Assembly (NCBI RefSeq): GCF_020297055.1
Contig: NZ_JAIXCQ010000007.1
Location: forward strand, 124,001-188,000
DNA from: Isoptericola luteus
Lineage (GTDB): Bacteria; Actinomycetota; Actinomycetes; Actinomycetales; Cellulomonadaceae
DNA: 64,000 nt
Reading direction: 5' to 3'
In this document: positions 1 to 64,000 of the stretch, in pieces
Layout: every line of letters begins with the position of its first letter
How positions within the stretch are numbered: position 1 is the first letter of the stretch
Made by a program: the position numbers and the translations under genes
The notes under the pieces: generated by a model
Told to the model about the DNA's origin: nothing
What the model saw: the letters and a program-made list of their open reading frames with translations, nothing else
Databases searched by the model: none

Positions 1-52
1 CCAGGCGGCCGGGGCCGTGGACGAGGCCCTGGCCGCGGCGGGCGGACCATGA
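1..52 (+). CDS. 3' end of an unidentified gene (partial)
   Basis: The window opens inside a reading frame ending QAAGAVDEALAAAGGP followed by TGA at 50-52. The stop shares an ATGA overlap with the start of the NRAMP-like gene, so the two are probably co-translated members of one operon. Too little is present to assign a family; the Ala-rich helix-like tail is not diagnostic. Confidence 0.5.
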   Translation, partial: QAAGAVDEALAAAGGP

Positions 53-1278
53 AGAAGGTCTTCGCCGCCGCCCTCGGCATCCTCACCGCGATCGGCGGGT
101 TCGTCGACATCGGCGACCTGGTGACCAACGCGGTCGTCGGCTCCCGGTTCGGCATGTCGCTCGTGTGGGTCGTGGTGGTCGGCGTCGTGGGCATCTGCCT
201 GTTCGCCAGCATGGCCGGCCGCGTGACGGCGGTGAGCGGCCGCGCGACGTTCGAGATCATCCGCGAGCGCCTGGGGCCCCGGGCGGCGGGTGCGAACCTC
301 GTGGCGTCGTTCGCGATCAACCTGCTCACCCTCACCGCGGAGATCGGCGGCATCGCGCTGGCGCTGCACCTGGCCAGCAGCGTGGAGCCGCGCCTGTGGA
401 TCCCGGTCGCGGGGCTCGCGGTGTGGCTCGTGCTGTGGCGGGTGAAGTTCCAGATCATGGAGAACGTGGCCGGGTTGATGGGCCTGCTGCTCGTCGGCTT
501 CGCCGTCGCCCTGTTCCTGCTCGGCCCCGACTGGGGCGAGCTGCTGCGCCAGGCCGTGCCGCCGTCGCCGCCGGGGACCGAGCACCCGGCGAGCTACTGG
601 TACTACGCGGTCGCCCTGTTCGGCGCGGCGATGACGCCGTACGAGGTGTTCTTCTTCTCGTCGGGTGCCGTCGAGGAGAGATGGACGGCCAAGGACCTGT
701 CGACCAACCGGGTCAACGTGCTGGTCGGGTTCCCGCTGGGCGGCCTGCTGTCCGTGGCGATCGCCGCGTGCGCCGCTGTGGTGCTGCTGCCTGCGGGCAT
801 CGAGGTCTCGTCGCTGTCGCAGATCGTGCTGCCGGTGGCGCAGGCGGGCGGGGTGCTGCTGCTCGCCCTCGTCATCGTCGGGATCGTGGCCGCCACGTTC
901 GGCGCGGCGCTGGAGACGGCGCTGTCCAGCGGGTACACGGTGGCGCAGTACCTGGGCTGGTCCTGGGGGAAGTTCCGGCGACCGGCGCGCGCCGCGCGCT
1001 TCCACCTCACGATGATCGTGGCGCTGCTGCTGGGCGTCGGGATCCTCATGACCAGCGTGGACCCGATCGCCGTCACCGAGATGTCGGTGGTCTTCTCCGC
1101 CGTGGCGCTGCCGCTGACGTACGTGCCGATCCTCGTGGTGGCGAACGATCCCGAGTACATGGGCGAGCACGTCAACGGGCGGGTGGTGAACGCTCTGGGC
1201 ACGGTGTACCTGGTGATCGTCGTGGTGGCCGCGGTCGCCGCGATCCCCCTGATGATCGCGACGGGAGCAGGCTCATGA
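49..1278 (+). CDS. NRAMP-family metal ion transporter homologue
   Basis: 409-residue integral membrane protein with about eleven hydrophobic segments and the NRAMP fold pattern. In TM1 the canonical DPGN metal-binding motif reads DIGD (residues 20-23) within GFVDIGDLVTN. In TM6 the usual MPH is replaced by MTPY (195-198) within AAMTPYEVFFFSSG. Both metal-site segments are therefore recognisable but altered, so the ion (Mn, Fe or Mg) cannot be deduced. The ATG at 49 overlaps the preceding stop, and the gene overlaps the next by ATGA. It is likely the transporter of a small operon with two PRC-barrel-like proteins and a FUSC-type membrane protein. Confidence 0.85.
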   Translation: MKKVFAAALGILTAIGGFVDIGDLVTNAVVGSRFGMSLVWVVVVGVVGICLFASMAGRVTAVSGRATFEIIRERLGPRAAGANLVASFAINLLTLTAEIGGIALALHLASSVEPRLWIPVAGLAVWLVLWRVKFQIMENVAGLMGLLLVGFAVALFLLGPDWGELLRQAVPPSPPGTEHPASYWYYAVALFGAAMTPYEVFFFSSGAVEERWTAKDLSTNRVNVLVGFPLGGLLSVAIAACAAVVLLPAGIEVSSLSQIVLPVAQAGGVLLLALVIVGIVAATFGAALETALSSGYTVAQYLGWSWGKFRRPARAARFHLTMIVALLLGVGILMTSVDPIAVTEMSVVFSAVALPLTYVPILVVANDPEYMGEHVNGRVVNALGTVYLVIVVVAAVAAIPLMIATGAGS

Positions 1279-1655
1279 CCCACGGTCCACGCATCGTCGA
1301 CGCCCGGCTGCACCTGCTCAGCCGGCAGGTGCTCGACGTCGACGGCGAGCCCGTGAGCACCGTCGACGACCTGGAGCTCAGGGGGCCTGACGGCAGCGAG
1401 GCACGGGCCGGGCAGGAGGCGCACGTCGCGGCGATCCTGGTCGGACCGGCGCTCGTCACCCGGCTGTTCGGGGGGCGGGCCCCCACGTCGCGGATGCCCC
1501 GCATCGCGTGGGACGACGTCGGGCACCTCGGCACGGCGGTCGAGCTGGCGGTGTCCTCGGACGGGTTGGACGCCGACTGGGTCGAGCACTGGGTCCGCGA
1601 GCGGCTCGTCGAGCGCATCCCCGGCGGCCGGCACGACCCGGAGGGCGACCGATGA
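1275..1655 (+). CDS. PRC-barrel-like small protein A
   Basis: 126 residues starting MTHGPRIVDARLHLLSRQVLD. The start ATG overlaps the transporter stop (ATGA), which fixes it. The N-terminal half (VLDVDGEPVSTVDDLEL) resembles the small beta-barrel PRC domain, where a D-G-x-x-(V/I) turn precedes VDDLE. The rest is charged and helical (WVEHWVRERLVERI). No signal peptide or membrane segment. Function unknown; its position between a transporter and a second PRC-like gene suggests a cytosolic partner or adaptor for the membrane protein. Family assignment is by pattern only. Confidence 0.6.
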   Translation: MTHGPRIVDARLHLLSRQVLDVDGEPVSTVDDLELRGPDGSEARAGQEAHVAAILVGPALVTRLFGGRAPTSRMPRIAWDDVGHLGTAVELAVSSDGLDADWVEHWVRERLVERIPGGRHDPEGDR

Positions 1656-2113
1656 ACGTCGGCGACCTCCTCGACGCGCGCGTGCTCGGCCCCGACGGCG
1701 TGCCGCTCGGCGTCGTCGTAGACGTGCGGCTCGCGCTCGAGACGCGCGACGAGCCGGACGACGGGCCCGGCGGTCGCGAGGACCGCGAGGACCGCGAGGA
1801 CAGCGAGGACCGAAAGGACAGCGAGCACGACGCCGCGCTGAGCAGCAGGGCCCGGCGCGACGCCGTGGGTGGTGCCGTGGTCCTCGGCCTGCTGGTCGGG
1901 CCGCGGAGGGCCGGGTCGTACCACGGCTACGAGCGCACCCAGGTGCGTTCACCGTGGCCCGTCCCGCAGATCGTGCGGCGCCTGCACCGCGGCACCTACC
2001 TGGTGCGGTGGCAGGACGTCGCGGCCGTGGACGACGGGGCCGCCGCCGGGGCCGGCGGGTGGAGCGTGCGGCTCGCCCCTGGGTACGCGGAGCTGCCCCC
2101 GGAGCTCGGATGA
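1652..2113 (+). CDS. PRC-barrel-like small protein B with acidic RED/SED repeat
   Basis: 153 residues starting MNVGDLLDARVLGPDGVPLG, a PRC-barrel-like opening similar to the preceding protein. Start chosen at the ATG overlapping the previous stop (ATGA). Residues about 42-58 are a low-complexity acidic/basic tract (RED, RED, RED, SED, RKD, SEH) encoded by 9-bp tandem units. The second half contains GGAVVLGLLVGPRRAGS and a basic segment followed by RGTYLVRWQDVAAV, again barrel-like. This may be a two-lobed PRC protein interrupted by the repeat. Cytosolic; function unknown. Confidence 0.6.
   Translation: MNVGDLLDARVLGPDGVPLGVVVDVRLALETRDEPDDGPGGREDREDREDSEDRKDSEHDAALSSRARRDAVGGAVVLGLLVGPRRAGSYHGYERTQVRSPWPVPQIVRRLHRGTYLVRWQDVAAVDDGAAAGAGGWSVRLAPGYAELPPELG
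1775..1810 (+). repeat. 9-bp coding tandem repeat (RED)n
   Basis: Three perfect copies of cgcgaggac (1775-1801) followed by a variant agcgaggac. The array is in frame inside the second PRC-like gene and encodes Arg-Glu-Asp / Ser-Glu-Asp, so unit gain or loss would keep the reading frame. Confidence 0.85.
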
Positions 2114-3186
2114 GCGACGCATACCGCCGGCTCCCGGCGACCGCGTACCGGGCCTGGCAGATGCACCCGCGCTGGTCCCTGGCCCTGCGCGGCGCGATCG
2201 CCGCCGCCCTGGCATGGGTGGTGGGGCTCGTCGCGCCGATGCCGTTCTCCGAGTACCCGTACTACGCGCCCCTCGGCGCCGTCGTCGCCACGAGCAGCAC
2301 CCTGGCGAGGTCGGTGCGCGAGTCGGTCCAGGCGGTGGCGGCGTTGCTGCTGGGTGCCGCGGTCGCGCTGGTGGTGGACGCCGTCCTGTCGCCGAGCGTC
2401 TTCTCGGTGGCCCTGGTCGTGGGCGTCGCGATGCTGTGCGCGGGGTGGAGCGCGCTCGGCGAGATGGGCACGTGGGTGGCGACCTCCGCGCTCTTCGTGC
2501 TCATCCTCGGGCAGGGGGAGGAGACCGAGTACGTGGGGGCGTTCGCCGGCCTCGTGCTCGTCGGGGCGGCGATCGGCGTGGGCGTCAACGCCGTCCGGCC
2601 GCCACTGCCGCTCACACCGTCGGACGCGGCGCTCGACCGCCTCCGCGACGCGCTCGTCGACCAGGCCGACGAGCTGGCCAGGTGGCTGGAGCACCACGGA
2701 CCGCTCGCCGCCGACGAGTGGGAGGAACGACGGGCCGGCCTGCGGCCCACCATCGAACGAGCGCGGGCCGAGGTGGCGCAGACCTCCGAGGCGTCGCGCG
2801 GCAACCCCAGGGTCCGCCGCCATCCGGAGCGCACGAGCGCGCAGGCCCACCGCGCCGAGGTGCTCGGGGTGGTCGCAGAGGGGATGGACGAGGTGGTGCG
2901 GCTCCTGGTCGACTGGGAGCGCCAGGATCAGGAGGAGGTCGCTCTGGGGCCCGAGCTGCGCCCGGAGTTCGCCACCGCCCTGCGCGGGCTCGCTGGTGCG
3001 CTGGGCAGACCGGACGCCGAGCCCGATGCCGACGGGCAGGACGACCCGGTCGTGCGCTTCGCGGAGAAGGTCGAGGTGCTGCCGGACGCCCTGCGCGCGT
3101 CGCGGGAGCGGTCGGCGCGGGACCACCTGGTGGCCGGAGCGCTCGTCGTCGTCCTGCGCCGGAGCGTCGACGCGCTGTCCGCCTGA
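2110..3186 (+). CDS. FUSC-type (aromatic acid exporter-like) membrane protein
   Basis: 358 residues. A short basic N-terminus precedes four or more hydrophobic segments (about residues 25-165: ALRGAIAAALAWVVGLVA, AVAALLLGAAVALVVDAV, ALVVGVAMLCAGW, AFAGLVLVGAAIGVGV), then a long charged helical cytosolic domain. This is the layout of half-size FUSC/ArAE permeases. The signature-like YYAPLGAVVATSSTLARSVRES follows the first segment. Family members are proposed effluxers of aromatic acids, but substrates are rarely known. The start ATG at 2110 overlaps the preceding stop (ATGA), so it ends the 1-3186 operon. Confidence 0.75.
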   Translation: MSDAYRRLPATAYRAWQMHPRWSLALRGAIAAALAWVVGLVAPMPFSEYPYYAPLGAVVATSSTLARSVRESVQAVAALLLGAAVALVVDAVLSPSVFSVALVVGVAMLCAGWSALGEMGTWVATSALFVLILGQGEETEYVGAFAGLVLVGAAIGVGVNAVRPPLPLTPSDAALDRLRDALVDQADELARWLEHHGPLAADEWEERRAGLRPTIERARAEVAQTSEASRGNPRVRRHPERTSAQAHRAEVLGVVAEGMDEVVRLLVDWERQDQEEVALGPELRPEFATALRGLAGALGRPDAEPDADGQDDPVVRFAEKVEVLPDALRASRERSARDHLVAGALVVVLRRSVDALSA

Positions 3187-3315
3187 CAGGCCGGCTCGCC
3201 GGTTCCCCCTGCGTGGTGCGGGGGCACGTGCCACGGTGAGACGTCGGGTCCAGCAGCGCGGCCGCCATCGATCGTCACGGACGACGTCCGGGGACGTCGG
3301 GCGAGAGGGCTGACC

Positions 3316-5703
3316 ATGGCCGAGGACCACGAGACGATCACGGCGCGCGAGCTGCCGGCGTTCCGGCGCGCCGTCGTCACCGGCGGGGCGGGATTCGTCG
3401 GCAGCCACGTGTGCGACGCGCTGCTCGCAGCGGGCACCGCGGTGGTGTGCGTGGACGACCTGTCGACGGGAGCCGCGCAGAACGTCGCGCACCTGCGGGG
3501 CGACCCGCGGTTCGTGGCCGTCGACGCCGACATCACCCTGGGTACGGCGGGGGTGCCGCGCGACGGCGTGGACCTGGTGCTGCACCTGGCCTCCCCGGCG
3601 TCCCCGACGGACTACCTGCGCCGCCCCGTGGAGACCCTCGACGTCGGGTCGGTCGGCACGCGCCACGCCCTCGAGCTGGCGGGGGAGTGCCGGGCCCGCT
3701 TCGTCCTCGCCTCGACGTCCGAGGTGTACGGAGACCCGGAGGTGCACCCGCAGCGCGAGGACTACTGGGGCCACGTCAACCCCGTCGGCCCGCGCAGCGT
3801 CTACGACGAGGCGAAGCGGTTCGGCGAGGCCCTGACCACCGCGTTCCGTGGCGACCGCGGCGTCGACGCGGGCATCGTGCGGATCTTCAACACCTACGGG
3901 CCGCGGATGCGCGGGCACGACGGCCGGATGATCCCGACGTTCGTGCGTCAGGCGCTCGCCGGCGAGCCCCTGACGGTCGCGGGCGACGGCTCCCAGACCC
4001 GCTCCGTGTGCTACGTGGACGACCTCGTCGAAGGACTCCTGGCGTTCGCCGCCAGCGGGCACCCGGGGCCGATGAACCTCGGCAACCCGGAAGAGCTCAC
4101 CGTGCTCGAGGTGGCACGGGCGGTGCTGGCCGAGACCGGCTCGAGCGCCGGGATCGAGCACGTCGAGCTGCCCCAGGACGACCCGCAGCGCCGCCGCCCG
4201 GACACGTCGCTCGCGGAGTCGGCGCTCGGCTGGCGCGCGCGCACCCCGTGGCGCGAGGGGCTCGCGCGGACCGTGCGCTGGTTCCGGGAGCGGGCCGCGG
4301 AGCCCGAGGCGGCCGCGGGGACCGACCCGGGCCCCGGCGCCCCGCCGCCCGCGCCGACGCCGCCCGCCGCGCTGCGCGTCTCCGTGCTCGGCTGCGGCTA
4401 CCTCGGTGCCGTCCACGCGGCGGCGCTGGCCCGCCTCGGCCACGACGTCGTGGGGGTGGACGTCGACGCCGACCGGGTCGCCGCCCTCTCGGCGGGCCGG
4501 GCGCCGTTCTACGAGCCCGACCTGGCGCCGTCGCTGGCCGAGGGTCTGTCCGCCGGCCGGCTGCGCTTCACCACCGACCCTGCCGGGGCGGCGGGGTGCG
4601 ACGTCCACTTCCTGTGCGTCGGCACGCCCCAGCGGCCGGGCAGCGGGGAGGCCGACCTGCGTCACCTCGACGAGGCGGTCGCGGCCCTCGAGCCGGTGCT
4701 GCGGCCCGGTGACGTCGTCGCCGGCAAGTCCACCGTGCCCGTGGGGACGGCCGCGCGGATCGCGGACCGGCTCGGTCCGGCCGGCGCGCGGCTCGTGTGG
4801 AACCCCGAGTTCCTGCGCGAGGGCCATGCCGTGGCGGACACGCTGCGCCCCGACCGCCTCGTCTACGGCGTGGCCCCCGGCGCGGCCGGTGCGGACGCCG
4901 CGGCCCGCCTCGACGAGGTCTACGGCCCGCTGCTCGCGGCGGGCGTGCCCCGCGTCGTCACCGACCGAGCGACGGCGGAGCTGGCGAAGGTCGCCGCGAA
5001 CGGGTTCCTCGCCACCAAGATCTCGTTCATGAACGCGATGGCCGAGGTCTGCGAGGCGTCCGGCGCGGACGCGGTGGAGCTGGCGGGGACGATGGCGCAC
5101 GACCCGCGCATCGGCGGCGCCTACCTCCGCCCCGGCCTCGGCTTCGGCGGCGGCTGCCTGCCCAAGGACATCCGGGCGTGCGTCGCACGGGCGCGGGAGC
5201 TGGACGTCGGGCCGGCGACCGTCTTCCTCGAGGAGGTCGACGCGATCAACCAGCGCGCGACCGGTCACGCGGCGCGGCTGGTCCGCGACGCGTGCGACGG
5301 CGATATCGTCGGCGCCCGCGTCGTCGTGCTGGGGGCGGCGTTCAAGCCCGGCTCCGACGACGTCCGCGAGTCGCCGTCCCTCGCCCTCGCGGAGCGGCTG
5401 GCCGACGCCGGGGCGCAGGTCGTGGTGACCGACCCGCAGGCGCTCGCGCTCGCGCAGGCGAGCCATCCGCGGCTCGGCTACCAGGCCGACGTCGAGGACG
5501 CCGTGCGCGGCGCCGACGTCATGGTGCTGGCGACGGAGTGGGACGAGTACCGGCGACTGGACCCGGTGGCGACCGGGGCGCTCGTGCACCGGCGGCACGT
5601 GGTCGACGCCCGCCACGCCCTGGACCACCAGGCCTGGCGGGAGGCGGGCTGGTCGGTGCACGCGCTGGGCAGGGCCCCGCAGGCCGTCCGCAGGACCGCC
5701 TGA
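3316..5703 (+). CDS. UDP-glucuronate decarboxylase-like SDR fused to UDP-glucose 6-dehydrogenase
   Basis: 795 residues with two complete enzymes. Residues 18-325 are an extended SDR with the NAD loop TGGAGFVGS (22-30), STSEVYGDP (133-141), YDEAK catalytic Tyr/Lys (163-167), RIFNTYGPRM and YVDDLVEG, closest in pattern to UDP-xylose synthase. A Pro/Ala-rich linker spans 327-352. Residues 353-790 are a UDP-glucose/GDP-mannose dehydrogenase: GCGYLGAVHA nucleotide loop (359-368), NPEFLREG (496-503), GGGCLPKD with catalytic Cys614, and FKPGSDDVRESP. One chain could convert UDP-glucose to UDP-glucuronate and then UDP-xylose. The alternative is a 4-epimerase N-half. The gene stands alone, converging on the heptose cluster, and may supply sugar to it. 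Confidence 0.88.
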   Translation: MAEDHETITARELPAFRRAVVTGGAGFVGSHVCDALLAAGTAVVCVDDLSTGAAQNVAHLRGDPRFVAVDADITLGTAGVPRDGVDLVLHLASPASPTDYLRRPVETLDVGSVGTRHALELAGECRARFVLASTSEVYGDPEVHPQREDYWGHVNPVGPRSVYDEAKRFGEALTTAFRGDRGVDAGIVRIFNTYGPRMRGHDGRMIPTFVRQALAGEPLTVAGDGSQTRSVCYVDDLVEGLLAFAASGHPGPMNLGNPEELTVLEVARAVLAETGSSAGIEHVELPQDDPQRRRPDTSLAESALGWRARTPWREGLARTVRWFRERAAEPEAAAGTDPGPGAPPPAPTPPAALRVSVLGCGYLGAVHAAALARLGHDVVGVDVDADRVAALSAGRAPFYEPDLAPSLAEGLSAGRLRFTTDPAGAAGCDVHFLCVGTPQRPGSGEADLRHLDEAVAALEPVLRPGDVVAGKSTVPVGTAARIADRLGPAGARLVWNPEFLREGHAVADTLRPDRLVYGVAPGAAGADAAARLDEVYGPLLAAGVPRVVTDRATAELAKVAANGFLATKISFMNAMAEVCEASGADAVELAGTMAHDPRIGGAYLRPGLGFGGGCLPKDIRACVARARELDVGPATVFLEEVDAINQRATGHAARLVRDACDGDIVGARVVVLGAAFKPGSDDVRESPSLALAERLADAGAQVVVTDPQALALAQASHPRLGYQADVEDAVRGADVMVLATEWDEYRRLDPVATGALVHRRHVVDARHALDHQAWREAGWSVHALGRAPQAVRRTA

Positions 5704-5727
5704 CCGGCGCCGGGCCGCGCGTCAGAC

Positions 5728-5742
5728 CCGGCCCTGGGCCGG
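5728..5742. terminator. Short GC-rich hairpin between convergent genes
   Basis: ccggccc/gggccgg inverted repeat around a single T, lying between the stop of the fusion dehydrogenase (5703) and the stop of the opposing SnoaL-like gene (5755). No T-tract follows, as is common in this GC range. Weak candidate for a bidirectional terminator. Confidence 0.35.
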
Positions 5743-5754
5743 TTCGGCCCTGGC

Positions 5755-6177
5755 TCAGATCTCCGGCGTCGGCCCGGGCTCGGCCTCGCGGCCGAAGGCG
5801 TCCGGCCCGCTCGCGGTGTAGGGGAGCCCCGGCCAGTAGGCCCACTCCTCGAACTCCGTCACGCGGCCGTCGTCGGCGAACTCCAGCACCCACAGGTCCT
5901 TGTACTCCTGCGCCTCGGGCGCCGTGTACTGCACGCCCACGCGCACGACGGCGCGGCGGCCCTCGACGGCGACGGGCTCGGCCGTCATGGAGAACGTCGC
6001 GCCCTCGTCGGCCGCCCAGAACTCGCCGATCTCCTCGTGCCCGAGCAACGCAGGGGTGTACGGCGAGCGGGCGTAGCTCGCGTCCTCGCTGAACAGGCGG
6101 CGGACGGCGGCGGCGTCGTTCTCGCGCCAGGCGCGCTCGTACCCGGCCACCCAGGTCATCACGTCGTCGCGGTCCAT
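5755..6177 (-). CDS. SnoaL/NTF2-like protein
   Basis: 140 residues with the cone-shaped SnoaL/NTF2 pattern: N-terminal helices (VMTWVAGYERAWRENDAAAVRRLFSEDASYARSPY), GHEEIGEFW, then beta strands (VAVEGRRAVVRVGVQYT, LWVLEFADDGRVTEFEEWAYWPG). Such domains serve as small isomerases or hydrolases or simply as ligand-binding folds, so no reaction can be given. The ATG overlaps the GT9 stop by one base (TGATG), making this the last gene of the nine-gene heptose operon. Whether it acts on the glycan or only shares transcription is unknown. Confidence 0.7.
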   Translation of the reverse strand: MDRDDVMTWVAGYERAWRENDAAAVRRLFSEDASYARSPYTPALLGHEEIGEFWAADEGATFSMTAEPVAVEGRRAVVRVGVQYTAPEAQEYKDLWVLEFADDGRVTEFEEWAYWPGLPYTASGPDAFGREAEPGPTPEI

Positions 6178-7235
6178 CAGGTCTCCTCCGTCTTGTCCGT
6201 GCCCGCCTCCCGGTCGAGCAGCGCGCCGGCGGCGGCCACCACCTCCTCGACGGTGATCCGCCGCAGGGCGGGGTCCGGCGCGTCGCCGTGCGGGTCGCCG
6301 CGGTAGCCGCCGTCCGACCGGGCGAGGTCGTCGTCCTCACCGTGCCACAGGACGGTGTGCCGCGCGGGGTCGACGGCGGGGCCCCAGAGCCGCGGCGGTG
6401 TGGGCCCGCACAGCACGACCGAGGGCGTGCCGTACGCGGTGGCGAGGTGCGCCACCCCCGTGTCGCCGCACACGACCAGGCGCGCGGTGGCCACCAGGTC
6501 CGCCAGGGCGGCGAGGTCCAGCGTCCCGGCCGCGTCGGTCACCGTCCCGGGGCCGGGCCCACGGCCCGTGCGTGCTGCCGCGGCGACCGCCTCGCACGTG
6601 GCCGCCTCGCCGGTGCCGCCCGTGACGACGACGTCGTGCCCGGCGTCCGCCAGGTGGCGCACCACGGCCGCGAACCGCTCGGGCGGCCACCTGCGGGACC
6701 CCGACGCGGCGCCGGGGTGCACCACGAGGTGCGTCCCGCGCGGGGCGGGGGCCTCGAGCCGCAGGTCCTCCCGCGCGCACGCACCACCGGCGTCGGTGAC
6801 GAGCCGGCACCAGCGGTCCACCTCGTGCTCGTCCTCGCTCCACGGCGGGCCCTGGACGCCCGCCTCCGGGGAGGCGAAGGCGACGAGCCGCTCGGGGGCG
6901 CCGGCGAGCAGCACGCGGTGGCTCCGGGGGCCGCGCCCGTGGAGGTTCACGGCGACGTGCCCGGGCGGGGGGCCGCCCGTGACGGTCGCGGCCTCCTGCG
7001 TCCAGCGCAGCGGCGCGAGACCCTCCGCGGGCACGACGCCGTCCACCAGGCCGAGGCCGCGCAGCCACTCGCCCGGTGGCCGCGGCGCGGCCAGCAGCAC
7101 GCGCCGGCGGGGCCAGGCCCGGCGGACCCCGCGCAGCGCGGGGACCGCGGTGAGGGCGTCGCCGAGGCCGAGGGCCCGTAGGACGAGGACCACGCCCTCG
7201 TCCTGGCCCTCCGCCATGGAGGGCAGGTCGCTCAC
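6177..7235 (-). CDS. Family 9 glycosyltransferase (heptosyltransferase-like) 1
   Basis: 352 residues. The N-lobe opens with VVLVLRALGLGDALTAVPALRGVRRAWP, the LPS-heptosyltransferase-like segment with the GLGD turn. The C-lobe has HLVVHPGAASGSRRWPPERFAAVV and the donor-site pattern VVCGDTGVAHLATAYGTPSVVL. This is the GT9 (WaaC/WaaF/WaaQ) fold, whose classical donor is ADP-heptose, and ADP-heptose synthesis enzymes lie immediately upstream. Start chosen at the GTG whose GTGA overlaps the SDR stop; an ATG six codons later is the alternative. Likely cytosolic or membrane-associated. Confidence 0.85.
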   Translation of the reverse strand: MSDLPSMAEGQDEGVVLVLRALGLGDALTAVPALRGVRRAWPRRRVLLAAPRPPGEWLRGLGLVDGVVPAEGLAPLRWTQEAATVTGGPPPGHVAVNLHGRGPRSHRVLLAGAPERLVAFASPEAGVQGPPWSEDEHEVDRWCRLVTDAGGACAREDLRLEAPAPRGTHLVVHPGAASGSRRWPPERFAAVVRHLADAGHDVVVTGGTGEAATCEAVAAAARTGRGPGPGTVTDAAGTLDLAALADLVATARLVVCGDTGVAHLATAYGTPSVVLCGPTPPRLWGPAVDPARHTVLWHGEDDDLARSDGGYRGDPHGDAPDPALRRITVEEVVAAAGALLDREAGTDKTEET

Positions 7236-8002
7236 GGCCACGACGCCTCGCCCGAGGCCATGACGAGCATCTCGCGGACCTCGAAGCCGACGGGCTGGCG
7301 CAGCGCCGTCACGACCGCAGCGGCGGTGCTGCGGGGGTCGGCCAGGTCGGCGTCGGGGCCGGGCTTGTACTGCTCGGGGCGACCGTCGAAGAACGGGGTG
7401 CGCATGCCGCCCGAGACGAGGCACGTCACGCCCACCTGGCCCGCCAGCTCGGCCGCGAGCGCCTGCGTGAACCCGCGTACGGCGAACTTCGAGGCGCAGT
7501 ACGCCGTCGCGTCCGACACCCCCTTGAGGCCGAGGGTCGACGCGACGGTCACCACGGTGCCGCGCCGCTCGGTCAGGAAGGGCAGCGCGGCGCGCACGAC
7601 GGCGACGGTGCCCAGGAGGTTGACCCGCACCACCTGCTCCCAGTCGTCGGTGGAGATCTCGTCGAGCCGCCCGCACGCGTCGGTGCCGGCCGCGGTGACG
7701 ACCGCGTCGGGCGGCCCCACCTCCACGGCGAGCCGTTGCACGGCGGCCGCGGCGGCGGCGGAGTCGGCGAGGTCGACGACGGCGTGGGGGGTGCCGCCGG
7801 CCGGCGGGACCCGGTCCAGGACGACCGGCTTGCCGCCGGCGTCCAGGACGGCGTCGACGAGCGCCGCCCCGAGGCCGCTCGAGCCGCCGGTGACGTAGAC
7901 GGTGCCGAGCTCGCGCGGTACGGGCGTTCCGGGTGCTGACGTGGTGCTCGGGGTGCTCGGGGTGCTCGGGGTGCTCGGGGTGCTCGGGGTGCTGCTGGTC
8001 AT
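7232..8002 (-). CDS. Short-chain dehydrogenase/reductase
   Basis: 256 residues, classical SDR: TVYVTGGSSGLGAALV (cofactor loop TGxxxGxG, residues about 35-43), VTAAGTD in the NNAG position, VASTLGLKG, YCASKFAVRG (catalytic YxxxK) and SGGMRTPFF. The ATG is well placed after GAAGGAGG and overlaps the preceding stop (ATGA). Residues 5-20 are a serine/threonine/proline repeat (STP)n encoded by a 9-bp tandem array, outside the fold. It may modify the sugar moiety of the cluster product, but the substrate cannot be read from the sequence. Confidence 0.85.
   Translation of the reverse strand: MTSSTPSTPSTPSTPSTPSTTSAPGTPVPRELGTVYVTGGSSGLGAALVDAVLDAGGKPVVLDRVPPAGGTPHAVVDLADSAAAAAAVQRLAVEVGPPDAVVTAAGTDACGRLDEISTDDWEQVVRVNLLGTVAVVRAALPFLTERRGTVVTVASTLGLKGVSDATAYCASKFAVRGFTQALAAELAGQVGVTCLVSGGMRTPFFDGRPEQYKPGPDADLADPRSTAAAVVTALRQPVGFEVREMLVMASGEASWP
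7944..7988. repeat. 9-bp coding tandem repeat (STP)n
   Basis: Five contiguous copies of gtgctcggg (on the + strand) encode the Ser-Thr-Pro repeats near the N-terminus of the SDR on the minus strand. Copy-number change would lengthen or shorten the disordered N-terminus without a frameshift. Confidence 0.9.
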
Positions 8003-10098
8003 GATCGGTCCTCCTTCGATGCCGGGACGGTGGTCTGAGGACGGCCGCCGGAGGCGGCGACGGCGGGCCCGCCGGCGCGCCGCAGGATCGAGGTCGTCGA
8101 GCGGCCCTCGACGTACGGCAGCACGACGACCCGGCCGCCGTGGCGCCGCACGACCTCCGCCTCCGGGAGGTCGGCCTCGCCGTAGTCGCCGCCCTTGACC
8201 CACACGCCGGGTCGCAGCGACTCCAGGGCGGTGCGCGGGTCGTCCTCGTCGAAGACGACGACCTCCGACACGCAGTCGAGGGCAGTCAGCACCCGGGCCC
8301 GGTCGTCCTGGCCGACGACGGGTCGCTCGGGGCCCTTGAGCCGGCGCACCGAGGCGTCGGAGTTGAGCAGGACGACGAGGTGGTCGCCGAGCCGTGCCGC
8401 CGCCTCGAGCGTGGCGACGTGCCCCGCGTGCAGCAGGTCGAAGCACCCGCCGGTGGCCACGACGGTGCCGCCGGAGGCACCGAGCCGGGCGACGACGTCG
8501 GCGAGGTGGTGAGACGGTCCGGTGGCGGGCGCGGCGGCGGGCAGGGGTGCGTCCACCGCCCGCCTGCGGTACGCGTCGGCGCCGCCGGCCGCGACCCAGG
8601 CCGAGGCGGTCGCCACCGCGCCCGGCACGGCGTCCCGCACGGTGCCGCCGTCGACGAGCCGGCACGCCAGCGCGGAGGCGAACCGGTCGCCGGCCCCGCA
8701 CGGGTCGCCCGCCGCGGGATCGGCGGGGACGAAGGTCACCTGGCCGGTCGACCGGGCCAGGTACGCGCCGGTGGCGCCGACGGTGACGCAGACCTCGCCG
8801 ACCTGCCAGGCGTGCGCCAGGTGTTGGGCGAGGGCGCCGGGGTCGTCGCCGCCGGCCGGCAGGCCGAGCGCCTCGGCGGCGGCGACCGCCTCGGCGAGGT
8901 TGGGGGTCACGACCGTGGTCCCGGGCACGGGCGGGCCGCCGCGCGGGTGGGGGTCCCACACGACGACGTGGTCCCGGGCCGCCTCGGTGAGCGCGTCGCG
9001 CACCACTGGGTCGTGGGTGGTGCCCGCGCCGTAGTCCGAGACGAGCACGACGTCCGCCGCGGCGAGCGCCGCCCGCACGTCGTCGCCGGGCACGTCCACC
9101 GGGGCGGCGGGGCCGCCGTCGTCGACGCGCACGATGGTCTGCCCCGCGGAGCGGACGCGGGTCTTGCGACGCGTGGTGCCGTCCTGTGGCAGGGCGACGA
9201 CGCGGACCCGCTCGTCGAGCGCGCGCCGCAGCGCGGCGGCGTCCTGGTCGCGGCCGAACGGCGCCACGAGGACGACGCGCGCGGCGTCGGCGGCGAGCAG
9301 CGCGGTCAGGCCCGCCCCGCCCGGGCTGTGCCGCACGCCCAGGGTGTCGACCACCGGCACCGGCCCGTCGGGGGAGAAGCGGGTGACCTGGCCGTCGACG
9401 TCCCGGTCCAGCACGACGTCGCCGACGACCGCGACGAGCGGCCGGTCGTCGGGCTCGTCGGCCGGCTCCTGACCCTGGACGCGGCGGACGTGCGCGTCGA
9501 CGGCCGCGCAGAGCGCGTGCACCGCGACGAGGTGCAGCTCCTGGACGGCCGACGTCGAAGATCCCTGCACGGCCAGGACGTCGTCGCAGAGGTCGGCGAG
9601 CGTGCACGGTCCGGGACCGGTGAGCGCCCACGTGGTGACGCCGAGCTCGCGCGCCTCCCGGGCCGCCGCCGTGACGTTCGGGCTCTCGCCGGAGGTGGAC
9701 AGCAGCAGCAGGACGTCGCCGGGTCGGCCGTGCGCGGCCACCTGGCGGGCGAACATCTCCTGCACGCCGTAGTCGTTCGCGATTGCCGTGAGGCTCGACG
9801 TCTCCGCGTGCAGGGCGATGGCGGACAGGGGGAGGCGTTCGCCCTCGAACCGGCCCACCAGCTCGGCGGTGAGGTGCTGGGCCTCGGCGGCGCTGCCGCC
9901 GTTGCCGGCCACCAGCAGCCGCCCGCCCGCGAGGGCCGTCTCGGCGAGCCGGCGTCCCCAGCCGGCCAACCGCTGGGCGTCCCCGCCGAGCATGTCCAGC
10001 CCGGTGCGCAGGTCGTGCGCGTGCGCCCGCAGGCCCCGGGCGAGGTCGTCGGTGCCGCCGGTGGTGGCGGCGCCGTCGTCGGACCAGGTGCCGCTCAT
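7999..10098 (-). CDS. gmhA/hldE: GmhA-HldE fusion: heptose isomerase, heptose-phosphate kinase and adenylyltransferase
   Basis: 699 residues with three catalytic modules. Residues 20-205 are a SIS-type sedoheptulose-7-phosphate isomerase (GNGGSA 65-70, SLTAIANDYG, STSGES 134-139, QELHLVAVHALC). Residues 221-510 are a PfkB/HldE kinase (GDVVLDRD, SPDGPVPVV, and DPCGAGDRF with GAGD at 468-471). Residues 548-675 are a nucleotidyltransferase (GCFDLLHAGH 551-560 with the HxGH site, LKGPERPVVG, KGGDY 635-639, RSTTSIL). Known HldE kinase makes heptose-1,7-bisphosphate and the last domain makes ADP-heptose after GmhB dephosphorylation. The GmhB step is encoded three genes upstream. ATGA overlaps on both sides; the ATG start is fixed by the upstream overlap. 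Confidence 0.92.
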   Translation of the reverse strand: MSGTWSDDGAATTGGTDDLARGLRAHAHDLRTGLDMLGGDAQRLAGWGRRLAETALAGGRLLVAGNGGSAAEAQHLTAELVGRFEGERLPLSAIALHAETSSLTAIANDYGVQEMFARQVAAHGRPGDVLLLLSTSGESPNVTAAAREARELGVTTWALTGPGPCTLADLCDDVLAVQGSSTSAVQELHLVAVHALCAAVDAHVRRVQGQEPADEPDDRPLVAVVGDVVLDRDVDGQVTRFSPDGPVPVVDTLGVRHSPGGAGLTALLAADAARVVLVAPFGRDQDAAALRRALDERVRVVALPQDGTTRRKTRVRSAGQTIVRVDDGGPAAPVDVPGDDVRAALAAADVVLVSDYGAGTTHDPVVRDALTEAARDHVVVWDPHPRGGPPVPGTTVVTPNLAEAVAAAEALGLPAGGDDPGALAQHLAHAWQVGEVCVTVGATGAYLARSTGQVTFVPADPAAGDPCGAGDRFASALACRLVDGGTVRDAVPGAVATASAWVAAGGADAYRRRAVDAPLPAAAPATGPSHHLADVVARLGASGGTVVATGGCFDLLHAGHVATLEAAARLGDHLVVLLNSDASVRRLKGPERPVVGQDDRARVLTALDCVSEVVVFDEDDPRTALESLRPGVWVKGGDYGEADLPEAEVVRRHGGRVVVLPYVEGRSTTSILRRAGGPAVAASGGRPQTTVPASKEDRS

Positions 10099-11375
10099 CG
10101 GTCGTTCACCGCCCGGACGGTGTCGAGCCCGGCGGCCCCGGCGCCGAGCCCGGTGGTCGCGCCGTCGTGCTCGGCGAGCACGCCCCGGTACGCCGCGGCG
10201 GTGCGCGCGGCGACGCTCGACCAGTCGTAGAGCCGCTCGGCGCGGACCCGGGCCGTGGCACCCAGGCGCTCGCCGAGCGCGGGGTCGTCCTGCAGGCGAC
10301 GCAGGGCCGCCGCGAGCGCCGCGGGGTCGCGCGGCGGCACGAGCAGGCCCGTGCGCCCGTCCACCACGGAGTCGAGCAGGCCGCCCACGGCCGAGCCGAC
10401 CACCGGCCTGCCGCACGCCGCTGCCTCGAGCGGCACGATGCCGAAGGGCTCGTACCAGGGCGTGCAGACGACGACGTCGGCGGCGTGCATGAGGTCCTGC
10501 ACGTCGTCCTGGTCCACCCCGCCGCGCAGGTGGACCCGGTCCGCCACCCCGAACCGGTCCGCGGCCGCCATCAGACGCCGGGCCTCCGGGTCGCCGCCCA
10601 GGTCGGCGGCTCGCGGACCCCCGACCACCTCGAGCGTCGTCCCCGGAAGCGCCACGAGCGCCTCGACGACGGTCTCGACACCCTTGCGCTCGACGAGCCG
10701 GCCCACCGAGAGCAGCCGCAGGGGGGCGCCCGGCACCCGTGCGGGGCGTCGCGGGCCGGCGGGACGGAAACGACCGACGTCCACGCCGCACGGCACCACC
10801 TCCACGCGCTCCGGCGCGGCGCCGAGGGCCACGAGCTCGGCCACCTCGTCCTGGCACGTGGCGACGATCCGGTCGACGGCGCGGCACAGCAGCCGCTCGC
10901 GTGCCACCCGCTCGGGCGGGCTGGTGTCCTGGGCTCCCTGGTGGCGTCGCTTCACGGACCCGAGCGCGTGGAAGGTCTGCACCAGCGGGATGCCGAGGGG
11001 CGGCCCGGACTGCAGGCCCGCGATCCCCGACATCCAGAAGTGGGCGTGCACCACGTCCGGCACCGGGTCCGTGGGCGCCCCGCCGGACCACCGGCGCCGC
11101 AGGTCCGTCCCGAAGGCGCCCATGAACGGCAGCAGGTCGTCCTTCGGCAGCGGCCTGGGCGGCCCGGCGTCGACGTGCACCACCTCGACGCCCTCGGCGA
11201 GAGGCACCCGCTCCGGCAGGTCCGGGTCGTCGCGCCGGGTGTACACCTGCACGGCGTGCCCGTGGGCGCCGAGGCGGGCGGCCAGCGACGCCACGTGCAC
11301 GTTCTGGCCACCGGCGTCCGGCCCGCCGAGAGCGGCGAGCGGGCTGGCGTGCTCGGAGATCATCGCGATCTTCAT
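10095..11375 (-). CDS. Family 4 glycosyltransferase
   Basis: 426 residues, GT-B fold. It starts MKIAMISEHASPLAALGGPDAGGQNVHVASLA, the glycine-rich acceptor loop seen in MshA- and sucrose-phosphate-synthase-like enzymes. VVHAHFWMSG and VQTFHALG follow. The C-lobe has LSVGRLVERKGVETVVEAL and the retaining GT4 EX7E region PWYEPFGIVPLEAAACGRPVV. ATGA overlaps join it to the genes on both sides. A nucleotide-sugar donor is expected, and its identity is not deducible. Its role is probably addition of a further sugar to the heptose-containing glycan. Confidence 0.85.
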   Translation of the reverse strand: MKIAMISEHASPLAALGGPDAGGQNVHVASLAARLGAHGHAVQVYTRRDDPDLPERVPLAEGVEVVHVDAGPPRPLPKDDLLPFMGAFGTDLRRRWSGGAPTDPVPDVVHAHFWMSGIAGLQSGPPLGIPLVQTFHALGSVKRRHQGAQDTSPPERVARERLLCRAVDRIVATCQDEVAELVALGAAPERVEVVPCGVDVGRFRPAGPRRPARVPGAPLRLLSVGRLVERKGVETVVEALVALPGTTLEVVGGPRAADLGGDPEARRLMAAADRFGVADRVHLRGGVDQDDVQDLMHAADVVVCTPWYEPFGIVPLEAAACGRPVVGSAVGGLLDSVVDGRTGLLVPPRDPAALAAALRRLQDDPALGERLGATARVRAERLYDWSSVAARTAAAYRGVLAEHDGATTGLGAGAAGLDTVRAVNDR

Positions 11376-12367
11376 GAGGTCACCTCCGTCAGGATCGCGT
11401 CCCAGCGGCGAAGGAACGCGGTGTGCGAGTAGTGCTCCAGGACGTGGGCGCGGGCCGCGTCGCCGTGCGCGCGCGCCTCGTCGGGGTCGTCGAGCCACCG
11501 GCGCGCGGTGGCGACCAGGTCGTCGGGCCGCGCGCTGAGCAGGCCGGCCTCGGGCGGCACCGCCACGGGCGCCTCCGTGGTGGGCAGGGCCAGCACCGGC
11601 ATGCCGAGGGCCATCGCCTCCAGCAGCGAGAGCCCGAGGCTGGTCCAGCGGAAGGGGTGCAGGTAGGCGCGCGACGCCGCGAGCTCGCGGTGCATGGCGT
11701 GCTGCGGGACGTCGTCGTGCAGCCCGTGGGCCGGCCCACGGGCGGGGGCGGCCAGGTGCTCGGCGAGCTTGCCGACGCCCATCCCGTAGACGTCGAGCGG
11801 GACGTGCCGGCCGACCTCGACGAGCACGTCCGTGCCGGCCACGCGCCAGCGGCGCACGGGCTCGTTGACGACCGCGCCGACGCTGCGCCGTCCCCCGGTC
11901 CACAGGTGGCCCGGGTCGGGGACGCCGTGCCGCGCGACGAGGGTGCGCGCGTGGCCCGTGTCCCACATGAGGGCGTTGAACTCGGTGACGTGCACGATCG
12001 GGACGCGGCCCTCCTCGACGACGTCGACGTCCGCCATCGGGTGCCGCGTCGAGGCGGCGTGCCCGGTGGGGGCGTTGTGCTCCACGTACACGGCGGGCAC
12101 GTCCCGGCCGGCGACGAGCCCCGTCCAGCGGCGCAGCAGGTCCGCCTCGTGGGGGCGCTGCAGGACGACGACGTCGATCCCGCCGGCCGCCAGCGCCGCG
12201 AGCCCGGAGGGCGTGGCCTCGCGGACCGTCTCCGGCCAGTCCCAGGTGTCCGCCCGCCCGCGGCCGTCCGGCCCGCGGTCGGGCACCACGGGGACGATGT
12301 ACTCGTGGTCGCCGGCCACGAAGGCCGTGGCCCACGAGCCGTGCACGTGCCAGATCAGCACCCTCAC
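11372..12367 (-). CDS. Glycosyltransferase (GT4/GT1-like, divergent)
   Basis: 331 residues. It opens VRVLIWHVHGSWATAFVAGDHEYIVPVV, a GT-B N-lobe with a HVHG loop. The middle contains VVLQRPHEADLLRRW and VYVEHNAPTG. The C-terminal lobe has ASRAYLHPFRWTSLGLSLLEAMALGMPVLALP, the degenerate EX7E-type donor site. GTG start is fixed by the GTGA overlap with the upstream GT9 gene. The short N-lobe makes it a divergent transferase, and neither donor nor acceptor can be assigned. It is embedded in the heptose operon between a GT9 and a GT4. Confidence 0.75.
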   Translation of the reverse strand: MRVLIWHVHGSWATAFVAGDHEYIVPVVPDRGPDGRGRADTWDWPETVREATPSGLAALAAGGIDVVVLQRPHEADLLRRWTGLVAGRDVPAVYVEHNAPTGHAASTRHPMADVDVVEEGRVPIVHVTEFNALMWDTGHARTLVARHGVPDPGHLWTGGRRSVGAVVNEPVRRWRVAGTDVLVEVGRHVPLDVYGMGVGKLAEHLAAPARGPAHGLHDDVPQHAMHRELAASRAYLHPFRWTSLGLSLLEAMALGMPVLALPTTEAPVAVPPEAGLLSARPDDLVATARRWLDDPDEARAHGDAARAHVLEHYSHTAFLRRWDAILTEVTS

Positions 12368-13443
12368 GCGACCACCGCCCGTGCCCCAGGGGTCGTGCGA
12401 GGCGTGCCCTCCCGCGTCCCGGCCCCGTCCGCGAGCCGTGCCACGGCGTCGGCGACGTGCTCGGCCGGGACGCCCGACAGGCACGTGTGGCCCGGCACGG
12501 GACACTCGCGCGCCCGCGTGCCGCGGCACGGGGCGTCCTGGTCGCCCAGCACCACCACCGGCACGCCCCAGGGAGCCCACCGCTCCAGCGGCACGACGGG
12601 CGCGAACAGGGAGACGACCGGCGTGCCGACCGCGGCGGCCAGGTGGGCGGGCCCGGTGTTCCCGGCCACGACGCAGCGGGCACCGGCCAGCACCGCGGCG
12701 AGCCGGCGCAGGTCCGTGCGCCCGGACAGGTCGGTGGCCCCGCCACCGGCGACGAGCTCGCCCAGCGCGGTCTCCTGCGGGCCGCCCGTCACCACCACGC
12801 GGTGCCCACGGCCGGCGAGGGCCGCGACGACGGCCCGGGCGTCCTCGGGCCCCGGAGCGCGCGCGGGCACGGAGGCCCCGGGGTGCACGACGACGTACGG
12901 CTCGGCGGGCACCAGGGCGCGCACGTCGGGCAGGGGGCCCCGGACGGCCAGCCGTCCGTCGTCGCCGGCCGGGGGGCCGAACCCCGCGGCGCGGGCCAGG
13001 GCGAGCGCCGCCTCGACCTCGTGGAGGCCCTCGGGGCGGTGGTGCCGCACGTCGAGCAGCGACCCGGGATAGTCCTCGCTCGTCGCGGCCACGCGCCCGA
13101 CGCCCGCCGTGCGCAGCAGCAGCGCGGTGGGCAGCGAGCTCTGGTGGAACGACGTGAAGACGACCGCGGTGGCGTACCGGCGGGCGGCGACCGTCTCGAC
13201 GAGCCGGCGCAGCGCGGCGGGGTCGACGGCCGGGGGACGATACCCCGACCACGGCGCGTCGAACGTCAGCACGTCGCGCACGCCGGGCAGCAGGCGGGCG
13301 GCCGCGGCCCCGGCGGGCGACGCCAGCACGTCGACCTGCCCGCCGCGGGCCGCGGCGCCGTGCGCCAGGGCCCGGACCGCCGGCCCGGTGAGCAGGACGT
13401 CGCCGTCGGCGTCGAGGCGCACGGCGAGCACGTCGGCGCTCAC
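12364..13443 (-). CDS. Family 9 glycosyltransferase (heptosyltransferase-like) 2
   Basis: 359 residues. N-lobe VLAVRLDADGDVLLTGPAVRALA carries the R-x-D-x-x-G-D-x-x-L-T-x-P signature of GT9. C-lobe carries PYVVVHPGASVPARAPGPEDARAVV, VVVTGGPQE and CVVAGNTGPAHLAAAVGTPVVSLF, the ADP-heptose binding region of WaaF-like enzymes. Near the C-terminus, CRGTRARECPVPGHTC is a Cys cluster also found in some heptosyltransferases. GTG start overlaps the stop of the GT2-GmhB gene (GTGA). As a likely early heptosyltransferase of the cluster, it pairs with the second GT9 at 6177. Confidence 0.87.
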   Translation of the reverse strand: MSADVLAVRLDADGDVLLTGPAVRALAHGAAARGGQVDVLASPAGAAAARLLPGVRDVLTFDAPWSGYRPPAVDPAALRRLVETVAARRYATAVVFTSFHQSSLPTALLLRTAGVGRVAATSEDYPGSLLDVRHHRPEGLHEVEAALALARAAGFGPPAGDDGRLAVRGPLPDVRALVPAEPYVVVHPGASVPARAPGPEDARAVVAALAGRGHRVVVTGGPQETALGELVAGGGATDLSGRTDLRRLAAVLAGARCVVAGNTGPAHLAAAVGTPVVSLFAPVVPLERWAPWGVPVVVLGDQDAPCRGTRARECPVPGHTCLSGVPAEHVADAVARLADGAGTREGTPRTTPGARAVVA

Positions 13444-15050
13444 CGTGCCGCTCCGCCGGTCGCGTCCGCGGGTGCTGCCAGCCGGTCCTTGAGTGCCTCG
13501 ACGGCGGCGGCGAGGTCCGCGGCGACGAGCGGGGCCGCGGCCACCTCCTGCGGCCGGGTGGCCGGCGTCGGCACGAGCACGGGCGTGGCCCCGGCGGCGA
13601 GCGCCGCGCCCACGTCCGCACCGATGTCACCGATCACCGCGCACCGGTACGGCGGGACGCCGAGGTCTGCCGCGGCGGCGAGCACCAGTCCGGGCCCGGG
13701 CTTGCGGCACGTGCACCCGTGCCCGGGGGTGTGCGGGCACACCTGCCACGTCTCGAAGGCTCCGAGGAAATCCGAGACGCGGGCGTGGACGGTGTCCACC
13801 TGCGCGCGGGTGAGCAGGCCCCGCCCGATGCCGGACTGGTTCGTCACGACGCCGAGACGCACCCCGCGGGCACGGAGGCCGTCGAGCGCCTCGCGCGCGC
13901 CCGGCAGCGGTCGTACGGCCTCCGGGTCCGCGTTGTACGGCTCGTCGTGGACGAGGGTGCCGTCGCGGTCGAGCAGCACGACGTCCAGAGCCGGTGGCCA
14001 CGGCCCGGCAGGCGTCGCGCCGGTCCGCACCGCCACCTCGCCCGCCGCGCGGTGCGCCACGGCGGCGAACGGGATCGCGACGCTGGTCCACGCCATGCGG
14101 CGCAGCTCGGCGGCGAAGACGTCGTCGCCGGGCCGCGGGCCGGGCACCGTGCGCCGGCGCAGCAGGTCGAGCGTGAGCCCGCCCCACGCCGCAGCCCCGG
14201 CCGCGGCCCACCGAGGGCGCCCGGCGAGGGCCCCGGTCACCGCGACGCCCGCGGCCGCCACCGTGCCGACGTGCCGCGCCAGCAGGCCGCGGCCGGTGCG
14301 GGCACGGTCCCGCCATCGCGGGCCGTGCAGGGCGCGCATCAGGGCGTCGTCACGGTTGCCCCGCTGGGCCCGCAGGCTCGCCCCGTCGGCGGCGGGACGC
14401 ACCGGGTGCACCGTCGTCCGGGTGCCGCGCTCCAGCCCCCAGCCGGCCTCCCGCACCCGCAGGGCGAGGTCGGCGTCCTCCCGGTAGGCGCGAGGGAAGC
14501 GCTCGTCGAACCCCGCGACCTCCTCGAGCGCCGCCCGGCGGTACGCCATGTCGGCCGTGGCCCAGGCGGCCCCCTGCAGGCCTGCCGTCCCGCGCTCCCA
14601 GTCGGTGGGCCGGCGCACGGCGGGCAGCGGGACCAGGAGCCGGCCCTGGGTCCCCCCGGTCCGAGGACTGGCGGCGGCGAGGTCCGCGACGAGCTGCCGC
14701 GCCCACCCGGCGGGCAGCTCCACGTCGTCGTCGAGGAAGACCACCCACGGAGCCGACGTCGAGCGCCATCCCGCGTTGCGGGCGGCGGCCGGCCCCCGGC
14801 CGGCGGTGCGCACGACGCGGGCACGCAGCCGGCCTCCCGCGGGTCCCAGGTCGAGCGGCGGGTCGGCCACGTCCCAGCGGCCACGGGCCACGGGACGGTC
14901 GTCGGCCACCACCACCTCGGCCGGACGGTGCGCCGCCGGCAGCCCTCCGGTCGCCCCGTCGAGGGTCTCGAGCAGGCGCACCAGCGACGGACGTCCCACC
15001 GTGGGCACCACGACGGCGTACCGGGGCTCGGCCGCGTCCGGCACCGTCAT
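13440..15050 (-). CDS. GT2 glycosyltransferase fused to GmhB-like heptose bisphosphate phosphatase
   Basis: 536 residues. Residues 9-240 are a family 2 transferase (VVVPTVGRPSL, GPAAARNAGW, FLDDDVELP with the DDD metal site at 107-109, YREDADLALRVREAG). Residues 250-345 are Ala-rich with one or two hydrophobic stretches. Residues 354-520 are a HAD-IIIA phosphatase (DRDGT 361-365, VTNQSGIGRG 402-411, zinc loop CPHTPGHGCTCRKP 438-451, GDIGAD 484-489), the GmhB signature. GmhB removes the 7-phosphate of heptose-1,7-bisphosphate, the step between the two HldE reactions. Start ATG overlaps the carbamoyltransferase stop (ATGA). Histidinol-phosphatase activity is the alternative, but the locus favours heptose. 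Confidence 0.9.
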   Translation of the reverse strand: MTVPDAAEPRYAVVVPTVGRPSLVRLLETLDGATGGLPAAHRPAEVVVADDRPVARGRWDVADPPLDLGPAGGRLRARVVRTAGRGPAAARNAGWRSTSAPWVVFLDDDVELPAGWARQLVADLAAASPRTGGTQGRLLVPLPAVRRPTDWERGTAGLQGAAWATADMAYRRAALEEVAGFDERFPRAYREDADLALRVREAGWGLERGTRTTVHPVRPAADGASLRAQRGNRDDALMRALHGPRWRDRARTGRGLLARHVGTVAAAGVAVTGALAGRPRWAAAGAAAWGGLTLDLLRRRTVPGPRPGDDVFAAELRRMAWTSVAIPFAAVAHRAAGEVAVRTGATPAGPWPPALDVVLLDRDGTLVHDEPYNADPEAVRPLPGAREALDGLRARGVRLGVVTNQSGIGRGLLTRAQVDTVHARVSDFLGAFETWQVCPHTPGHGCTCRKPGPGLVLAAAADLGVPPYRCAVIGDIGADVGAALAAGATPVLVPTPATRPQEVAAAPLVAADLAAAVEALKDRLAAPADATGGAAR

Positions 15051-16696
15051 GGCGTCACCTCCGCGTACAGGTCCGCCCGGCGCACCAGGTGAGGGCCGAG
15101 CACCAGCGCGTCCACGGGAGCGGAACCGAAGAGCTCGAGGGCGTCGCGCGGGTCGTCGACCATGGGGCGCCCGGCCGTGTTGAGGCTGGTGTTCACCACG
15201 ACGGGCAGCCCGGTCCGGGCCTTGAACGCCCGGATCATGGCCTGCAGCCGCGGGTTCGAGTCGTCGACCGTCTGGATGCGCGCCGTGCCGTCCACGTGCA
15301 CCACGGCGGGGATCCGCTCACGCCACGACGGGGCGACGTCGTGCACGAACAGCATGTAGGGGCTCGGCACCGGGCCGCCGGAGAAGATCGTGGGCGCGTC
15401 CTCCAGCAGCACCATCGGCGCCACCGGGCGGAACTGCTCGCGGCCCTTGACGTCGTTGAGCCGCTCCACGTTGTCCGCGCGGCCGGGGTGCGCCAGCAGC
15501 GAGCGGTGGCCCAGCGCTCGCGGGCCGAACTCCGCGCGGCCGTCGAACCAGGCGACCACGCCGTCGTCCGCGAGGATCGCAGCGACCTCACCGGCGTGGT
15601 CGTCCGGCGTCGTGAAGGGCACGCGGGCCGCGCGCAGCGCCGCGGCGAGCTCGTCGGGGGACCAGGACCGGCCGAGCGCGGCGGACCCCATCGGCTCGAC
15701 CGTGTCCCCGCCCTCGGTGGCGATCTGCAGGGCCGCACCGAGCGCCGTGCCCGCGTCGCCCGCGGCGGGCTGCACCCACACCTCGTCGAACGGCGACTCC
15801 CGCCACACGCGCGAGTTGGCGACGCAGTTCAGCGCCGTCCCGCCCGCCATCGTCAGGGCCCCGTCGCCCGTCTGCCCGTGCAGCCAGGTGGCGAGGTCGA
15901 CGAGAACTTCCTCGAGCCGCGTCTGCACGGACGCGGCGAGGTCGGCGTGCGCGCCGCCCCAGGTGCCGTCGTCGGTACGGGGCGGGGCCCAGCGGCTCCA
16001 GTCCGGCGCCAGGGCGACGAACCCGCCGTCGTCGGTGGCGGCCAGCACCTCGCGCAGGTCGTCGAGGAACCGGGGCTCGCCGTACGACGCGAGCGCCATG
16101 ACCTTGTACTCGTCGCTCGAGCGGAGGAACCCCAGGTGCTCGGTGAGGGACTCGTACACGAGGCCGAGCGAGTGGGGCAGCTCCTGGCTCGCCAGCACCT
16201 CGAGCCGGCCGTGGTCGTAGCGCCCGGCGAGGTGCGACGAGCGCTCACCGCGCCCGTCCAGGGACAGGACGCTCGCCGTCGGGAAGGGGGAGGCCAGCGC
16301 CGCGGACGCCGCGTGCGCGATCTCGTGCGGCACGGACCGGACGACCGACCGGTCGAGCCCGGGCAGCGCCGTGGCGAGGAAGTCGGGGGCGCGCTCGGCG
16401 TACCGCACCCGCAGCCAGTCCCACGGGTCGGGCAGGCCCATCTCCTCGGCGGGCTTCGCCAGCGCGGGGTCGAACGAGTAGCCGACGGCGTCGAGGTCCT
16501 GCGGGCGCAGGCCGCCGGCCTCGAGGCACCAGGCCATGGCCTGCTCGGGGAGCTCCCAGGCCGCGAACGGGATGGGCCGCTTGCCGTGCTTGCGACGGGA
16601 GAACCGCTCCTCCTCGGCGGCGGCGACCACGCGGCCGTCGACGACCAGGGCGGCGGAAGGGTCGTGGAACAGGGCGTTGACGCCGAGGACACGCAT
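15047..16696 (-). CDS. NodU/CmcH-family O-carbamoyltransferase
   Basis: 549 residues, usual length for the family. VNALFHDPSAALVVDG (H11) begins the YrdC-like/Kae1-like N-domain, and the metal ligands HEIAH (124-128) follow. FLRSSDEYKVMALASYG, TMAGGTALNCVANSRV, DAGTALGAALQ and GRAEFGPRALGHRSLLA are family hallmarks. The reaction is transfer of a carbamoyl group from carbamoyl phosphate via carbamoyl-adenylate to a hydroxyl. ATG at 16696 follows GAGGAGGG with a 9-nt spacer. It is first in the nine-gene operon. Known relatives carbamoylate Nod factors, antibiotics and, in Pseudomonas, LPS heptose, so a heptose acceptor is a reasonable inference. Confidence 0.9.
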   Translation of the reverse strand: MRVLGVNALFHDPSAALVVDGRVVAAAEEERFSRRKHGKRPIPFAAWELPEQAMAWCLEAGGLRPQDLDAVGYSFDPALAKPAEEMGLPDPWDWLRVRYAERAPDFLATALPGLDRSVVRSVPHEIAHAASAALASPFPTASVLSLDGRGERSSHLAGRYDHGRLEVLASQELPHSLGLVYESLTEHLGFLRSSDEYKVMALASYGEPRFLDDLREVLAATDDGGFVALAPDWSRWAPPRTDDGTWGGAHADLAASVQTRLEEVLVDLATWLHGQTGDGALTMAGGTALNCVANSRVWRESPFDEVWVQPAAGDAGTALGAALQIATEGGDTVEPMGSAALGRSWSPDELAAALRAARVPFTTPDDHAGEVAAILADDGVVAWFDGRAEFGPRALGHRSLLAHPGRADNVERLNDVKGREQFRPVAPMVLLEDAPTIFSGGPVPSPYMLFVHDVAPSWRERIPAVVHVDGTARIQTVDDSNPRLQAMIRAFKARTGLPVVVNTSLNTAGRPMVDDPRDALELFGSAPVDALVLGPHLVRRADLYAEVTP

Positions 16697-16966
16697 CGCG
16701 ACGGTCCCTCCTCGCAAGGGCAGGGTCGAGCAGGCCAGGGATGGTCCTGCCGACCGGGCGGGCCGTCGCTGCTGCAACCCGGACCTTCACCGTCCACCCG
16801 AGAGCCGCTTCCTCGCAAGGGGATCGTGCCCCATAGGTAATTCTCTTGCTGTCAGCGGGCTCGACGCCGGGTCGCCCGCCCGCTCGTCCGCCCGCTCGCC
16901 CCCGACGACGCCGGGCGTCGTGCCGTGGCGCTGCGGGCATCAGGACCCGGTGCGACGGTGGGGCGC
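16697..16966. promoter_or_regulatory. Divergent intergenic leader with duplicated 12-mer
   Basis: This 270-bp region separates the heptose operon (-) from an SDR gene (+). The 12-mer tcctcgcaaggg occurs at 16709-16720 and again at 16810-16821; the first copy overlaps the Shine-Dalgarno of the carbamoyltransferase (minus strand reads cccttgcgagga). The second copy is preceded on the minus strand by a ggggcacgatcccc stem-loop. A locally AT-richer patch (ggtaattctcttg, near 16836-16848) is the likely promoter zone. No known riboswitch was recognised. Confidence 0.4.
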
Positions 16967-18547
16967 ATGCGCATCGTGGTGGTCGGAGAGACGGGGAACG
17001 TGGGGACCGCGCTCTTGCGCGCGCTGGCCGAGGAGCCGGAGGTGACGTCGGTGCTGGGCGTGGCGCGCCGGCTGCCCGACCGGACCGCCGAGCCCTACCG
17101 GCAGTCGGACTGGGCCGCCGTCGACCTCGCCGGCGAGGAGGATGACGTCGTCGAACGGCTCACCACGCTCTTCCGGGACGCCGATGCCGTCGTCCACCTC
17201 GCCTGGCTGATCCAGCCCAACCGCGAGCGCGAGCTGCTGCGCACCGCCAACGTCGAGGGCACGCGCCGCGTCGCCCGTTCCGTCGTCGCCGCGGGCGTGC
17301 CGCACCTGGTCGTCGCGTCGTCCGTCGGGGTGTACTCGGCGGTCGACGACGACGCCCCGCGGGCGGAGGACTGGCCCGCCGGCGGCATCGCGACCTCGCA
17401 CTACAGCGTCGACAAGGCGGCGCAGGAGCGCGTCCTGGACGAGCTCGAGCGCGACCACCCCGAGGTCGTGGTGGCCCGCCTGCGCACCGCGCTGGTGTTC
17501 CAGGGCGACGCCGGGGCCGAGGTGGTCAGGCTGTTCGTCGGCCCGTTCGTGCCCGTGGGGCTGCTGCGGCACGGCCGCCCGCCCCTGCTGCCCCTGCCAG
17601 CCGGGCTGCGGCTCCAGGCGGTGCACGCGGACGACGCCGCGGACGCCTACCGGCGGGTGCTGCTGCGCCGCGCCGGCGGCGCGTTCAACGTCGCGGCCCA
17701 CGACCTGCTCCGCGGTCCCGACGTCGCACGGATCGTCGACCACGGCCGGCTCGTCGAGTTGCCGCCCGCCGCGGTGCGCACCGCCGTCTCGCTCGCGTAC
17801 GCGACCCACGCCGTGGCCGCCGACCCCGGCTGGGTGGACATGGGCATGGGCGTGCCCGTGATGGACACGAGCCGGGCGGTCTCCGAGCTGGGGTGGCAGC
17901 CGCGGCACACGGCGGCGCACTCCCTCGAGGAGGTCGTGCGGGGCATGGCGGAGGGCCGGGGGCTCGCCTCGGCGCCGTTGCGCCCCGACCCGTTGCGGCC
18001 GGCAGGCGACTCGACGCTCCCGCTGCGGGCGACCGACCCCGGCATCCCGCCCCGGCTGGACCGCGAGCTGCTCGGGCTGTACCTCGCCGACCACGTCACC
18101 GGGGCCACCGCCGGCCTCGGCCGTATCGAGCGCATGGTCGGTGACTACACGGACCTGCCCCTGCACCCGGAGCTGGTCGAGATCGCTGAGCAGATCCGGG
18201 GCGAGCGCGAGCTGTACCTGAGCCTGCTGGGGGCGCTGGGACTGCCGAGGCGCCGCCACCGTCAGCTCCTCGCCGGCATCGCAGAGCGGCTCGGGCGGCT
18301 CAAGCTCAACGGGCGGGTCGTGCGGCGCTCGCCGATGTCGGTGGTGCTGGAGACCGAGCTCATGCGCTCCGCGGTGGTCGGCAAGGTGGGCGGCTGGCAG
18401 ACCCTCGAGGAGCACGCGCGCGAGCTCGGCCTCGACCCCGCGCAGTTCCACGAGCTCGCCGAGAGCGGCCAGCGGCAGATCGCGACGCTCGACCGCTTGC
18501 ACGAGTACGCGCGCCGCCGGGCGTTCCGCGAGCCGCACGACCGGTGA
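16967..18547 (+). CDS. NAD-dependent epimerase-like SDR with C-terminal helical domain
   Basis: 526 residues. Residues 1-310 form an extended SDR (VVGETGNVGTALL loop, VVHLAWLIQP, VVASSVGVYS, SHYSVDKAAQ with YxxxK-like Tyr/Lys). Residues about 365-520 form an all-helical bundle (LLGLYLADHVTGATAGLGRIERMVGDY, ELVEIAEQIRGERELYLSLLGALG, ELMRSAVVGKVGGWQTLEEHAREL) resembling ferritin-like four-helix proteins. ATG chosen because the sequence MRIVVVG starts the Rossmann strand directly; an in-frame GTG upstream lacks a ribosome site. Substrate unknown. Divergent from the heptose operon, so possibly unrelated to it. Confidence 0.75.
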   Translation: MRIVVVGETGNVGTALLRALAEEPEVTSVLGVARRLPDRTAEPYRQSDWAAVDLAGEEDDVVERLTTLFRDADAVVHLAWLIQPNRERELLRTANVEGTRRVARSVVAAGVPHLVVASSVGVYSAVDDDAPRAEDWPAGGIATSHYSVDKAAQERVLDELERDHPEVVVARLRTALVFQGDAGAEVVRLFVGPFVPVGLLRHGRPPLLPLPAGLRLQAVHADDAADAYRRVLLRRAGGAFNVAAHDLLRGPDVARIVDHGRLVELPPAAVRTAVSLAYATHAVAADPGWVDMGMGVPVMDTSRAVSELGWQPRHTAAHSLEEVVRGMAEGRGLASAPLRPDPLRPAGDSTLPLRATDPGIPPRLDRELLGLYLADHVTGATAGLGRIERMVGDYTDLPLHPELVEIAEQIRGERELYLSLLGALGLPRRRHRQLLAGIAERLGRLKLNGRVVRRSPMSVVLETELMRSAVVGKVGGWQTLEEHARELGLDPAQFHELAESGQRQIATLDRLHEYARRRAFREPHDR

Positions 18548-18698
18548 GCGCACCTGTGGTCGGGAACCTCCGGAAGCCCTGATGTCATCTCGCTCGGTCG
18601 TGGGCACGACGTCGCCGGGGCCGAAACGGGCAACCAGTCCGCCCTGCGTGGACGATGGAGGGTGAACCCGCGCCCCTCGTCCGCCGGAGGACCGACTC

Positions 18699-19115
18699 AT
18701 GCAGCCGTTGCCGTCCCAGCCGTCCCAGTCCGAGATCCCCGACGACGAGTGCTGGCGCCTCCTCGCCGGTCAGAAGGTCGGTCGCCTCGCCACGTCGGTG
18801 GCCGGCGAGCCCGAGATCTTCCCGGTGAACTTCGCCGTCGCCGACCATCGGGTCTACCTGCGGACCAAGCCAGGCACCAAGCTCGCCGAGATCACGCTCA
18901 GCCCGCGGGTCGCGCTCGAGGTCGACGAGATCGGCGAGGACTCCGCGTGGAGCGTGGTCCTCAAGGGCCACGCCCGGGCGCTCCGCAGCGAGAAGGACAT
19001 CGCGGACGCACAGGCCACGGGGCTGTCCAGCTACCTCGAGGACGGCAAGACCGAGTGGATCCGCATCGTGGCGTCCGACATCTCCGGCCGCCGCCTGATC
19101 CCCGGCGAGGCCTGA
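18699..19115 (+). CDS. Pyridoxamine 5'-phosphate oxidase-fold flavin/F420-binding protein
   Basis: 138 residues with the split beta-barrel pattern: ECWRLLAGQKVGRLATSVAGEPEIFPVNFAVADHRVYLRT, PRVALEVDEIGEDSAWSVVLKGHARAL. It matches the actinobacterial group that begins with (C/E)xxLLxxxxVGRLA and binds FMN or F420. Biochemical substrates are generally unknown; the fold relates to nitroreductase-like detoxification. ATG follows GGAGG with an 8-nt spacer. Single-gene unit ending in a terminator shared with the opposing alcohol dehydrogenase. Confidence 0.82.
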   Translation: MQPLPSQPSQSEIPDDECWRLLAGQKVGRLATSVAGEPEIFPVNFAVADHRVYLRTKPGTKLAEITLSPRVALEVDEIGEDSAWSVVLKGHARALRSEKDIADAQATGLSSYLEDGKTEWIRIVASDISGRRLIPGEA

Positions 19116-19118
19116 TCG

Positions 19119-19149
19119 AGCCGGCACTGGTTCCCGCCGGAACCCGGCT
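19119..19149. terminator. Bidirectional terminator hairpin
   Basis: Inverted repeat ggttcc-cgcc-ggaacc (19129-19144) extended by an outer agccg/cggct pairing, located between convergent genes ending at 19115 (+) and 19148 (-). No poly-T follows. Confidence 0.5.
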
Positions 19150-20347
19150 AGGACCGCGGCGCCCACGGGTCGAGCACGACCTTGATGCAGCCGTCGTCCT
19201 TGTGCTGGAACGTGCGGTACGCCTCGGGCGCGTCCTCCAGGGAGAGACGGTGCGTGCGCAGGTCGAGCACGCCGAGCGGGTCGGCGGGGTCCTGCACGAG
19301 AGGGAGCAGGTCGTCCGTCCACCGCCGCACGTTGGCCTGGCCGGTCCGCAGCGTGAGCTGCTTGTCGAAGATCTGCATCATCGGCAGCGGGTCCTTGGCC
19401 CCGCCGTAGACGCCGGACAGCGAGATCGTGCCGCCCCGGCGCACGATCCCGATCGCGGCGAGGAGCGCGGCGAGACGGTCCGCCCCGGCCTGCTCGGTCA
19501 GGGGCGCGGCGACCGCGTCGGGCAGCATGCCCACGAGCTTCTGGGTGGTCTCCGCCAGAGGCGATCCGTGCGCCTCCATGCCGACCGCATCGATCACGGA
19601 GTCCGGTCCGCGGCCGTCGGTGAGGTCGAGGACCGCGCCGCGCACCTCCCGGGAGGCAGGGTCGAACGTGATGATGCCGTGCCGCTGGGCCATCAGCCGG
19701 CGCTCCGGCACGGGGTCGATCCCGATGACGGGGCCAGCGCCGCGGTGCCTGGCGACCCGCGCGGCCATCTGCCCGATAGGCCCCAGGCCCAGCACGACGA
19801 CGCTCCCGTCGGGCGGGATGTCGGCGTACTCGACGGCCTGCCACGCGGTGGGCAGCACGTCGGACAGGTACAGGTACTGCTCGTCGGGCGAGCCGTCGTC
19901 GGGCACCACGACCGGCCCGTAGTGGGCCTGTGGCACCCTGAGGTACTGGGCCTGCCCGCCGGGCACCTGTCCGTACAGGCGGGTGTACCCGAACAGGGCG
20001 GCGCCCTTGTCCTGGCTTCGCACCTGCGTGGTCTCGCACTGGGTCTGCAGGCCCCGGGAGCACATCCAGCACCGCCCGCAGGAGATGGTGAAGGGGACGA
20101 CGACACGGTCGCCGACGGCGAGGTCGCCCGCCTCGCTCCCCACCTCCTCCACGACGCCCATCGCCTCGTGCCCCAGCACGTCGCCGGCGTCCAGGAACAT
20201 CCCGAGGACCCCGTACAGGTGCAGGTCCGACCCGCAGACCGCCGTCGACGTCACGCGGATCACCGCGTCGGAGGGTTCCTGGACGTGCGGGTCCGCGACG
20301 TCCTCGACGCTCACGTGCTGCCGTCCCTGCCATGTCAGTGCTCGCAC
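19148..20347 (-). CDS. Zinc-dependent alcohol dehydrogenase (MDR family)
   Basis: 399 residues. N-domain has the catalytic zinc signature AVCGSDLHLYG...GHEAMGVVEEVG and the structural zinc lobe ISCGRCWMCSRGLQTQC. The Rossmann half contains VVVLGLGPIGQMAARVARHRGA. The length and the insertion with LSGVYGGAKDPLPM resemble glutathione-independent formaldehyde dehydrogenase-like and threonine dehydrogenase-like enzymes. GTG start follows AGGAG at 9 nt. Oxidises an unidentified alcohol or aldehyde adduct with NAD(P). Divergent from the small Cys-rich gene across a 233-bp spacer containing an inverted repeat. Confidence 0.85.
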   Translation of the reverse strand: MRALTWQGRQHVSVEDVADPHVQEPSDAVIRVTSTAVCGSDLHLYGVLGMFLDAGDVLGHEAMGVVEEVGSEAGDLAVGDRVVVPFTISCGRCWMCSRGLQTQCETTQVRSQDKGAALFGYTRLYGQVPGGQAQYLRVPQAHYGPVVVPDDGSPDEQYLYLSDVLPTAWQAVEYADIPPDGSVVVLGLGPIGQMAARVARHRGAGPVIGIDPVPERRLMAQRHGIITFDPASREVRGAVLDLTDGRGPDSVIDAVGMEAHGSPLAETTQKLVGMLPDAVAAPLTEQAGADRLAALLAAIGIVRRGGTISLSGVYGGAKDPLPMMQIFDKQLTLRTGQANVRRWTDDLLPLVQDPADPLGVLDLRTHRLSLEDAPEAYRTFQHKDDGCIKVVLDPWAPRS

Positions 20348-20433
20348 GGTGTGTCGCTCCTGTCCGCTCGCCGCGTCGCGCGGCGTCGTCTCCGTGCCGG
20401 CCGGGACACGGGCTCCGGAGGTCGTCGGCGAGC

Positions 20434-20462
20434 TGCTTCACCGGTCGTCTCCCAGTGAAGCA
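20434..20462. promoter_or_regulatory. Inverted repeat tgcttcac-N13-gtgaagca
   Basis: Perfect 8-bp inverted repeat (20434-20441 / 20455-20462) in the spacer between the divergent alcohol dehydrogenase and the Cys-rich small protein gene. The position fits an operator for either gene; an RNA hairpin is also possible. Confidence 0.35.
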
Positions 20463-20580
20463 TCGTTCGGGGTCGCTCACCCGCTGCGCCGATGCGTTTG
20501 CGAGCAGGCGGCGCCCTGCCACGGTGGGAGGACGGGCCGGCAGCGGCCGGCCGCCGCCGAGCACGAAAGGAGTTGCCGGG

Positions 20581-20820
20581 ATGGCTGTCTGCGACATGTG
20601 CGGCAACGACTACCCGCACACGTTCACGATCACGACGGACGACGGGACCAGCGGCGTCTACGACTCGTTCGAGTGCGCGGCCCACGCGATGGCGCCGCGC
20701 TGCGCCCACTGCGGCTGCACGGTGCTGGGGCACGGGGTCGCGGTGGGCGACCAGGTGTTCTGCTGCAGCCACTGCGCGCGCGAGACCACCGGAGCCCAGC
20801 TCACCGACAGCGTCGGATGA
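20581..20820 (+). CDS. Small Cys-rich zinc-ribbon-like protein
   Basis: 79 residues with paired cysteines CDMCG (4-8), FECAAH, CAHCGC and CCSHC, enough for one or two zinc sites, separated by short beta segments. ATG follows AAGGAG with an 8-nt spacer. No membrane segment. Likely a structural-zinc protein of unknown partner; related small proteins recur in actinobacteria without known function. The next gene (GH13) begins 5 bases after its stop, so they are probably co-transcribed. Confidence 0.78.
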   Translation: MAVCDMCGNDYPHTFTITTDDGTSGVYDSFECAAHAMAPRCAHCGCTVLGHGVAVGDQVFCCSHCARETTGAQLTDSVG

Positions 20821-20824
20821 GCCG

Positions 20825-22345
20825 GTGAGCGTCGCCCCGTGGTGGCGGGGCGCCGTCGTCTACCAGGTGTACCCGCGCTCGTTCGCCGACTCCGACGGCG
20901 ACGGCGTGGGAGACCTGGAGGGGATCCGCCGCCACCTGGACCACGTGCAGCACCTGGGTGCGGACGCGATCTGGCTCTCGCCGGTCTACCGCTCGCCCAT
21001 GGCCGACGCGGGGTACGACATCGCGGACCACCGCGACGTCGACCCGGTGTTCGGGACGCTCGCGGGCATGGACGCGCTCCTCGCCGACGCGCACGCGCGC
21101 GGGCTGCGGGTGCTCCTCGACTTCGTGCCCAACCACACCTCCGACCAGCACCCGTGGTTCCGGGAGTCGTGCAGCTCGCGGGAGAACGCCCGACGGGACT
21201 GGTACCACTGGCGCGACGAGCCCAACAACTGGCGGTCTGCCATCGGCGGCGGCAGCACCTGGACGTGGGACGAGCGCACGCAGCAGTACTACCTGCACCT
21301 GTTCCTGCCCGAGCAGCCCGACCTCAACTGGCGCAACCCCGACGTCGTCGAGGCGATGCACGACGTGCTGCGCTTCTGGCTGGACCGCGGCGTGGACGGG
21401 TTCCGCATCGACGTCGCGCACTGCACGGGCAAGGACCCCGACTTCGCGGACGACCCGCGGTGCGCGGCCGGGGAGGCGCTCGTGGCCTTCAACGACCAGC
21501 CGCACAGCCACGAGGTGCTGCGCGGCATCCGCCGGGTGGTCGACTCGTACCCGGGAGACAGGGTGGTCGTGGGGGAGGTGAACATCCGCTCGACCCGCAG
21601 CGTCGCGGAGTACTACGGCGCGGGCGACGAGCTGCAGATGTCGTTCAACTTCCCGCCGCTGGACGCGCCCTGGGACCCGGTGGTGCTGCGTGCCTGCGTG
21701 CGGGAGGTCGAGCGGGAGCTCGGCCGTGTCGAGGCCTGGCCCACGTGGGTGCTGTCGAACCACGACAGCTCCCGCCACCGCAGCCGCTACGGCGGGTCGC
21801 TGCGGCGCGCGCGGGCGGCCGCCGTCCTGCTGCTGACGCTGCGCGGCACCGCGTTCGTCTACCAGGGCGAGGAGCTGGGGCTCGAGGACGTCGTCGTCGG
21901 GCCAGACGAGCGGCGGGACCCGGGCGGCCGCGACGGGTCGCGGGCGCCGCTGCCCTGGGCGGTCGAGCCCCCGCACGGGTGGGACGGCGCCCGCCCGTGG
22001 CTGCCGTTCCCGCCCGACGCCGGCGAGCTCGCCGCGCAGGCGCAGCGCGACGACCCGGCGTCCGTGCTGAGCCTGTACCGCCGGCTGGTCGCCGAGCGGC
22101 ATGCGAGCCCCGCGCTGCGCGTCGGCGACTGGACCGAGCTGGACTCCCCGCCCGAGGTGCTGGCCTACCGCCGTCGCGACGGCGACGACGTGCGGGCCGT
22201 CGTGGTGAACTTCGCCGACGCGCCGCGCGAGGTGGCGCTCGACGGCGGGTGGCGGGTCGTGCTGTCCAGCGACCCGGGCGCGCGGCCCGGACCCTGGCAC
22301 GGGCATGTCGGCCCCGCGGAGGCGGTGCTGCTCGCCCCGTCGTGA
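20825..22345 (+). CDS. GH13 alpha-glucosidase-type hydrolase
   Basis: 506 residues, (beta/alpha)8 barrel of GH13 oligo-1,6/alpha-glucosidase type. Region I is DFVPNH (99-104) and region II is GFRIDVAH with nucleophile Asp196. Region III is VVGEVN with acid/base Glu251, and region IV is SNHD (about 317-320). SPMADAGYDIADHRDVDPVFG and the short C-terminal beta domain (VRAVVVNFADAPREVAL) are typical. Cleaves alpha-1,4 or alpha-1,6 glucosidic bonds of small oligosaccharides; no signal peptide, so cytosolic. GTG chosen because it directly precedes WWRGAVVYQVYPRSF. Ends 12 bases from the convergent oxidoreductase. Confidence 0.9.
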   Translation: MSVAPWWRGAVVYQVYPRSFADSDGDGVGDLEGIRRHLDHVQHLGADAIWLSPVYRSPMADAGYDIADHRDVDPVFGTLAGMDALLADAHARGLRVLLDFVPNHTSDQHPWFRESCSSRENARRDWYHWRDEPNNWRSAIGGGSTWTWDERTQQYYLHLFLPEQPDLNWRNPDVVEAMHDVLRFWLDRGVDGFRIDVAHCTGKDPDFADDPRCAAGEALVAFNDQPHSHEVLRGIRRVVDSYPGDRVVVGEVNIRSTRSVAEYYGAGDELQMSFNFPPLDAPWDPVVLRACVREVERELGRVEAWPTWVLSNHDSSRHRSRYGGSLRRARAAAVLLLTLRGTAFVYQGEELGLEDVVVGPDERRDPGGRDGSRAPLPWAVEPPHGWDGARPWLPFPPDAGELAAQAQRDDPASVLSLYRRLVAERHASPALRVGDWTELDSPPEVLAYRRRDGDDVRAVVVNFADAPREVALDGGWRVVLSSDPGARPGPWHGHVGPAEAVLLAPS

Positions 22346-22357
22346 CGACGGCGCCGC

Positions 22358-23314
22358 TCAACGCAGCTGCGGCACCACGTGCTCACCGAACGTCTCGACG
22401 AACGCGTCCTGGCGCCGGCCGACGTGGTGCAGGTAGAGGCGGTCGGCGCCCGCCTCGACGAGGTCGGCCAGCCACGCCGTGAGCTCACCGAGGTCGTCCG
22501 AGACGAGCACGACCTTCCGGACGTCGGCGATCCGGACGTCGCGGGCCAGGGCGTCGAACTCGGCGGTCGTGGCGGTGTCCGCGGCCACGTCGGGCGGGCC
22601 GGTGTTCGTGCGCCACTGGTCCAGGGCGAGCGCCTCGGCCTCGTCGAGCGTCGGGGCCCACGACAGGTGCACCTGCACCGCGACCTCCCCCCGGCCGCCC
22701 GCCTCCCGGTAGGCCGCCACCATCCGCCGGAGCTCGCCGGGCGGCTGGTTGACGGTGACCAGGCCGTCCGCCCACCCGGCGTGGTGGGCGGCGGTCGCGG
22801 CCGTCAGGGCGGGCAGCACGAGCGGGGGAGGCACGTCGGGCAGCGACCAGAGCCGGGCCCGGCGCACCACCACCAGGCCGTCGTGGTCCACCTCCTCGCC
22901 CTGCAGCAGGGCGCGGACCACCGTGACGCACTCGGCCAGGCGGGCGTCGCGCTCGGCCTTGGGCGGCCACGGATCGCCGGTGACGTGCTCGTTGAGGTTC
23001 TCGCCCGTGCCGAGCGCGACCCACGTCCGCCCGGGGAACATCACCTCCTGGGTCGCCACGAGCTGCGCGACCACGGCGGGGTGGTAGCGCTGGCCGGGGG
23101 CGCACACGGTGCCGTACGACAGCCCGGTGGACGCCAGCGCGGCACCGAGCCACGACCAGGCGGACCCGGACTCGCCCTGGCGTCCGCTCCAGGGCGCGAG
23201 GTGGTCCGAGCACATGGCGTCACCGAAGCCCGCCGCCTCGGCGAGCCGCGCGACGCGGAGGGCCTCGTCCGGCGCGAGCTGCTCGTGCGAGACGTGCAGG
23301 CCCACCGTCGTCAC
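22358..23314 (-). CDS. Luciferase-like flavin/F420-dependent oxidoreductase
   Basis: 318 residues, LLM-class TIM barrel: VGLHVSHEQLAPDEALRVARLAEAAGFGDAMCSDHLAPW, GTVCAPGQRYHPAVVAQLVATQEVMFPGRTWVALGTGENLNEHV, and PLVLPALTAATAAHHAGWADGLVTVN. It matches the group of probable non-F420 flavin oxidoreductases about 315 residues long. GTG start overlaps the stop of the GH13 protein upstream (GTGA), so the pair is translationally coupled. Substrate unknown; the coupling suggests a link with the alpha-glucan-type enzyme, but no reaction can be named. Confidence 0.82.
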   Translation of the reverse strand: MTTVGLHVSHEQLAPDEALRVARLAEAAGFGDAMCSDHLAPWSGRQGESGSAWSWLGAALASTGLSYGTVCAPGQRYHPAVVAQLVATQEVMFPGRTWVALGTGENLNEHVTGDPWPPKAERDARLAECVTVVRALLQGEEVDHDGLVVVRRARLWSLPDVPPPLVLPALTAATAAHHAGWADGLVTVNQPPGELRRMVAAYREAGGRGEVAVQVHLSWAPTLDEAEALALDQWRTNTGPPDVAADTATTAEFDALARDVRIADVRKVVLVSDDLGELTAWLADLVEAGADRLYLHHVGRRQDAFVETFGEHVVPQLR

Positions 23315-24969
23315 GTGCCCGCCCCCGAACCGCCGCCGGTCGTGCGGCGCAACCACCGGTACCCGTAGCCGGCCAGCGGGACGCGGCCGTCGGCCTCCAC
23401 GGCCGGGTAGTCCTGGTCGACGTGCACGTCCACGAACCTCACGCGTCCCGCGCGCAGCTCGGTGATGTCGTCCGACGGCAGGGTGGCCACCGCGTCCTCG
23501 CCCGCGAGGTTGGCGAGCAGCAGCACGGCGGACTCGTCCTCCTGGTACCGCAGCGCGAGCACGGACGCTGCGCCGACGTCCTGCGGCTCCGGACGGGTCC
23601 GGCCCAGCTCGCTGAGCCCCAGGCGGGCACGCACCAGGCCGCCGACGCGCTGCAGCAGCGAGCCCTCGTGGACCATCTGGTCGTCGACGCTCACCCGCTC
23701 GGGACCGTACTCGCCGGTGATGACGGGCGCGGGGAACCGGTCCGGCGCCGCCTGCGAGAACCCGCCGCTGGGTGTCGAGGCCCACTGCATCGGGGTGCGC
23801 ACGGCCTCGCGCTCCGGCAGGCCGAGGTCGTCACCCATGCCGATCTCGTCGCCGTAGCGCAGCACGGGCGGCCCGGGCAGGGAGAACATCACCGCGTGCG
23901 CGAGCGCGATCCGGCGGAGGTCGCCGTCGAGCATCGGGGCCAGACGGCGCCGCAGGCCCCGGCCGTACAGCCGCATCGACTCGGCGGGCGCGAACGCGTC
24001 GAGCACCTCCTGGCGCTCGTCCTTGGACAACCGCTCGAGGTCCAGCTCGTCGTTGTTGCGCAGCCACTGGGCGTACGAGGCACCCGGCGGGGGAGCGGGC
24101 TGGGCGCGCAGGGCCCGCACGAGCGGCTCCGCCTGCCCGCGGGCCAGGGCGAGGAAGAGGTGGTTGTTGGACCAGAAGTCGAGCAGCATCGTCATGCCGG
24201 GCCCGTCGCCGGTGCCGAAGTAGTCGGCGTAGCCGTCCGGTTCCACGTCGACCTCGCCGAGCAGCACGGCGCCAGCGCTCTGCGCGGAGACGGCGGACCG
24301 CAGGTCCTGCACGAGCCACTGGCCGTCGGTGTCCGGGCGGGCGGCGCGGGCACGCTCCACCATGAGGGGCACGGCGTCGACCCGGAAGCCGGAGACGCCC
24401 AGGCGGAGCCAGAACGACACGATGCGGTGCAGCTCGGCGCGCACGCGGGGGTTGTCGAGCGCGAGGTCGGGCTCGTGGGCGTAGAAGGCGTGCCGGTAGA
24501 ACTGCTGGGCCTCCTCGTCCCACGTCCAGGTGCGCGGCTCGACGTCGGGGAACATCGGCTCGATGTCGTCCTTCGGCTCGTCGGACCACAGGTAGTAGTC
24601 GCGGTACGGCGAGCGGCGGTCGCTGCGTGCCTCCTGGAACCACCGGTGCTGGTCGGAGGTGTGCTGCGAGACCAGCTCGACCAGCACGTGCAGGCCCAGG
24701 TCGTCGGCCTTCTCCAGCAGGCGTGCGACGTCTGCCAGGTCGCCCAGGCGTGGGTCGACGGCGAGGTGGTCGGCGACGTCGTAGCCGCCGTCGCGGAACG
24801 GCGAGACGTAGAACGGCAGCAGCCACACGCACGTCGCGCCCAGGCCCCGCAGGTAGTGCAGGCGCTCGGTGGCACCGCGCAGGTCGCCCCAGCCGTCGTC
24901 GTCGGCGTCGTGGAACAGGCGTGGGTCGAGCTGGTAGATCACGGCGTCCCGGAACCAGGAGGACCGCAT
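23311..24969 (-). CDS. Trehalose-synthase-like GH13 protein with altered motifs
   Basis: 552 residues with TreS-like order: WFRDAVIYQLDPRLFHDADDDGWGDLRGATERLHYL, PFYVSPFRDGGYDVADH, FRVDAVP (Asp198 in the nucleophile position), LLGEVDVEPDGY (Glu239), LRNNDELDLERLSKDERQEV, and VRTPMQW. Region I reads ELVSQH (98-103) instead of D-x-x-x-N-H, and region IV reads NND instead of NHD, so transition-state residues differ from catalytically proven GH13 enzymes. Asp198 and Glu239 remain. It may be a specialised subfamily with changed specificity. Lies three bases after DUF2231 and is coupled to the luciferase-like gene. Confidence 0.8.
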   Translation of the reverse strand: MRSSWFRDAVIYQLDPRLFHDADDDGWGDLRGATERLHYLRGLGATCVWLLPFYVSPFRDGGYDVADHLAVDPRLGDLADVARLLEKADDLGLHVLVELVSQHTSDQHRWFQEARSDRRSPYRDYYLWSDEPKDDIEPMFPDVEPRTWTWDEEAQQFYRHAFYAHEPDLALDNPRVRAELHRIVSFWLRLGVSGFRVDAVPLMVERARAARPDTDGQWLVQDLRSAVSAQSAGAVLLGEVDVEPDGYADYFGTGDGPGMTMLLDFWSNNHLFLALARGQAEPLVRALRAQPAPPPGASYAQWLRNNDELDLERLSKDERQEVLDAFAPAESMRLYGRGLRRRLAPMLDGDLRRIALAHAVMFSLPGPPVLRYGDEIGMGDDLGLPEREAVRTPMQWASTPSGGFSQAAPDRFPAPVITGEYGPERVSVDDQMVHEGSLLQRVGGLVRARLGLSELGRTRPEPQDVGAASVLALRYQEDESAVLLLANLAGEDAVATLPSDDITELRAGRVRFVDVHVDQDYPAVEADGRVPLAGYGYRWLRRTTGGGSGAGT

Positions 24970-24972
24970 CGA

Positions 24973-25539
24973 TCAGGCCCCCGGGATGTGGGCCGGCTCG
25001 CGCATGGACTGCGCGAGATGCCCGCCCAGGTAGCCGCCCACGCTGACGGCGCCCATGCCGGCGAGGGTCAGCAGGGTGCCGAGCCCCGTGCGGCCGGAGC
25101 GCCGGGCCCGCCAGGAGGCGAGCGCCAGCAGCGTGCCGCTGCCGTTCGCCGCCGCGTGGACGGCGGCCACGCGGCGCGCCGGGGCGCTGAGCGCCCCGAA
25201 GTCGGCCAGGCCGGTCAGCGCGGTCGGCGGAGCGGCCAGCAGGCCCAGGCCGACGAGCCGCCGGGCCGAGGCCGCGTGGTCGGCGGGGCGCGTCAGGTCC
25301 AGCGCGACCGCCGCCGACCACAGGCCGATCGGCAGGTCCGTGAGGATGCTGTGCAGCGGGTGCCCCAGCGAGCGCCCCCGCAGCTCGTCGTGCACGCGGC
25401 CGGAGGAGGGGACGACGGTGCCGGCGACGCGGCCGAGCAGCTCGGCCGCCCGGTCCAGGCGGGAGAGCTGCTCGAGCCCGGTGGCGAGCCGGGGCAGGGG
25501 CTGGTCGGCCGACCGGCCGTCGGACGGTGCTGCGAACAT
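24973..25539 (-). CDS. DUF2231-type membrane protein
   Basis: 188 residues. The hallmark GHPLHSILTDLPIGLWSAAVALDL precedes further hydrophobic segments (VGLGLLAAPPTALTGLADF, GTLLALASW, LTLAGMGAVSVGGYLGGHLA), giving about four membrane helices. ATG at 25539 chosen because GGAGG lies 6 nt upstream; a longer in-frame extension to 25614 lacks this. Family members are often found beside Rieske proteins, but none is present here. It heads a three-gene transcript (DUF2231, GH13, luciferase-like). Confidence 0.75.
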   Translation of the reverse strand: MFAAPSDGRSADQPLPRLATGLEQLSRLDRAAELLGRVAGTVVPSSGRVHDELRGRSLGHPLHSILTDLPIGLWSAAVALDLTRPADHAASARRLVGLGLLAAPPTALTGLADFGALSAPARRVAAVHAAANGSGTLLALASWRARRSGRTGLGTLLTLAGMGAVSVGGYLGGHLAQSMREPAHIPGA

Positions 25540-25630
25540 GGGCGGCCTCCTGAGGCGGGCCCCGCGCGGCGGGGCCGGGCGCACGGCGCCCCGTCTCGAC
25601 GCCACCTGCCGCACGGTAGTCGGCTCGCTT

Positions 25631-25722
25631 GGCGCTCGCTCGACGGCGCTCGCTCGCTCGACGGCGCTCGCTCGACGGCGCTCGCTCGCTCGACGGCGCT
25701 CGCTCGACGGCGCTCGCTCGAC
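25631..25722. repeat. Non-coding tandem array of 14- and 18-bp units
   Basis: Six head-to-tail units built on ggcgctcgctcgac. Units 1, 3, 5 and 6 are 14 bp, while units 2 and 4 carry an extra gctc and are 18 bp (order 14-18-14-18-14-14). The array lies between the divergent DUF2231 and P450 genes, about 92 bp upstream of one and 114 bp of the other. Confidence 0.92.
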
Positions 25723-25835
25723 GGCGGGGCCGGGTGCGCCCCGGACCGGCCCGGATGCGCCGCGCGGCGCGCCGGACCACGCTGGGTGCGGACGCGTCGA
25801 GTCGTGGCGTGCCCCGGACGACCCGAGGAGCGCCC

Positions 25836-27242
25836 GTGTCCCGAGCCCCCGTCGACCTCACCGCGGCCGAGGTGACCCGCGTGGTGCGAGCCGTGCTCGT
25901 GCCGCTCGTCGCACAGGGCGCGATCGTGCGGCGCCCGCGCATGACCGCGTGGGCGGAGCGGCGCCAGAGCGACCGGGAGGTGCGCCGGGTGCTCACGGCG
26001 CTGCGCGACCGGTACGACGGCGCCCCTCTCGCGCTGCGCGCCGGGACCCGCCGGCTCGCGGTCGTCACGACCGCCGACGACGTCCGGCGCCTGCTGGAGG
26101 GTACGCCGGAGCCGTTCAGCGCGGCGACGAAGGAGAAGCGGGGCGCTCTCGCCCACTTCCAGCCGCGTGGCGTGCTCGTCTCCGACCGCGACGGCAGGCG
26201 TCGTCGCCGGCCGCTCAACGAGGAGGCGCTCGACGCAGGGCACGCGGTGCACGAGGACGCGACGGCGTTCGTGGCTGCCGTCGAGCGGGCGGCGGGCGAG
26301 CTGGAGCGGACGGTGCAGGCGGCCCGGGGGCTGGACGCCGGCGCGTTCCTGCGGGTGTGGTGGCGCCTGGTGCTCGAGGTGACGTTCGGCGAGGACGCCC
26401 GCGAGGACAGGCGCCTCGTCGGGGTCCTGTCGGCACTGCGCCGGGACGGCAACTGGTCGTGGTTCCGGCCGCGTCGCCCCTGGCTGCTCGCGGAGCTGGA
26501 GCGTCGGGTGGCCCGGCACACGGCGTCCGCCCCGCCCACGTCCCTCGCGGGCCGCGCCCGGGACGCCGACCCCGACGAGGCACCGGGGCAGGTGCCCCAC
26601 TGGCTCTTCGCCTTCGACGCGGCGGGCGCGACGACGCTGCGGGCGCTGGCCGTCGCCGCGGCGCGCCCCCGGGTGCGCGACCGGCTCGTGGACGAGCTGG
26701 GCGCGAGCGGCGGCCCGGGCGAGGGCACCGTGGCGCTGCTGCCCTACGGGCGGGCGTGCGTGCTCGAGGCGGTCCGGCTCTGGCCGACGACCCTCGCGGT
26801 GCTGCGCGACTCCACCCGGGAGACCCGCTGGGGGGACGTGACCGTCCCGCCGGGGACCGGGTTCGTGGTCGTGAGCTCGTTCTTCCACCGCGACCCGGCC
26901 CGCCTGGAGCACGCCGACGGCTTCGCGCCCGAGGCCTGGCTCGACGGCCGCGCGGACGACGACTGGTCCCTCGTCCCGTTCAGCGGGGGACCCGCCTCGT
27001 GCCCCGGCCGCAACGTGGTGCTGCTGGTCGCGTCCCACCTGCTCGCACGCCTCGCCGGGCTCGGCCTCGCCGTCGAACGGGGCCAGCACCTCGCGGCCGA
27101 CCCGCTGCCCTGCACCGTCGACCACCTGGGCCTGCGCTTCGTGGTCCGGACGGCGGCTGCGATCGTGGGGGGCGACCGACCGGGTTACGGTGGCACGGGT
27201 CCAGGATCGGCCCGCCCGCCCCGTCGTGGAGGTCTCCGATGA
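25836..27242 (+). CDS. Cytochrome P450
   Basis: 468 residues. Heme-ligand loop FSGGPASCPGRN fits FxxGxxxCxG with Cys proximal ligand near residue 390. K-helix EAVR (ExxR) lies in CVLEAVRLWPTT. The I-helix reads FAFDAAGATTLRAL, so the acidic residue of the usual AGx(D/E)T is Ala, a variant that can alter proton delivery. It lacks a membrane anchor, so it is soluble. GTG chosen because GAGGAG precedes it by 5 nt; the upstream in-frame extension would translate the repeat array. The stop overlaps the start of the flavodoxin-fold gene (ATGA), suggesting a functional pair. Confidence 0.88.
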   Translation: MSRAPVDLTAAEVTRVVRAVLVPLVAQGAIVRRPRMTAWAERRQSDREVRRVLTALRDRYDGAPLALRAGTRRLAVVTTADDVRRLLEGTPEPFSAATKEKRGALAHFQPRGVLVSDRDGRRRRRPLNEEALDAGHAVHEDATAFVAAVERAAGELERTVQAARGLDAGAFLRVWWRLVLEVTFGEDAREDRRLVGVLSALRRDGNWSWFRPRRPWLLAELERRVARHTASAPPTSLAGRARDADPDEAPGQVPHWLFAFDAAGATTLRALAVAAARPRVRDRLVDELGASGGPGEGTVALLPYGRACVLEAVRLWPTTLAVLRDSTRETRWGDVTVPPGTGFVVVSSFFHRDPARLEHADGFAPEAWLDGRADDDWSLVPFSGGPASCPGRNVVLLVASHLLARLAGLGLAVERGQHLAADPLPCTVDHLGLRFVVRTAAAIVGGDRPGYGGTGPGSARPPRRGGLR

Positions 27243-27847
27243 AGGCGTTGTTCGTCAGCTGCACGCTCAAGAAGTCGCCCGAGGGCTCGAACACCGAGCT
27301 GCTCGCCCAGGTCGTCGCCGAGGCGCTCGAGGAGCGCGGGGTGAGCGTCGGGCACGTGCGGCTCGCCGACCACGACGTGCCGCCGGGCGTGGTCACCGAC
27401 CTCGGCGAGGGCGACGAGTGGCCGCAGGTGCACGCACGGCTGCTCGACGCGCAGATCCTGGTCGTCGTGACGCCCACCTGGTTGGGACGCCCGTCGTCGG
27501 TCGCGCAGCGCATGCTGGAACGCATGGACGCGATGCTGTCCGAGACAGGTCCCGACGGCACGCCCGTCGCCTACAACCGCGTCGCCGGGGTGGTCGTCAC
27601 CGGCAACGAGGACGGCGCGCACCACGTCATCTCCGAGATCAGCGGCGCCCTCGTGGACATCGGGTACACGGTGCCGGGCCAGGCGTGGACCTACTGGAAC
27701 CAGGGCCCGGGCCCCGGGCCCGAGTACCCGGACACCGAGCACGGGCACGAGTGGTCGCACCGCACGGGGCGCCTCATGGCGCACAACCTGTACGAGGTCG
27801 CGACCGCGCTGAGCGAGCACCCCGTCCCACCGTTCCCCGAGAGCTGA
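27239..27847 (+). CDS. Flavodoxin-fold NAD(P)H-dependent FMN reductase
   Basis: 202 residues. N-terminal strand MKALFVSCTLKKSPEGSNTELL has the FMN-phosphate loop of the NADPH-dependent FMN reductase/flavodoxin-2 type. VVTPTWLGRPSSVAQRMLERMD is the second FMN loop, and AGVVVTGNEDGAHHVISEI the third. ATG overlaps the P450 stop (ATGA). It could reduce a flavin that supports the P450, or simply be co-transcribed; classical P450 partners (ferredoxin/ferredoxin reductase) are not adjacent. Followed after 9 bases by an acidic mini-protein. Confidence 0.85.
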   Translation: MKALFVSCTLKKSPEGSNTELLAQVVAEALEERGVSVGHVRLADHDVPPGVVTDLGEGDEWPQVHARLLDAQILVVVTPTWLGRPSSVAQRMLERMDAMLSETGPDGTPVAYNRVAGVVVTGNEDGAHHVISEISGALVDIGYTVPGQAWTYWNQGPGPGPEYPDTEHGHEWSHRTGRLMAHNLYEVATALSEHPVPPFPES

Positions 27848-27856
27848 GGAGACACG

Positions 27857-28039
27857 ATGAGCGAGAACCCGACCGGCGACGAGCGCACGGAGCCCGACGA
27901 GGAGCAGGCGGAGCACGCGCCCCAAGGGTCGGCGGGCTCGGCCCCCGACGGCGAGGCCGCGGACGTGGGCGCGATCCCCGGCGAGCAGCCCAGGGACGAC
28001 CCGGACGAGGAGGGCGAGGACCGCTTCGACGCCGGCTGA
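27857..28039 (+). CDS. Acidic disordered mini-protein
   Basis: 60 residues, about one third Asp/Glu, no Cys and no predicted core (MSENPTGDERTEPDEEQAEH...). GAGGAG precedes the ATG by 5 nt, and GC-rich codon use matches neighbours, supporting translation. Third gene of the P450 unit, 9 bases after the flavoprotein and directly before a strong terminator. Function unknown; the composition suggests an intrinsically disordered protein. Confidence 0.65.
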   Translation: MSENPTGDERTEPDEEQAEHAPQGSAGSAPDGEAADVGAIPGEQPRDDPDEEGEDRFDAG

Positions 28040-28046
28040 CCCTCGT

Positions 28047-28094
28047 GCACGACGACGGCGCGGCCCCCGGTCCGGGGCCGCGCCGTCGTCGTGC
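28047..28094. terminator. Strong bidirectional terminator, 21-bp perfect stem
   Basis: Arms 28047-28067 and 28074-28094 are perfectly complementary with a 6-nt loop (cggtcc). The hairpin lies between the convergent acidic mini-protein genes ending at 28039 (+) and 28155 (-). No T-tract, as usual for this genome. Confidence 0.85.
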
Positions 28095-28154
28095 GCCACG
28101 GCGCGGCCGGGCGTCGGCGGGGGGGTGAGCGGCCGGGCAGGCTCTCGCCGGGCC

Positions 28155-28328
28155 TCAGCCCTCGGGGCTCGCCTGGTCGCCCGTGCGGGGGTTGAGCTGG
28201 TCGGGGTCCGCGTCCGGGTCGCCGTCACGGCCGTCGCCGTCGCCGGCCGCCGCGCCGGTCCGAGGGTTGAGCTCGTCGGGGTCGGCGTCCGGGTCCTGGG
28301 TCGGGTCGTAGCCGGGCTGGTCCGTCAT
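28155..28328 (-). CDS. Acidic 57-residue protein with internal repeat
   Basis: Reads MTDQPGYDPTQDPDADPDEL then NPRTGAAAGDGDG, and ends DQASPEG. The block DPDADPD(E/Q)LNPRTG occurs twice (residues about 12-25 and 37-50). AGGAG sits 5-6 nt before the ATG. It is too short for most gene finders but has good coding signs (conserved internal duplication, in-frame GC3 bias). Function unknown; its convergent neighbour is also an acidic mini-protein. Confidence 0.65.
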   Translation of the reverse strand: MTDQPGYDPTQDPDADPDELNPRTGAAAGDGDGRDGDPDADPDQLNPRTGDQASPEG

Positions 28329-28523
28329 CGTCGTCTCCTGTCACTCGAGCGGGGCGGCCGGTGCTGGACCGCGGTGCCGCGTTCTCGATGCACCGTGACA
28401 CGGCCTCGGCCGGCCCGCACCACGCGGCCGGGGCGCTGTCCGGTGGCCGTCCCGGAGGGGCAGCGTTAGCGTGAGGGGCGGCGTCAGGAAGCGGCACCGA
28501 TCCCTCCCCACCAGGAGGTCACG

Positions 28524-29234
28524 ATGACGACAACAGCCCCAGCCGGCACCGACAACCTGCTCCCGGCGCTCGCCGTCGGGACGCATCTGTTGACCGGCAG
28601 CTACCGCGCCGAGTCAGGATCAGGGCGCTGGTGGTGGTCCGACGAGGTCGACGTGATGCTCGGCCACCAGCCCGGTGCGGTCGAGGCCGGGGCGCAGGCA
28701 CTGGAGTCCCGGCTGCACCCCGACGAGCGGGGCCGCCTCGTGCACGACGCCGCCCGCGCCCTCGCGGCCGGCGGCCCGGTGACGACCGCCCGCAGGATCG
28801 TCGACGCGCACGGTCGCACGCGCACCCTGCTCGTCACGGCGCAGGCACGCCGCAACCGCGACGGAGGCCCGCCGGAGACCGCGGGCTACGTCGTCGACAT
28901 CACCCCGGTGCAGCGCGAGGCCGTGCAGCGCGACGTCCGGCGCGCCCTCGACAGCGCCCTGGTCAGCACCGCCGCCATCGAGCGCGCCAAGGGCGTCCTC
29001 ATGGCCGTGCACGGCGTCGACGAGTTCGCTGCGGACGCGATGCTCGTGGAGGCGGCCGGTGCCGCGGGGGCGACCCTGCGGGAGACGGCGACGCAGATGA
29101 TGTCGCGGCTCGCGGCAGGCGAAGGCTTCGGCCTCCCCGCGCAGGAGGGCGTGCGCGGCGTACTCGCCCAGACGCGCCCCGCCAAGCGCCCGCACGTGCA
29201 CGAGGCGCAGCTCGCGCGCCGTCGGGCCGCCTGA
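28524..29234 (+). CDS. PAS-ANTAR regulator 1
   Basis: 236 residues. A PAS fold of the PAS_3 type (GRWWWSDEVDVMLGHQPG, LHPDERGRLVHDAARAL, ARRIVDAHGRTRTLLVTAQARRNRDGGPPETAGYVVDIT) is followed by an ANTAR helix bundle (about 145-205: ALDSALVSTAAIERAKGVLMAVHGVDEFAADAMLVEAA). ANTAR domains bind paired hexaloop hairpins in nascent RNA and act as antiterminators; PAS senses a ligand or redox state. CAGGAGG precedes the ATG at 5 nt. It resembles the second PAS-ANTAR gene at 30675 closely in layout. Confidence 0.88.
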   Translation: MTTTAPAGTDNLLPALAVGTHLLTGSYRAESGSGRWWWSDEVDVMLGHQPGAVEAGAQALESRLHPDERGRLVHDAARALAAGGPVTTARRIVDAHGRTRTLLVTAQARRNRDGGPPETAGYVVDITPVQREAVQRDVRRALDSALVSTAAIERAKGVLMAVHGVDEFAADAMLVEAAGAAGATLRETATQMMSRLAAGEGFGLPAQEGVRGVLAQTRPAKRPHVHEAQLARRRAA

Positions 29235-29287
29235 CGGCGTCGGCTCGCACCCACGTCCAGCGCACCGCACCACCCAGGAGGAGACCC

Positions 29288-30151
29288 ATGTCCGACGATC
29301 AGCAGTCGTTCCCCGCCCAGCAGCAGGAGCCCCCAGGGCTCACGAGCGAGATGACTCCGCGGCCCGACCACGGGGAGCAGAGCTACCGGGGGTCCGGCCG
29401 GCTCGACGGTCTGCGGGCCCTGGTGACCGGGGGAGACTCCGGCATCGGCCGCGCGGTCGCCATCGCGTTCGCCCGCGAGGGCGCCGATGTCGCGATCGGC
29501 TACCTGCCCGAGGAGGAGGACGACGCGCAGGAGACGGCGCGCTGGGTCCGCGAGGCCGGCCGCAGGGCGGTCCTGCTGCCGGGCGACATCACGGACGAGG
29601 CCACGGCCCGCGGCCTGCCCGACCGGGCCGTCGAGGGCCTCGGCGGGCTCGACGTCCTCGTCAACAACGCCGGCTTCCAGATGGCGCGGCGGGACTCCGT
29701 CGAGGACATCACAACCGACGAGATCGACCGGGTGCTCAAGACGAACCTCTACGCCCTGCTCTGGATCACCCAGGAGGCGCTGCGCCACCTCGGCGAGGGG
29801 GCGTGCATCGTCAACAACTCGTCGATCCAGGCGTACCAGCCGTCGTCGTCGCTGCTCGACTACGCGTCCACGAAGGCGGCGATCAACAACCTGACGGTCA
29901 ACCTCGCCACCGAGCTGGGTCCGCGCGGGATCCGGGTCAACACCGTCGCCCCGGGCCCGATCTGGACGCCGCTGCAGCCCGCCACCCAGCCGGAGGAGAA
30001 GGTGCAGAAGTTCGGTCAGGACACGCCCCTGGGCCGCGCGGGCCAGCCCGCCGAGGTCGCGCCGGCGTTCGTCTTCCTCGCCTCGCCGCGGGACGCGAGC
30101 TACGTCTCGGGGACCGTCCTCGGCGTCACCGGCGGCAAGTCGGTGTTCTGA
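29288..30151 (+). CDS. General-stress type SDR oxidoreductase
   Basis: 287 residues. Unlike minimal SDRs it has a 40-residue N-terminal extension (QQSFPAQQQEPPGLTSEMTPRPDHGEQSY) typical of the YhdF/YhxC-like stress SDR group. Core motifs are TGGDSGIGRAVA, NNAGFQMAR, NSSIQAYQPS, YASTKAAINN (catalytic Tyr/Lys) and NTVAPGPIWTPLQPA. It probably uses NADP; the substrate is unknown. CAGGAGGAGA precedes the ATG. Co-directional with the ANTAR gene before it and the DUF6098-like gene after it. Confidence 0.87.
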   Translation: MSDDQQSFPAQQQEPPGLTSEMTPRPDHGEQSYRGSGRLDGLRALVTGGDSGIGRAVAIAFAREGADVAIGYLPEEEDDAQETARWVREAGRRAVLLPGDITDEATARGLPDRAVEGLGGLDVLVNNAGFQMARRDSVEDITTDEIDRVLKTNLYALLWITQEALRHLGEGACIVNNSSIQAYQPSSSLLDYASTKAAINNLTVNLATELGPRGIRVNTVAPGPIWTPLQPATQPEEKVQKFGQDTPLGRAGQPAEVAPAFVFLASPRDASYVSGTVLGVTGGKSVF

Positions 30152-30176
30152 CACCCGAGGGGGAGCCGGGAGAACC

Positions 30177-30617
30177 ATGACGACGCTCGAGGCGGCACGG
30201 GGGACGCCGGACATGGTGCACCTGCGGTCGCTCGCGGAGGTGGCGGAGCTGGTGCGGCTCACCGCCCCCCTGTACGTGCGCTTCAGCGCGGGTCCGGAGG
30301 CCGACGTGACGACCCGCAGCCGCGACCACGAGAGCGGCTGCGTTCTCCCCGGTCTCAGCGTCAACCCGCTGAGCCCCGAGCCGTGGTGGGACCGCCCGCT
30401 GGAGCACTGGCTCGCCCGCCAGCTCTACCAGTACGCCCACCTCATGACGCCGGAGCGGTTTCCCTGGGTCCTCACCGGGGAGATCGCCGGGCGTGGTCCC
30501 GACTGTGAGCCTCTGCTCGTGCGGACCACGCCCGTCGCGTCGGTCGACCGGGCCGTGGTCGACGAGGCTGTGGCGACGTACGCGCGCGTGTTTCGCCCCG
30601 GCGAGGACGGGACCTGA
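30177..30617 (+). CDS. DUF6098-like conserved hypothetical protein
   Basis: 146 residues. Characteristic block: LYVRFSAGPEAD, SGCVLPGLSVNPLSPEPWWDRPLEHWLARQLYQYAHL, FPWVLTGEIAGRGPDCEPLLV. No membrane segment or known catalytic motif. The pattern recalls DUF6098, an actinobacterial family without known function; assignment is from memory and moderate. Start supported by GGGAG 5-6 nt upstream. Last gene before a terminator. Confidence 0.6.
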   Translation: MTTLEAARGTPDMVHLRSLAEVAELVRLTAPLYVRFSAGPEADVTTRSRDHESGCVLPGLSVNPLSPEPWWDRPLEHWLARQLYQYAHLMTPERFPWVLTGEIAGRGPDCEPLLVRTTPVASVDRAVVDEAVATYARVFRPGEDGT

Positions 30618-30630
30618 CACCGGCGCGTCC

Positions 30631-30667
30631 CGCAGGAGCTCCGCCGGAGGCCGGCGGAGCTCCTGCG
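30631..30667. terminator. Bidirectional terminator, 17-bp perfect stem
   Basis: Arms 30631-30647 and 30651-30667 (cgcaggagctccgccgg and its complement) flank a 3-nt loop (agg). The hairpin lies between the + gene ending at 30617 and the - gene ending at 30675. Confidence 0.85.
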
Positions 30668-30674
30668 GCGCGGC

Positions 30675-31385
30675 TCAGGAGGCCGGGAGCTCGTGCTGCT
30701 GGCGTCTCGGCCCGGTCACGGAGTGGTTCCGGACGCGGTGCGTGGCGTCCTGCAACGCGTCCAGGAGCGGTGCCAGCCGCTCGTGGGGCTCCGAGGTGCC
30801 CTGTGCCTGCTCCACCAGGGCGGCTGCGAGCTCACGGACCCGCACGTTCGTGACGTTGGAGTAGTGACGCAGCACCTCGAACGCCTCGTCGCCCCCGATG
30901 TTCAGCGCCAGGCGGATGATGCCCTTGGCCTGTTCGATGGTGCTGCGGCTCTGTGCGGCGGCGCGGATCGAGTCGTCCGCTTGCTGGGCGGCGTAGCGCT
31001 TCACGCTGGACGACAGGTCGAGGACGTACCCCACGAGCGCGACCACCTGGCCGTCGCCGTCGCGCTGGCCCTGACCCACGATCGAGACGACGTGGTCTGA
31101 TCCGTTCGCGTCGACGATGCGGTGCACGGTGGCGAAGGGCTCACCGTCGCGACGGGCGTCGTCGAGGACGTGCCGGACGCGGTCGCGGTCCTCCGGGTGC
31201 TTGTGCGCGAGAACCATGGCGGTCGTCGGCACCACCTCGCCGGGCTCGAACCCGTGGATGCGGAAGGTCTCGTCGGACCACCACCACTGCTCGGTCGCGA
31301 GATCGACGCGGTACTGGCCGACCCGCGTCGCGTCGCCGAGCGCGAGAACCCGCTCCAGCGGGGAGTCGTTGAACGACTGGGACAT
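30675..31385 (-). CDS. PAS-ANTAR regulator 2
   Basis: 236 residues, same length and order as the regulator at 28524. The PAS_3 fold (VGQYRVDLATEQWWWSDETFRIHGFEPGEVVPTTAMVLAHKHPEDRDRVRHVL, TVHRIVDANGSDHVVSIVGQGQRDGDGQVVALVGYVLDLS) is followed by ANTAR helices (DDSIRAAAQSRSTIEQAKGIIRLALNIGGDEAFEVLRHYSN). ATG has GGAGGAG 5 nt upstream. Probably RNA-binding antiterminator controlled by a PAS signal. A promoter-like TTGGCG/TATAGC pair lies upstream at 31440-31466. Confidence 0.88.
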   Translation of the reverse strand: MSQSFNDSPLERVLALGDATRVGQYRVDLATEQWWWSDETFRIHGFEPGEVVPTTAMVLAHKHPEDRDRVRHVLDDARRDGEPFATVHRIVDANGSDHVVSIVGQGQRDGDGQVVALVGYVLDLSSSVKRYAAQQADDSIRAAAQSRSTIEQAKGIIRLALNIGGDEAFEVLRHYSNVTNVRVRELAAALVEQAQGTSEPHERLAPLLDALQDATHRVRNHSVTGPRRQQHELPAS

Positions 31386-31439
31386 GGCTCCTCCTTCGCC
31401 CGACGCGTGTCGACGGCCGCTCCCTGACCGTGCTCCGAC

Positions 31440-31466
31440 GCTATAGGGATCTGGGAGGAACGCCAA
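31440..31466 (-). promoter_or_regulatory. Putative promoter of PAS-ANTAR 2
   Basis: On the minus strand TTGGCG (31461-31466) and TATAGC (31440-31445) are separated by 15 nt, 55 nt before the ATG at 31385. Locally AT-richer than surroundings. The spacer is slightly short for a housekeeping promoter. Confidence 0.35.
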
Positions 31467-31483
31467 CGCGAACGAGCACTTCG

Positions 31484-32185
31484 TCAGCGCACCTGCGCCT
31501 CCGCGATGATCCGGTGGCCGGTCTCGGTCAGGGTCGCGCCCGATCGGTCCCGCCTCTCGAGCAGCACCTCGTACGCCTTGGCCATGTCGATACCGAGGGT
31601 CTGCGCCAGCACGCCCTTGGCCTGCTCGACGACGACCCGGGCGCCGAGCGCCTGGCCCAGTCGGAGGTCGATCTCGTCGTCCGGCACGTTCGCGGGCTGG
31701 GCGACGAGGAGCGTGAGCATGTCGGCGAAGGCGTGCGCGATGCGGACGCACTCCTCGTCGGGGGCGCGGGAGCCTCGCCCGAAGATGTTGAGCCCGCCCA
31801 GGACCCGTCCTCGCCAGGCCAGGGGATAGGCGTGGACGTGCGCGAAGCCGGCGTCGAGGATCGCGCGCCCGGCCGTCGGCCAGCGGTCGAGGATCTCTGC
31901 CCGCCCGGCAGCCACCACGGGTAGGCCGGTCGTCCAGACGTCCACGCAGGGGCCCTCGTCCACCCGTGCCTGGTAGATCTCGAGGTGGGCCGCGGCGTGG
32001 TCGGTGGCGGTGAGCACCTCGAGCGGGACGCCGCCGGACGGCCGCGCGAGCAGGCCCGCGGCATCGCCGTCGGCCTGCCGTGCGGCGTCCCGTACGAGCC
32101 GTTCGAGGAGGTCGCTGACGTCGTGCTCGCGGACCAGGGCGGATGCTGCCTCGGCGAGCGAGTCGGCGGGAGTGCGCGGCGTCAT
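31484..32185 (-). CDS. GAF-ANTAR regulator 1
   Basis: 233 residues. GAF domain (residues 10-155: VSDLLERLVRDAARQADGDAAGLLA, VDEGPCVDVWTTGLPVVAAGR, VHAYPLAWRGRVLGGLNIFG) precedes ANTAR (about 165-228: DLRLGQALGARVVVEQAKGVLAQTLGIDMAKAYEVLLERRDRSG). The ACxDV-like motif and ANTAR layout match actinobacterial transcription antitermination regulators. ATG overlaps the preceding GAF-ANTAR stop (ATGA), so these two are coupled. Confidence 0.88.
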   Translation of the reverse strand: MTPRTPADSLAEAASALVREHDVSDLLERLVRDAARQADGDAAGLLARPSGGVPLEVLTATDHAAAHLEIYQARVDEGPCVDVWTTGLPVVAAGRAEILDRWPTAGRAILDAGFAHVHAYPLAWRGRVLGGLNIFGRGSRAPDEECVRIAHAFADMLTLLVAQPANVPDDEIDLRLGQALGARVVVEQAKGVLAQTLGIDMAKAYEVLLERRDRSGATLTETGHRIIAEAQVR

Positions 32186-32880
32186 GGATCCTCAGTTCGG
32201 TCGATCGTGTCGTCCTGCGACTCGTCGAGGGAGAACGTCAGTCGTCGCTCGAGCACGTCCAGCGCGACGGACAGCAGGCTGGTCGAGCGCGCGAAGGCGT
32301 GCGCTCGCAGGACGGCGAGCGCGTCCTCCGGGGGGACCCGCAGCTGGGCGGTCACCATGCCGGTGGCCTGGTGGATCTGGGCCCGCTCCGACCAGTCGAG
32401 CGAGTCGGCGTCGCCGAGCAGGGAGGCCCCGACGGCGTCGGCGAGGAACTGCAGGTCCTCCGAGCTGCGGTCCTGCGGGTCCGCCGTCACGTAGAGGCTG
32501 AACACGCCGACGACGCGGCCGCCGGCGCGCATGGGCACGGCGTAGAGCATCACCTGGCCGCCCACGGTGCCCGCGAGCTGGGAGAACACGGGATAGTCGT
32601 CCGTGACGCCGTCGACGTGCATCACGACCAGGCGGTCCTCGGACATCGCCTGGTGCACCGGCCCTTCGCCGAGGACCTCCTGGAGGGGCTCGAGCTGCTC
32701 GAACGCCCCGGGGGTGCTGACGGCGAGCCGTTCCCCGGGTACCGCGGACACCGTGAGCGCCCCGCCCTGGGCCCGCAGGATGTCGACGCACGCCTCGCAC
32801 AGCCGCATCGCCAGCGGGCGGTCGGTGTCGACCTTGGCGAGCGACCGCGCGAGGAGGCTCAACAACTGCGTCGGTTCCAC
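32182..32880 (-). CDS. GAF-ANTAR regulator 2
   Basis: 232 residues from a GTG. GAF domain (residues about 5-155: LLARSLAKVDTDRPLAMRLCEACVDILRAQGGALTVSA, LGEGPVHQAMSEDRLVVMHVDG, MLYAVPMRAGGRVVGVFSLYV) is followed by ANTAR (about 160-220: ERAQIHQATGMVTAQLRVPPEDALAVLRAHAFARS). A GAGGGAGG lies upstream of the GTG. The stop overlaps the next GAF-ANTAR start. The two paralogues are divergent in sequence, which suggests distinct signals or RNA targets. Confidence 0.87.
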   Translation of the reverse strand: MEPTQLLSLLARSLAKVDTDRPLAMRLCEACVDILRAQGGALTVSAVPGERLAVSTPGAFEQLEPLQEVLGEGPVHQAMSEDRLVVMHVDGVTDDYPVFSQLAGTVGGQVMLYAVPMRAGGRVVGVFSLYVTADPQDRSSEDLQFLADAVGASLLGDADSLDWSERAQIHQATGMVTAQLRVPPEDALAVLRAHAFARSTSLLSVALDVLERRLTFSLDESQDDTIDRTEDP

Positions 32881-32954
32881 CCGTCGACCACCTCCCTCAC
32901 CCGCCTAGTCTTGCACCGACGCGAGCGGGAGACCGACGCGGCGGGGGCGGTGGC

Positions 32955-33224
32955 TCAGTGCGAGCGCAGCGCCTCGACGAGCTCCGACTTGCGCATCGTC
33001 GAACGCCCCTCGATCCCGAGCTCCGCGGCACGCTTGCGCAGCTTGTCGACCGTCCAGTCGTCGTAGGACCCGGACCTGCCGCCCTTCGCCCCGACGTCGC
33101 TGCGGCCACGGGCAGCGGCGGCGTTGGCGATCCGCGCGGACTTCTCCTTGCTGTTGCCCTCGTCGCGGAGCTCTTCGTACAGCTCCTTGTCCTTGACGCT
33201 CGGTCCGGCATCTCGTCGCGGCAC
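32955..33224 (-). CDS. DUF7218/SAP-like (Rho N-terminal-like) small protein
   Basis: 89 residues. First half GPSVKDKELYEELRDEGNSKEKSARIANAAAARGRSDVGAKGG is the DUF7218 pattern; second half YDDWTVDKLRKRAAELGIEGRSTMRKSELVEAL is a SAP/Rho N-terminal helix-extended loop-helix, a small nucleic-acid binding motif. GTG start at 33224 has GAGGAGGG 7 nt upstream. Likely a DNA- or RNA-associated protein; such genes are often stress-linked in actinobacteria. Stands alone between the ANTAR cluster and DoxX. Confidence 0.8.
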   Translation of the reverse strand: MPRRDAGPSVKDKELYEELRDEGNSKEKSARIANAAAARGRSDVGAKGGRSGSYDDWTVDKLRKRAAELGIEGRSTMRKSELVEALRSH

Positions 33225-33351
33225 GGGTCGTCCCTCCTCGGCGTCGTCCGTCGTCGGCGCGTGGCGCGCCCTCCCGAGCATCGTCACGGTCGATGGCGCT
33301 GGTCGCACCTCGGCCGGCGGGCCGCAGCCCACGACGACCCAGGAGCACGAC

Positions 33352-33386
33352 GACGGCCGCCCGGCGCAGAGCACCGGACGGCCGTC
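33352..33386. terminator. Hairpin downstream of the DoxX-like gene
   Basis: gacggccg (33352-33359) pairs with cggccgtc (33379-33386), continued by ccgg/ccgg after one mismatch, loop cgcagagca. It begins 11 bases beyond the DoxX stop on the minus strand. Confidence 0.55.
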
Positions 33387-33396
33387 GCCCCGGCCG

Positions 33397-33918
33397 CTAC
33401 GTCTCGCGCCGCAGCCGCGCTCCCAGTGCGACGGCGGCGACGACGGCGGCGCCTGCGACCAGCACGATGTCCTTGAGCACGTACTGCCCGAGGAGGGTGA
33501 CGCCGTGCCCGAACAGCTCGCCGGCGAACAGGACGAGCGGGGAGAGGATCCCCGCCATCGCGACGGCGAGCGCCAGCAGACCGACGCGCAGGAGCCTCCC
33601 GGTGATCAGCGTGAGCCCGATGAAGGTCTCCAGCGTGGCGGTGAGGACCACCGCGGTCGCGCCGTCGACCACGCCGAGCGTCAGGGTCTCGACGGTGCGG
33701 GACGCGATGGTCTCGGCCGGGCTGGCCCCGGGGAAGAACTTGAGGACCCCGAACCCGAGGAAGACGAGGCCGAGGGCGACGCGCAGCACGGGGACGGACC
33801 ACCGGGTGAGGAGCTGCGCGACCCGGGCCACGGCGACGTCGGCGCGGCGGGCGACGGACCGGGTCCGGGGGTGGGACGCCGCCCGCGGACGCGGGGGCAC
33901 CGAGGTGGTGGTGAGCAT
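33397..33918 (-). CDS. DoxX-family membrane protein
   Basis: 173 residues. After a basic 40-residue N-terminus come four hydrophobic helices: VPVLRVALGLVFLGFGVLKFFPG, VDGATAVVLTATLETFIGLTLITG, LLALAVAMAGILSPLVLFAG, and DIVLVAGAAVVAAVALG. The LGLVFLxFGxxKFFP start is typical of DoxX/DUF417-like proteins, which associate with redox or respiratory membrane complexes. ATG start with GGGAG upstream. Monocistronic, followed by a hairpin. Precise role unknown. Confidence 0.78.
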   Translation of the reverse strand: MLTTTSVPPRPRAASHPRTRSVARRADVAVARVAQLLTRWSVPVLRVALGLVFLGFGVLKFFPGASPAETIASRTVETLTLGVVDGATAVVLTATLETFIGLTLITGRLLRVGLLALAVAMAGILSPLVLFAGELFGHGVTLLGQYVLKDIVLVAGAAVVAAVALGARLRRET

Positions 33919-34146
33919 GGCGGGCTCCCTGGGGGAGGAGGGTCGCGGCGCGGTTCGGCCGCACGGAGAGGGAGCGACCGCCGGCCCCGCCGATGCGCGC
34001 CGCGCCGGAAACTCACCCGGGCCGTGCCCGTCGTCCCAGGTCGGGCATCAGGGTGTCGCCCAGCGTGGACGAGGCCGTCTGCGTGTCGGGCACAGCGGGC
34101 TGGTGGAGGTCGGGATGCCCGTCTGCCGGGGTAGCCCGCCGAACTG

Positions 34147-34162
34147 AGATCAAATATGATCT
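34147..34162. promoter_or_regulatory. Palindromic operator agatca-aata-tgatct on a leaderless promoter
   Basis: Perfect 6-bp inverted repeat with a 4-bp spacer. It covers the -10 box TATGAT (34155-34160), which lies 6 nt before the ATG at 34167, so the transcript is probably leaderless and the palindrome would block polymerase. The adjacent GntR/FCD regulator (35669) is the natural candidate ligand-responsive repressor. Confidence 0.65.
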
Positions 34163-34166
34163 GCCC

Positions 34167-35672
34167 ATGCCCGATCTGCCGAGCACCGACGCCGCAGCCG
34201 ACGCCGGCCCCGCCGCCCCGTCCCCCGACCCGCGGTTCGCCGCCCTGCCGGGGCGTCCCGGCAAGGTGCTCGCCGTGCACCTGAGCTACGCGTCCCGCGC
34301 GGACCAGCGCGGCCGGCGCCCGGCGCACCCGTCCTACTTCCTCAAGCCGTCGAGCTCGGTCGCGGCCACGGGCGGCACCGTCGAGCGCCCCGCGGGCACC
34401 GAGCTGCTCGCGTTCGAGGGCGAGGTCGCGCTCGTCATCGGCACCCTCGCCCGCCGGCTCGGGGCCGAGCTGGCGTGGGAGCACGTCGCCTGGGTCACCG
34501 CAGCCAACGACCTCGGCCTCTACGACCTGCGTGCGGCCGACAAGGGCTCCAACGTGCGGTCCAAGGGCGGCGACGGCTTCACCCCCGTCGGCCCCGCCCT
34601 GCTCGACGCCAGGACGCTCGACCCGGCGGCGCTGCGCGTGCGGGCCTGGGTCAACGGGCGCACGGTCCAGGACGACACGACCGCGGGGCTGATCTTCCCC
34701 CTCGCGCAGATCGTCGCCGACCTGTCGCAGCACCTGACGCTCGAGCCCGGCGACGTGATCCTCACCGGCACCCCGGCCGGCTCGAGCGTCGTCGTGCCGG
34801 GGGACGTCGTCGAGGTCGAGGTCGACGCCCCGTCCGCCCCCGGTGCGCCGAGCACCGGCCGGCTCGTCACCACGGTGACGCAGGGCGACGTCCCGTTCGA
34901 CGGCGCGCTCGGCTCGCTGCCTGCCGTCGACGACACCCAGCGCACCGAGGCGTGGGGCTCGCGCGAGGCGGCGGGGCTCGGTGCGCCCGGCCTGTCCCCG
35001 GGCCTGCGCGACAAGCTCCTGCGCACCCCGGTGGCGGGGCTCTCGGCTCAGCTGCGCAAGCTCGGGCTGAACAACGTCACCGTCGACGGCGTGCGCCCGC
35101 TGCACCCCGACGCGAAGGTGGTGGGCGTGGCGCGGACGCTGCGGTTCGTGCCGAACCGGGAGGACCTCTTCAAGGCCCACGGCGGGGGCTACAACGCGCA
35201 GAAGCGCACGTTCGACGCCGTCGGCGAGGGCGAGGTCATCGTCATCGAGGCGCGCGGGGACGCCGGCTCGGGCACGCTCGGCGACATCCTCGCCCTGCGC
35301 GCGCACGCGGCCGGGGCGGCGGGCATCGTCACCGACGGAGGCGTGCGCGACGTCGACGCCGTCTCCGCGGTCGGCATCCCCGTGTGGACGTCCGGGGCGC
35401 ACCCCGCCGTCCTGGGTCGCAAGCACGTCCCGTGGGAAGGCGATGTCACGGTCGCGTGCGGTGGCACGACCGTCCAACCGGGGGACGTCGTCGTCGGCGA
35501 CGCGGACGGCGTGATCGTCGTCCCGCCGGCGCTCGCGGAGCAGGTCGCCGACGCGGCGCTCGCCCAGGAGGACGAGGACGCGTGGATCGCGGAGCAGGTC
35601 GCGGCCGGGCACCCGGTCAAGGGCTTGTTCCCCATGAACGCGCAGTGGCGCGCGCGGTACGAGGCGCGATGA
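34167..35672 (+). CDS. Fumarylacetoacetate hydrolase-family domain fused to RraA-like domain
   Basis: 501 residues. Residues 30-270 are an FAH/HpaG-type fold (KVLAVHLSYASRADQRGR, PSYFLKPSSSVA, EGEVALVIG, TAANDLGLYDLR, NVRSKGGDGFTPVGPALL, AGLIFPLAQIVADLSQHLTLEPGDVILTGTP). Residues 285-500 are an RraA/HMG-aldolase fold (TVDGVRPLHPDAKVVGVARTL, GDILALRAHAAGAAGIVTDGGVRDVDAV, GIPVWTSG, VQPGDVVVGDADGVIVVP with the G...R-D metal/substrate site). Classical HpaG is a tandem of two FAH domains doing isomerisation and decarboxylation. Here the second half is RraA-like, a family that includes decarboxylases. First gene of the operon, with a leaderless start. Confidence 0.85.
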   Translation: MPDLPSTDAAADAGPAAPSPDPRFAALPGRPGKVLAVHLSYASRADQRGRRPAHPSYFLKPSSSVAATGGTVERPAGTELLAFEGEVALVIGTLARRLGAELAWEHVAWVTAANDLGLYDLRAADKGSNVRSKGGDGFTPVGPALLDARTLDPAALRVRAWVNGRTVQDDTTAGLIFPLAQIVADLSQHLTLEPGDVILTGTPAGSSVVVPGDVVEVEVDAPSAPGAPSTGRLVTTVTQGDVPFDGALGSLPAVDDTQRTEAWGSREAAGLGAPGLSPGLRDKLLRTPVAGLSAQLRKLGLNNVTVDGVRPLHPDAKVVGVARTLRFVPNREDLFKAHGGGYNAQKRTFDAVGEGEVIVIEARGDAGSGTLGDILALRAHAAGAAGIVTDGGVRDVDAVSAVGIPVWTSGAHPAVLGRKHVPWEGDVTVACGGTTVQPGDVVVGDADGVIVVPPALAEQVADAALAQEDEDAWIAEQVAAGHPVKGLFPMNAQWRARYEAR

Positions 35673-36382
35673 CCACGGCGACGACCAGGGCGACGTCCGC
35701 GGCCGCGAGCAAGACCCGCCGGGCCTACGACTGGCTCAGGGAGCAGGTCACGAACCACGACCTCCCGCCGGGGAGCCGGATCGTGCTCGCGACCGTCGCG
35801 GACGAGCTCGGCATGAGCGCCGTGCCCGTCCGCGAGGCCCTGCGCCAGCTCGAGGCGGAGGGGGTCGTGACGTTCGAGCACAACGTCGGCGCCAGGGTGT
35901 CCCTAATCGACGAGGAGCAGTACCGGGCGGCGATGCAGGTCATCGCGGTCGTCGAGAGCGCGGCCACGGCCCTGGCCGCCCCGCGTCTCGGACCGGAGGA
36001 CCTGGCGCGGGCGCGCGCCGTCAACGCCGCGATGACCGCCCTGACCACCGGCCCCGACGGGTTCGACCCCCGGGAGTTCTCGCGGCTCAACCAGGAGTTC
36101 CACCACCTGCTGTACGCGCGCTGCCCCAACCCGCGGCTGCTGGAGATCGTCGACGCCGAGTGGGCGCGCCTGGGGCACCTGCGCGACACGATCTTCGCGT
36201 TCGTGCCCGGCCGTGCCGAGCAGTCCGTGCGCGAGCACGAGCAGATCGTGGCCCTCGTCGCGAGCGGCGCCCCCGTGCCGGAGGTCGAGCGGGCCGTGCG
36301 ACGGCACCGGCGCGGGACGCTCGCCGCCTACCTGGAGCACGAGCACCCCGACGACCCCGGCGGCGGCGACGTCTGGCTCTGA
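35669..36382 (+). CDS. GntR-family regulator with FCD domain
   Basis: 237 residues. N-terminal winged helix: AYDWLREQVTNHDLPPGSRIVLATVADELGMSAVPVREALRQLEAEGVVTFEHNVGARVS (residues 19-78). The FCD helical effector domain (85-225) has NQEFHHLLYARCPNPRLLEIVDAEWARL and EHEQIVALVASGAP with the metal-binding His pattern. It probably represses this catabolic operon until a pathway intermediate binds. ATG overlaps the FAH-RraA stop (ATGA). The palindrome at 34147 is the likely binding site. Confidence 0.87.
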   Translation: MTTATTRATSAAASKTRRAYDWLREQVTNHDLPPGSRIVLATVADELGMSAVPVREALRQLEAEGVVTFEHNVGARVSLIDEEQYRAAMQVIAVVESAATALAAPRLGPEDLARARAVNAAMTALTTGPDGFDPREFSRLNQEFHHLLYARCPNPRLLEIVDAEWARLGHLRDTIFAFVPGRAEQSVREHEQIVALVASGAPVPEVERAVRRHRRGTLAAYLEHEHPDDPGGGDVWL

Positions 36383-36451
36383 GCCGCCCACGTCCGCCGC
36401 GCACGAGCACGACCGGCCCCACCGAGACCGCACCCTGACGAAGGAGCACCG

Positions 36452-37237
36452 ATGCTTCCCCCCGAGACGATCGCCGCGATCGCCGAGGAGCTCGCCGAGG
36501 CGGAACGGACACGCTCCGTGATCCCCCGGATCACCGAGTGCCACCCCGACGCCACGATCGAGGACTCCTACGCCGTCCAGGGCGTGTGGCGCGACAAGAA
36601 CCTCGCCGCCGGCCGCCGGCTGGTCGGCCGCAAGATCGGCCTGACGTCTCGCGCCATGCAGGCGGCGACGGGGATCACCGAGCCCGACTACGGCGTGATG
36701 TTCGATGACACCGTCTGGGAGAGCGGCTCGGTGATCCCGTTCGACGACTTCTCGAACGTGCGCATCGAGGTGGAGCTCGCGTTCGTGCTGGGCGAGCCGC
36801 TCAGCGGCCCCCGGTGCACCGTGCTCGACGTGCTGCGCGCGACCGAGTTCGTCACGCCCGCCCTGGAGATCCTCAACTCGCACATCGAGCTCGAGGGCCG
36901 CACGATCGTCGACACGATCGCGGACAACGCGGCGTACGGCGGCATGGTGCTGGGCGGCAACCCGACCGCGCCCGACGCCGTCGACCTGCGGTGGGTCGGC
37001 GCGCTGCTGTATCGCAACGAGACCATCGAGGAGACGGGTGTCGCGGCCGGGGTGCTCAACCACCCCGCGTCGGGCGTCGCCTGGCTCGCGAACAAGCTCC
37101 ACCAGCACGGTGCCCGCCTGGAGGCGGGGGAGACGATCCTCGCCGGGTCGTTCACCCGCCCGATGTGGGTGTCCCGCGGGGACAGCGTGCTGTGCGACTA
37201 CGGACCGATGGGGACGATCACGTGCCGATTCCAGTGA
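36452..37237 (+). CDS. hpaH: 2-oxo-hept-4-ene-1,7-dioate hydratase (HpaH-like)
   Basis: 261 residues, normal family length. Motifs: ITECHPDATIEDSYAVQGVW, RRLVGRKIGLTSRAMQAATGITEPDYGVMFDDTVWESG, NVRIEVELAFVLG (metal ligands Glu-x-Glu), LEGRTIVDTIADNAAYGGMVLG and LANKLHQHGARLEAGETILAGSFTRP. The family hydrates 2-hydroxy-hepta-2,4-diene-1,7-dioate in homoprotocatechuate meta-cleavage. The catechol-pathway paralogue (2-oxopent-4-enoate hydratase) is the alternative, but HpaI next door favours HpaH. AAGGAG precedes the ATG. Confidence 0.85.
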   Translation: MLPPETIAAIAEELAEAERTRSVIPRITECHPDATIEDSYAVQGVWRDKNLAAGRRLVGRKIGLTSRAMQAATGITEPDYGVMFDDTVWESGSVIPFDDFSNVRIEVELAFVLGEPLSGPRCTVLDVLRATEFVTPALEILNSHIELEGRTIVDTIADNAAYGGMVLGGNPTAPDAVDLRWVGALLYRNETIEETGVAAGVLNHPASGVAWLANKLHQHGARLEAGETILAGSFTRPMWVSRGDSVLCDYGPMGTITCRFQ

Positions 37238-38097
37238 ACCCGGCCCTGCGGCCGACCTTCCGCGACGCCCTGGCCGGGGCGTCCCGCCCGCTCGCGGGGA
37301 TGTGGGTGTGCTCCGCCAGCCCGCTCGTCGCCGAGGTCTGCGCGGGCGGCGGCCTGGACTGGCTGCTCGTCGACATGGAGCACGGGCCCAACGGGCTCGG
37401 GTCCGTCGTCGCCCAGCTCCAGGCCGTGGCGGCGTACCCCGTGACGCCCGTGGTGCGCGTGCCCGCCAACGATGCCGTCACGATCAAGCAGGTGCTCGAC
37501 CTCGGTGCCCAGAACCTGCTGGTGCCGATGGTGTCGTCCGCTGCCGAGGCGCGCGCCGCCGTCGAGGCCGTGCGCTACCCGCCGCGCGGGCGCCGGGGCG
37601 TGGGGTCGGCGCTGGCTCGCTCGGCGCGCTGGAACCGGGTGGACGACTACCTGATCGAGGCCGACCGGTACGTGTCGCTGTTCGTGCAGGTCGAGACGAC
37701 CGCGGGCGTCGAGGCCGCCGCCGAGATCGCGGCCGTCGACGGCGTCGACGGCGTGTTCGTCGGACCGTCGGACCTCGCGGCCTCCATGGGCGTGCTCGGC
37801 CAGCAGACCCATCCCGACGTGGTGGCCGCGGTGCTGCGTGCCTTCGACGCCGTGCGGGGCGCGGGCGTCCCGGTGGGGGTCAACGCGTTCGACCCGGCCG
37901 TCGCCGCGTCCTACCTCGACGCGGGGGCGTCGTTCGTGCTCGTCGGGGCCGACGTGGCCCTGCTCGCTCGAGGCTCGGAGGCGCTCGCGGCCCGGTTCAC
38001 CACCGACAGCTCAGGTACCGGGCACCCAGGAACCGGGCACCCAGGAACCGGGCACCCAGGAACCGGGCACCCAGGGACCGTGCGCGCGGGGTACTGA
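37234..38097 (+). CDS. hpaI: HpcH/HpaI-family aldolase (2,4-dihydroxyhept-2-ene-1,7-dioate aldolase-like)
   Basis: 287 residues. TIM-barrel class II aldolase: LAGMWVCSASPLVAEVCAGGGLDWLLVDMEHGPN, PVVRVPANDAVTIKQVLDLGAQNLLVPMV, RRGVGSALARSARW, FVQVETTAGVEAA (metal Glu) and VDGVFVGPSDLAASMG. Cleaves the hydratase product to pyruvate and succinic semialdehyde in the HPA pathway. GTG at 37234 chosen because its GTGA overlaps the hpaH stop; an in-frame GTG 12 bases earlier is possible. The C-terminal 30 residues are a (GTGHP)n tail coded by 15-bp repeats and lie outside the fold. Confidence 0.86.
   Translation: MNPALRPTFRDALAGASRPLAGMWVCSASPLVAEVCAGGGLDWLLVDMEHGPNGLGSVVAQLQAVAAYPVTPVVRVPANDAVTIKQVLDLGAQNLLVPMVSSAAEARAAVEAVRYPPRGRRGVGSALARSARWNRVDDYLIEADRYVSLFVQVETTAGVEAAAEIAAVDGVDGVFVGPSDLAASMGVLGQQTHPDVVAAVLRAFDAVRGAGVPVGVNAFDPAVAASYLDAGASFVLVGADVALLARGSEALAARFTTDSSGTGHPGTGHPGTGHPGTGHPGTVRAGY
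38017..38076 (+). repeat. 15-bp coding tandem repeat (GTGHP)4
   Basis: Four copies of accgggcacccagga (the last ends ggg) in frame at the 3' end of the aldolase gene, producing a Gly/Thr/His/Pro C-terminal tail that includes four histidines. Confidence 0.93.
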
Positions 38098-38198
38098 CGC
38101 CGGTCCGTCCGCCATCCGAGCACGGGTCGACCGTGGCGCGGGGCTCGGGCCAGGATGTGCCTGGTTCCGGTCGGGCCGGGTCGGTCAGGAGGTGGCGC

Positions 38199-38624
38199 GT
38201 GGAGACGCAGGTCGTGGCGCTGGGCGCGCTGCTGCTCGTCACGGCCGCGCTCGGCGCGCTCTGGCGCTCGCGTCAGGGACGGGTACGGGCACCGTCGCGC
38301 CGCGCGGACGTGGACTGGGCGGCGCACGGCGTCACGCTGGGCCGCCGCGCGACGTTCGTCCAGCTCAGCGCCACGGTGTGCGCGCCCTGCCGGGCGACGG
38401 CTCGCGTGCTCGGCCCGTTCGCGGGTGCCCAGGACGGCGTCCTGCACCACGAGCTCGACGTCGAGCAGCACCTCGACCTCACGAGCGAGCTCCGGGTCCT
38501 GACCACGCCCACGGTGCTCGTCCTCGACGCGGGCGGGGCCGAGGTGGCCAGGGTCCACGGCGCGATGTCCACGGCGCGGGCGCGAGAGGCGCTCGCGGCC
38601 GTCGGCGACGGCGTGACGGTATGA
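38199..38624 (+). CDS. Thioredoxin-like membrane-anchored protein
   Basis: 141 residues. N-terminal membrane helix VVALGALLLVTAALGALW, then a thioredoxin fold with the redox motif CAPC in FVQLSATVCAPCRATARVLG, and the cis-Pro strand LTTPTVLVLDAGG. GTG is preceded by AGGAGG at 6 nt. Likely a thiol-disulfide exchanger, with the domain inside or outside depending on anchor topology. Immediately followed by DUF4395, a common partner of thioredoxin-like genes in actinobacteria. Confidence 0.83.
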   Translation: METQVVALGALLLVTAALGALWRSRQGRVRAPSRRADVDWAAHGVTLGRRATFVQLSATVCAPCRATARVLGPFAGAQDGVLHHELDVEQHLDLTSELRVLTTPTVLVLDAGGAEVARVHGAMSTARAREALAAVGDGVTV

Positions 38625-38679
38625 CGCGCCGGGCGTGCGGCCGCCGGGCCACGACGACGAGAGACTCCGGGAGCGGACG

Positions 38680-39270
38680 ATGACCCACGAGCAGGACCTC
38701 GAGCAGACCCACGAGCAGACCCACGAGCAGACCCACGAGCAGACCCACGAGCAGACCCACGAGCAGACGCACGCGCAGGTCGGACAGCGGACCCGCGACA
38801 CCGAGGTCGCCGCCGACGCGGTGCGGGCCACGCCCGCGGGCATCGACCCGCGCGGTCCGCGGGTGGGCGCCGGCATCACCGCGGTGCTGCTCGCCGTCGT
38901 CGTGCTGCTCGGGCCCACCACGGCGGGTCTCGTGCTGCTCGCCGTCGTGGCGGCCGGGTTCGGCCTGGGCGCGGCCCGCGGCGTGACCGGGACCGTGCAG
39001 GCGTGGGTCTTCGCGACGTTCGTGCGACCCCGGCTCGCGCCGCCCACCGACCTCGAGGACCCGCGCCCGCCGCGGTTCGCGCAGGTGGTCGGGCTCGTGG
39101 TGACCGGGGCGGGCGTGCTGCTCGGCCTGGCCGGCGTGCCGACGGCCGTGCCGTGGGCGGCGGCCGTCGCGTTCGTCGCGGCCGGCCTCAACGCCGCCGT
39201 CGGCCTGTGCCTCGGGTGCGAGCTCTACCTGCTGGGACTGCGGCTGCGGACGGCCTCGCGCCGCCGGTGA
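38680..39270 (+). CDS. DUF4395 membrane protein with THEQ repeats
   Basis: 196 residues. The N-terminal 35 residues are a (THEQ)n repeat. After it come hydrophobic segments AGITAVLLAVVVLLGPTTAGLVLLAVVAAGFGLG, FAQVVGLVVTGAGVLLGLAG and WAAAVAFVAAGLNAAVGLCLGCELYLLGL, with FVRPRLAPPTDLEDPRPPRFAQ and the LCLGCE cysteine pair that define DUF4395. ATG at 38680 has GGAG 8 nt upstream; the longer frame start is unsupported. The Cys pair beside a thioredoxin suggests a membrane electron relay, not demonstrated. Confidence 0.82.
   Translation: MTHEQDLEQTHEQTHEQTHEQTHEQTHEQTHAQVGQRTRDTEVAADAVRATPAGIDPRGPRVGAGITAVLLAVVVLLGPTTAGLVLLAVVAAGFGLGAARGVTGTVQAWVFATFVRPRLAPPTDLEDPRPPRFAQVVGLVVTGAGVLLGLAGVPTAVPWAAAVAFVAAGLNAAVGLCLGCELYLLGLRLRTASRRR
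38707..38766 (+). repeat. 12-bp coding tandem repeat (THEQ)5
   Basis: Five perfect copies of acccacgagcag followed by a degenerate sixth (acgcacgcgcag). In frame at the start of the DUF4395 gene. The perfect identity indicates recent expansion by slippage. Confidence 0.95.
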
Positions 39271-39312
39271 CGGTCCTCGGTGCCGAGCCCTGCCACCGGT
39301 AGGGTCCGGTCC

Positions 39313-39831
39313 ATGGCAACGCTGCTTCCCTTCGACGGCCACACCCCCGAGATCGACCCCACGGCGTGGGTCGCCCCGACGGCGACGATCATCGGCCGGG
39401 TACGGGTCGGTCCCCGCGCGAGCGTCTTCTACGGCGCGGTCCTGCGCGGGGACATGGACTCGATCGAGCTCGGCGAGGGCTCCAACATCCAGGACAACTG
39501 CGTGGTGCACACCGACACCGGCATCCCCACGCGGATCGGCGCCGGGGTGGGCGTCGGGCACGGGGCGATCATCCACGGCGCGACCGTGGGCGACGGCAGC
39601 CTCATCGGCATGGGGGCCACCTTGCTCAACAACGCGGTGGTGGGCGAGGGCGCGTTCGTCGCGGCGGGTGCGCTCGTGCGCGAGGGGCAGGAGGTCCCGG
39701 CCGGGCATCTCGCCGTCGGCGTGCCCGCCAAGGTGCGCGGCGAGCTCGACGAGGCCGCCGCCGAGCGGGTGCGGAGCAACGCCGTCGAGTACCAGGAGCT
39801 CGCCGAGCGTCACCGGCGCGCGGTCGGCTGA
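39313..39831 (+). CDS. Gamma-carbonic-anhydrase-like hexapeptide-repeat protein
   Basis: 172 residues of left-handed beta-helix repeats: ATIIGRVRVGPRASVFYGAVLRGDMDSIELGEGSNIQDNCVVHTDTGIPTRIGAGVGVGHGAIIHGATVGDGSLIGMGATLLNN. The metal His set H (VVHTD), H (VGHGAIIHG) is present. VLRGDM and QDNCVVH are typical of the YrdA/PaaY gamma-CA-like group, some of which hydrolyse thioesters. TAGGGT box 7 nt before the ATG suggests a leaderless transcript. Convergent with the alarmone synthetase with no gap. Confidence 0.87.
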   Translation: MATLLPFDGHTPEIDPTAWVAPTATIIGRVRVGPRASVFYGAVLRGDMDSIELGEGSNIQDNCVVHTDTGIPTRIGAGVGVGHGAIIHGATVGDGSLIGMGATLLNNAVVGEGAFVAAGALVREGQEVPAGHLAVGVPAKVRGELDEAAAERVRSNAVEYQELAERHRRAVG

Positions 39832-40614
39832 TCAGAGCTCGCGATAGCCCTGCACGACGTCGTCTGCGGAGTCGGTCGACGTCCAGAAGCTGCGCAGCAT
39901 CTCCTCGGGGCTCAGGAGCCCGTCGCGCTGCTCGACCGGCTCCTCCTCCCCGGAGATGGCCCGCACCTCGTCGTGGATGCGCTCCATCGAGGTGTCCAGG
40001 GAGGCGGCGACGTCCGCGGCGAGCTTGAGCGCGTCGGTCAGGTGTGCCGGCACGTCGCGGGAGTACTTGTAGTAGATCTTGTGCTCGAGACTGGCCCAGA
40101 AGTCCATCGCGATGGTGCGGAGCTGGATCTCGACGACGACGTCCTCGGTGCGGTCCGAGAGATACACGGGGACCTGGACGATGAGGTGCAGCGACTTGTA
40201 GCCGTTCGGCTTCGGGTGCGCGATGTAGTCGCGCTCCTCGAGGACGGTGAGGTCTGGCTGGCCCACCAGCATGTCGCGCACACGGTAGATGTCCGCGACG
40301 AAGCTGCACGTGATCCGCACGCCTGCGACGTCGAACATCTGCTCCCGCACGCCCTGCGGTGTCAGCGGGATGCCCTTGCGACGGCACTTGGCGACGATCG
40401 ACTCCAGCGACTTGAGCCGTGACGTGACGTGCTCGACGGGGTTGTAGTGCTGCATGTGGCGGAACTCGTCGCGCAGGATCCCGACCTTCGTCATCACCTC
40501 GTCGATGCCGAACTTGTAGGTCAGCGCCAGACGGCGGAGCTCGCCGACGAGCACCCGGATCTGGGCGGCCTCGGGCGTCTGGTGGCCGGCGATGCCGTCT
40601 GCGTGCGTGCTCAC
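39832..40614 (-). CDS. Small alarmone synthetase ((p)ppGpp synthetase, RelA/SpoT domain)
   Basis: 260 residues, single synthetase domain with no HD hydrolase, TGS or ACT: YNPVEHVTSRLKSLESIVAKCRRKGI, MFDVAGVRITCSFVADIYRVRDML (DxxxxR), YIAHPKPNGYKSLHLIVQVPVYL (substrate loop with YKSLH) and VVEIQLRTIAMDFWASLEHKIYYKY. It transfers pyrophosphate from ATP to GDP/GTP. Resembles YjbM/YwaC-type SAS proteins. GTG start follows TACCGT by exactly 6 nt, so a leaderless mRNA is likely; no Shine-Dalgarno is needed. Confidence 0.88.
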   Translation of the reverse strand: MSTHADGIAGHQTPEAAQIRVLVGELRRLALTYKFGIDEVMTKVGILRDEFRHMQHYNPVEHVTSRLKSLESIVAKCRRKGIPLTPQGVREQMFDVAGVRITCSFVADIYRVRDMLVGQPDLTVLEERDYIAHPKPNGYKSLHLIVQVPVYLSDRTEDVVVEIQLRTIAMDFWASLEHKIYYKYSRDVPAHLTDALKLAADVAASLDTSMERIHDEVRAISGEEEPVEQRDGLLSPEEMLRSFWTSTDSADDVVQGYREL

Positions 40615-40711
40615 GTCCTCACGGTATCCCCGCGGCACGGTCCACCCGGTGCCGTCCGGCTCGGTATCGTCCGACTCGGTACCGTCGGGAGCGACGCGCA
40701 AGGAGGTGCCC

Positions 40712-41635
40712 GTGACGCGAGGGCGAGTGGTCGTGGTCGGGTCCGCGAACGTGGACCTCGTGGTCGACGTGCCACGCCATCCGGGGGCGGGCGAGACGGT
40801 CTTGGGCGGCCGGCTGCGCCGCAGCCCGGGCGGCAAGGGGGCCAACCAGGCCGTGGGGGCCGCGCGGGCCGGGGGCGCGGAGACCTCCTTCCTGGGAGCG
40901 CTCGGCCGGGACGAGGGCGCCGACCTGCTGCTCGTCTCGCTCGGCAGGTCCGGGGTGCGCACCGACCTCGTCTGGCGTCCCGACGCCCCGACCGGCACGG
41001 CCCTGATCACCGTGTCGCCGGACGGCGAGAACGCGATCGTCGTCGCGCCCGGGGCGAACTCGCACCTGGTGGTCGCCGAGCCGCAGGCCCGTCGTATCGC
41101 CGCGGCAGACGTGCTGCTGGCCCAGCTGGAGATCCCGGTCGACGTCGTCCTGGCCGCGGCGGCGGCGCGGCGACCGGGGGCCCTGCTGGTGCTCAACGCG
41201 GCACCGTCGCAGGCCCTGCCGGACGACCTGTGGGACGCCGTCGACGTCCTGGTCGTCAACGAGCACGAGGCGGCGGACCTGGCCGACGACCCACCGCCGT
41301 CACGCGGCGGGGATCCCGAGGCCCTCGCCGGCGCGCTGCTGGCGAGGGTGCCCGCGGTCGTCGTCACGCTCGGGGGTGCGGGCAGTCTGGTGGCCCGCCG
41401 CGGCCTGGCGCCGGTGCGGGTGCCCGCCTTCGAGGTCGACGTCGTCGACACGACCGGCGCGGGCGACGTCTACTGCGGCGTGCTCGCCGCCGCCCTGGCG
41501 CAGGGAGAGGACCTGGCCGGCGCCGCGTTCCTGGCGGCGGCCGCCGGTGCGCTGGCCGTGACCCGGCGTGGCGCGCAGGACGCCGTGCCCGCGACGTCTC
41601 AGGTCGCCGCCCTCGCGCGGACCGGCGCGGGCTGA
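40712..41635 (+). CDS. rbsK: Ribokinase (PfkB family)
   Basis: 307 residues. VVVVGSANVDLVVDVPRHPGAGETVLGG opens the family, with PGGKGANQAVGAARAG (substrate loop), FLGALGRDEGADLLL, NLAP-like LNAAPSQALP, NEHEAADL, VVTLGGAGSLVA and the DTTGAGDVYCG anion hole/catalytic Asp. This pattern is that of ribokinase, with other PfkB sugar kinases as alternatives. AAGGAGG sits 5 nt before the GTG. No ribose transporter is adjacent. Confidence 0.85.
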   Translation: MTRGRVVVVGSANVDLVVDVPRHPGAGETVLGGRLRRSPGGKGANQAVGAARAGGAETSFLGALGRDEGADLLLVSLGRSGVRTDLVWRPDAPTGTALITVSPDGENAIVVAPGANSHLVVAEPQARRIAAADVLLAQLEIPVDVVLAAAAARRPGALLVLNAAPSQALPDDLWDAVDVLVVNEHEAADLADDPPPSRGGDPEALAGALLARVPAVVVTLGGAGSLVARRGLAPVRVPAFEVDVVDTTGAGDVYCGVLAAALAQGEDLAGAAFLAAAAGALAVTRRGAQDAVPATSQVAALARTGAG

Positions 41636-41675
41636 CGGCTATTGCAGTCCTCTGACGGTCGGCAGGATCCTGCAG

Positions 41676-41692
41676 TATCGTCGTCACCCATG
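41676..41692 (+). promoter_or_regulatory. TATCGT -10 box just upstream of kynA
   Basis: TATCGT at 41676-41681 lies 8 nt before the ATG at 41690, leaving no room for a ribosome-binding site. Consistent with a leaderless or near-leaderless kynurenine operon transcript. Confidence 0.5.
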
Positions 41693-42574
41693 GAGCACCC
41701 CACGCGTCCGGCGGGCGATCGCGGCACCGGGACGAACGAGCGCGAGCTCGAGGCGGAGATCGTCACCGACCTGCGCGACCAGATGACGTACGGCTCGTAC
41801 CTGCGCCTGGACCGGCTGCTGTCGGCGCAGACGCCGGTGAGCAGCCCCGTCCACCACGACGAGATGCTGTTCATCGTCCAGCACCAGACCACCGAGCTGT
41901 GGCTCAAGCTGGTGCTGCACGAGCTGCTCTCGGCGCGCGAGCTGCTGGCCGCCGACGACCTGCCGGCGGCCCTCAAGCGGATCGCGCGCGTCAAGCACAT
42001 CCAGCGGACGCTCACCGAGCAGTGGTCCGTGCTCGCCACCCTGACCCCGAGCGAGTACGGCGAGTTCCGCGGCGACCTGGCCAACGCCTCCGGCTTCCAG
42101 TCGTACCAGTACCGGGCCGTGGAGTTCCTGCTCGGCAACAAGAACAGCCGGATGCTGCGGGTGTTCGACGCCGAGCCGCCCGCCCAGGAGGTGCTGCGCC
42201 GTCTGCTGGAGGAGCCGAGCGTGTACGACGAGTTCCTGCGCTACCTCGCGCGCCATGGTCACGCCGTCCCGCAGCGTCTGCTGGACCGCGACGTGACGCA
42301 CGCCCACACCCACGACGACGACCTGGTCGAGGTGTTCCGGGCCGTCTACGCCGACCCGCAGGCGCACTGGTCCGCCTACGAGGCGTGCGAGGAGCTCGTG
42401 GACCTGGAGGACAACTTCCAGCTCTGGCGGTTCCGCCACCTGCGCACCGTGCAGCGCATCATCGGCTTCAAGCGTGGCACGGGCGGCTCGTCGGGCGCCG
42501 CGTTCCTGAAGAAGGCGCTCGACCTGACGTTCTTCCCCGAGCTGTTCGCCGTGCGCACGGAGCTCGGCGCGTGA
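41690..42574 (+). CDS. kynA: Tryptophan 2,3-dioxygenase
   Basis: 294 residues. [86 protein letters not shown] and [31 protein letters not shown] cover the heme pocket, the substrate-binding Arg/Tyr region and the distal loop. Reaction: L-tryptophan plus O2 to N-formylkynurenine. It starts the kyn operon, overlapping the amidohydrolase by TGATG. Confidence 0.94.
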
Positions 42575-43536
42575 TGACCACCTCCCTGCCGAGGCGCGTC
42601 CCGCGCTCCCGCGTCGTCGACGGGGGATTCCTGCTGCCGGGCTTCGTCGACGCCCACGTCCACCTGGGTCTCGTCGACGCCGCCGAGGGCCCGGCCGCCC
42701 TGCGCGCGGGTGGGATCGCCGGCGTGGACGACCTCGGCTGGGACCCGGCCGTCGCGACGGGCTGGCTCGGCGCCCCCGGTCTGCCGCACGTCCGGGTCGC
42801 GGGCGCGTTCCTGGCCGCCCCGGGCGGTTACCCGGCGGACCGCCCGTGGGCGCCGCCGTCCGCCGTCGTGCCCGTCGCCTCGCCCGAGGAGGCAGAGGCG
42901 GCCGTGGCTCGCCAGACCAGGTGCGGTGCCTCGTACGTGAAGGTCACGCTGCACACCGGCGGCCCGCTCCTCGACGACGCCACCCTGGCCGCCGTGGTCC
43001 GTGTGGCGCGGGCGCGCGGCGTCACCGTCGTCGCGCACACGGAGGGCCCGGGCCAGGTGGTACGCGCACTCAAGGCGGGGGTCGACCGGCTGGCCCACAC
43101 GCCGTGGACAGAACGCCTGCCCGACGCCGTCGTCGAGGAGGCCGCCGTGCGCCAGGTCTGGGTGAGCACCCTGGACGTGCACGGCTGGGGGGCGCCCGAC
43201 GCACGGCAGGAGGAGCAGCGCGAGACCGCGCTCGACAACCTGCGGCGCTTCCACACGGCGGGAGGCGCCGTCGCGTACGGCACCGACCTCGGCAACGGCC
43301 CGCTGCCGGTGGGCCTGAACGTGCGCGAGCTGCGCGCGCTGTGCGCCGCGGGCCTCGAGGTGCCGGCGGTCCTTCGCGCCCTGACCTCCCGCCCCGTGCG
43401 CGGCCTGGCGACCTTCGTCCCCGGCGCACCGTTCGACGCCTCCACCGGCATCGACGAGCTGACCGAGCGTCTGGCCGACGCGACCGTCGTCGTCGACCCC
43501 GCCCGCACCCCACCCCCGCAGGAGGACGCACCGTGA
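42574..43536 (+). CDS. Amidohydrolase-family protein in the kynurenine operon
   Basis: 320 residues, metal-dependent TIM-barrel amidohydrolase: LPGFVDAHVHLGL (HxH), SYVKVTLHTGG (Lys/His), VVAHTEGPG, RLAHTPWTE and AYGTDLGNGPLPV (catalytic Asp). All expected metal ligands are present. It sits exactly where kynurenine formamidase is expected, between kynA (1-base overlap) and kynU (GTGA overlap). Hydrolysis of N-formylkynurenine is an inference from position; an imidazolonepropionase-like reaction is another possibility. Confidence 0.83.
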   Translation: MTTSLPRRVPRSRVVDGGFLLPGFVDAHVHLGLVDAAEGPAALRAGGIAGVDDLGWDPAVATGWLGAPGLPHVRVAGAFLAAPGGYPADRPWAPPSAVVPVASPEEAEAAVARQTRCGASYVKVTLHTGGPLLDDATLAAVVRVARARGVTVVAHTEGPGQVVRALKAGVDRLAHTPWTERLPDAVVEEAAVRQVWVSTLDVHGWGAPDARQEEQRETALDNLRRFHTAGGAVAYGTDLGNGPLPVGLNVRELRALCAAGLEVPAVLRALTSRPVRGLATFVPGAPFDASTGIDELTERLADATVVVDPARTPPPQEDAP

Positions 43537-44858
43537 CCAGCGACCAGATGCCGCCCACCGTCGACGTCACCGGCACGCCCGCCGAGACCTTCGCGCCCGC
43601 CGAGACCTTTGCGCCGGGCGAGCCCGTCGACCCGGCGGGACGCGCCGCCGCGCTCGACGCGGCCGACCCGCTCGCGGCGTTCCGCTCCGAGTTCGTCGCC
43701 TCCGACGACGTGGTCGCCTACCTCGACGGCAACTCGCTCGGCCGCCCGACGAAGGCCGCTGCCGCGCACCTGGCGCGGTTCGCCGCCGACGAGTGGGGCG
43801 CCCGGCTGATCCGCGGCTGGGACGAGTCCTGGTATGAGCTGCCGCTCACGCTCGGCGACCGGATAGGCCAGGTCGTGCTCGGCGCGGCGCCCGGGCAGAC
43901 GTTCGTGGGGGAGTCCACCACGGTGATCCTCTACAAGCTGGTCCGCGCGGCGCTGGACCTGCCCGCGGTCGCGGGCCGCGACGAGATCGTGGTCGACGCC
44001 GGCAACTTCCCGACGGACCGGTACCTGCTCGAGGGCATCGCCGCGGAGCGCGGCAAGACGCTCGTGTGGCTGGACCCGGCGAGCGTGGCGGGCGTCGGCC
44101 CGGACGACGTCGCGGCCGTGCTGAGCGACCGGACCGCCCTCGTGCTGCTCAGCCACGTCGCCTACCGGTCCGGGTACCTCACGGACGCCGCCGAGGTCAC
44201 GCGCCTGGCGCACGACGCGGGCGCGCTCGTGCTCTGGGACCTGTGCCACTCCGCCGGGTCGGTGCCGCTCGCGCTGGACGACTGGGGCGTGGACCTCGCC
44301 GCCGGCTGCACATACAAGTACCTGGGCGGCGGGCCCGGCTCGCCGGCGTTCGGGTACGTGCGCGCTGACCTGGTGGACCGGCTGCGCCAGCCGATCCAGG
44401 GCTGGATGGGCGCCGACGCGCCGTTCGAGATGGGCCCGTCGTACACGCCGCACGCCGGGATCCGCCGCTTCGTCTCGGGCACCCCGATGATCACGTCCAT
44501 GCTCGCGACCGGGCACATGCTCGACCTCGTCGAGGCGGCGGGCACGGAGGCGATCCGGGCCAAGTCGGTGCTGCTCACCGAGCACGCGCTCGACCTCGTC
44601 GACGAGCTCCTCGTGCCGCGGGGGGTCGAGGTGTCCACGCCGCGCGACGCCGCCCGGCGGGGCTCGCACGTGACGATCGACCACCCCGACTTCCAGGCGG
44701 TCGTGGCCGAGCTCTGGGAGCGGGGGGTCATCCCGGACTTCCGGCGCCCGCACGGCATCCGCCTCGGGCTGTCGCCGCTGTCCACCTCGTTCGACGAGGT
44801 GCGCCTCGGGGTCGAGGCGATCCGCGACGCCCTCGTCCGCGGCGGGTCCGCGGGGTGA
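43533..44858 (+). CDS. kynU: Kynureninase
   Basis: 441 residues, PLP aminotransferase fold class V. VAYLDGNSLGRPTKAA, FVGESTTVILYKLV, NFPTDRYLLEGI, LLSHVAYRSGYLTDAAEVTRLAHDAGALVLWDLCHSAG and the Schiff-base Lys262 in CTYKYLGGGPGSPAF are diagnostic, as is QPIQGWMG. Cleaves kynurenine to anthranilate and alanine. A 40-residue N-terminal extension holds a duplicated AETFAP. GTG start overlaps the amidohydrolase stop, preceded by AGGAGG. Confidence 0.94.
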   Translation: MTSDQMPPTVDVTGTPAETFAPAETFAPGEPVDPAGRAAALDAADPLAAFRSEFVASDDVVAYLDGNSLGRPTKAAAAHLARFAADEWGARLIRGWDESWYELPLTLGDRIGQVVLGAAPGQTFVGESTTVILYKLVRAALDLPAVAGRDEIVVDAGNFPTDRYLLEGIAAERGKTLVWLDPASVAGVGPDDVAAVLSDRTALVLLSHVAYRSGYLTDAAEVTRLAHDAGALVLWDLCHSAGSVPLALDDWGVDLAAGCTYKYLGGGPGSPAFGYVRADLVDRLRQPIQGWMGADAPFEMGPSYTPHAGIRRFVSGTPMITSMLATGHMLDLVEAAGTEAIRAKSVLLTEHALDLVDELLVPRGVEVSTPRDAARRGSHVTIDHPDFQAVVAELWERGVIPDFRRPHGIRLGLSPLSTSFDEVRLGVEAIRDALVRGGSAG

Positions 44859-45829
44859 CGGTGCCGGCCGCGGGTCCGGGCGTCCCCGTCGGCCCGGAGC
44901 CGGTGGCGGGACCGAGGGCCGTGGCCGGCGCCGGGGCGGTGCTCGACGACGTCGAGTCCCGGCCCGGCAGCGCGACGTCGCTGCTGCGCACGATCGTGGG
45001 GGCGTACCTGCACCACGCGGGCGGCGGCACCGGCGGCACCGAGGCCATCGAGGTCATCGAAGGCATCGCCGCAGCCGACCTCGTCGCCCTGCTGGGCGAG
45101 ATGGGGGTCGGCCCGTCGAGCGCACGCGCGGCGATCTCGCGGGTCAAGTCGCACGGTCTGGTGCAGGCCGTGCGCGTGGGTTCCCGTCCGGGGTACCGGG
45201 TAGCACCCGGCGCCGTCCCGATGCTCGAGCGCGGCGACCGGCGCATCTTCTCCTACCGGCAGCAGTCGGAGGACGATCCGTGGTGCCTCGTCTCGTACAC
45301 GGTCCCGGAGCCGCGCCGCGCCGCGCGCCACCAGCTGCGCCGGCACCTCACGGGGATCGGCTGCGGGCGGGTCGCCACCGGGCTGTGGATCTGCCCCGCG
45401 CACCTGGCCGGCGAGGTCGAGGAGATCCTCGCCGTCCTCGGGCTGCGCGACGCCGCGACGCTCTTTGTCACCGGCACCCCGCGCACGCCCGGGCCCTTCG
45501 CCGTCGCCGCCGAGCGCTGGTGGGACCTCGACGGCCTCGCCGCGCGCCACCGGGAGTTCCTCGCCCGGCACGACGTCGGCCGTACGCCCCGGGCCCCCGG
45601 ATCGCTGCCCGGGGTCGACGCCGGGTCGGAGGCCCGGCCGCGCGAGGCGTTCCTGCGATGGACGCGCGTGCTCGACGACTGGCGGCCCATCCCGTACCTC
45701 GACCCGGGCCTGCCTCCGAGCGCGCTGCCCGGCGCCTGGCCGGGCCGGCGGAGCGTCGAGACGTTCGCCCGCCTTCACGCCGAGCTCGCGCCGGCCGCGC
45801 ACCGGTACGTCGGCTCCGTCGTCGGCTGA
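44855..45829 (+). CDS. PaaX-family transcriptional regulator
   Basis: 324 residues. After a 35-residue Pro/Ala-rich tail comes a winged helix (ATSLLRTIVGAYLHH...DLVALLGEMGVGPSSARAAISRVKSHGLVQAVRVGSRPGYRVAP). A PaaX central domain (DDPWCLVSYTVPEPRRAARHQLRRHLTGIGCGRVATGLWICP) and C-terminal region (LLARHRE...FLRWTRVLDDWRPIPYLDPGLPPSALPGAWPG) follow. PaaX proteins repress aromatic degradation genes and respond to CoA thioesters. GTGA overlap with kynU makes it the operon's own regulator candidate. Confidence 0.85.
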   Translation: MTVPAAGPGVPVGPEPVAGPRAVAGAGAVLDDVESRPGSATSLLRTIVGAYLHHAGGGTGGTEAIEVIEGIAAADLVALLGEMGVGPSSARAAISRVKSHGLVQAVRVGSRPGYRVAPGAVPMLERGDRRIFSYRQQSEDDPWCLVSYTVPEPRRAARHQLRRHLTGIGCGRVATGLWICPAHLAGEVEEILAVLGLRDAATLFVTGTPRTPGPFAVAAERWWDLDGLAARHREFLARHDVGRTPRAPGSLPGVDAGSEARPREAFLRWTRVLDDWRPIPYLDPGLPPSALPGAWPGRRSVETFARLHAELAPAAHRYVGSVVG

Positions 45830-46039
45830 TCCCGAGCACCGGAGCGTCCGGGCGGCGTGGCGCCCGGCGAGCGGATCCGTCGCGCGAGTGGGAAGGTGAC
45901 GGCATGACCGGCACGGCGACCCCCCGGCGCGACGGAGCCCACGGCGTCCTCGGCTGCCGTCCGGGCACGCCCGCGGGCTACGGCCGCGGTGCGGGACCGA
46001 TCGGATCCTTCCCCCACTCGCTCGACCGAGAGGCAGGAC

Positions 46040-46474
46040 ATGGCAACCAGCGGCCCCGTGGAGCTCGTGCTCATCGAGTTCCCACGCAGCGACTTCAAGG
46101 GTGAGATCGTCGCGGAGCTCGGCAGGCTCGTCGACGCCGGCACCGTCGACGTCCTCGACGCGCTCCTGATCCGCAAGGCGGCGGACGGCGCCGTCGAGTG
46201 GCTCGAGGCGACGGAGGGCGGCGACGACGAGCTCGCCCGGATCGTGGGAGAGCCCGCCGGGCTGCTCGCGGCCGACGACGTCGACGCCGTCGCCGAGGAC
46301 CTGGCTCCCGGCTCCGCCGTGGGCATGCTGGTGTTCGAGCACTCCTGGGCGCGGGGGCTGTCCGCTGCGGTCGCCGGAGCCGGCGGCCGGATGCTCGACT
46401 GGACCCGTGTGCCGGCCGAGGCGATCGACGAGCTCACCGCCGGCCTCACCGGGACGACCGAGAAGGAGAGCTGA
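46040..46474 (+). CDS. DUF6325-like conserved protein
   Basis: 144 residues. GPVELVLIEFPRSDFKGEIVAELGRLVDAGTVDVLDALLIRKAADGAVEWLEATE and VGMLVFEHSWARGLSAAVAGAGGRMLDWTRVPAEAIDEL form a ferredoxin-like pattern with no catalytic motif. Resembles DUF6325, commonly followed by a SHOCT protein as here (one base between stop and next start). No membrane segment. Function unknown; association with stress or membrane physiology is conjecture. Confidence 0.7.
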   Translation: MATSGPVELVLIEFPRSDFKGEIVAELGRLVDAGTVDVLDALLIRKAADGAVEWLEATEGGDDELARIVGEPAGLLAADDVDAVAEDLAPGSAVGMLVFEHSWARGLSAAVAGAGGRMLDWTRVPAEAIDELTAGLTGTTEKES

Positions 46475-46475
46475 C

Positions 46476-46838
46476 ATGCCCCCCATGCGACGGATGGGCC
46501 GGCCCGGACTGATCGGGACGATGGCACGTACCGCGGTCATCACGGGCACGGCGAACGCGACCAGCCGGGCGATGAACCGGCGGGCCGCGTCGCGCGACGA
46601 GCAGCGCTACGCGGCGGACCAGTACCAGGCGCAGCAGCAGGCCGCGCAGTACCAGGCGCAGCAGCAGGCACAGCAGGCGCAGCAGCAGGCGTTCCCGCAG
46701 CAGCAGGCCGCGCAGGTGGGCACGGGGCCGGCGCAGGACGACCTCATCGCCCAGCTCACGAAGCTCGGCGATCTCCGGTCGGCGGGGGTCCTGTCCGACG
46801 CCGAGTTCGCCGCCGCCAAGGCCAAGCTGCTCGGCTGA
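46476..46838 (+). CDS. SHOCT-domain protein
   Basis: 120 residues. N-terminal half has a short hydrophobic, possibly membrane-associated segment (GLIGTMARTAVITGTANATSRAMNRR). The middle is Gln/Ala-rich (QAQQQAAQ repeats, residues 50-83). The C-terminus DLIAQLTKLGDLRSAGVLSDAEFAAAKAKLLG is a SHOCT domain, a 30-residue C-terminal oligomerisation motif. GAGAAGGAGAG precedes the ATG. Coupled to the DUF6325-like gene. Confidence 0.82.
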   Translation: MPPMRRMGRPGLIGTMARTAVITGTANATSRAMNRRAASRDEQRYAADQYQAQQQAAQYQAQQQAQQAQQQAFPQQQAAQVGTGPAQDDLIAQLTKLGDLRSAGVLSDAEFAAAKAKLLG

Positions 46839-46878
46839 CCGGCGCAGGGTCCACCGTGAGCTGCGAGGGGGGTGACGG

Positions 46879-48099
46879 TTGGACCTCGAGACCGTGACCA
46901 TGCTGACGGTCGTCGCGCTGGCGGCGGTCGTCGCGCCGTTCGTCGTCGACCGCCTGGAGCCGGTCGTGCGCCTCCCGTCGGCCGTGGTCGAGATCCTGCT
47001 CGGCATCCTTCTCGGCCCGCTGCTCCTGGGGCTCGTGCACGAGAGCCCGGTGATCGACGCGATGGCCGACCTCGGCCTGGCGTTCCTCATGTTCCTCGCC
47101 GGGTACGAGATCGAGTTCGCGCGCATCCGCGGCGGCCCGCTGCGCACGGCGGCGTCGAGCTGGGTCGTCTCGCTCGGGCTCGGACTGGGTGTCGGCGTGC
47201 TCCTCGCGGGGGCCGAGGCCGGTCTCGTCGTCGGGCTCGCCCTGACGACGACGGCGCTCGGGGTGATCCTGCCGATCGTGCGCGACGCCGGGGCGACGGG
47301 CACGCCGTTCGGCGACCGGGTGCTCGCCGTCGGCACCGTCGGGGAGTTCGGCCCGATCCTCGCCATCGCCTTCGTGCTCAGCGGGCAGCGTCCGGCGAAG
47401 ACCGTGGTGGTGCTCCTGATCTTCGCCGCGCTCGCCGTCTACGGCGCCTTCCTGGCACGCAAGCCCCGCCACCCGCGTCTCGGGCGGGTGGTGACCGCCA
47501 CCCTTGGGACCAGCTCGCAGGTCGCGGTGCGGCTGTGCGTCCTCGTGGTGGTCGCGATGTTCGCCCTGGCCCTGGGACTGGGCCTCGACCCCGTGCTCGG
47601 CGCGTTCACGGCGGGCATCCTCGTGCACCTGTTCCTGGGATCCAGCGACCCGCTCGAGTCGAAGGTCGTCGAGTCGCGGCTCGAGGGCATCGGGTTCGGG
47701 TTCCTCATCCCGATCTTCTTCGTCATGAGCGGCGTGACGCTCGACGTGCAGGCGATGCTCGCGGACCCGCGGGTCCTGTGGACCGTGCCGGTCCTCGTGG
47801 TGCTGTTCCTCGTGGTGCGGTGCGTGCCGACGTTCCTGTTCCACCGGCGTGCGCTCGGCCGTGCGGACGCGCTCGCGCTCGGGCTCATGTCGGCCACGGC
47901 GCTGCCCCTGGTCGTCGTGATCACCACGGTCGGCACGACGGTGGGCATGCTGCCCGAGTCCCACGCCGCCGCGCTGGTGACGGCGGCCATCGTGTCCGTC
48001 CTGGTGTTCCCGGTGGCGGCCGAGACCGTGCGTCGCCGGGCGATGCCTGCCGCACCCGCCGGGGGCGGGTCGTCGACGAACCAGGAGGTACAGGGATGA
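46879..48099 (+). CDS. CPA2-family cation/proton antiporter
   Basis: 406 residues with about twelve hydrophobic helices. LPSAVVEILLGILLGPLLLG, DLGLAFLMFLAGYEIEF, LTTTALGVILPIVRDAG, VGEFGPILAIAFVL, LDPVLGAFTAGILVHLF and LIPIFFVMSGVTLDV are KefB/NhaS-like CPA2 landmarks. No C-terminal TrkA domain, unlike KefB/KefC. TTG start chosen because GAGGGGGGTGACGG precedes it at good spacing and MDLETVTM fits; an ATG seven codons on is the fallback. Overlaps the ClC gene by ATGA. Confidence 0.87.
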   Translation: MDLETVTMLTVVALAAVVAPFVVDRLEPVVRLPSAVVEILLGILLGPLLLGLVHESPVIDAMADLGLAFLMFLAGYEIEFARIRGGPLRTAASSWVVSLGLGLGVGVLLAGAEAGLVVGLALTTTALGVILPIVRDAGATGTPFGDRVLAVGTVGEFGPILAIAFVLSGQRPAKTVVVLLIFAALAVYGAFLARKPRHPRLGRVVTATLGTSSQVAVRLCVLVVVAMFALALGLGLDPVLGAFTAGILVHLFLGSSDPLESKVVESRLEGIGFGFLIPIFFVMSGVTLDVQAMLADPRVLWTVPVLVVLFLVVRCVPTFLFHRRALGRADALALGLMSATALPLVVVITTVGTTVGMLPESHAAALVTAAIVSVLVFPVAAETVRRRAMPAAPAGGGSSTNQEVQG

Positions 48100-49433
48100 C
48101 GGACCCGACCGAGGACGGTACCCGGCCTGCGACCATGCCGGCGGGCCGCGGGCTGCTACGGCTCCTGGGACTGTCGGCCGCTCTGGGCGTGCCCGTCTCG
48201 CTGGCGTCGTTCGCCTTCCTGGCCCTGCTGCACGAGGCGACGGGTCTGGTGTGGGAGGACCTGCCCTCGGCGTGGGGACTCGCCGAGGTGCCCTGGTGGT
48301 GGCCGCTGCCGTGGCTCGCGGTCGGCGGCGTCGTCGCGGGGCTCGCGATCCGTGCGCTGCCCGGTCACGGCGGGCACGTCCCCGTGGACGGGCTGAGCCT
48401 GGGGCCCGTGCCGGCGTCGTACCTGCCGGGCATCCTGCTCGCCGCCCTGGCGGGCCTCCCCGTCGGCGCGGTCCTCGGGCCCGAGGCCCCGCTGCTGGCC
48501 CTCGGCGCGGGGCTCGCCCTCGTCCTCGTGCGCCCGTGGGACGCCTCGCTCGACGACCCGGCGCGCCAGGTCCTGGCGGTGGCCGGCTCTGCGGCCGCGC
48601 TGTCGGCCATCTTCGGCAGCCCGCTCGTGGGCGCGGTGTTCGTCGTCGAGGCGGCGGCGATCTCCGGGCTCGCGGGGGCGCGCCTGACCACCGTGGTGCT
48701 GCCGGCGCTGCTCACGGCCGGCATCGGGGCGCTCGTCTTCACCGGGATGGGGATCTGGACGGGCCTCGGGATCGCCTCCCTGGCGCTGCCGGAGCTCGAC
48801 GCGCCCGTGCGACCCGACCTCGCCGACCTGCTGTGGACCGTGCCGCTGGCCGTCGTCGTCGCCGTCGGGGTGCGGCTCGTGCACCGGCTCGGCGCCGCCG
48901 TCGCCCGTCGGGCGTCCGCCCGGCCCTTCGCGGGGGCCGTCGCGGGGGCGCTCGCGGTCGCGGTGTGCGCCTCGGGCTACGCCCTGGTCACCGGGCGTTC
49001 CCCGATGGAGGTGGCGCTGTCAGGGCAGGAGCTGCTGGGGCCGCTGGCCTCAGACCCGACGGCCTGGGGCGCCGGCGCGCTCGTGGCGCTCCTCGCGTTC
49101 AAGGCCGTCGCCTACGGGGTGTCGCTCGGCACGCTGCGCGGCGGCCCCATCTTCCCCGCGGTGCTCCTGGGTGCGGCGGCGGGCGTGCTCGTCGCCCCGT
49201 TGCCCGGGTACGGGATGGTCCCGGCGCTCGCGGCCGGGATGGCGGCGGCGACGGCCGCGACCCTGCCGTTCCCGGTGTCGTCGGCCGTGCTGGTGGTACT
49301 GCTGCTGGGCAGCTCCGCGCCGGCGATGGCACCGACCGTGCTGCTCGCCGTCGTGGTCGGCTACGTCACGGAGCAGTACCTGCTGCGTCCCCGCCGCGAG
49401 GCGCGTGCGGCACGCGAGCGACGGCCTGCCTGA
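48096..49433 (+). CDS. ClC-family chloride channel/transporter-like protein
   Basis: 445 residues with ten or more hydrophobic segments. The ClC core reads LPGILLAALAGLPVGAVLGPEAPLLALGAGLA (GPEAP in place of the usual GREGP), VAGSAAALSAIFGSPLVGAVFVVE and GTLRGGPIFPAVLLGAAAGVLV. VAEQYL-like ending YVTEQYL. The selectivity-filter GSGIP motif is not evident, so the ion may differ. Coupled by ATGA to the antiporter, so anion and cation/proton movements may be balanced together. Confidence 0.82.
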   Translation: MTDPTEDGTRPATMPAGRGLLRLLGLSAALGVPVSLASFAFLALLHEATGLVWEDLPSAWGLAEVPWWWPLPWLAVGGVVAGLAIRALPGHGGHVPVDGLSLGPVPASYLPGILLAALAGLPVGAVLGPEAPLLALGAGLALVLVRPWDASLDDPARQVLAVAGSAAALSAIFGSPLVGAVFVVEAAAISGLAGARLTTVVLPALLTAGIGALVFTGMGIWTGLGIASLALPELDAPVRPDLADLLWTVPLAVVVAVGVRLVHRLGAAVARRASARPFAGAVAGALAVAVCASGYALVTGRSPMEVALSGQELLGPLASDPTAWGAGALVALLAFKAVAYGVSLGTLRGGPIFPAVLLGAAAGVLVAPLPGYGMVPALAAGMAAATAATLPFPVSSAVLVVLLLGSSAPAMAPTVLLAVVVGYVTEQYLLRPRREARAARERRPA

Positions 49434-49451
49434 CCCTGGGTCCGGCCGCCG

Positions 49452-50537
49452 TCACTCCCCGCTCGCGCCGTCCAGTGCCTCGCGGAGCAGGTCGGCGTGG
49501 CCGTTGTGGCGGGCGTACTCCTCGATCAGGTGCACCAGGATCCAGCGCAGGCTGAAGGCACCCTCGCCGGCGCGCCGGGACTCCCGTGCGGACGTCCGCT
49601 CCAGGCCGCCGCCCGCCGCGATCGCGGCCTCGAGGCGCCGGTCCGAGTCGGCCACGGCGGCGTCGAGCAGTGCCAGGAGCTCGGCCGGCGAGTCGTCGGC
49701 GGCGGAGTGGAACTCCCAGTCGCCGTCGGCGTCCCAGTCGACGGTGTCGAAGGGCGCGAGCGGGGCGTCGCCGTCGAACACCTCCGCGATCCAGCTCGAC
49801 TCGACCAGCGCGAGGTGCTTGAGGAGGCCGCCGAGCGTCAACGAGCTCGGCGGGTGCGGTGTGCGCAGCTGCTCGGCCGTGAGCCCGGCGACCTTCCAGC
49901 GCAGCGTGTCGCGGTGGTAGTCGAGGAACCCTCGGAGGGTCGTCGTCTCGTCGGCCCGCACCGGGGGGTCGACCCGGTGGTCCTCGGGGCTGGGCCGTGC
50001 CGGGCGGGCGAGCCGGTACGCGCCGGCGTCGAGCGCCGAACGTACCGCGGCGGCCGTCGCGGAGGGTTCCTCGTCGCTCGTGTCGCGGGCGTGCGTCTCG
50101 AGGTCCCCCAGGTCGGCGAAGGCGGCGTGCATGCCGCGCACGGCGTCCGGGTCCCGCAGCTCGGCGTCGGTGCGCCCGGTGGCGCGCGCCAGGGTGGTCT
50201 CCAGGCCCGGGCGCAGGACGACGTACGCCAGGTCCCAGCCCTCTCGTGCGGCAGCGTCGCGGAACGGGGGCAGGAACCACGGGCCCACCACGCCGTCCAC
50301 CACGACGTCGTAGCCACCTCGCGCGTACGCGCTGACCGCTCCCACGAGCGCGGCGGCGACCGTGTCGTTCTGCCGCTGGGAGCCGGTCAGGTACGGCGGG
50401 ACGAAGCCGGTGGCGATGGACCGGTAGAACGTGTCGCTCGTCAGGTTGACGGTGGGCGTCGCGACGTCCGCCGTCAGGAGCGCGGCGACGGTGGTCTTGC
50501 CGGCGCCCGGGGGGCCGGTCAGGAGTGTGACGGTCAT
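49452..50537 (-). CDS. AAA/zeta-like P-loop kinase fused to DinB-type domain
   Basis: 361 residues. Residues 1-165 are a P-loop ATPase (TLLTGPPGAGKTTVAALLTA Walker A at 8-16, VVVDGVVGPWFL, LAYVVLRPGLETTLARATGR), like small kinases AAA_33. Residues 190-355 are a DinB/DUF664 helical bundle (ETTTLRGFLDYHRDTLRWKVAGLTAEQL, LGGLLKHLALVESSWI, WILVHLIEEYARHNGHADLLREAL with the three metal His pattern). DinB proteins include bacillithiol/mycothiol-dependent transferases. The combination suggests a phosphate- and thiol-dependent modification enzyme of unknown substrate. Start ATG is 7 nt after TACCGT (leaderless). Confidence 0.82.
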   Translation of the reverse strand: MTVTLLTGPPGAGKTTVAALLTADVATPTVNLTSDTFYRSIATGFVPPYLTGSQRQNDTVAAALVGAVSAYARGGYDVVVDGVVGPWFLPPFRDAAAREGWDLAYVVLRPGLETTLARATGRTDAELRDPDAVRGMHAAFADLGDLETHARDTSDEEPSATAAAVRSALDAGAYRLARPARPSPEDHRVDPPVRADETTTLRGFLDYHRDTLRWKVAGLTAEQLRTPHPPSSLTLGGLLKHLALVESSWIAEVFDGDAPLAPFDTVDWDADGDWEFHSAADDSPAELLALLDAAVADSDRRLEAAIAAGGGLERTSARESRRAGEGAFSLRWILVHLIEEYARHNGHADLLREALDGASGE

Positions 50538-50622
50538 CCGGCCGACGGTACCGGTCGGTATGTCGTGGCGGGAGGGAAATTCGGGCCGGCCGGCCCGGCG
50601 GTCGGTGGCGGGCCGGCTCCGC

Positions 50623-51381
50623 TCAGCCGGCCGCGAGCGCCCGTGCACGCTCCAGCACGGCGTCGATCATGACCGGGGTGAGACGGCCGGTGAAGGTGTT
50701 CTGCTGCGAGACGTGGAAGCAGCCGAGCACGGTGAGCACGGCGCCGTCCTCGCCGGTGCCGCCGGCCCGGCCGAGCGTGACCTCCGCGCCGTGCGCGAAC
50801 CGAGGTCGCGGACGCGGCACGTCCCAGCCCTGCTCGTCGAGCGCGGTGAGCAGGGCCCGCCAGCCGATCGCGCCCAGGGCGATCGCCACCCGGACCCCGC
50901 TGCCCGCGAGCTCGAGCTCGCGGGCGAGGTAGGGCGCGCACCGGCGCAGCTCGTCGGGCGCGGGCTTGTTGGCCGGGGGAGCGCAGCGCACCGGGGCGGT
51001 CACCCGGATACCCTGCAGCGCCAGGCCGTCGTCGGCCGAGACCGACGTGGGCTGGTTCGCGAAGCCGGTGCGGTGCAGCGCGGCGAACAGGAAGTCGCCG
51101 CTGCGGTCCCCGGTGAACATGCGGCCCGTGCGGTTGGCCCCGTGCGCGGCAGGCGCCAGGCCGACCACGACGACGGCCGCCTGCGGGTCGCCGAACCCCG
51201 GGACCGGGCGGCCCCAGTAGCGTTCGTCGCGGAACGCGGCCCGGCGGGCGGCGGCGACCTCCTCGCGCCAGGCGACGAGGCGTGGGCAGGCGCGGCAGTC
51301 GACGAGGTGGTCGTCGAGCGCTGCCAGCGTCGGGGCGCGCCGGGCGGCGGCGGGGTAGTCGGGAGACGCGGGATCGAGCAC
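50623..51381 (-). CDS. Uracil-DNA glycosylase family 5 (UdgB-like)
   Basis: 252 residues. [15 protein letters not shown]... holds Fe-S Cys ligands near residue 30. [29 protein letters not shown] is the family 5 motif (GLAPAxxGxNxTG), and [32 protein letters not shown] and [19 protein letters not shown] (His motif) complete the active site. It excises uracil and deaminated bases from DNA. GTG start is 6 nt after CAGGAT, a weak leaderless -10. Confidence 0.87.
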
Positions 51382-51437
51382 GCCACCATCCTGCCCTGTG
51401 CCGTGCGAGGGCGCGCCGGCCTGCCCTGGCGCACGCA

Positions 51438-51473
51438 GAGACCGAGGCCCCCGCTGCGGGGAACCTCGGTCTC
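51438..51473. terminator. Terminator hairpin downstream of the minus-strand membrane gene
   Basis: gagaccgagg (51438-51447) pairs with cctcggtctc (51464-51473), with an inner ccccg/cggggg-type pairing and an aa bulge. It lies 33 bases after the stop of the gene ending at 51506. Confidence 0.75.
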
Positions 51474-51505
51474 GGTGCTTCGTCTGGGGCGTCAGACGGC
51501 GGGCG

Positions 51506-52015
51506 TCAGACGGCGGGCGTCAGACGGCCCGAGGCCTCGGCCCGGGCGGGGGCGGTGGTGCTGGTGTCCGCGGCCACGGTCGCGGCGGCGGGCTCGGTGC
51601 CGAGGCGACGGAGCGACCAGCCGATCAGGCCGAAGAGGACGCCGAGACCCATGACCAGCGCGGCGACGCCGTAGGCGACGACCGAGGTGAAGAGCGAGGC
51701 CCGCAGGAACGAGGCGTTCATCGCGGTGGCCCGCAGCGGGTCGTCCTTGCCGAGCTCGGCGTAGGTCTGGCCGCCGGTCGCCTCGAGCGCGTGCTTGTCG
51801 ATGATCTGGGCCTGCGCGAACGCGGAGAGCGGGCCGTCGACGGTGTCGCCGGGCAGGAACGAGGAGTCCTCGGCGACCGTGATGTTCTGCGCGTCGAGCT
51901 GCGAGCTCACGGTGGCCCAGGTGACACCCCCCGCTGCGATCATCGCGACCCCGGCGACCAGCGCCAGGGCGCCGATGGTCCGGACTGGACGGTGCGTGCT
52001 GCGGGTGGTGGTCAT
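51506..52015 (-). CDS. Small two-helix membrane protein, unknown
   Basis: 169 residues. Two hydrophobic segments ([24 protein letters not shown], residues about 13-36; [29 protein letters not shown], about 107-135) flank an extracytoplasmic loop. The C-terminus is Ala/Thr-rich. This type is often annotated loosely as aromatic-ring-opening dioxygenase LigA in databases without enzymatic residues; no dioxygenase motif is seen. Near its 3' end, gtcagacggcgggc-like units repeat (51493-51530). Preceded by GGAGGGGACC. Confidence 0.7.
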
Positions 52016-52123
52016 GGTCCCCTCCGAGGTGCGGTCGCGGGTGTCGCGACGGCTGCTTCGGCGCCAGGTCCGGCGCGTGACTCAATGGTAAGACCACAGG
52101 CTCTGACCAGGCCACCCATTGCT

Positions 52124-52139
52124 TGTGAAATGCTTCACA
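52124..52139. promoter_or_regulatory. CRP/GlxR-type consensus site
   Basis: TGTGA-AATGCT-TCACA is a perfect TGTGA-N6-TCACA palindrome, the consensus of CRP and of the actinobacterial GlxR/Crp cAMP receptors. It lies 109 bp upstream of the minus-strand membrane gene and 145 bp upstream of the plus-strand mini-protein. A TACCAT -10 for the minus gene occurs at 52085-52090. Confidence 0.7.
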
Positions 52140-52283
52140 TGCACGAGGATGCCGGCGCGGCCGAGGTCCGCCGCCGCCGACGTCGTCGACGGGTCGCGGG
52201 TGGCGCCGACCGCTGGTTGGCTGGGGACGTCCCACAGGACCAGCGGCGCGCGTCGGGCGCGCCGGAGCGACAGGAGGCACGTG

Positions 52284-52460
52284 ATGGCGAGGAACACCCC
52301 GGAGTCGTCCGGTCTGGACGGGCTGATCGCGAAGGCGAAGGCCCTCGCCACCGACGAGAACCTGGACAAGGCCGCCGACGCCATCAAGAAGGTCGCGCCG
52401 GACAAGGTCGACCGGCACGTCGACAGCGCGGCGGAGCAGGCCAAGAAGTACAACGACTGA
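52284..52460 (+). CDS. MT0933/Rv0909-like antitoxin-type small protein
   Basis: 58 residues: GLDGLIAKAKALATDENLDKAADAIKKVAPDKVDRHVDSAAEQAKKYND, amphipathic helices rich in Lys/Ala/Asp, as in the MT0933-like family labelled antitoxins in mycobacteria. No toxin gene is adjacent, so a toxin-antitoxin role is doubtful. CAGGAGG precedes ATG by 6 nt. Located between the CRP-like site and thrS. Confidence 0.65.
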   Translation: MARNTPESSGLDGLIAKAKALATDENLDKAADAIKKVAPDKVDRHVDSAAEQAKKYND

Positions 52461-52527
52461 CCCGCCGCGCGCGGGCGGGCGCCGGGTCGCGCGGCGGTTC
52501 TCGTCGCCGCGGGCGCGGCCAGGTCGG

Positions 52528-52563
52528 TACCATCGAGGGGCGTCACCCCGGGTGGCGCCCCTC
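52528..52563 (+). promoter_or_regulatory. thrS promoter/leader hairpin
   Basis: TACCAT (52528-52533) is a plausible -10 box. The following leader contains a near-perfect 14-bp hairpin (gaggggcgtcaccc 52535-52548 with gggtggcgcccctc 52550-52563, one G-T pair). A regulatory stem in the 5' leader, or a terminator for the preceding gene, would both fit; no T-box motif was recognised. Confidence 0.4.
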
Positions 52564-52628
52564 GTCGCGTCCCGACCCGGCGAGTGCGCAGCACCGACCT
52601 CCTTCCCGACGAACCTAGGAGCACGCAC

Positions 52629-54647
52629 GTGTCCGACGTCGCCCCGCCGAACCACCCGAACCCCGACGACCGGAACAGTGCCGGGGCGATCACGGTGACG
52701 GCGCCGACGACCGGCACCGAGCTCTTCGCCGACCGCCGCGAGGTGGTCGTCATGCGGGTGGACGGCGCCCTGCTGGACCTCTCGACCCCGCTCGCCGAGG
52801 GCACCGTCGTCGAAGCCGTGACGATCGACTCTCCCGACGGCCTCGCCGTGCTGCGCCACAGCGCCGCGCACGTGCTCGCCCAGGCCGTCCAGCAGGTCAA
52901 CCCCGACGCCAGGCTCGGCATCGGCCCGCCGATCACCGACGGCTTCTACTACGACTTCGACGTCGCCACGCCCTTCACGCCGGAGGACCTCAAGGCCCTC
53001 GACAAGGCGATGGCGCGGATCATCCGGGAGGGCCAGACCTTCCGGCGCCGGGTCGTCACCGAGGACGAGGCGCGTGCCGAGCTCGCCGACGAGCCGTACA
53101 AGCTCGAGCTCATCGGGCTCAAGGGCGGCTCCTCGGACGAGGACGGCAGCTCCGTGGAGGTCGGCGGCGGCGAGCTGACCATCTACGACAACGTGCGCGG
53201 CGCCGGCCGCGAGAGCGAGACCGTGGTCTGGAAGGACCTGTGCCGTGGGCCCCACCTGCCCTCCACCAGGCTCATCGGCAACGGCGTGCAGCTCATGCGC
53301 TCGGCCGCCGCCTACTGGCGCGGGTCGGAGAAGAACCCGCAGCTCCAGCGTGTCTACGGCACCGCCTGGCCGTCCAAGGACGAGCTCAAGGCGTACCTCG
53401 AGCGGCTCGCCGAGGCGGAGCGCCGCGACCACCGCCGCATCGGCGTGGAGATGGACCTGTTCTCGTTCCGCGACGAGGTCGGCTCGGCGTTGCCGCTGTT
53501 CCACCCCAAGGGCGGTGTCATCAAGCGGGTCATGGAGGACTACGTCCGCCAGCGCCACATCGAGGAGGGCTTCTCCTACGTCGGCACGCCGCACATCACC
53601 AAGGAGGACCTCTTCTACACGTCGGGGCACCTGCCGTACTACGCGGACACCATGTTCCCCGCGCTCGACCTCGAGGAGGTGGGCGACCACGGGCGCTACC
53701 GCCTCAAGGCGATGAACTGCCCCATGCACAACCTGATCTTCTCCAGCCGCGGTCGCTCGTACCGCGAGCTGCCGATCCGGCTGTTCGAGTTCGGCACGGT
53801 CTACCGGTACGAGAAGTCGGGCGTCGTCCAGGGGCTGACGCGCGTGCGCGGCCTGACCCAGGACGACTCGCACTCGTACGTCACGCCGGAGCAGGCGCCC
53901 GACGAGGTCAAGCACCTGCTGAACTTCATGCTGTCGGTGCTCACGGACTTCGGCCTCGACGACTTCTACCTGGAGCTGTCCACGCGGGACGACTCCAAGC
54001 CCGACAAGTTCGTGGGCACCGACGAGGACTGGGCCAAGGCCACCGCGGTGCTCCAGAAGGTCGCGGTGGAGTCGGGTCTCGAGCTCGTGGCCGACCCGGG
54101 CGGCGCCGCGTTCTACGGCCCCAAGATCTCCGTGCAGGCGAAGGACGCGATCGGCCGCACGTGGCAGATGGGCACCGTGCAGTACGACTTCAACCAGCCC
54201 AAGGGGTTCGGCCTGGAGTACACCGCACCGGACGGCACCAAGCAGCAGCCCGTGATGATCCACTCGGCCAAGTTCGGCTCCATCGAGCGGTTCATGGGCG
54301 TGCTGATCGAGCACTACGCGGGGCTGTTCCCCGCCTGGCTGGCACCGGTCCAGGTGCTCGCCGTCCCCGTCGCCGAGGCGTTCGACGGCTACCTCTCCGA
54401 CGTCGTCGCACAGCTCAAGGCCCAGGGGATCCGCGCCGAGATCGACCTGTCGGACGACCGGTTCGGCAAGAAGATCCGCAACGCGGCCAAGGTCAAGGCA
54501 CCGTTCGTGCTCATCGCGGGCGGCGAGGACGTGGAGGCGGGCGCGGTGTCGTTCCGGTTCCGCGACGGCACCCAGGAGAACGGCGTGCCCGTCGCCGAAG
54601 CGATCGAGCGCATCGTGGCGGCCGTGCGCGACCGGGTCCAGGTCTGA
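52629..54647 (+). CDS. thrS: Threonyl-tRNA synthetase
   Basis: 672 residues. TGS domain (residues about 35-90) and second additional domain ([39 protein letters not shown]) are followed by the class II core. KAMNCPMHN (zinc Cys), [24 protein letters not shown] (motif 2 with His ligand) and [23 protein letters not shown] (motif 3 and zinc His) are complete. The anticodon-binding domain follows ([12 protein letters not shown]...). GTG follows AGGAG at 7 nt. Essential cytosolic enzyme charging tRNA-Thr. Confidence 0.97.
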
Positions 54648-54676
54648 GCGGGCCGGCGCATGGCCTCGGAGACCAG

Positions 54677-55252
54677 ATGACACCGCAGGACACGGTTCCG
54701 GCGGGCGACTTCGGCCCGCCGCAGGACGGCATGCAACGGCTCTGGACGCCGCACCGCATGGTCTACATCGGCGGGCAGGACAAGCCGGCCGACGGCTCGG
54801 TGGCGCAGTGTCCGTTCTGCCGCATCCCCGCGGGCGACGACGAGGCGGGCCTCGTCGTCGCCCGCGGGCGCGAGTGCTACGCGGTGCTCAACCTGTACCC
54901 GTACAACTCCGGGCACCTCATGGTGCTCCCGTACCGGCACGTCTCGGGGTATGTGGAGCTCAGCGTCACGGAGACCACGGAGCTGGGGCAGATGACGCAG
55001 GCCGCCGTCCGGGCGCTGCAGGCGGTCTACGCCCCGGCGGGCTTCAACATCGGCATGAACCAGGGCGACGTCGCCGGGGCGGGCATCGCGGCACACCTGC
55101 ACCAGCACGTCGTGCCGCGGTGGCTCGGCGACGCGAACTTCCTGCCCGTCGTCGCGCAGACCAAGGCGCTGCCCGAGCTGCTGGCCGACACCCGGGCGCG
55201 CCTCGCCGCCGCGTGGTCCGACGCCGCGGCCCAGCCCGGGGAGGGCCGCTGA
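54677..55252 (+). CDS. HIT-domain protein
   Basis: 191 residues. CPFCRIPAGDDEAGLVVARGRECYAVLNLYPYNSGHLMVLPYRH and the triad AHLHQHVVPRW (HxHxH) place it in the HIT/Ap4A-phosphorylase-like hydrolase group. It acts on nucleotide phosphoanhydrides. The same gene order (thrS-HIT-pgsA-PIM acyltransferase-pimA) is familiar from mycobacteria and other actinobacteria. ATG 29 nt after thrS; stop shares TGATG with the next gene. Confidence 0.9.
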   Translation: MTPQDTVPAGDFGPPQDGMQRLWTPHRMVYIGGQDKPADGSVAQCPFCRIPAGDDEAGLVVARGRECYAVLNLYPYNSGHLMVLPYRHVSGYVELSVTETTELGQMTQAAVRALQAVYAPAGFNIGMNQGDVAGAGIAAHLHQHVVPRWLGDANFLPVVAQTKALPELLADTRARLAAAWSDAAAQPGEGR

Positions 55253-55965
55253 TGTTCGGTCGCCTGCGAGCCGCGATGCAGCGGCTGTTCACCCCGCCCG
55301 CCCGCCTGCTGCTGCGCTGGGGCGTCTCCCCGGACGCGGTGACGGTGGCCGGCACCGTCGTGGTCAGCGCTCTCGCGCTGAGCCTGCTGCCCACCGGCCA
55401 TCTGCTGCTCGGTGGTGTCCTCATCGGGCTGTTCGCCCTCGCGGACTCGCTCGACGGCGTCATGGCACGTCTGTCCGGGCGGTCGGGGCCGTGGGGCGCG
55501 TTCCTCGACTCGACGCTCGACAGGATCTCCGACGGCGCGGTGTTCGCGGGGCTCACCCTCTGGTTCGTGCTGCACCCCCAGACCCCGTTCGCGACGTGGG
55601 GCACCGTGGCGTCGCTCGCCTGCCTGGTGCTGGGCTCCGTGGTGCCCTACGCCCGCGCCCGGGGCGAGAGCGTCGGCGCGAACGCCGCCGTCGGCATCGC
55701 CGAGCGCACGGACCGGCTCGTGATCGCCCTCGTCGCGGTCGCCTTCACGCAGATCGGCCTGCCCTGGGTCGTGTCGGTGTCCGCGCTGAGCCTGCTCGCC
55801 CTGGCGAGCGCGATCACCGTCGTGCAGCGGGTCCTGACCGTCCGCACGCAGCTGCTCGCGCGTGCCCCCGGGTCGGCTGCTGCACCGCCGTCGGGCCCCG
55901 CGCGGCCCGGCGACCCTGCTCGCCCCGGCAACCCTGCTCGCCCCGCCGACCCCACGGAGGCCTGA
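55252..55965 (+). CDS. pgsA: CDP-alcohol phosphatidyltransferase (phosphatidylinositol-phosphate synthase-like)
   Basis: 237 residues. The full signature DSLDGVMARLSGRSGPWGAFLD followed by STLDRISDG fits DxxDGxxAR-x8-G-x3-D-x3-D. Six hydrophobic segments surround it. In this position actinobacterial enzymes condense CDP-diacylglycerol with inositol-1-phosphate to give phosphatidylinositol phosphate. The C-terminus holds (PARPG)-type repeats from 15-bp units. TGATG overlaps on both sides. Confidence 0.88.
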   Translation: MFGRLRAAMQRLFTPPARLLLRWGVSPDAVTVAGTVVVSALALSLLPTGHLLLGGVLIGLFALADSLDGVMARLSGRSGPWGAFLDSTLDRISDGAVFAGLTLWFVLHPQTPFATWGTVASLACLVLGSVVPYARARGESVGANAAVGIAERTDRLVIALVAVAFTQIGLPWVVSVSALSLLALASAITVVQRVLTVRTQLLARAPGSAAAPPSGPARPGDPARPGNPARPADPTEA

Positions 55966-56951
55966 TGGGCGCCCGCCCGTCGATCGACATCGCCACGCTC
56001 TACACCTTCGCGTGGCGTCACGCCCCGAAGATCCCGGAGCCGGTGCTGCGGGCGGCGTTCACCGTCGTCGCGGACCTCACCTGGCTGCGCCGCACGTCCG
56101 GGGTGCGCCGGCTCGAGGCCAACTACGCCCGCGTCCGGCCCGACCTGGACACCCGGGAGCTGCGCCGGCTGTCCAGGTCGGGCATGCGCTCGTACATGCG
56201 GTACTTCCGGGAGGCGTTCACGCTGCAGGGTGCGACGCCCGAGCAGATCACCGCCCGGGTCCGCGTGGAGGGCGCCGAGAACGTCGTGCCGAATCTGCGT
56301 GCGGGCGGTGCGGCGTCCCTCGCCCTGGCGCACCTGGGCAACTGGGACCTGGCCGGGGCCTACGCGACGCCGCACCTCGCCCCGGTGCTCACCGTGGCCG
56401 AACGGCTCCGGCCCGAGGCGCTCTTCACCGAGTTCGTCGAGTTCCGCCGCTCGATCGGCATCGAGGCGCTCCCGCTGGGCGACGCGGACGTCTTCCGCCG
56501 GCTGGTGCGCGGTGCAGCGGCCGGTGGCATCCTCGTGCCCCTGCTGGCCGACCGCGACCTCACCGCCAAGGGCATCGAGGTGGACCTGTGCGGGCATCGT
56601 GCCAGGGTCGCCGCGGGTCCGGCCATGCTGGCGCTCACCGCGAACGTCCCCCTCGTTCCCGTGGGGGTCACCTACGAACGCCTCGCCGGTGCCCGGCGCC
56701 GCGCGGCCGGCACGCCGTGGGGCGTCGTGCTGCGGTTCTACCCCCAGGTTCCCGTGCCGGACGTGACGACGCCTGCCGGCAGGCCGGACCGGCGCGCCCA
56801 GGCCGCTCGGATGACCCAGGGGTGGGTCGACGCCGTGTCGCGCAGCATCGTGGAGAGCACGCAGGACTGGCACATGCTGCAGCGGGTGTTCGTCGACGAC
56901 CTGGACGCCGAGCGGTACGCGTCGACGCGTGAGGAGGCGGGGAAGCCATGA
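55965..56951 (+). CDS. Phosphatidylinositol mannoside acyltransferase
   Basis: 328 residues of the HtrB/PatA acyltransferase family. ALAHLGNWDLAG contains the HX4D catalytic pair (His123, Asp128); ADRDLTAKGIEVDLCG and VPLVPVGVTYER follow. One N-terminal hydrophobic segment anchors it to the membrane. Acylates the mannose of phosphatidylinositol mannosides, matching the flanking pgsA and pimA genes. ATG overlaps the pgsA stop (TGATG) and the gene ends in ATGA with pimA. Confidence 0.9.
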   Translation: MGARPSIDIATLYTFAWRHAPKIPEPVLRAAFTVVADLTWLRRTSGVRRLEANYARVRPDLDTRELRRLSRSGMRSYMRYFREAFTLQGATPEQITARVRVEGAENVVPNLRAGGAASLALAHLGNWDLAGAYATPHLAPVLTVAERLRPEALFTEFVEFRRSIGIEALPLGDADVFRRLVRGAAAGGILVPLLADRDLTAKGIEVDLCGHRARVAAGPAMLALTANVPLVPVGVTYERLAGARRRAAGTPWGVVLRFYPQVPVPDVTTPAGRPDRRAQAARMTQGWVDAVSRSIVESTQDWHMLQRVFVDDLDAERYASTREEAGKP

Positions 56952-58171
56952 GGCGGCTGCGCGTGGGGATCGTGTGCCCCTACTCGTTCGACGCGCCCGG
57001 CGGCGTGCAGTTCCACGTGCGCGACCTCGCCGAGGCGCTGCAGGAGCTCGGGCACGAGGTCTCGGTGCTGGCGCCCGCCGACGAGGACACCCCGGTGCCG
57101 CAGGTCGTCACGCCCGCGGGCCGTGCGGTCGCGGTGCGGTACAACGGCTCGGTCGCCAGGCTCGCCTTCGGCCCGCGGGCCGCCAGGCGCGTGCGCCGCT
57201 GGCTCGAGGCGGGCGACTTCGACGTCGTGCACCTGCACGAGCCCATGGTGCCCAGCCTGTCGATGCTGGCCCTGTGGCTCGCGGAGTGCCCCGTGGTCGC
57301 GACGTTCCACACCTCCCAGGCGCGCTCCCGCGCCCTGCAGGTGGCGCACCCGCTGCTGCGCCAGTCGCTGGAGAAGATCGCGGCCCGCATCGCCGTCTCC
57401 GAGGACGCCCGGCGCACCCTGATCGACCACATGGGCGGCGACGCCGTCGTGATCCCCAACGGCGTGTACGTCGACGTCTTCGCCGCCGCGGGCGCCGAGT
57501 CCCGCTGGCAGGGCACCGCCGACGCGCCGACCATCGCGTTCCTCGGGCGCCTCGACGAGCCCCGCAAGGGCCTCCAGGTGCTCGCCTCGGCCGCGCCAGC
57601 CGTCCTCGAGCGGTATCCCGGCGCGCGGTTCCTCGTCGCGGGCCGTGGCGACGACGGCCGGGACGCCGCGATCGAAGCCCTCGGTGCCCGTGCCACCTCG
57701 TTCGAGTTCCTCGGGGGCGTGAGCGACGCGGACAAGGCCTCCCTGCTGGCCTCGGCCGACCTGTACGTCGCCCCGCAGACCGGCGGCGAGAGCTTCGGCA
57801 TCGTCCTGGTCGAGGCGATGAGCGCCGGCACCGCCGTCGTCGCGAGCGACCTCGGGGCGTTCCGCCGGGTGCTCGACGACGGTGCGGGCGGCCGGCTGTT
57901 CCGCACCGGTGAGCCCCAGGACCTCGCGCGGGTGCTCGTCGAGGCGCTCGGGGACCCGGTGGGGACGGCCGAGCGCCGCGCGCGTGCGAGCGCGTTCGTC
58001 CAGCGGTTCGACTGGTCGGTCGTCACGCGGCAGGTGCTCGCCGTCTACGAGATGGCGCTCGCTGCCGGCGAGGCGATCGGGGTGGACGGGATGCCGGACG
58101 CCGTCACGGCGGCCGACGACCGGACGGGCTGGCGCCGCGCCCTCCGGCCGGGAGGAGGTGAGGGCGCATGA
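56948..58171 (+). CDS. pimA: Phosphatidylinositol alpha-mannosyltransferase (PimA-like)
   Basis: 407 residues, GT4. [33 protein letters not shown] is the PimA N-terminus with the GGVQ acceptor loop. [30 protein letters not shown] and [23 protein letters not shown] (EX7E) follow. Transfers the first mannose from GDP-mannose to the inositol ring of phosphatidylinositol. Overlaps its neighbours by ATGA on each side, completing the PIM locus. Confidence 0.94.
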
Positions 58172-58752
58172 CCTGGTCCGAGCTCGCGCTCGTGGTGCTC
58201 GTGGCGGCGGCGGTCGTGGTCTGGCTCGCCTGGGTGTCGGCCTCGCGGCTCGACCGGCTGCACCGCAAGGTCGTGGCGTCGCGCATCGCGCTCCAGGCAC
58301 AGCTGACGCGGCGCGCCGGGGCGGCGATCGACCTGGCCTCCTCCGGGCTGCTGGACCCGGCCGGGGCCGTGCTCGTCGCGGACGCCGCGTTCGCGGTCGT
58401 CGACGCGGCCGAGGCGCCCGACCCGGGCGCCGAGCTGGCCCTGGACGGGCTCGGCCCGTCCCGGGAGCGCGCCGAGAGCACGCTGACGATCACGCTGCGC
58501 TCCGCCCTGGACGACGAGGAGGCGCTGCGCGAGCTGCGGGAGTCGACGGACGGCGCCGAGCTCGTCGGCAACCTCGGGGCGGCCTGGTACCGCGCCCAGC
58601 TCGCCCGCCGGTTCCACAACGAGGCCGTGGCCCAGGCGCAGCGGGCCCGCCGCACCTGGTACGTGCGGCTGCTGCACCTGACGGGGCGCGCGGGCGTGCC
58701 GCAGACGGTCGAGCTCGACGACCAGATGCCGGACGGGCTCGACCACTCCTGA
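58168..58752 (+). CDS. Single-pass membrane protein downstream of pimA, unknown
   Basis: 194 residues. N-terminal membrane segment [24 protein letters not shown] is followed by long helices ([56 protein letters not shown]), giving a LemA-like layout with a helical cytoplasmic or periplasmic domain. No catalytic motif. The ATG overlaps the pimA stop (ATGA), so it belongs to the PIM operon and may assist it. Function unknown. Confidence 0.7.
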
Positions 58753-58816
58753 CCGCCTACGGCCGAGCGCGCCGGAGCCGGGGACTGCGAGGAATCCGGG
58801 CGTGCGCGCGCGACCG

Positions 58817-58822
58817 TAGGAT
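58817..58822 (+). promoter_or_regulatory. TAGGAT -10 box upstream of pdxS
   Basis: TAGGAT in the 125-bp spacer before pdxS, with a 55-nt distance to the TTG start. The -35 is not obvious. Confidence 0.35.
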
Positions 58823-58877
58823 GGAAGAGGCGCGGCAGCGGCCGCGCCTTCGACCCACGACACGAGCGAGGCCACAG

Positions 58878-59792
58878 TTGAGCGAGACCACCGGTACTGG
58901 CACCCACGTCGGCGAGGTGGGCACCGCCCGCGTCAAGCGAGGCATGGCGGAGATGCTCAAGGGCGGCGTCATCATGGACGTCGTCACGCCGGAACAGGCG
59001 AAGATCGCCGAGGACGCGGGCGCCGTCGCCGTCATGGCGCTGGAGCGCGTCCCCGCGGACATCCGCTCGCAGGGCGGCGTCGCGCGCATGAGCGACCCGG
59101 ACATGATCGACGGCATCATCGAGGCCGTCTCGATCCCGGTCATGGCGAAGGCGCGCATCGGGCACTTCGTCGAGGCCCAGGTGCTGCAGTCCCTCGGCGT
59201 CGACTACGTCGACGAGTCCGAGGTGCTCACGCCCGCCGACTACGCGAACCACATCGACAAGTGGCAGTTCACCGTGCCCTTCGTCTGCGGCGCCACCAAC
59301 CTCGGCGAGGCCCTGCGCCGCATCACCGAGGGTGCCGCGATGATCCGCTCCAAGGGCGAGGCCGGCACGGGCGACGTCTCGAACGCCACCACCCACATGC
59401 GGCAGATCCGCGACCAGATCCGCCGGCTCACGTCGCTGCCCACGGACGAGCTGTTCGTCGCGGCGAAGGAGCTTCAGGCACCGTACGAGCTCGTCGCGGA
59501 GGTCGCGCGCACCGGCACGCTGCCGGTCGTGCTGTTCACCGCCGGCGGCATCGCGACCCCGGCCGACGCGGCGATGATGATGCAGCTCGGCGCGCAGGGC
59601 GTCTTCGTGGGGTCCGGCATCTTCAAGTCGGGAGACCCGGTGGCCCGCGCCAAGGCGATCGTCCAGGCCACGACGTTCCACGACGACGCGGACGTCGTCG
59701 CCAAGGTGTCGCGCGGGCTGGGCGAGGCCATGGTCGGCATCAACGTCGAGGCGGAGCCGGCGCCTGTGCGCCTCGCGGAGCGCGGCTGGTGA
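58878..59792 (+). CDS. pdxS: Pyridoxal 5'-phosphate synthase lyase subunit PdxS
   Basis: 304 residues. [87 protein letters not shown] (active-site Lys), [10 protein letters not shown] and [32 protein letters not shown] are near-invariant. It makes PLP from ribose-5-phosphate, glyceraldehyde-3-phosphate and ammonia supplied by PdxT. TTG start chosen because GAGG lies 6 nt upstream and the N-terminus fits homologues. No pdxT follows; the next gene is on the other strand. Confidence 0.96.
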
Positions 59793-59817
59793 CGGCCTGC
59801 TCCTGGCGCTGACGCGA

Positions 59818-59848
59818 GGGCCCCACGGACACGCCGTCCGCGGGGCCC
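59818..59848. terminator. Bidirectional terminator hairpin
   Basis: gggccccacggac pairs with gtccgcggggccc around acgcc (one mismatch), followed on + by ttgg. Between pdxS (ends 59792) and the opposing lipoprotein gene (ends 59863). Confidence 0.8.
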
Positions 59849-59862
59849 TTGGTCGATCACGA

Positions 59863-61461
59863 TCATCGCGGGGCGGCGTCGGTGCAGTAGACCTTCTCGT
59901 CCGGCAGCCGTCCGGTGGTCAGGAACGTCACCGTCGCCTCGTCCACGCACGTGGAGCCCTGGCCGTAGACGTCGTGCCCGCCGGCGTCCGCGCCGACGAA
60001 GGCTGCTCGCCGGCCGAGGACCTGGTGCAGCCCGAGGCCGTCCTCCCACGGTGTGGCGTTGTCCCTGCGGTTCTGCAGGATCAGCGTGTTGCGCGGCCCC
60101 GTGCCGGTCACGCGCACGGGCTCCTCGATCGGCTCCGGCCAGAACGCGCAGGCCCAGATGTTGGCCGGCATCCCCGCGCTGAGCGGCCAGGCCGCGCGGT
60201 CCTCGGCGGTGCGGCGCGCGTACTCGCCGACGTCGTCGGACCAGCGCGCGTCACCGCAGGTCAGTGCCAGGAACATGGTGGCCTGGTTGTCGGCCGGCAC
60301 CCCGGGTGTCGCCGGCGGCGCGGCGAACACCTGCTGCAGCACCTGGCCGTCCGCCTCGGTGAGCGTGCCGTCGGCCAGCCCGGCGGCGGCCTTCCAGAAC
60401 TGCGTCAGCGCCGGGAGGGACTCGTCGTGCAGCAGAAGGCTGTAGGTGACGGTGCGCAGCATCGAACCCGTCAGGGCCAGTGACGTGCCGGGGAAGGTTG
60501 CGGGGGTGCGGTCGAGGCGGTCGGCGAGCGCGAGGTACGTCTCGGTCACCTCGTCTGCGGTTCGGCCCAGCCCGAGCGTGGCGTGCTGCGCCGCGGCGAC
60601 CCTTGCCGCGTCACCGAAGCGTTCCGACATGGCCTTGCCCCAGTTGTCCTTCGCGCCGGCCCAGACCTTCGTGGGGTCGACGTTGCCCTCGAGGACGACC
60701 CGGTCGGTGCGCGCCGGGAACAGGGACAGGTACACGGCGCCGAGGTACGTCCCGTAGGACTGACCCCAGTAGGAGATCTTCTCCTCGCCGAGCGCCGCGC
60801 GGACACGGTCCATGTCGCGGGCGGTGTTGGCCGTGGTGAAGTGGCGGAGCTTCTTGCCGGCGTTCGTCTCGCACCGTTCGGCGTCGGCGCGTGCGTGGTC
60901 GACGTTCGCGTCGATCGAGCCGTCCGCGGCCGGGTACGGGAAGAGGCCGGCGAGAGACGGGTCGTCGAGGCCGCAGCTCTGTGGGGTGCTGTGCCCGACC
61001 CCGCGCGGGTCGAGACCGATGAGGTCGTAGGCCGCGAGCACCGACCGCGGCAGGGTCGGCGCGACGTCGCCCGGTCTGTCCAGGCCCGGCAACGCGGGGC
61101 CACCCGGGTTCAGCAGGAGGACGCCGCGGCGGTCGCTGGACGTCGCTGCCGGCAGCTTCGAGACGGCCACCTCGATCATCTCGCCATCGGGGTCCTCGTA
61201 GTCGAGCGGGACGTCCAGCGTTCCGCAGACGAGCCTGGGGTCGCGAGTGGCCCCCTCGGCCGGCGTCGGACACGCGCCCCAGGCGATGTGCGACGTGGCG
61301 GGCGTCGCGGCGACGACCGGTGGTGCTTCCTCGGCCGGTGCCCCCACCCCCGGGGTGGGGGCGCAGGCCGCCACCGCGGCGACGGTGAGTGCCGCGGCGA
61401 TCACCACGCCGGGGAACCTTCGGGGGATACCGGCTTCCGCTGACCGTTGCGTCGTCGTCAA
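59863..61461 (-). CDS. Tripeptidyl aminopeptidase-like alpha/beta hydrolase lipoprotein
   Basis: 532 residues. Signal peptide FPGVVIAAALTVAAVAACAP with lipobox AAC at about residue 34 predicts an exported lipoprotein. Mature part: GVLLLNPGGPALPGL (oxyanion), DLIGLDPRGVGHSTP, SYWGQSYGTYLGAVYLSLFP (nucleophile Ser in GQSYG), LILQNRRDNATPW (Asp) and GHDVYGQGSTCVDE (His). Like SCO-type tripeptidyl aminopeptidases with a TAP-like C-terminus. TTG start follows GGAGG at 5 nt. Acts outside the membrane on peptides or similar. Confidence 0.88.
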   Translation of the reverse strand: MTTTQRSAEAGIPRRFPGVVIAAALTVAAVAACAPTPGVGAPAEEAPPVVAATPATSHIAWGACPTPAEGATRDPRLVCGTLDVPLDYEDPDGEMIEVAVSKLPAATSSDRRGVLLLNPGGPALPGLDRPGDVAPTLPRSVLAAYDLIGLDPRGVGHSTPQSCGLDDPSLAGLFPYPAADGSIDANVDHARADAERCETNAGKKLRHFTTANTARDMDRVRAALGEEKISYWGQSYGTYLGAVYLSLFPARTDRVVLEGNVDPTKVWAGAKDNWGKAMSERFGDAARVAAAQHATLGLGRTADEVTETYLALADRLDRTPATFPGTSLALTGSMLRTVTYSLLLHDESLPALTQFWKAAAGLADGTLTEADGQVLQQVFAAPPATPGVPADNQATMFLALTCGDARWSDDVGEYARRTAEDRAAWPLSAGMPANIWACAFWPEPIEEPVRVTGTGPRNTLILQNRRDNATPWEDGLGLHQVLGRRAAFVGADAGGHDVYGQGSTCVDEATVTFLTTGRLPDEKVYCTDAAPR

Positions 61462-61626
61462 GATTCCTCCAGCTCGCTGCGTCCGCGACGTGGTGACGCC
61501 GCTGCCCACGAAGCTATGGGAGGCCTCGGCGCCACGAATCCCCCTGGTGGGGGCAGTTTCCGTCGTCCTCACGGGGGATGGCCGTGTGCGGCCGACCGCT
61601 TGCTGGCGCGGCGGTGGAAAACGTCA

Positions 61627-61641
61627 TACCGTTCCTGCGTG
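61627..61641 (+). promoter_or_regulatory. Leaderless promoter of hrpB
   Basis: TACCGT (61627-61632) ends exactly 6 nt before the GTG at 61639; no ribosome-binding site is present. Same arrangement as the alarmone synthetase gene. Confidence 0.6.
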
Positions 61642-64000
61642 ACGACGGCCGGGCGGGGCGTGCTGCTGCCGGAACCGTCGGTGCCGGGTGCGGACCTGCC
61701 CGTCCGTGCGGTGCTGCCCGCGACGGTCGACGCGGTGCAGGAGCGCGGTACCGCGGTGCTGGTCGCGCCGCCAGGCTCGGGGAAGACGTCGCTGCTGCCG
61801 CTCGCGCTGGCCGATGCGCTCGGGGGCACGATCATCGTCGCCGAGCCGCGCAGGATGGCGACCCGCGCGGCCGCGACCCGGCTGGCGGCGCTGGCCCGTG
61901 AACCGCTCGGGCGGCGGATCGGCTACGCGATGCGCGGTGAACGCAGTGGTGGCACCGGCCTACGCGTCGAGGTGGTGACGACGGGGCTCCTCGTGCGCCG
62001 GCTGCAGCAGGACCCGGAGCTGGACGGCGTCTCGGCGATCGTGATCGACGAGTGCCACGAGCGGCACCTCGACGCCGACCTGCTGCTCGCGCTCTGTGTC
62101 GACATCCGGGCGAATCTCCGGGACGACCTGGCGATCGTCGCGACCTCGGCCACGCCGGACACTGCCAGGCTCAGCCGCGTGCTGGGGGCGGACGCTCCCG
62201 CACCCGTGATCACGGCGTCCGCGGTGCTGTTCGACGTGGCGACCGAGTGGGTCCCCCCACCGTTGCCCACGCCGCTGCTCCCCGGTGGGCGGGTCGACCC
62301 GCGCCTGCTGGACCACGTCGCCGCCGTGGTCCGGCGTGCCATGGCCGAGAACGACGGCGACGTCCTCGTGTTCGTCCCGGGGGAGGCCGAGATCGACGGC
62401 GTGACCCGCCGGCTGGCCGGGCAGGACGTCCTGCCGTTGTTCGGCCGCCAGTCGAGGGCGGAACAGGAGCGCGCCCTGGCGCCGGCCGCCACCCGGCGGG
62501 TCGTCGTCACGACGTCGGTCGCGGAGAGCTCGCTCACGGTGCCCGGGGTCACGGTCGTGGTCGACTCGGGCCTGGCCCGCGAGCCGCGGACCGACCAGGC
62601 CCGCGGCCTCGGGGCGCTGGTCACCTGCCGGGTGTCGAGATCGTCGGCCGACCAGCGCGCCGGCCGCGCGGGGCGGGAGGCGCCGGGCCGGGTCTACCGG
62701 TGCTGGTCGGCCACCGACCACGCGCGTCTCGACGACCACGCGGCGCCGGAGATCGCGATCGCCGACCTGGCGGCCTTCGCCCTCGACCTCGCGGCGTGGG
62801 GTGCGCCGGCCGGTGCCGGCCTGGCGCTGCTGGACGCACCGCCGGCGCCGGCCATGGCCGCGGCCAGCGAGCTGCTGCGCCGCATCGACGCCGTGGACGA
62901 CGACGGCCGCATCACCGAGCGGGGCCGCCGGATGAGGGCGATCGGGGCGCACCCCCGCCTGGCCCGGGCGTTGCTCGACGGGGCACCGCGGGTCGGCGTC
63001 GACCGGGCGCGCGAGGTCGTCGCGATGCTCTCGGACGACTCCGGCCGCTCCTTCGGCGACGACCTGCCGGCTCGCTGGCGCGCCCTGCGTCGCGGCGAGG
63101 ACCGTGCGGCCACGGCCCGCTGGCGGGAGGAGACGAAGCGCCTCGGCCGGGGTGCGGCGCCGGGCGGGCCGCCGAGACCTGCTGGGCGGGAGTCGCGCGG
63201 GGTCCCGGACGACCTCGCGGCCGGGATCGTGGTGGGGCTCGCATACCCGGACCGGGTCGCGCGGGTCCGGGGGAGCGGCTCGGCGACCTACCAGATGTCC
63301 GGTGGGACGGGCGCGGCGCTGGACCCGCAGTCGCCGTTGCGGGGCACGACCTGGCTGGCCGTCGCGGTGGCCGACCGGGCACCCGGTCGAGCGGACGCCA
63401 CGATCCGTGCCGCGGCGCCGATCGACGAGCAGACCGCGCGAGACGTCGCCGGCGACCTCGTCTCGACCACCGACCAGATCCGCTGGGGCGACGGCCGGGT
63501 CGTGACGCGGCGCATCGAGAGGCTCGGCGCGATCGTCCTCGGCGACGTGCCGCTGGCCGACCCCGACCCGCTGCTCGTCCAGGCAGCGGTCCGGGACGGG
63601 ATGCGGCGCAGCGGGCTGTCCGTGCTGCGCTGGTCGGAGGCCGCGCTGGTCCTGCGGGAGCGGCTCGCGTTCTGCCACGCCCACCTCGGCGCCCCCTGGC
63701 CTGCGGTCGACGACGGCGCGCTGCTGGCCGGCCTCGAGGAGTGGCTGGGTGCCGAGCTCGCCTCGGTGCGCAGCTCGCGCGACCTCGCCCGCATCGACGT
63801 GGCCTCGGCGCTCCGGCGGCTGCTGCCGTGGCCCGCGGCGGCCCGGTTCGGCGAGCTCGCGCCGGAACGCCTCCGGGTCCCGTCGGGCTCCGAGGTCCGC
63901 CTCGCGTACGACGGTGTGGAGCCGCCGGTCCTCGCCGTGAAGCTGCAGGAGGTGTTCGGCTGGACCGCCGCTCCGGCCGTCGCTGACGGCCGTGTCCCGG
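61639..64000 (+). CDS. hrpB: ATP-dependent helicase HrpB (partial, runs off the window)
   Basis: At least 787 residues; the reading frame is open to the window edge. LVAPPGSGKTSLLPLAL (Walker A, 42-50), VAEPRRMATRAAATRL (Ia), DECHERHLDADLLL (DEAH-type box), ATSATPDTARL (III), VVVTTSVAESSLTVPGVTVVVDSGL (V) and SSADQRAGRAGREAPGRVYR (VI) give the complete DEAH core. The HrpB C-terminal domain is present up to LRVPSGSEVRL and VLAVKLQEVFGW. Possibly RNA or DNA unwinding; role unclear in bacteria. GTG is leaderless. Confidence 0.95.
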   Translation, partial: MTTAGRGVLLPEPSVPGADLPVRAVLPATVDAVQERGTAVLVAPPGSGKTSLLPLALADALGGTIIVAEPRRMATRAAATRLAALAREPLGRRIGYAMRGERSGGTGLRVEVVTTGLLVRRLQQDPELDGVSAIVIDECHERHLDADLLLALCVDIRANLRDDLAIVATSATPDTARLSRVLGADAPAPVITASAVLFDVATEWVPPPLPTPLLPGGRVDPRLLDHVAAVVRRAMAENDGDVLVFVPGEAEIDGVTRRLAGQDVLPLFGRQSRAEQERALAPAATRRVVVTTSVAESSLTVPGVTVVVDSGLAREPRTDQARGLGALVTCRVSRSSADQRAGRAGREAPGRVYRCWSATDHARLDDHAAPEIAIADLAAFALDLAAWGAPAGAGLALLDAPPAPAMAAASELLRRIDAVDDDGRITERGRRMRAIGAHPRLARALLDGAPRVGVDRAREVVAMLSDDSGRSFGDDLPARWRALRRGEDRAATARWREETKRLGRGAAPGGPPRPAGRESRGVPDDLAAGIVVGLAYPDRVARVRGSGSATYQMSGGTGAALDPQSPLRGTTWLAVAVADRAPGRADATIRAAAPIDEQTARDVAGDLVSTTDQIRWGDGRVVTRRIERLGAIVLGDVPLADPDPLLVQAAVRDGMRRSGLSVLRWSEAALVLRERLAFCHAHLGAPWPAVDDGALLAGLEEWLGAELASVRSSRDLARIDVASALRRLLPWPAAARFGELAPERLRVPSGSEVRLAYDGVEPPVLAVKLQEVFGWTAAPAVADGRVP

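Follow-up and report, generated by a model that had tools for sequence, protein, structure and literature searches.

Why would a Gram-positive actinobacterium carry the genes for an activated heptose, two heptosyltransferase-like proteins, and a carbamoyltransferase in one operon? The question is raised by a 64,000-nucleotide stretch of Isoptericola luteus DNA (the window). A sequence-only reading of it had proposed that the operon makes a heptose-containing, probably carbamoylated surface glycan or glycolipid not known to have been described. Comparison with related loci suggests instead that it belongs to the cwg type known from Streptomyces. With a probability of roughly 0.7, operons of this type would use an NDP-heptose together with a xylose/carbamoyl arm to build one conserved, short envelope-associated glycan or glycolipid.

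Organization of the operon

The minus strand from 5755 to 16696 contains nine ORFs (Table 1), at the coordinates given earlier. When the junctions are read base by base, all eight are indeed overlaps: four ATGA, three GTGA, and one TGATG. Taking the overlap, GT9b starts with the GTG at 7235; the GTG at 7241 and the ATG at 7217 are alternatives. A profile search found every domain that had been named (GmhA, HldE, GmhB, GT9, and carbamoyltransferase), with equivalog scores below cut-off. The clustering of these genes is not chance, since a conserved-neighbourhood comparison finds the same cluster across many other actinobacterial genomes. The convergent gene at 3316-5703, a UXS-UGD fusion, had been overlooked.

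Table 1. Features of the operon and its surroundings (window coordinates)
Feature	Position	Strand	Details
CarbT, NodU/TobZ-type O-carbamoyltransferase, cwgB-like, operon gene 1	15047..16696	-	PF02543/PF16861
GT2-GmhB fusion (cwgC + cwgD)	13440..15050	-	GT2 domain 14016-15050; heptose-bisphosphate phosphatase domain 13485-13982
GT9a, heptosyltransferase-like (cwgE)	12364..13443	-	PF01075, E 6.4e-26
GTB, GT-B fold glycosyltransferase (cwgF), GTG start	11372..12367	-	AlphaFold + Foldseek
GT4, MshA/sucrose-phosphate-synthase-like transferase (cwgG)	10095..11375	-	
GmhA-HldE fusion (cwgH + cwgI)	7999..10098	-	isomerase 9487-9957; PfkB kinase 8572-9438; nucleotidyltransferase 8074-8493
SDR oxidoreductase, classical; core neighbour	7232..8002	-	PF00106, E 6e-36
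GT9b, second heptosyltransferase-like gene (cwgJ)	6177..7235	-	PF01075, E 1.8e-24
SnoaL-like protein	5755..6177	-	PF12680
UXS-UGD fusion (cwgA-like + UGD), convergent with operon	3316..5703	+	UXS half 3364-4293; UDP-glucose 6-dehydrogenase 4375-5625
Candidate operator, degenerate copy (8/10) of palindrome GAAGCGCTTC	16802..16811	-	palindrome upstream of relatives' operon

Synthesis of the heptose donor

The donor-synthesis set GmhA-HldE-GmhB comprises three enzymes of predicted activity with conserved catalytic motifs and sub-equivalog scores. In the profile search, one protein (P0001) consists of a SIS/GmhA domain, a PfkB kinase, and a nucleotidyltransferase (HldE model, E 5e-77), and a second (P0002) joins a GT2 to a HAD-IIIA/GmhB domain (E 4.5e-33). 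A match spanning the entire GmhA-HldE fusion was seen in only three genomes of the genome comparison (G000, G010, and G037). The pathway-specific scores fall below the NCBIfam curated cut-offs (rfaE_dom_II, 174 vs 181.5 bits; gmhA, 149.3 vs 209.45 bits), as might be expected if the isomerase/kinase/nucleotidyltransferase trio made some other activated sugar and the GT9 proteins transferred no heptose. Also favouring such a reading, an N replaces the D of the WaaC DTG motif in GT9a (59/59 rows), a comparison that relies on the role we presume for this D. However, active-site positions of the GmhA, HldE, and GmhB domains are largely conserved: the GmhA positions, GAGD, and HxGH hardly vary among the aligned rows, and of 62 hits, 60 keep the GmhB zinc loop and 51 have DRDG[T/V]. 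A trio dedicated to another sugar is thus improbable.

The nucleotidyltransferase motif, YVEGRSTT, includes the arginine of the STTR5 motif, the first position of which is Y in the window and F or L in the source paper. Excerpts of PMC11461863 report that this arginine permits CDP- and UDP-heptose. ADP is the likely donor nucleotide and, because the arginine is present, CDP or UDP is a possible one. Thus, of the claim that every activity from sedoheptulose-7-phosphate to ADP-heptose is encoded, the four predicted activities leading to an NDP-heptose are supported, but the donor is perhaps not ADP-heptose alone. Tang et al. 2024 (excerpted via PMC11461863) list the isomerase/kinase/nucleotidyltransferase fusion as a subgroup of NDP-heptose synthases, and the STTR5 arginine is found there likewise; the focus of that work is immune activation, and the excerpted commentary makes no mention of a cwg-type glycan.

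The same donor-synthesis families, GT9 transferases, and a carbamoyltransferase are found in the LPS inner-core heptose pathway (GmhA, HldE, GmhB, HldD, and WaaC/F, with WapO in Pseudomonas). Carbamoylation of LPS-core heptose, cited earlier for Pseudomonas, does have a precedent in WapO (PMC8005017, in excerpt). Despite these common families, an LPS-type pathway or a GDP-heptose pathway is very improbable here. A search of the organism's own genome gave no LpxC (lipid A synthesis) match at E 1 and no HldD over cut-off (best, 91.3 vs 274.6 bits), in keeping with the earlier view that the host has no LPS. In addition, the kinase is of the PfkB type and the nucleotidyltransferase of the HldE type, and the window, unlike the LPS pathway, has a xylose arm. 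Since no HldD-type C6 epimerase scores over cut-off, the heptose probably stays D,D, and we infer that the acceptor cannot be lipid A-Kdo.

Relationship to the Streptomyces cwg operon

In S. coelicolor, cwg (sco6179-6190) is described as a putative cell-wall glycan operon of 12 genes (Hong et al. 2002 as cited in excerpts of PMC6767563 and PMC5839063, among others). It is induced by vancomycin and is partly σE-dependent, and its published annotations already include a phosphoheptose isomerase as well as a putative heptosyltransferase. Its content is taken here as UXS, CarbT, GT2, GmhB, GT9, GTB, GT4, GmhA, HldE, GT9, and two GT2' genes, with functions assigned through two other loci, L134 and L095, and the published annotations rather than the S. 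coelicolor sequence. L134 lies on a Streptomyces plasmid and contains 12 consecutive genes, of which genes 1-10 match genes of the window; identities are 69% for CarbT (gene 2), 54% for GT2 (gene 3), 57% for GmhB (gene 4), 60% for GT9a (gene 5), 54% for GTB (gene 6), and 45% for GT9b (gene 10). Ahead of the same gene order, L095 matches the published cwg promoter in 27 of 29 bases (maximum in 200 shuffles, 18), and two GT2' genes follow the operon, so that all twelve cwg types are present. The annotations of cwg B-E and G-J, as excerpted, agree with the domain calls made here.

In the window, 10 of the 12 cwg types lie within 3316-16696; both GT2' (cwgK/L-type) genes are unmatched. From CarbT to GT9b the families and the order of the nine genes B to J are the same, with the SDR gene inserted between I and J. 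The window differs from cwg in its three fusions (GmhA-HldE, GT2-GmhB, and UXS-UGD), in the added SDR and SnoaL genes, in the placement of UXS (gene A) at the opposite end and on the opposite strand, and in having no σE-type promoter: the sequence AAC-N16-18-CGTC was not found upstream of CarbT in the window, and a search of upstream regions gave it in 2 of 26 loci vs 1.2 in shuffles. This promoter is not used here to define the gene set, because it reflects S. coelicolor regulation and because L134, with a best match of 17/29, also has nothing close to the cwg promoter. Judged by its genes, the window system looks like a cwg-type operon, a variant of a known system. The idea of an undescribed system therefore falls, since an operon matching in families, order, and annotations has already been published in Streptomyces. 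No statement on the composition of the cwg glycan was found in the literature searched, which reached few subscription papers and not Hong et al. 2002.

The xylose arm

The UXS half matches structures of UDP-glucuronic acid decarboxylase 1 with E-values from 4.6e-96 to 3.2e-95, compared with 6.5e-38 for the family that follows, and T134, E136, Y163, and K167, which we take to be the catalytic residues, are kept in 61/61 rows. By these sequence features it is a UDP-glucuronate decarboxylase (UDP-xylose synthase). Over 66 loci, defined by at least three of GT9a, GT4, GmhA, and HldE-NT above identity thresholds that we set and including two (L032 and L051) cut off at a contig end, the xylose-arm genes UXS, CarbT, and GT2 occur together in 47, are missing together from 13, and are mixed in 6. 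One locus, L034, has CarbT and GT2 with UXS absent from the 22 kb examined. In a comparison of 78 genomes, the organism's own included, UXS occurs in 20 of 23 genomes with HldE vs 1 of 55 without (p 1.8e-14), where three genomes with weak nucleotidyltransferase-only matches (G061, G065, and G076) are classed as without HldE and a 50% UXS match in G027 is left out (p 1.9e-13 if counted). The genome classed as UXS without HldE, G044, is a fragmented assembly with an operon-type CarbT and a piece of GT9b adjoining UXS. UXS probably has further uses, since core-only loci are without a xylose arm and eight genomes have UXS distant from the operon, with no adjoining CarbT or GT2.

Distribution and a Burkholderiales counterpart

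Of 394 genomes sampled from the class, 101 match the GmhA-HldE protein at E 1e-40 or better, and 40 of these 101 were fetched and tested; genomes of the class entered the UXS test only if they had the operon. Production of NDP-heptose, which is an innate-immune agonist, may thus extend to many actinobacteria.

Four Burkholderiales plasmid clusters, from Paraburkholderia sprentiae (L135), Caballeronia zhejiangensis (L136), Burkholderia multivorans (L137), and Paraburkholderia sp. D15 (L138), each contain homologues of eight operon/UXS genes. Identities across all four are 46-49% for GT4, 46-48% for CarbT, 49-51% for UXS, 36-41% for GmhB, 34-38% for GT2, 35-38% for GT9a, 33-36% for GTB, and 33-38% for GT9b; the B. 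multivorans cluster has SDR too (37%). GmhA and HldE have no match in these clusters at E 1e-5. The retention of GmhB and GT9 without them would make sense if the precursor came from LPS enzymes in these bacteria, which again argues against a trio for some other sugar. The Burkholderiales clusters also have a PIG-L deacetylase, whereas the fetched actinobacterial loci have no tblastn match to it at E 1e-6.

Transferases and the proposed product

The carbamoyltransferase, as first read, is borne out by its domains; its nearest solved structure is 7xb6 (E 1.9e-87), followed by TobZ (2.5e-81). Two GT9 transferases were likewise correctly called, their nearest solved structures being heptosyltransferase I for GT9a (E 2.3e-8) and heptosyltransferase II for GT9b (E 4.9e-10). 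For GTB (AlphaFold pLDDT 91.9; Foldseek matches include BshA, PimB', TarM, and MshA) and GT2 (pLDDT of the GT2-GmhB model 93.6), fold searches gave general GT-B and GT-A matches that do not indicate a substrate. GT4 was considered and rejected as the MshA (mycothiol) of this genome: it scores 266 bits vs a cut-off of 462.5, and a different gene scores 521.9. In the SDR protein, Y171, K175, and S158 are present in 55/55 rows.

In the proposed pathway, the UGD-UXS fusion would make UDP-glucuronate and then UDP-xylose. The MshA-like GT4 would begin the glycan, using an acceptor that is phosphorylated or of the polyol type, and GTB and GT9a would extend it, with GT9a contributing a heptose. GT2 would attach xylose, or some other sugar that depends on UXS, while GT9b would contribute either another heptose or a related sugar. 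The carbamoyltransferase would cap a hydroxyl, and one of the sugars may be oxidised or reduced by the SDR. The product would be a short envelope-associated glycan or glycolipid, induced in Streptomyces by cell-wall stress. That the genes serve one glycan is suggested by their domains and residues, the match to cwg order, the L095 promoter, the presence pattern of UXS, CarbT, and GT2, the co-occurrence of UXS with HldE, and the Burkholderiales clusters.

A different product, a soluble or secreted heptose/xylose glycoside acting as a small metabolite rather than a wall or envelope glycan, is rather unlikely but has several points in its favour. GT4 groups with MshA and sucrose-phosphate synthase, whose acceptors are small and phosphorylated, and in 63/63 rows its two aligned basic positions are occupied by K and R. 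No flippase, polymerase, export, or wall-anchoring gene was recognised by eye among neighbour families present in at least five loci. Burkholderiales, which are Gram-negative and whose wall type is not that of actinobacteria, have the same gene set, and natural products that contain heptose are known, septacidin being one (PMC11461863, in excerpt). On the other side, vancomycin induction and partial σE dependence in S. coelicolor, as described in the excerpted literature, point to the envelope, and the model of GT2 shows three helices at the C terminus, which may be bound to the membrane. The envelope-associated glycan is preferred. Broader and only tentative is the proposal that actinobacteria, where it would answer wall stress, and Burkholderiales have in common a single pathway of NDP-heptose, UDP-xylose, and carbamoyl, with an MshA-like start on a small phosphorylated acceptor, and that its product is an undescribed class of envelope or secreted glycan, distinct from both LPS and teichoic-type wall polymers.

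Within the wall-stress response of actinobacteria, cwg is a named operon. For its product the gene comparison predicts a testable composition (heptose, xylose, and carbamoyl); it also tells the optional-arm genes apart, and indicates a Gram-negative counterpart.

Accessory gene and upstream region

Of the loci scanned, just three carry the SnoaL-like gene: the window, L028, and L039. Upstream of CarbT, a conserved block is clear only in these three and L034. The perfect form of the candidate operator is GAGAAGCGCTTCTC, at which a protein may bind.

The operon and its active sites

The genome holding the window is 3.97 Mb, and its nine-gene operon encodes, in order, a carbamoyltransferase (CarbT), GT2-GmhB, a GT9, a GT-B (GTB), a GT4, GmhA-HldE, an SDR, another GT9, and a SnoaL-like protein. 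The nine overlapping minus-strand genes of the sequence-only reading are real, each junction being an overlap (ATGA four times, GTGA three times, TGATG once), and its family calls agree with Pfam and NCBIfam, though equivalog scores fall below the curated cut-offs. The active sites of GmhA, HldE, and SDR are nearly invariant across aligned relatives: GmhA E79, H75, and Q186 in 58/58, H189 in 56/58, and H194 in 57/58; HldE GAGD in 68/70 and HxGH in 76/77; and SDR Y/K/S in 55/55. GmhB retains its zinc loop in 60 of 62 matches and DRDG[T/V] in 51. With 76% identity in the best segment of the GmhA-HldE protein, Isoptericola sp. 4D.3 and Cellulosimicrobium sp. CUA-896 alike are the closest named relatives among the 10 loci listed.

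Features of the operon region
Feature	Coordinates	Orientation	Basis
UXS-UGD fusion gene	3316-5703	convergent with operon	structure matches, domain calls
Nine-gene operon	5755-16696	minus	gene families by Pfam and NCBIfam
Degenerate palindrome copy	16802-16811		8/10
NAD-epimerase-type protein	16967-18547	divergent from operon	

Probable identity as a cwg operon

The sequence-only reading knew of no description of the glycan implied by this ADP-heptose, carbamoyl, and glycosyltransferase operon, but the system is of a known kind, already published as cwg. Streptomyces coelicolor sco6179-6190 is a 12-gene operon and a partly σE-dependent target (PMC6767563); annotations are given for cwgB-E and cwgG-J, with cwgH (phosphoheptose isomerase) and cwgI (bifunctional synthase/transferase) the eighth and ninth genes counting from sco6179 (PMC5839063). 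A Streptomyces plasmid locus, L134, carries a 12-gene row: NAD epimerase/UDP-xylose synthase (UXS), CarbT, GT, HAD, GT9, GT, GT, SIS, HldE, GT9, GT, GT. Its first ten genes are 44-69% identical to those of the window. In genome G176 (locus L095), the first ten genes follow the L134 order, then come two genes of a second GT2 family, GT2' (cwgK/L type). The published cwg promoter is matched 27/29 in L095, about 178 bp before the extrapolated UXS start (maximum 18 in 200 shuffles); L134 has no such match (17/29). Because of the gene set and order of L134 and L095, together with the published cwg annotations, the window operon appears to be a cwg operon, an identity reached through these intermediaries. 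It differs in having three fusions, an added SDR and SnoaL, and UXS at the opposite end.

Our literature search found no paper defining the cwg product. What is new here is a predicted heptose-xylose-carbamoyl composition, a two-module anatomy, and a Burkholderiales counterpart.

GT2' recurs near the operon at 19 loci in the neighbour-family survey, and a Burkholderiales GT2' query matched 29, a few weakly via the operon's own GT2; L040, L041, L042, L047, L079, L083, L095, and L134 are included, and no match lies within the window.

The convergent UXS-UGD gene

The fusion gene facing the operon was overlooked in the sequence-only reading. For its first half the best match is UDP-glucuronic acid decarboxylase 1 (UXS) at 4.6e-96, the next family reaching 6.5e-38, and its second half is UDP-glucose 6-dehydrogenase (UGD). 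UXS lies next to or near the operon in most loci having the full gene set. Among 78 genomes, own included, it is present in 20 of the 23 with a strong GmhA/HldE match versus 1 of the 55 without (Fisher p 1.8e-14), where three genomes whose sole hit is a weak nucleotidyltransferase match are scored as lacking HldE and a 50% UXS match in G027 is left out (p 1.9e-13 if included). The sole UXS-side exception, G044, is a fragmented assembly carrying an operon-type CarbT. UXS was also found in 37/40 class genomes, all picked among the 101 that match GmhA/HldE.

In eight genomes (G098, G111, G118, G123, G134, G145, G146, and G234), the UXS match lies away from the operon, at only 52-55% in G146 and G234, and no CarbT or GT2 match lies beside it, which counts against a simple xylose model. 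CarbT was sought in 16 genomes: G044, G111, and G234 match at 66-85%, G118 and G146 at only 40-42%, and 11 have none at E 1e-40.

Two modules

Of 66 loci chosen for carrying three or more out of four core genes, 47 have UXS, CarbT, and GT2 together, 13 have none of these, and 6 have a mixture (L032, L034, L051, L075, L085, and L093, with L032 and L051 truncated by contig ends). The locus comprises a core (GmhB, GT9a, GTB, GT4, GmhA, HldE, and usually SDR and GT9b) and an arm (CarbT, GT2, and UXS). Saccharothrix L033 encodes the arm on the opposite strand, separated from the core and accompanied by GT9b and a UGD.

Core-only loci L048, L049, L066, L099, and L105 each encode another HldE, of greater divergence, a few kilobases off. 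Homologues of the window's NAD-epimerase-type protein adjoin the operon in L028 and several core-only loci. L068 (G185) has GmhA-HldE as one match and none of the operon's other genes within the 20 kb fetched. Families named by eye as aldehyde-dehydrogenase-like (15 loci) and sigma-factor-like (11 loci) recur near the operon, at L033, L034, L038, L041, L042, L047, L069-L072, L076, L084, and others.

A Burkholderiales counterpart

CarbT homologues of about 46-48% identity occur on Burkholderiales replicons. All four plasmid clusters fetched (L135-L138) encode homologues of GT4 (46-49%), UXS (49-51%), CarbT (46-48%), GmhB (36-41%), GT2 (34-38%), GT9a (35-38%), GTB (33-36%), and GT9b (33-38%). 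Neither GmhA nor HldE is matched in any of them at E 1e-5, as would be predicted were the precursor to come from LPS enzymes with genes elsewhere. Because a homologous gene set occurs in Burkholderiales, these clusters weaken the idea of a Gram-positive wall glycan and favour a glycan independent of wall type. They also carry a PIG-L deacetylase beside the GT2' gene, whereas no PIG-L match was found among the actinobacterial loci fetched. In S. coelicolor, sco6178, adjoining cwgA, carries a published annotation as a putative deacetylase.

Proposed pathway

Sedoheptulose-7-P would be converted to an NDP-heptose through GmhA, HldE, and GmhB, and UDP-xylose would be the second donor. The window nucleotidyltransferase has the motif YVEGRSTT, with an arginine that a commentary (PMC11461863) discussing Tang et al. 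2024 links to CDP/UDP-heptose. Strict xxxGxSTT is present in 55 of 78 nucleotidyltransferase matches, 48 of these with R at that position, and the other 23 deviate. No HldD exceeds the cut-off in the window's own genome, and therefore a D,D-heptose is expected.

The closest solved structures to GT4 are Tll1590 (sucrose-phosphate synthase) and Corynebacterium glutamicum MshA. Two basic positions that align with MshA's phosphate contacts are K and R in 63/63, while two other acceptor positions differ from MshA (F in 60 and Y in 3; A in 63), and a separate gene elsewhere in the genome exceeds the MshA cut-off. These features suggest, as a lead and not a result, a phosphorylated acceptor other than MshA's. 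GT2 might transfer the xylose, an assignment made from linkage alone.

Regulation and distribution

The window shows no σE-type promoter. The palindrome GAAGCGCTTC, frequently in the form GAGAAGCGCTTCTC, is present at ≥9/10 in 32 of 149 upstream regions versus 0.8 in dinucleotide shuffles; one site is common to some divergent pairs, so independent sites are fewer than 32. The exact 12-mer occupies 11 places, 7 at the operon, in nine genomes picked partly for carrying it, versus 6 places for a reversed-pattern control. The only exact 12-mer in the window's genome sits elsewhere. By eye, GAGAAGCGCTTCTC resembles a LacI operator; it also lies upstream of the operon in L034, L039, L054, L084, L096, L103, and L107.

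The GmhA-HldE protein is matched at E 1e-40 or better in 101 of 394 class genomes (44 of 121 genera) and, at 1e-10, in 26 of 78 relatives, own included. The locus is patchy, since 4 of the 17 other genomes of the genus match. A different cluster on Streptomyces plasmid pFRL5 (L064) combines GmhA-HldE with an NAD epimerase, HAD phosphatase, GT9, carbamoyltransferase, P450, radical SAM, and serine hydroxymethyltransferase, and its product may be a heptose-containing natural product.
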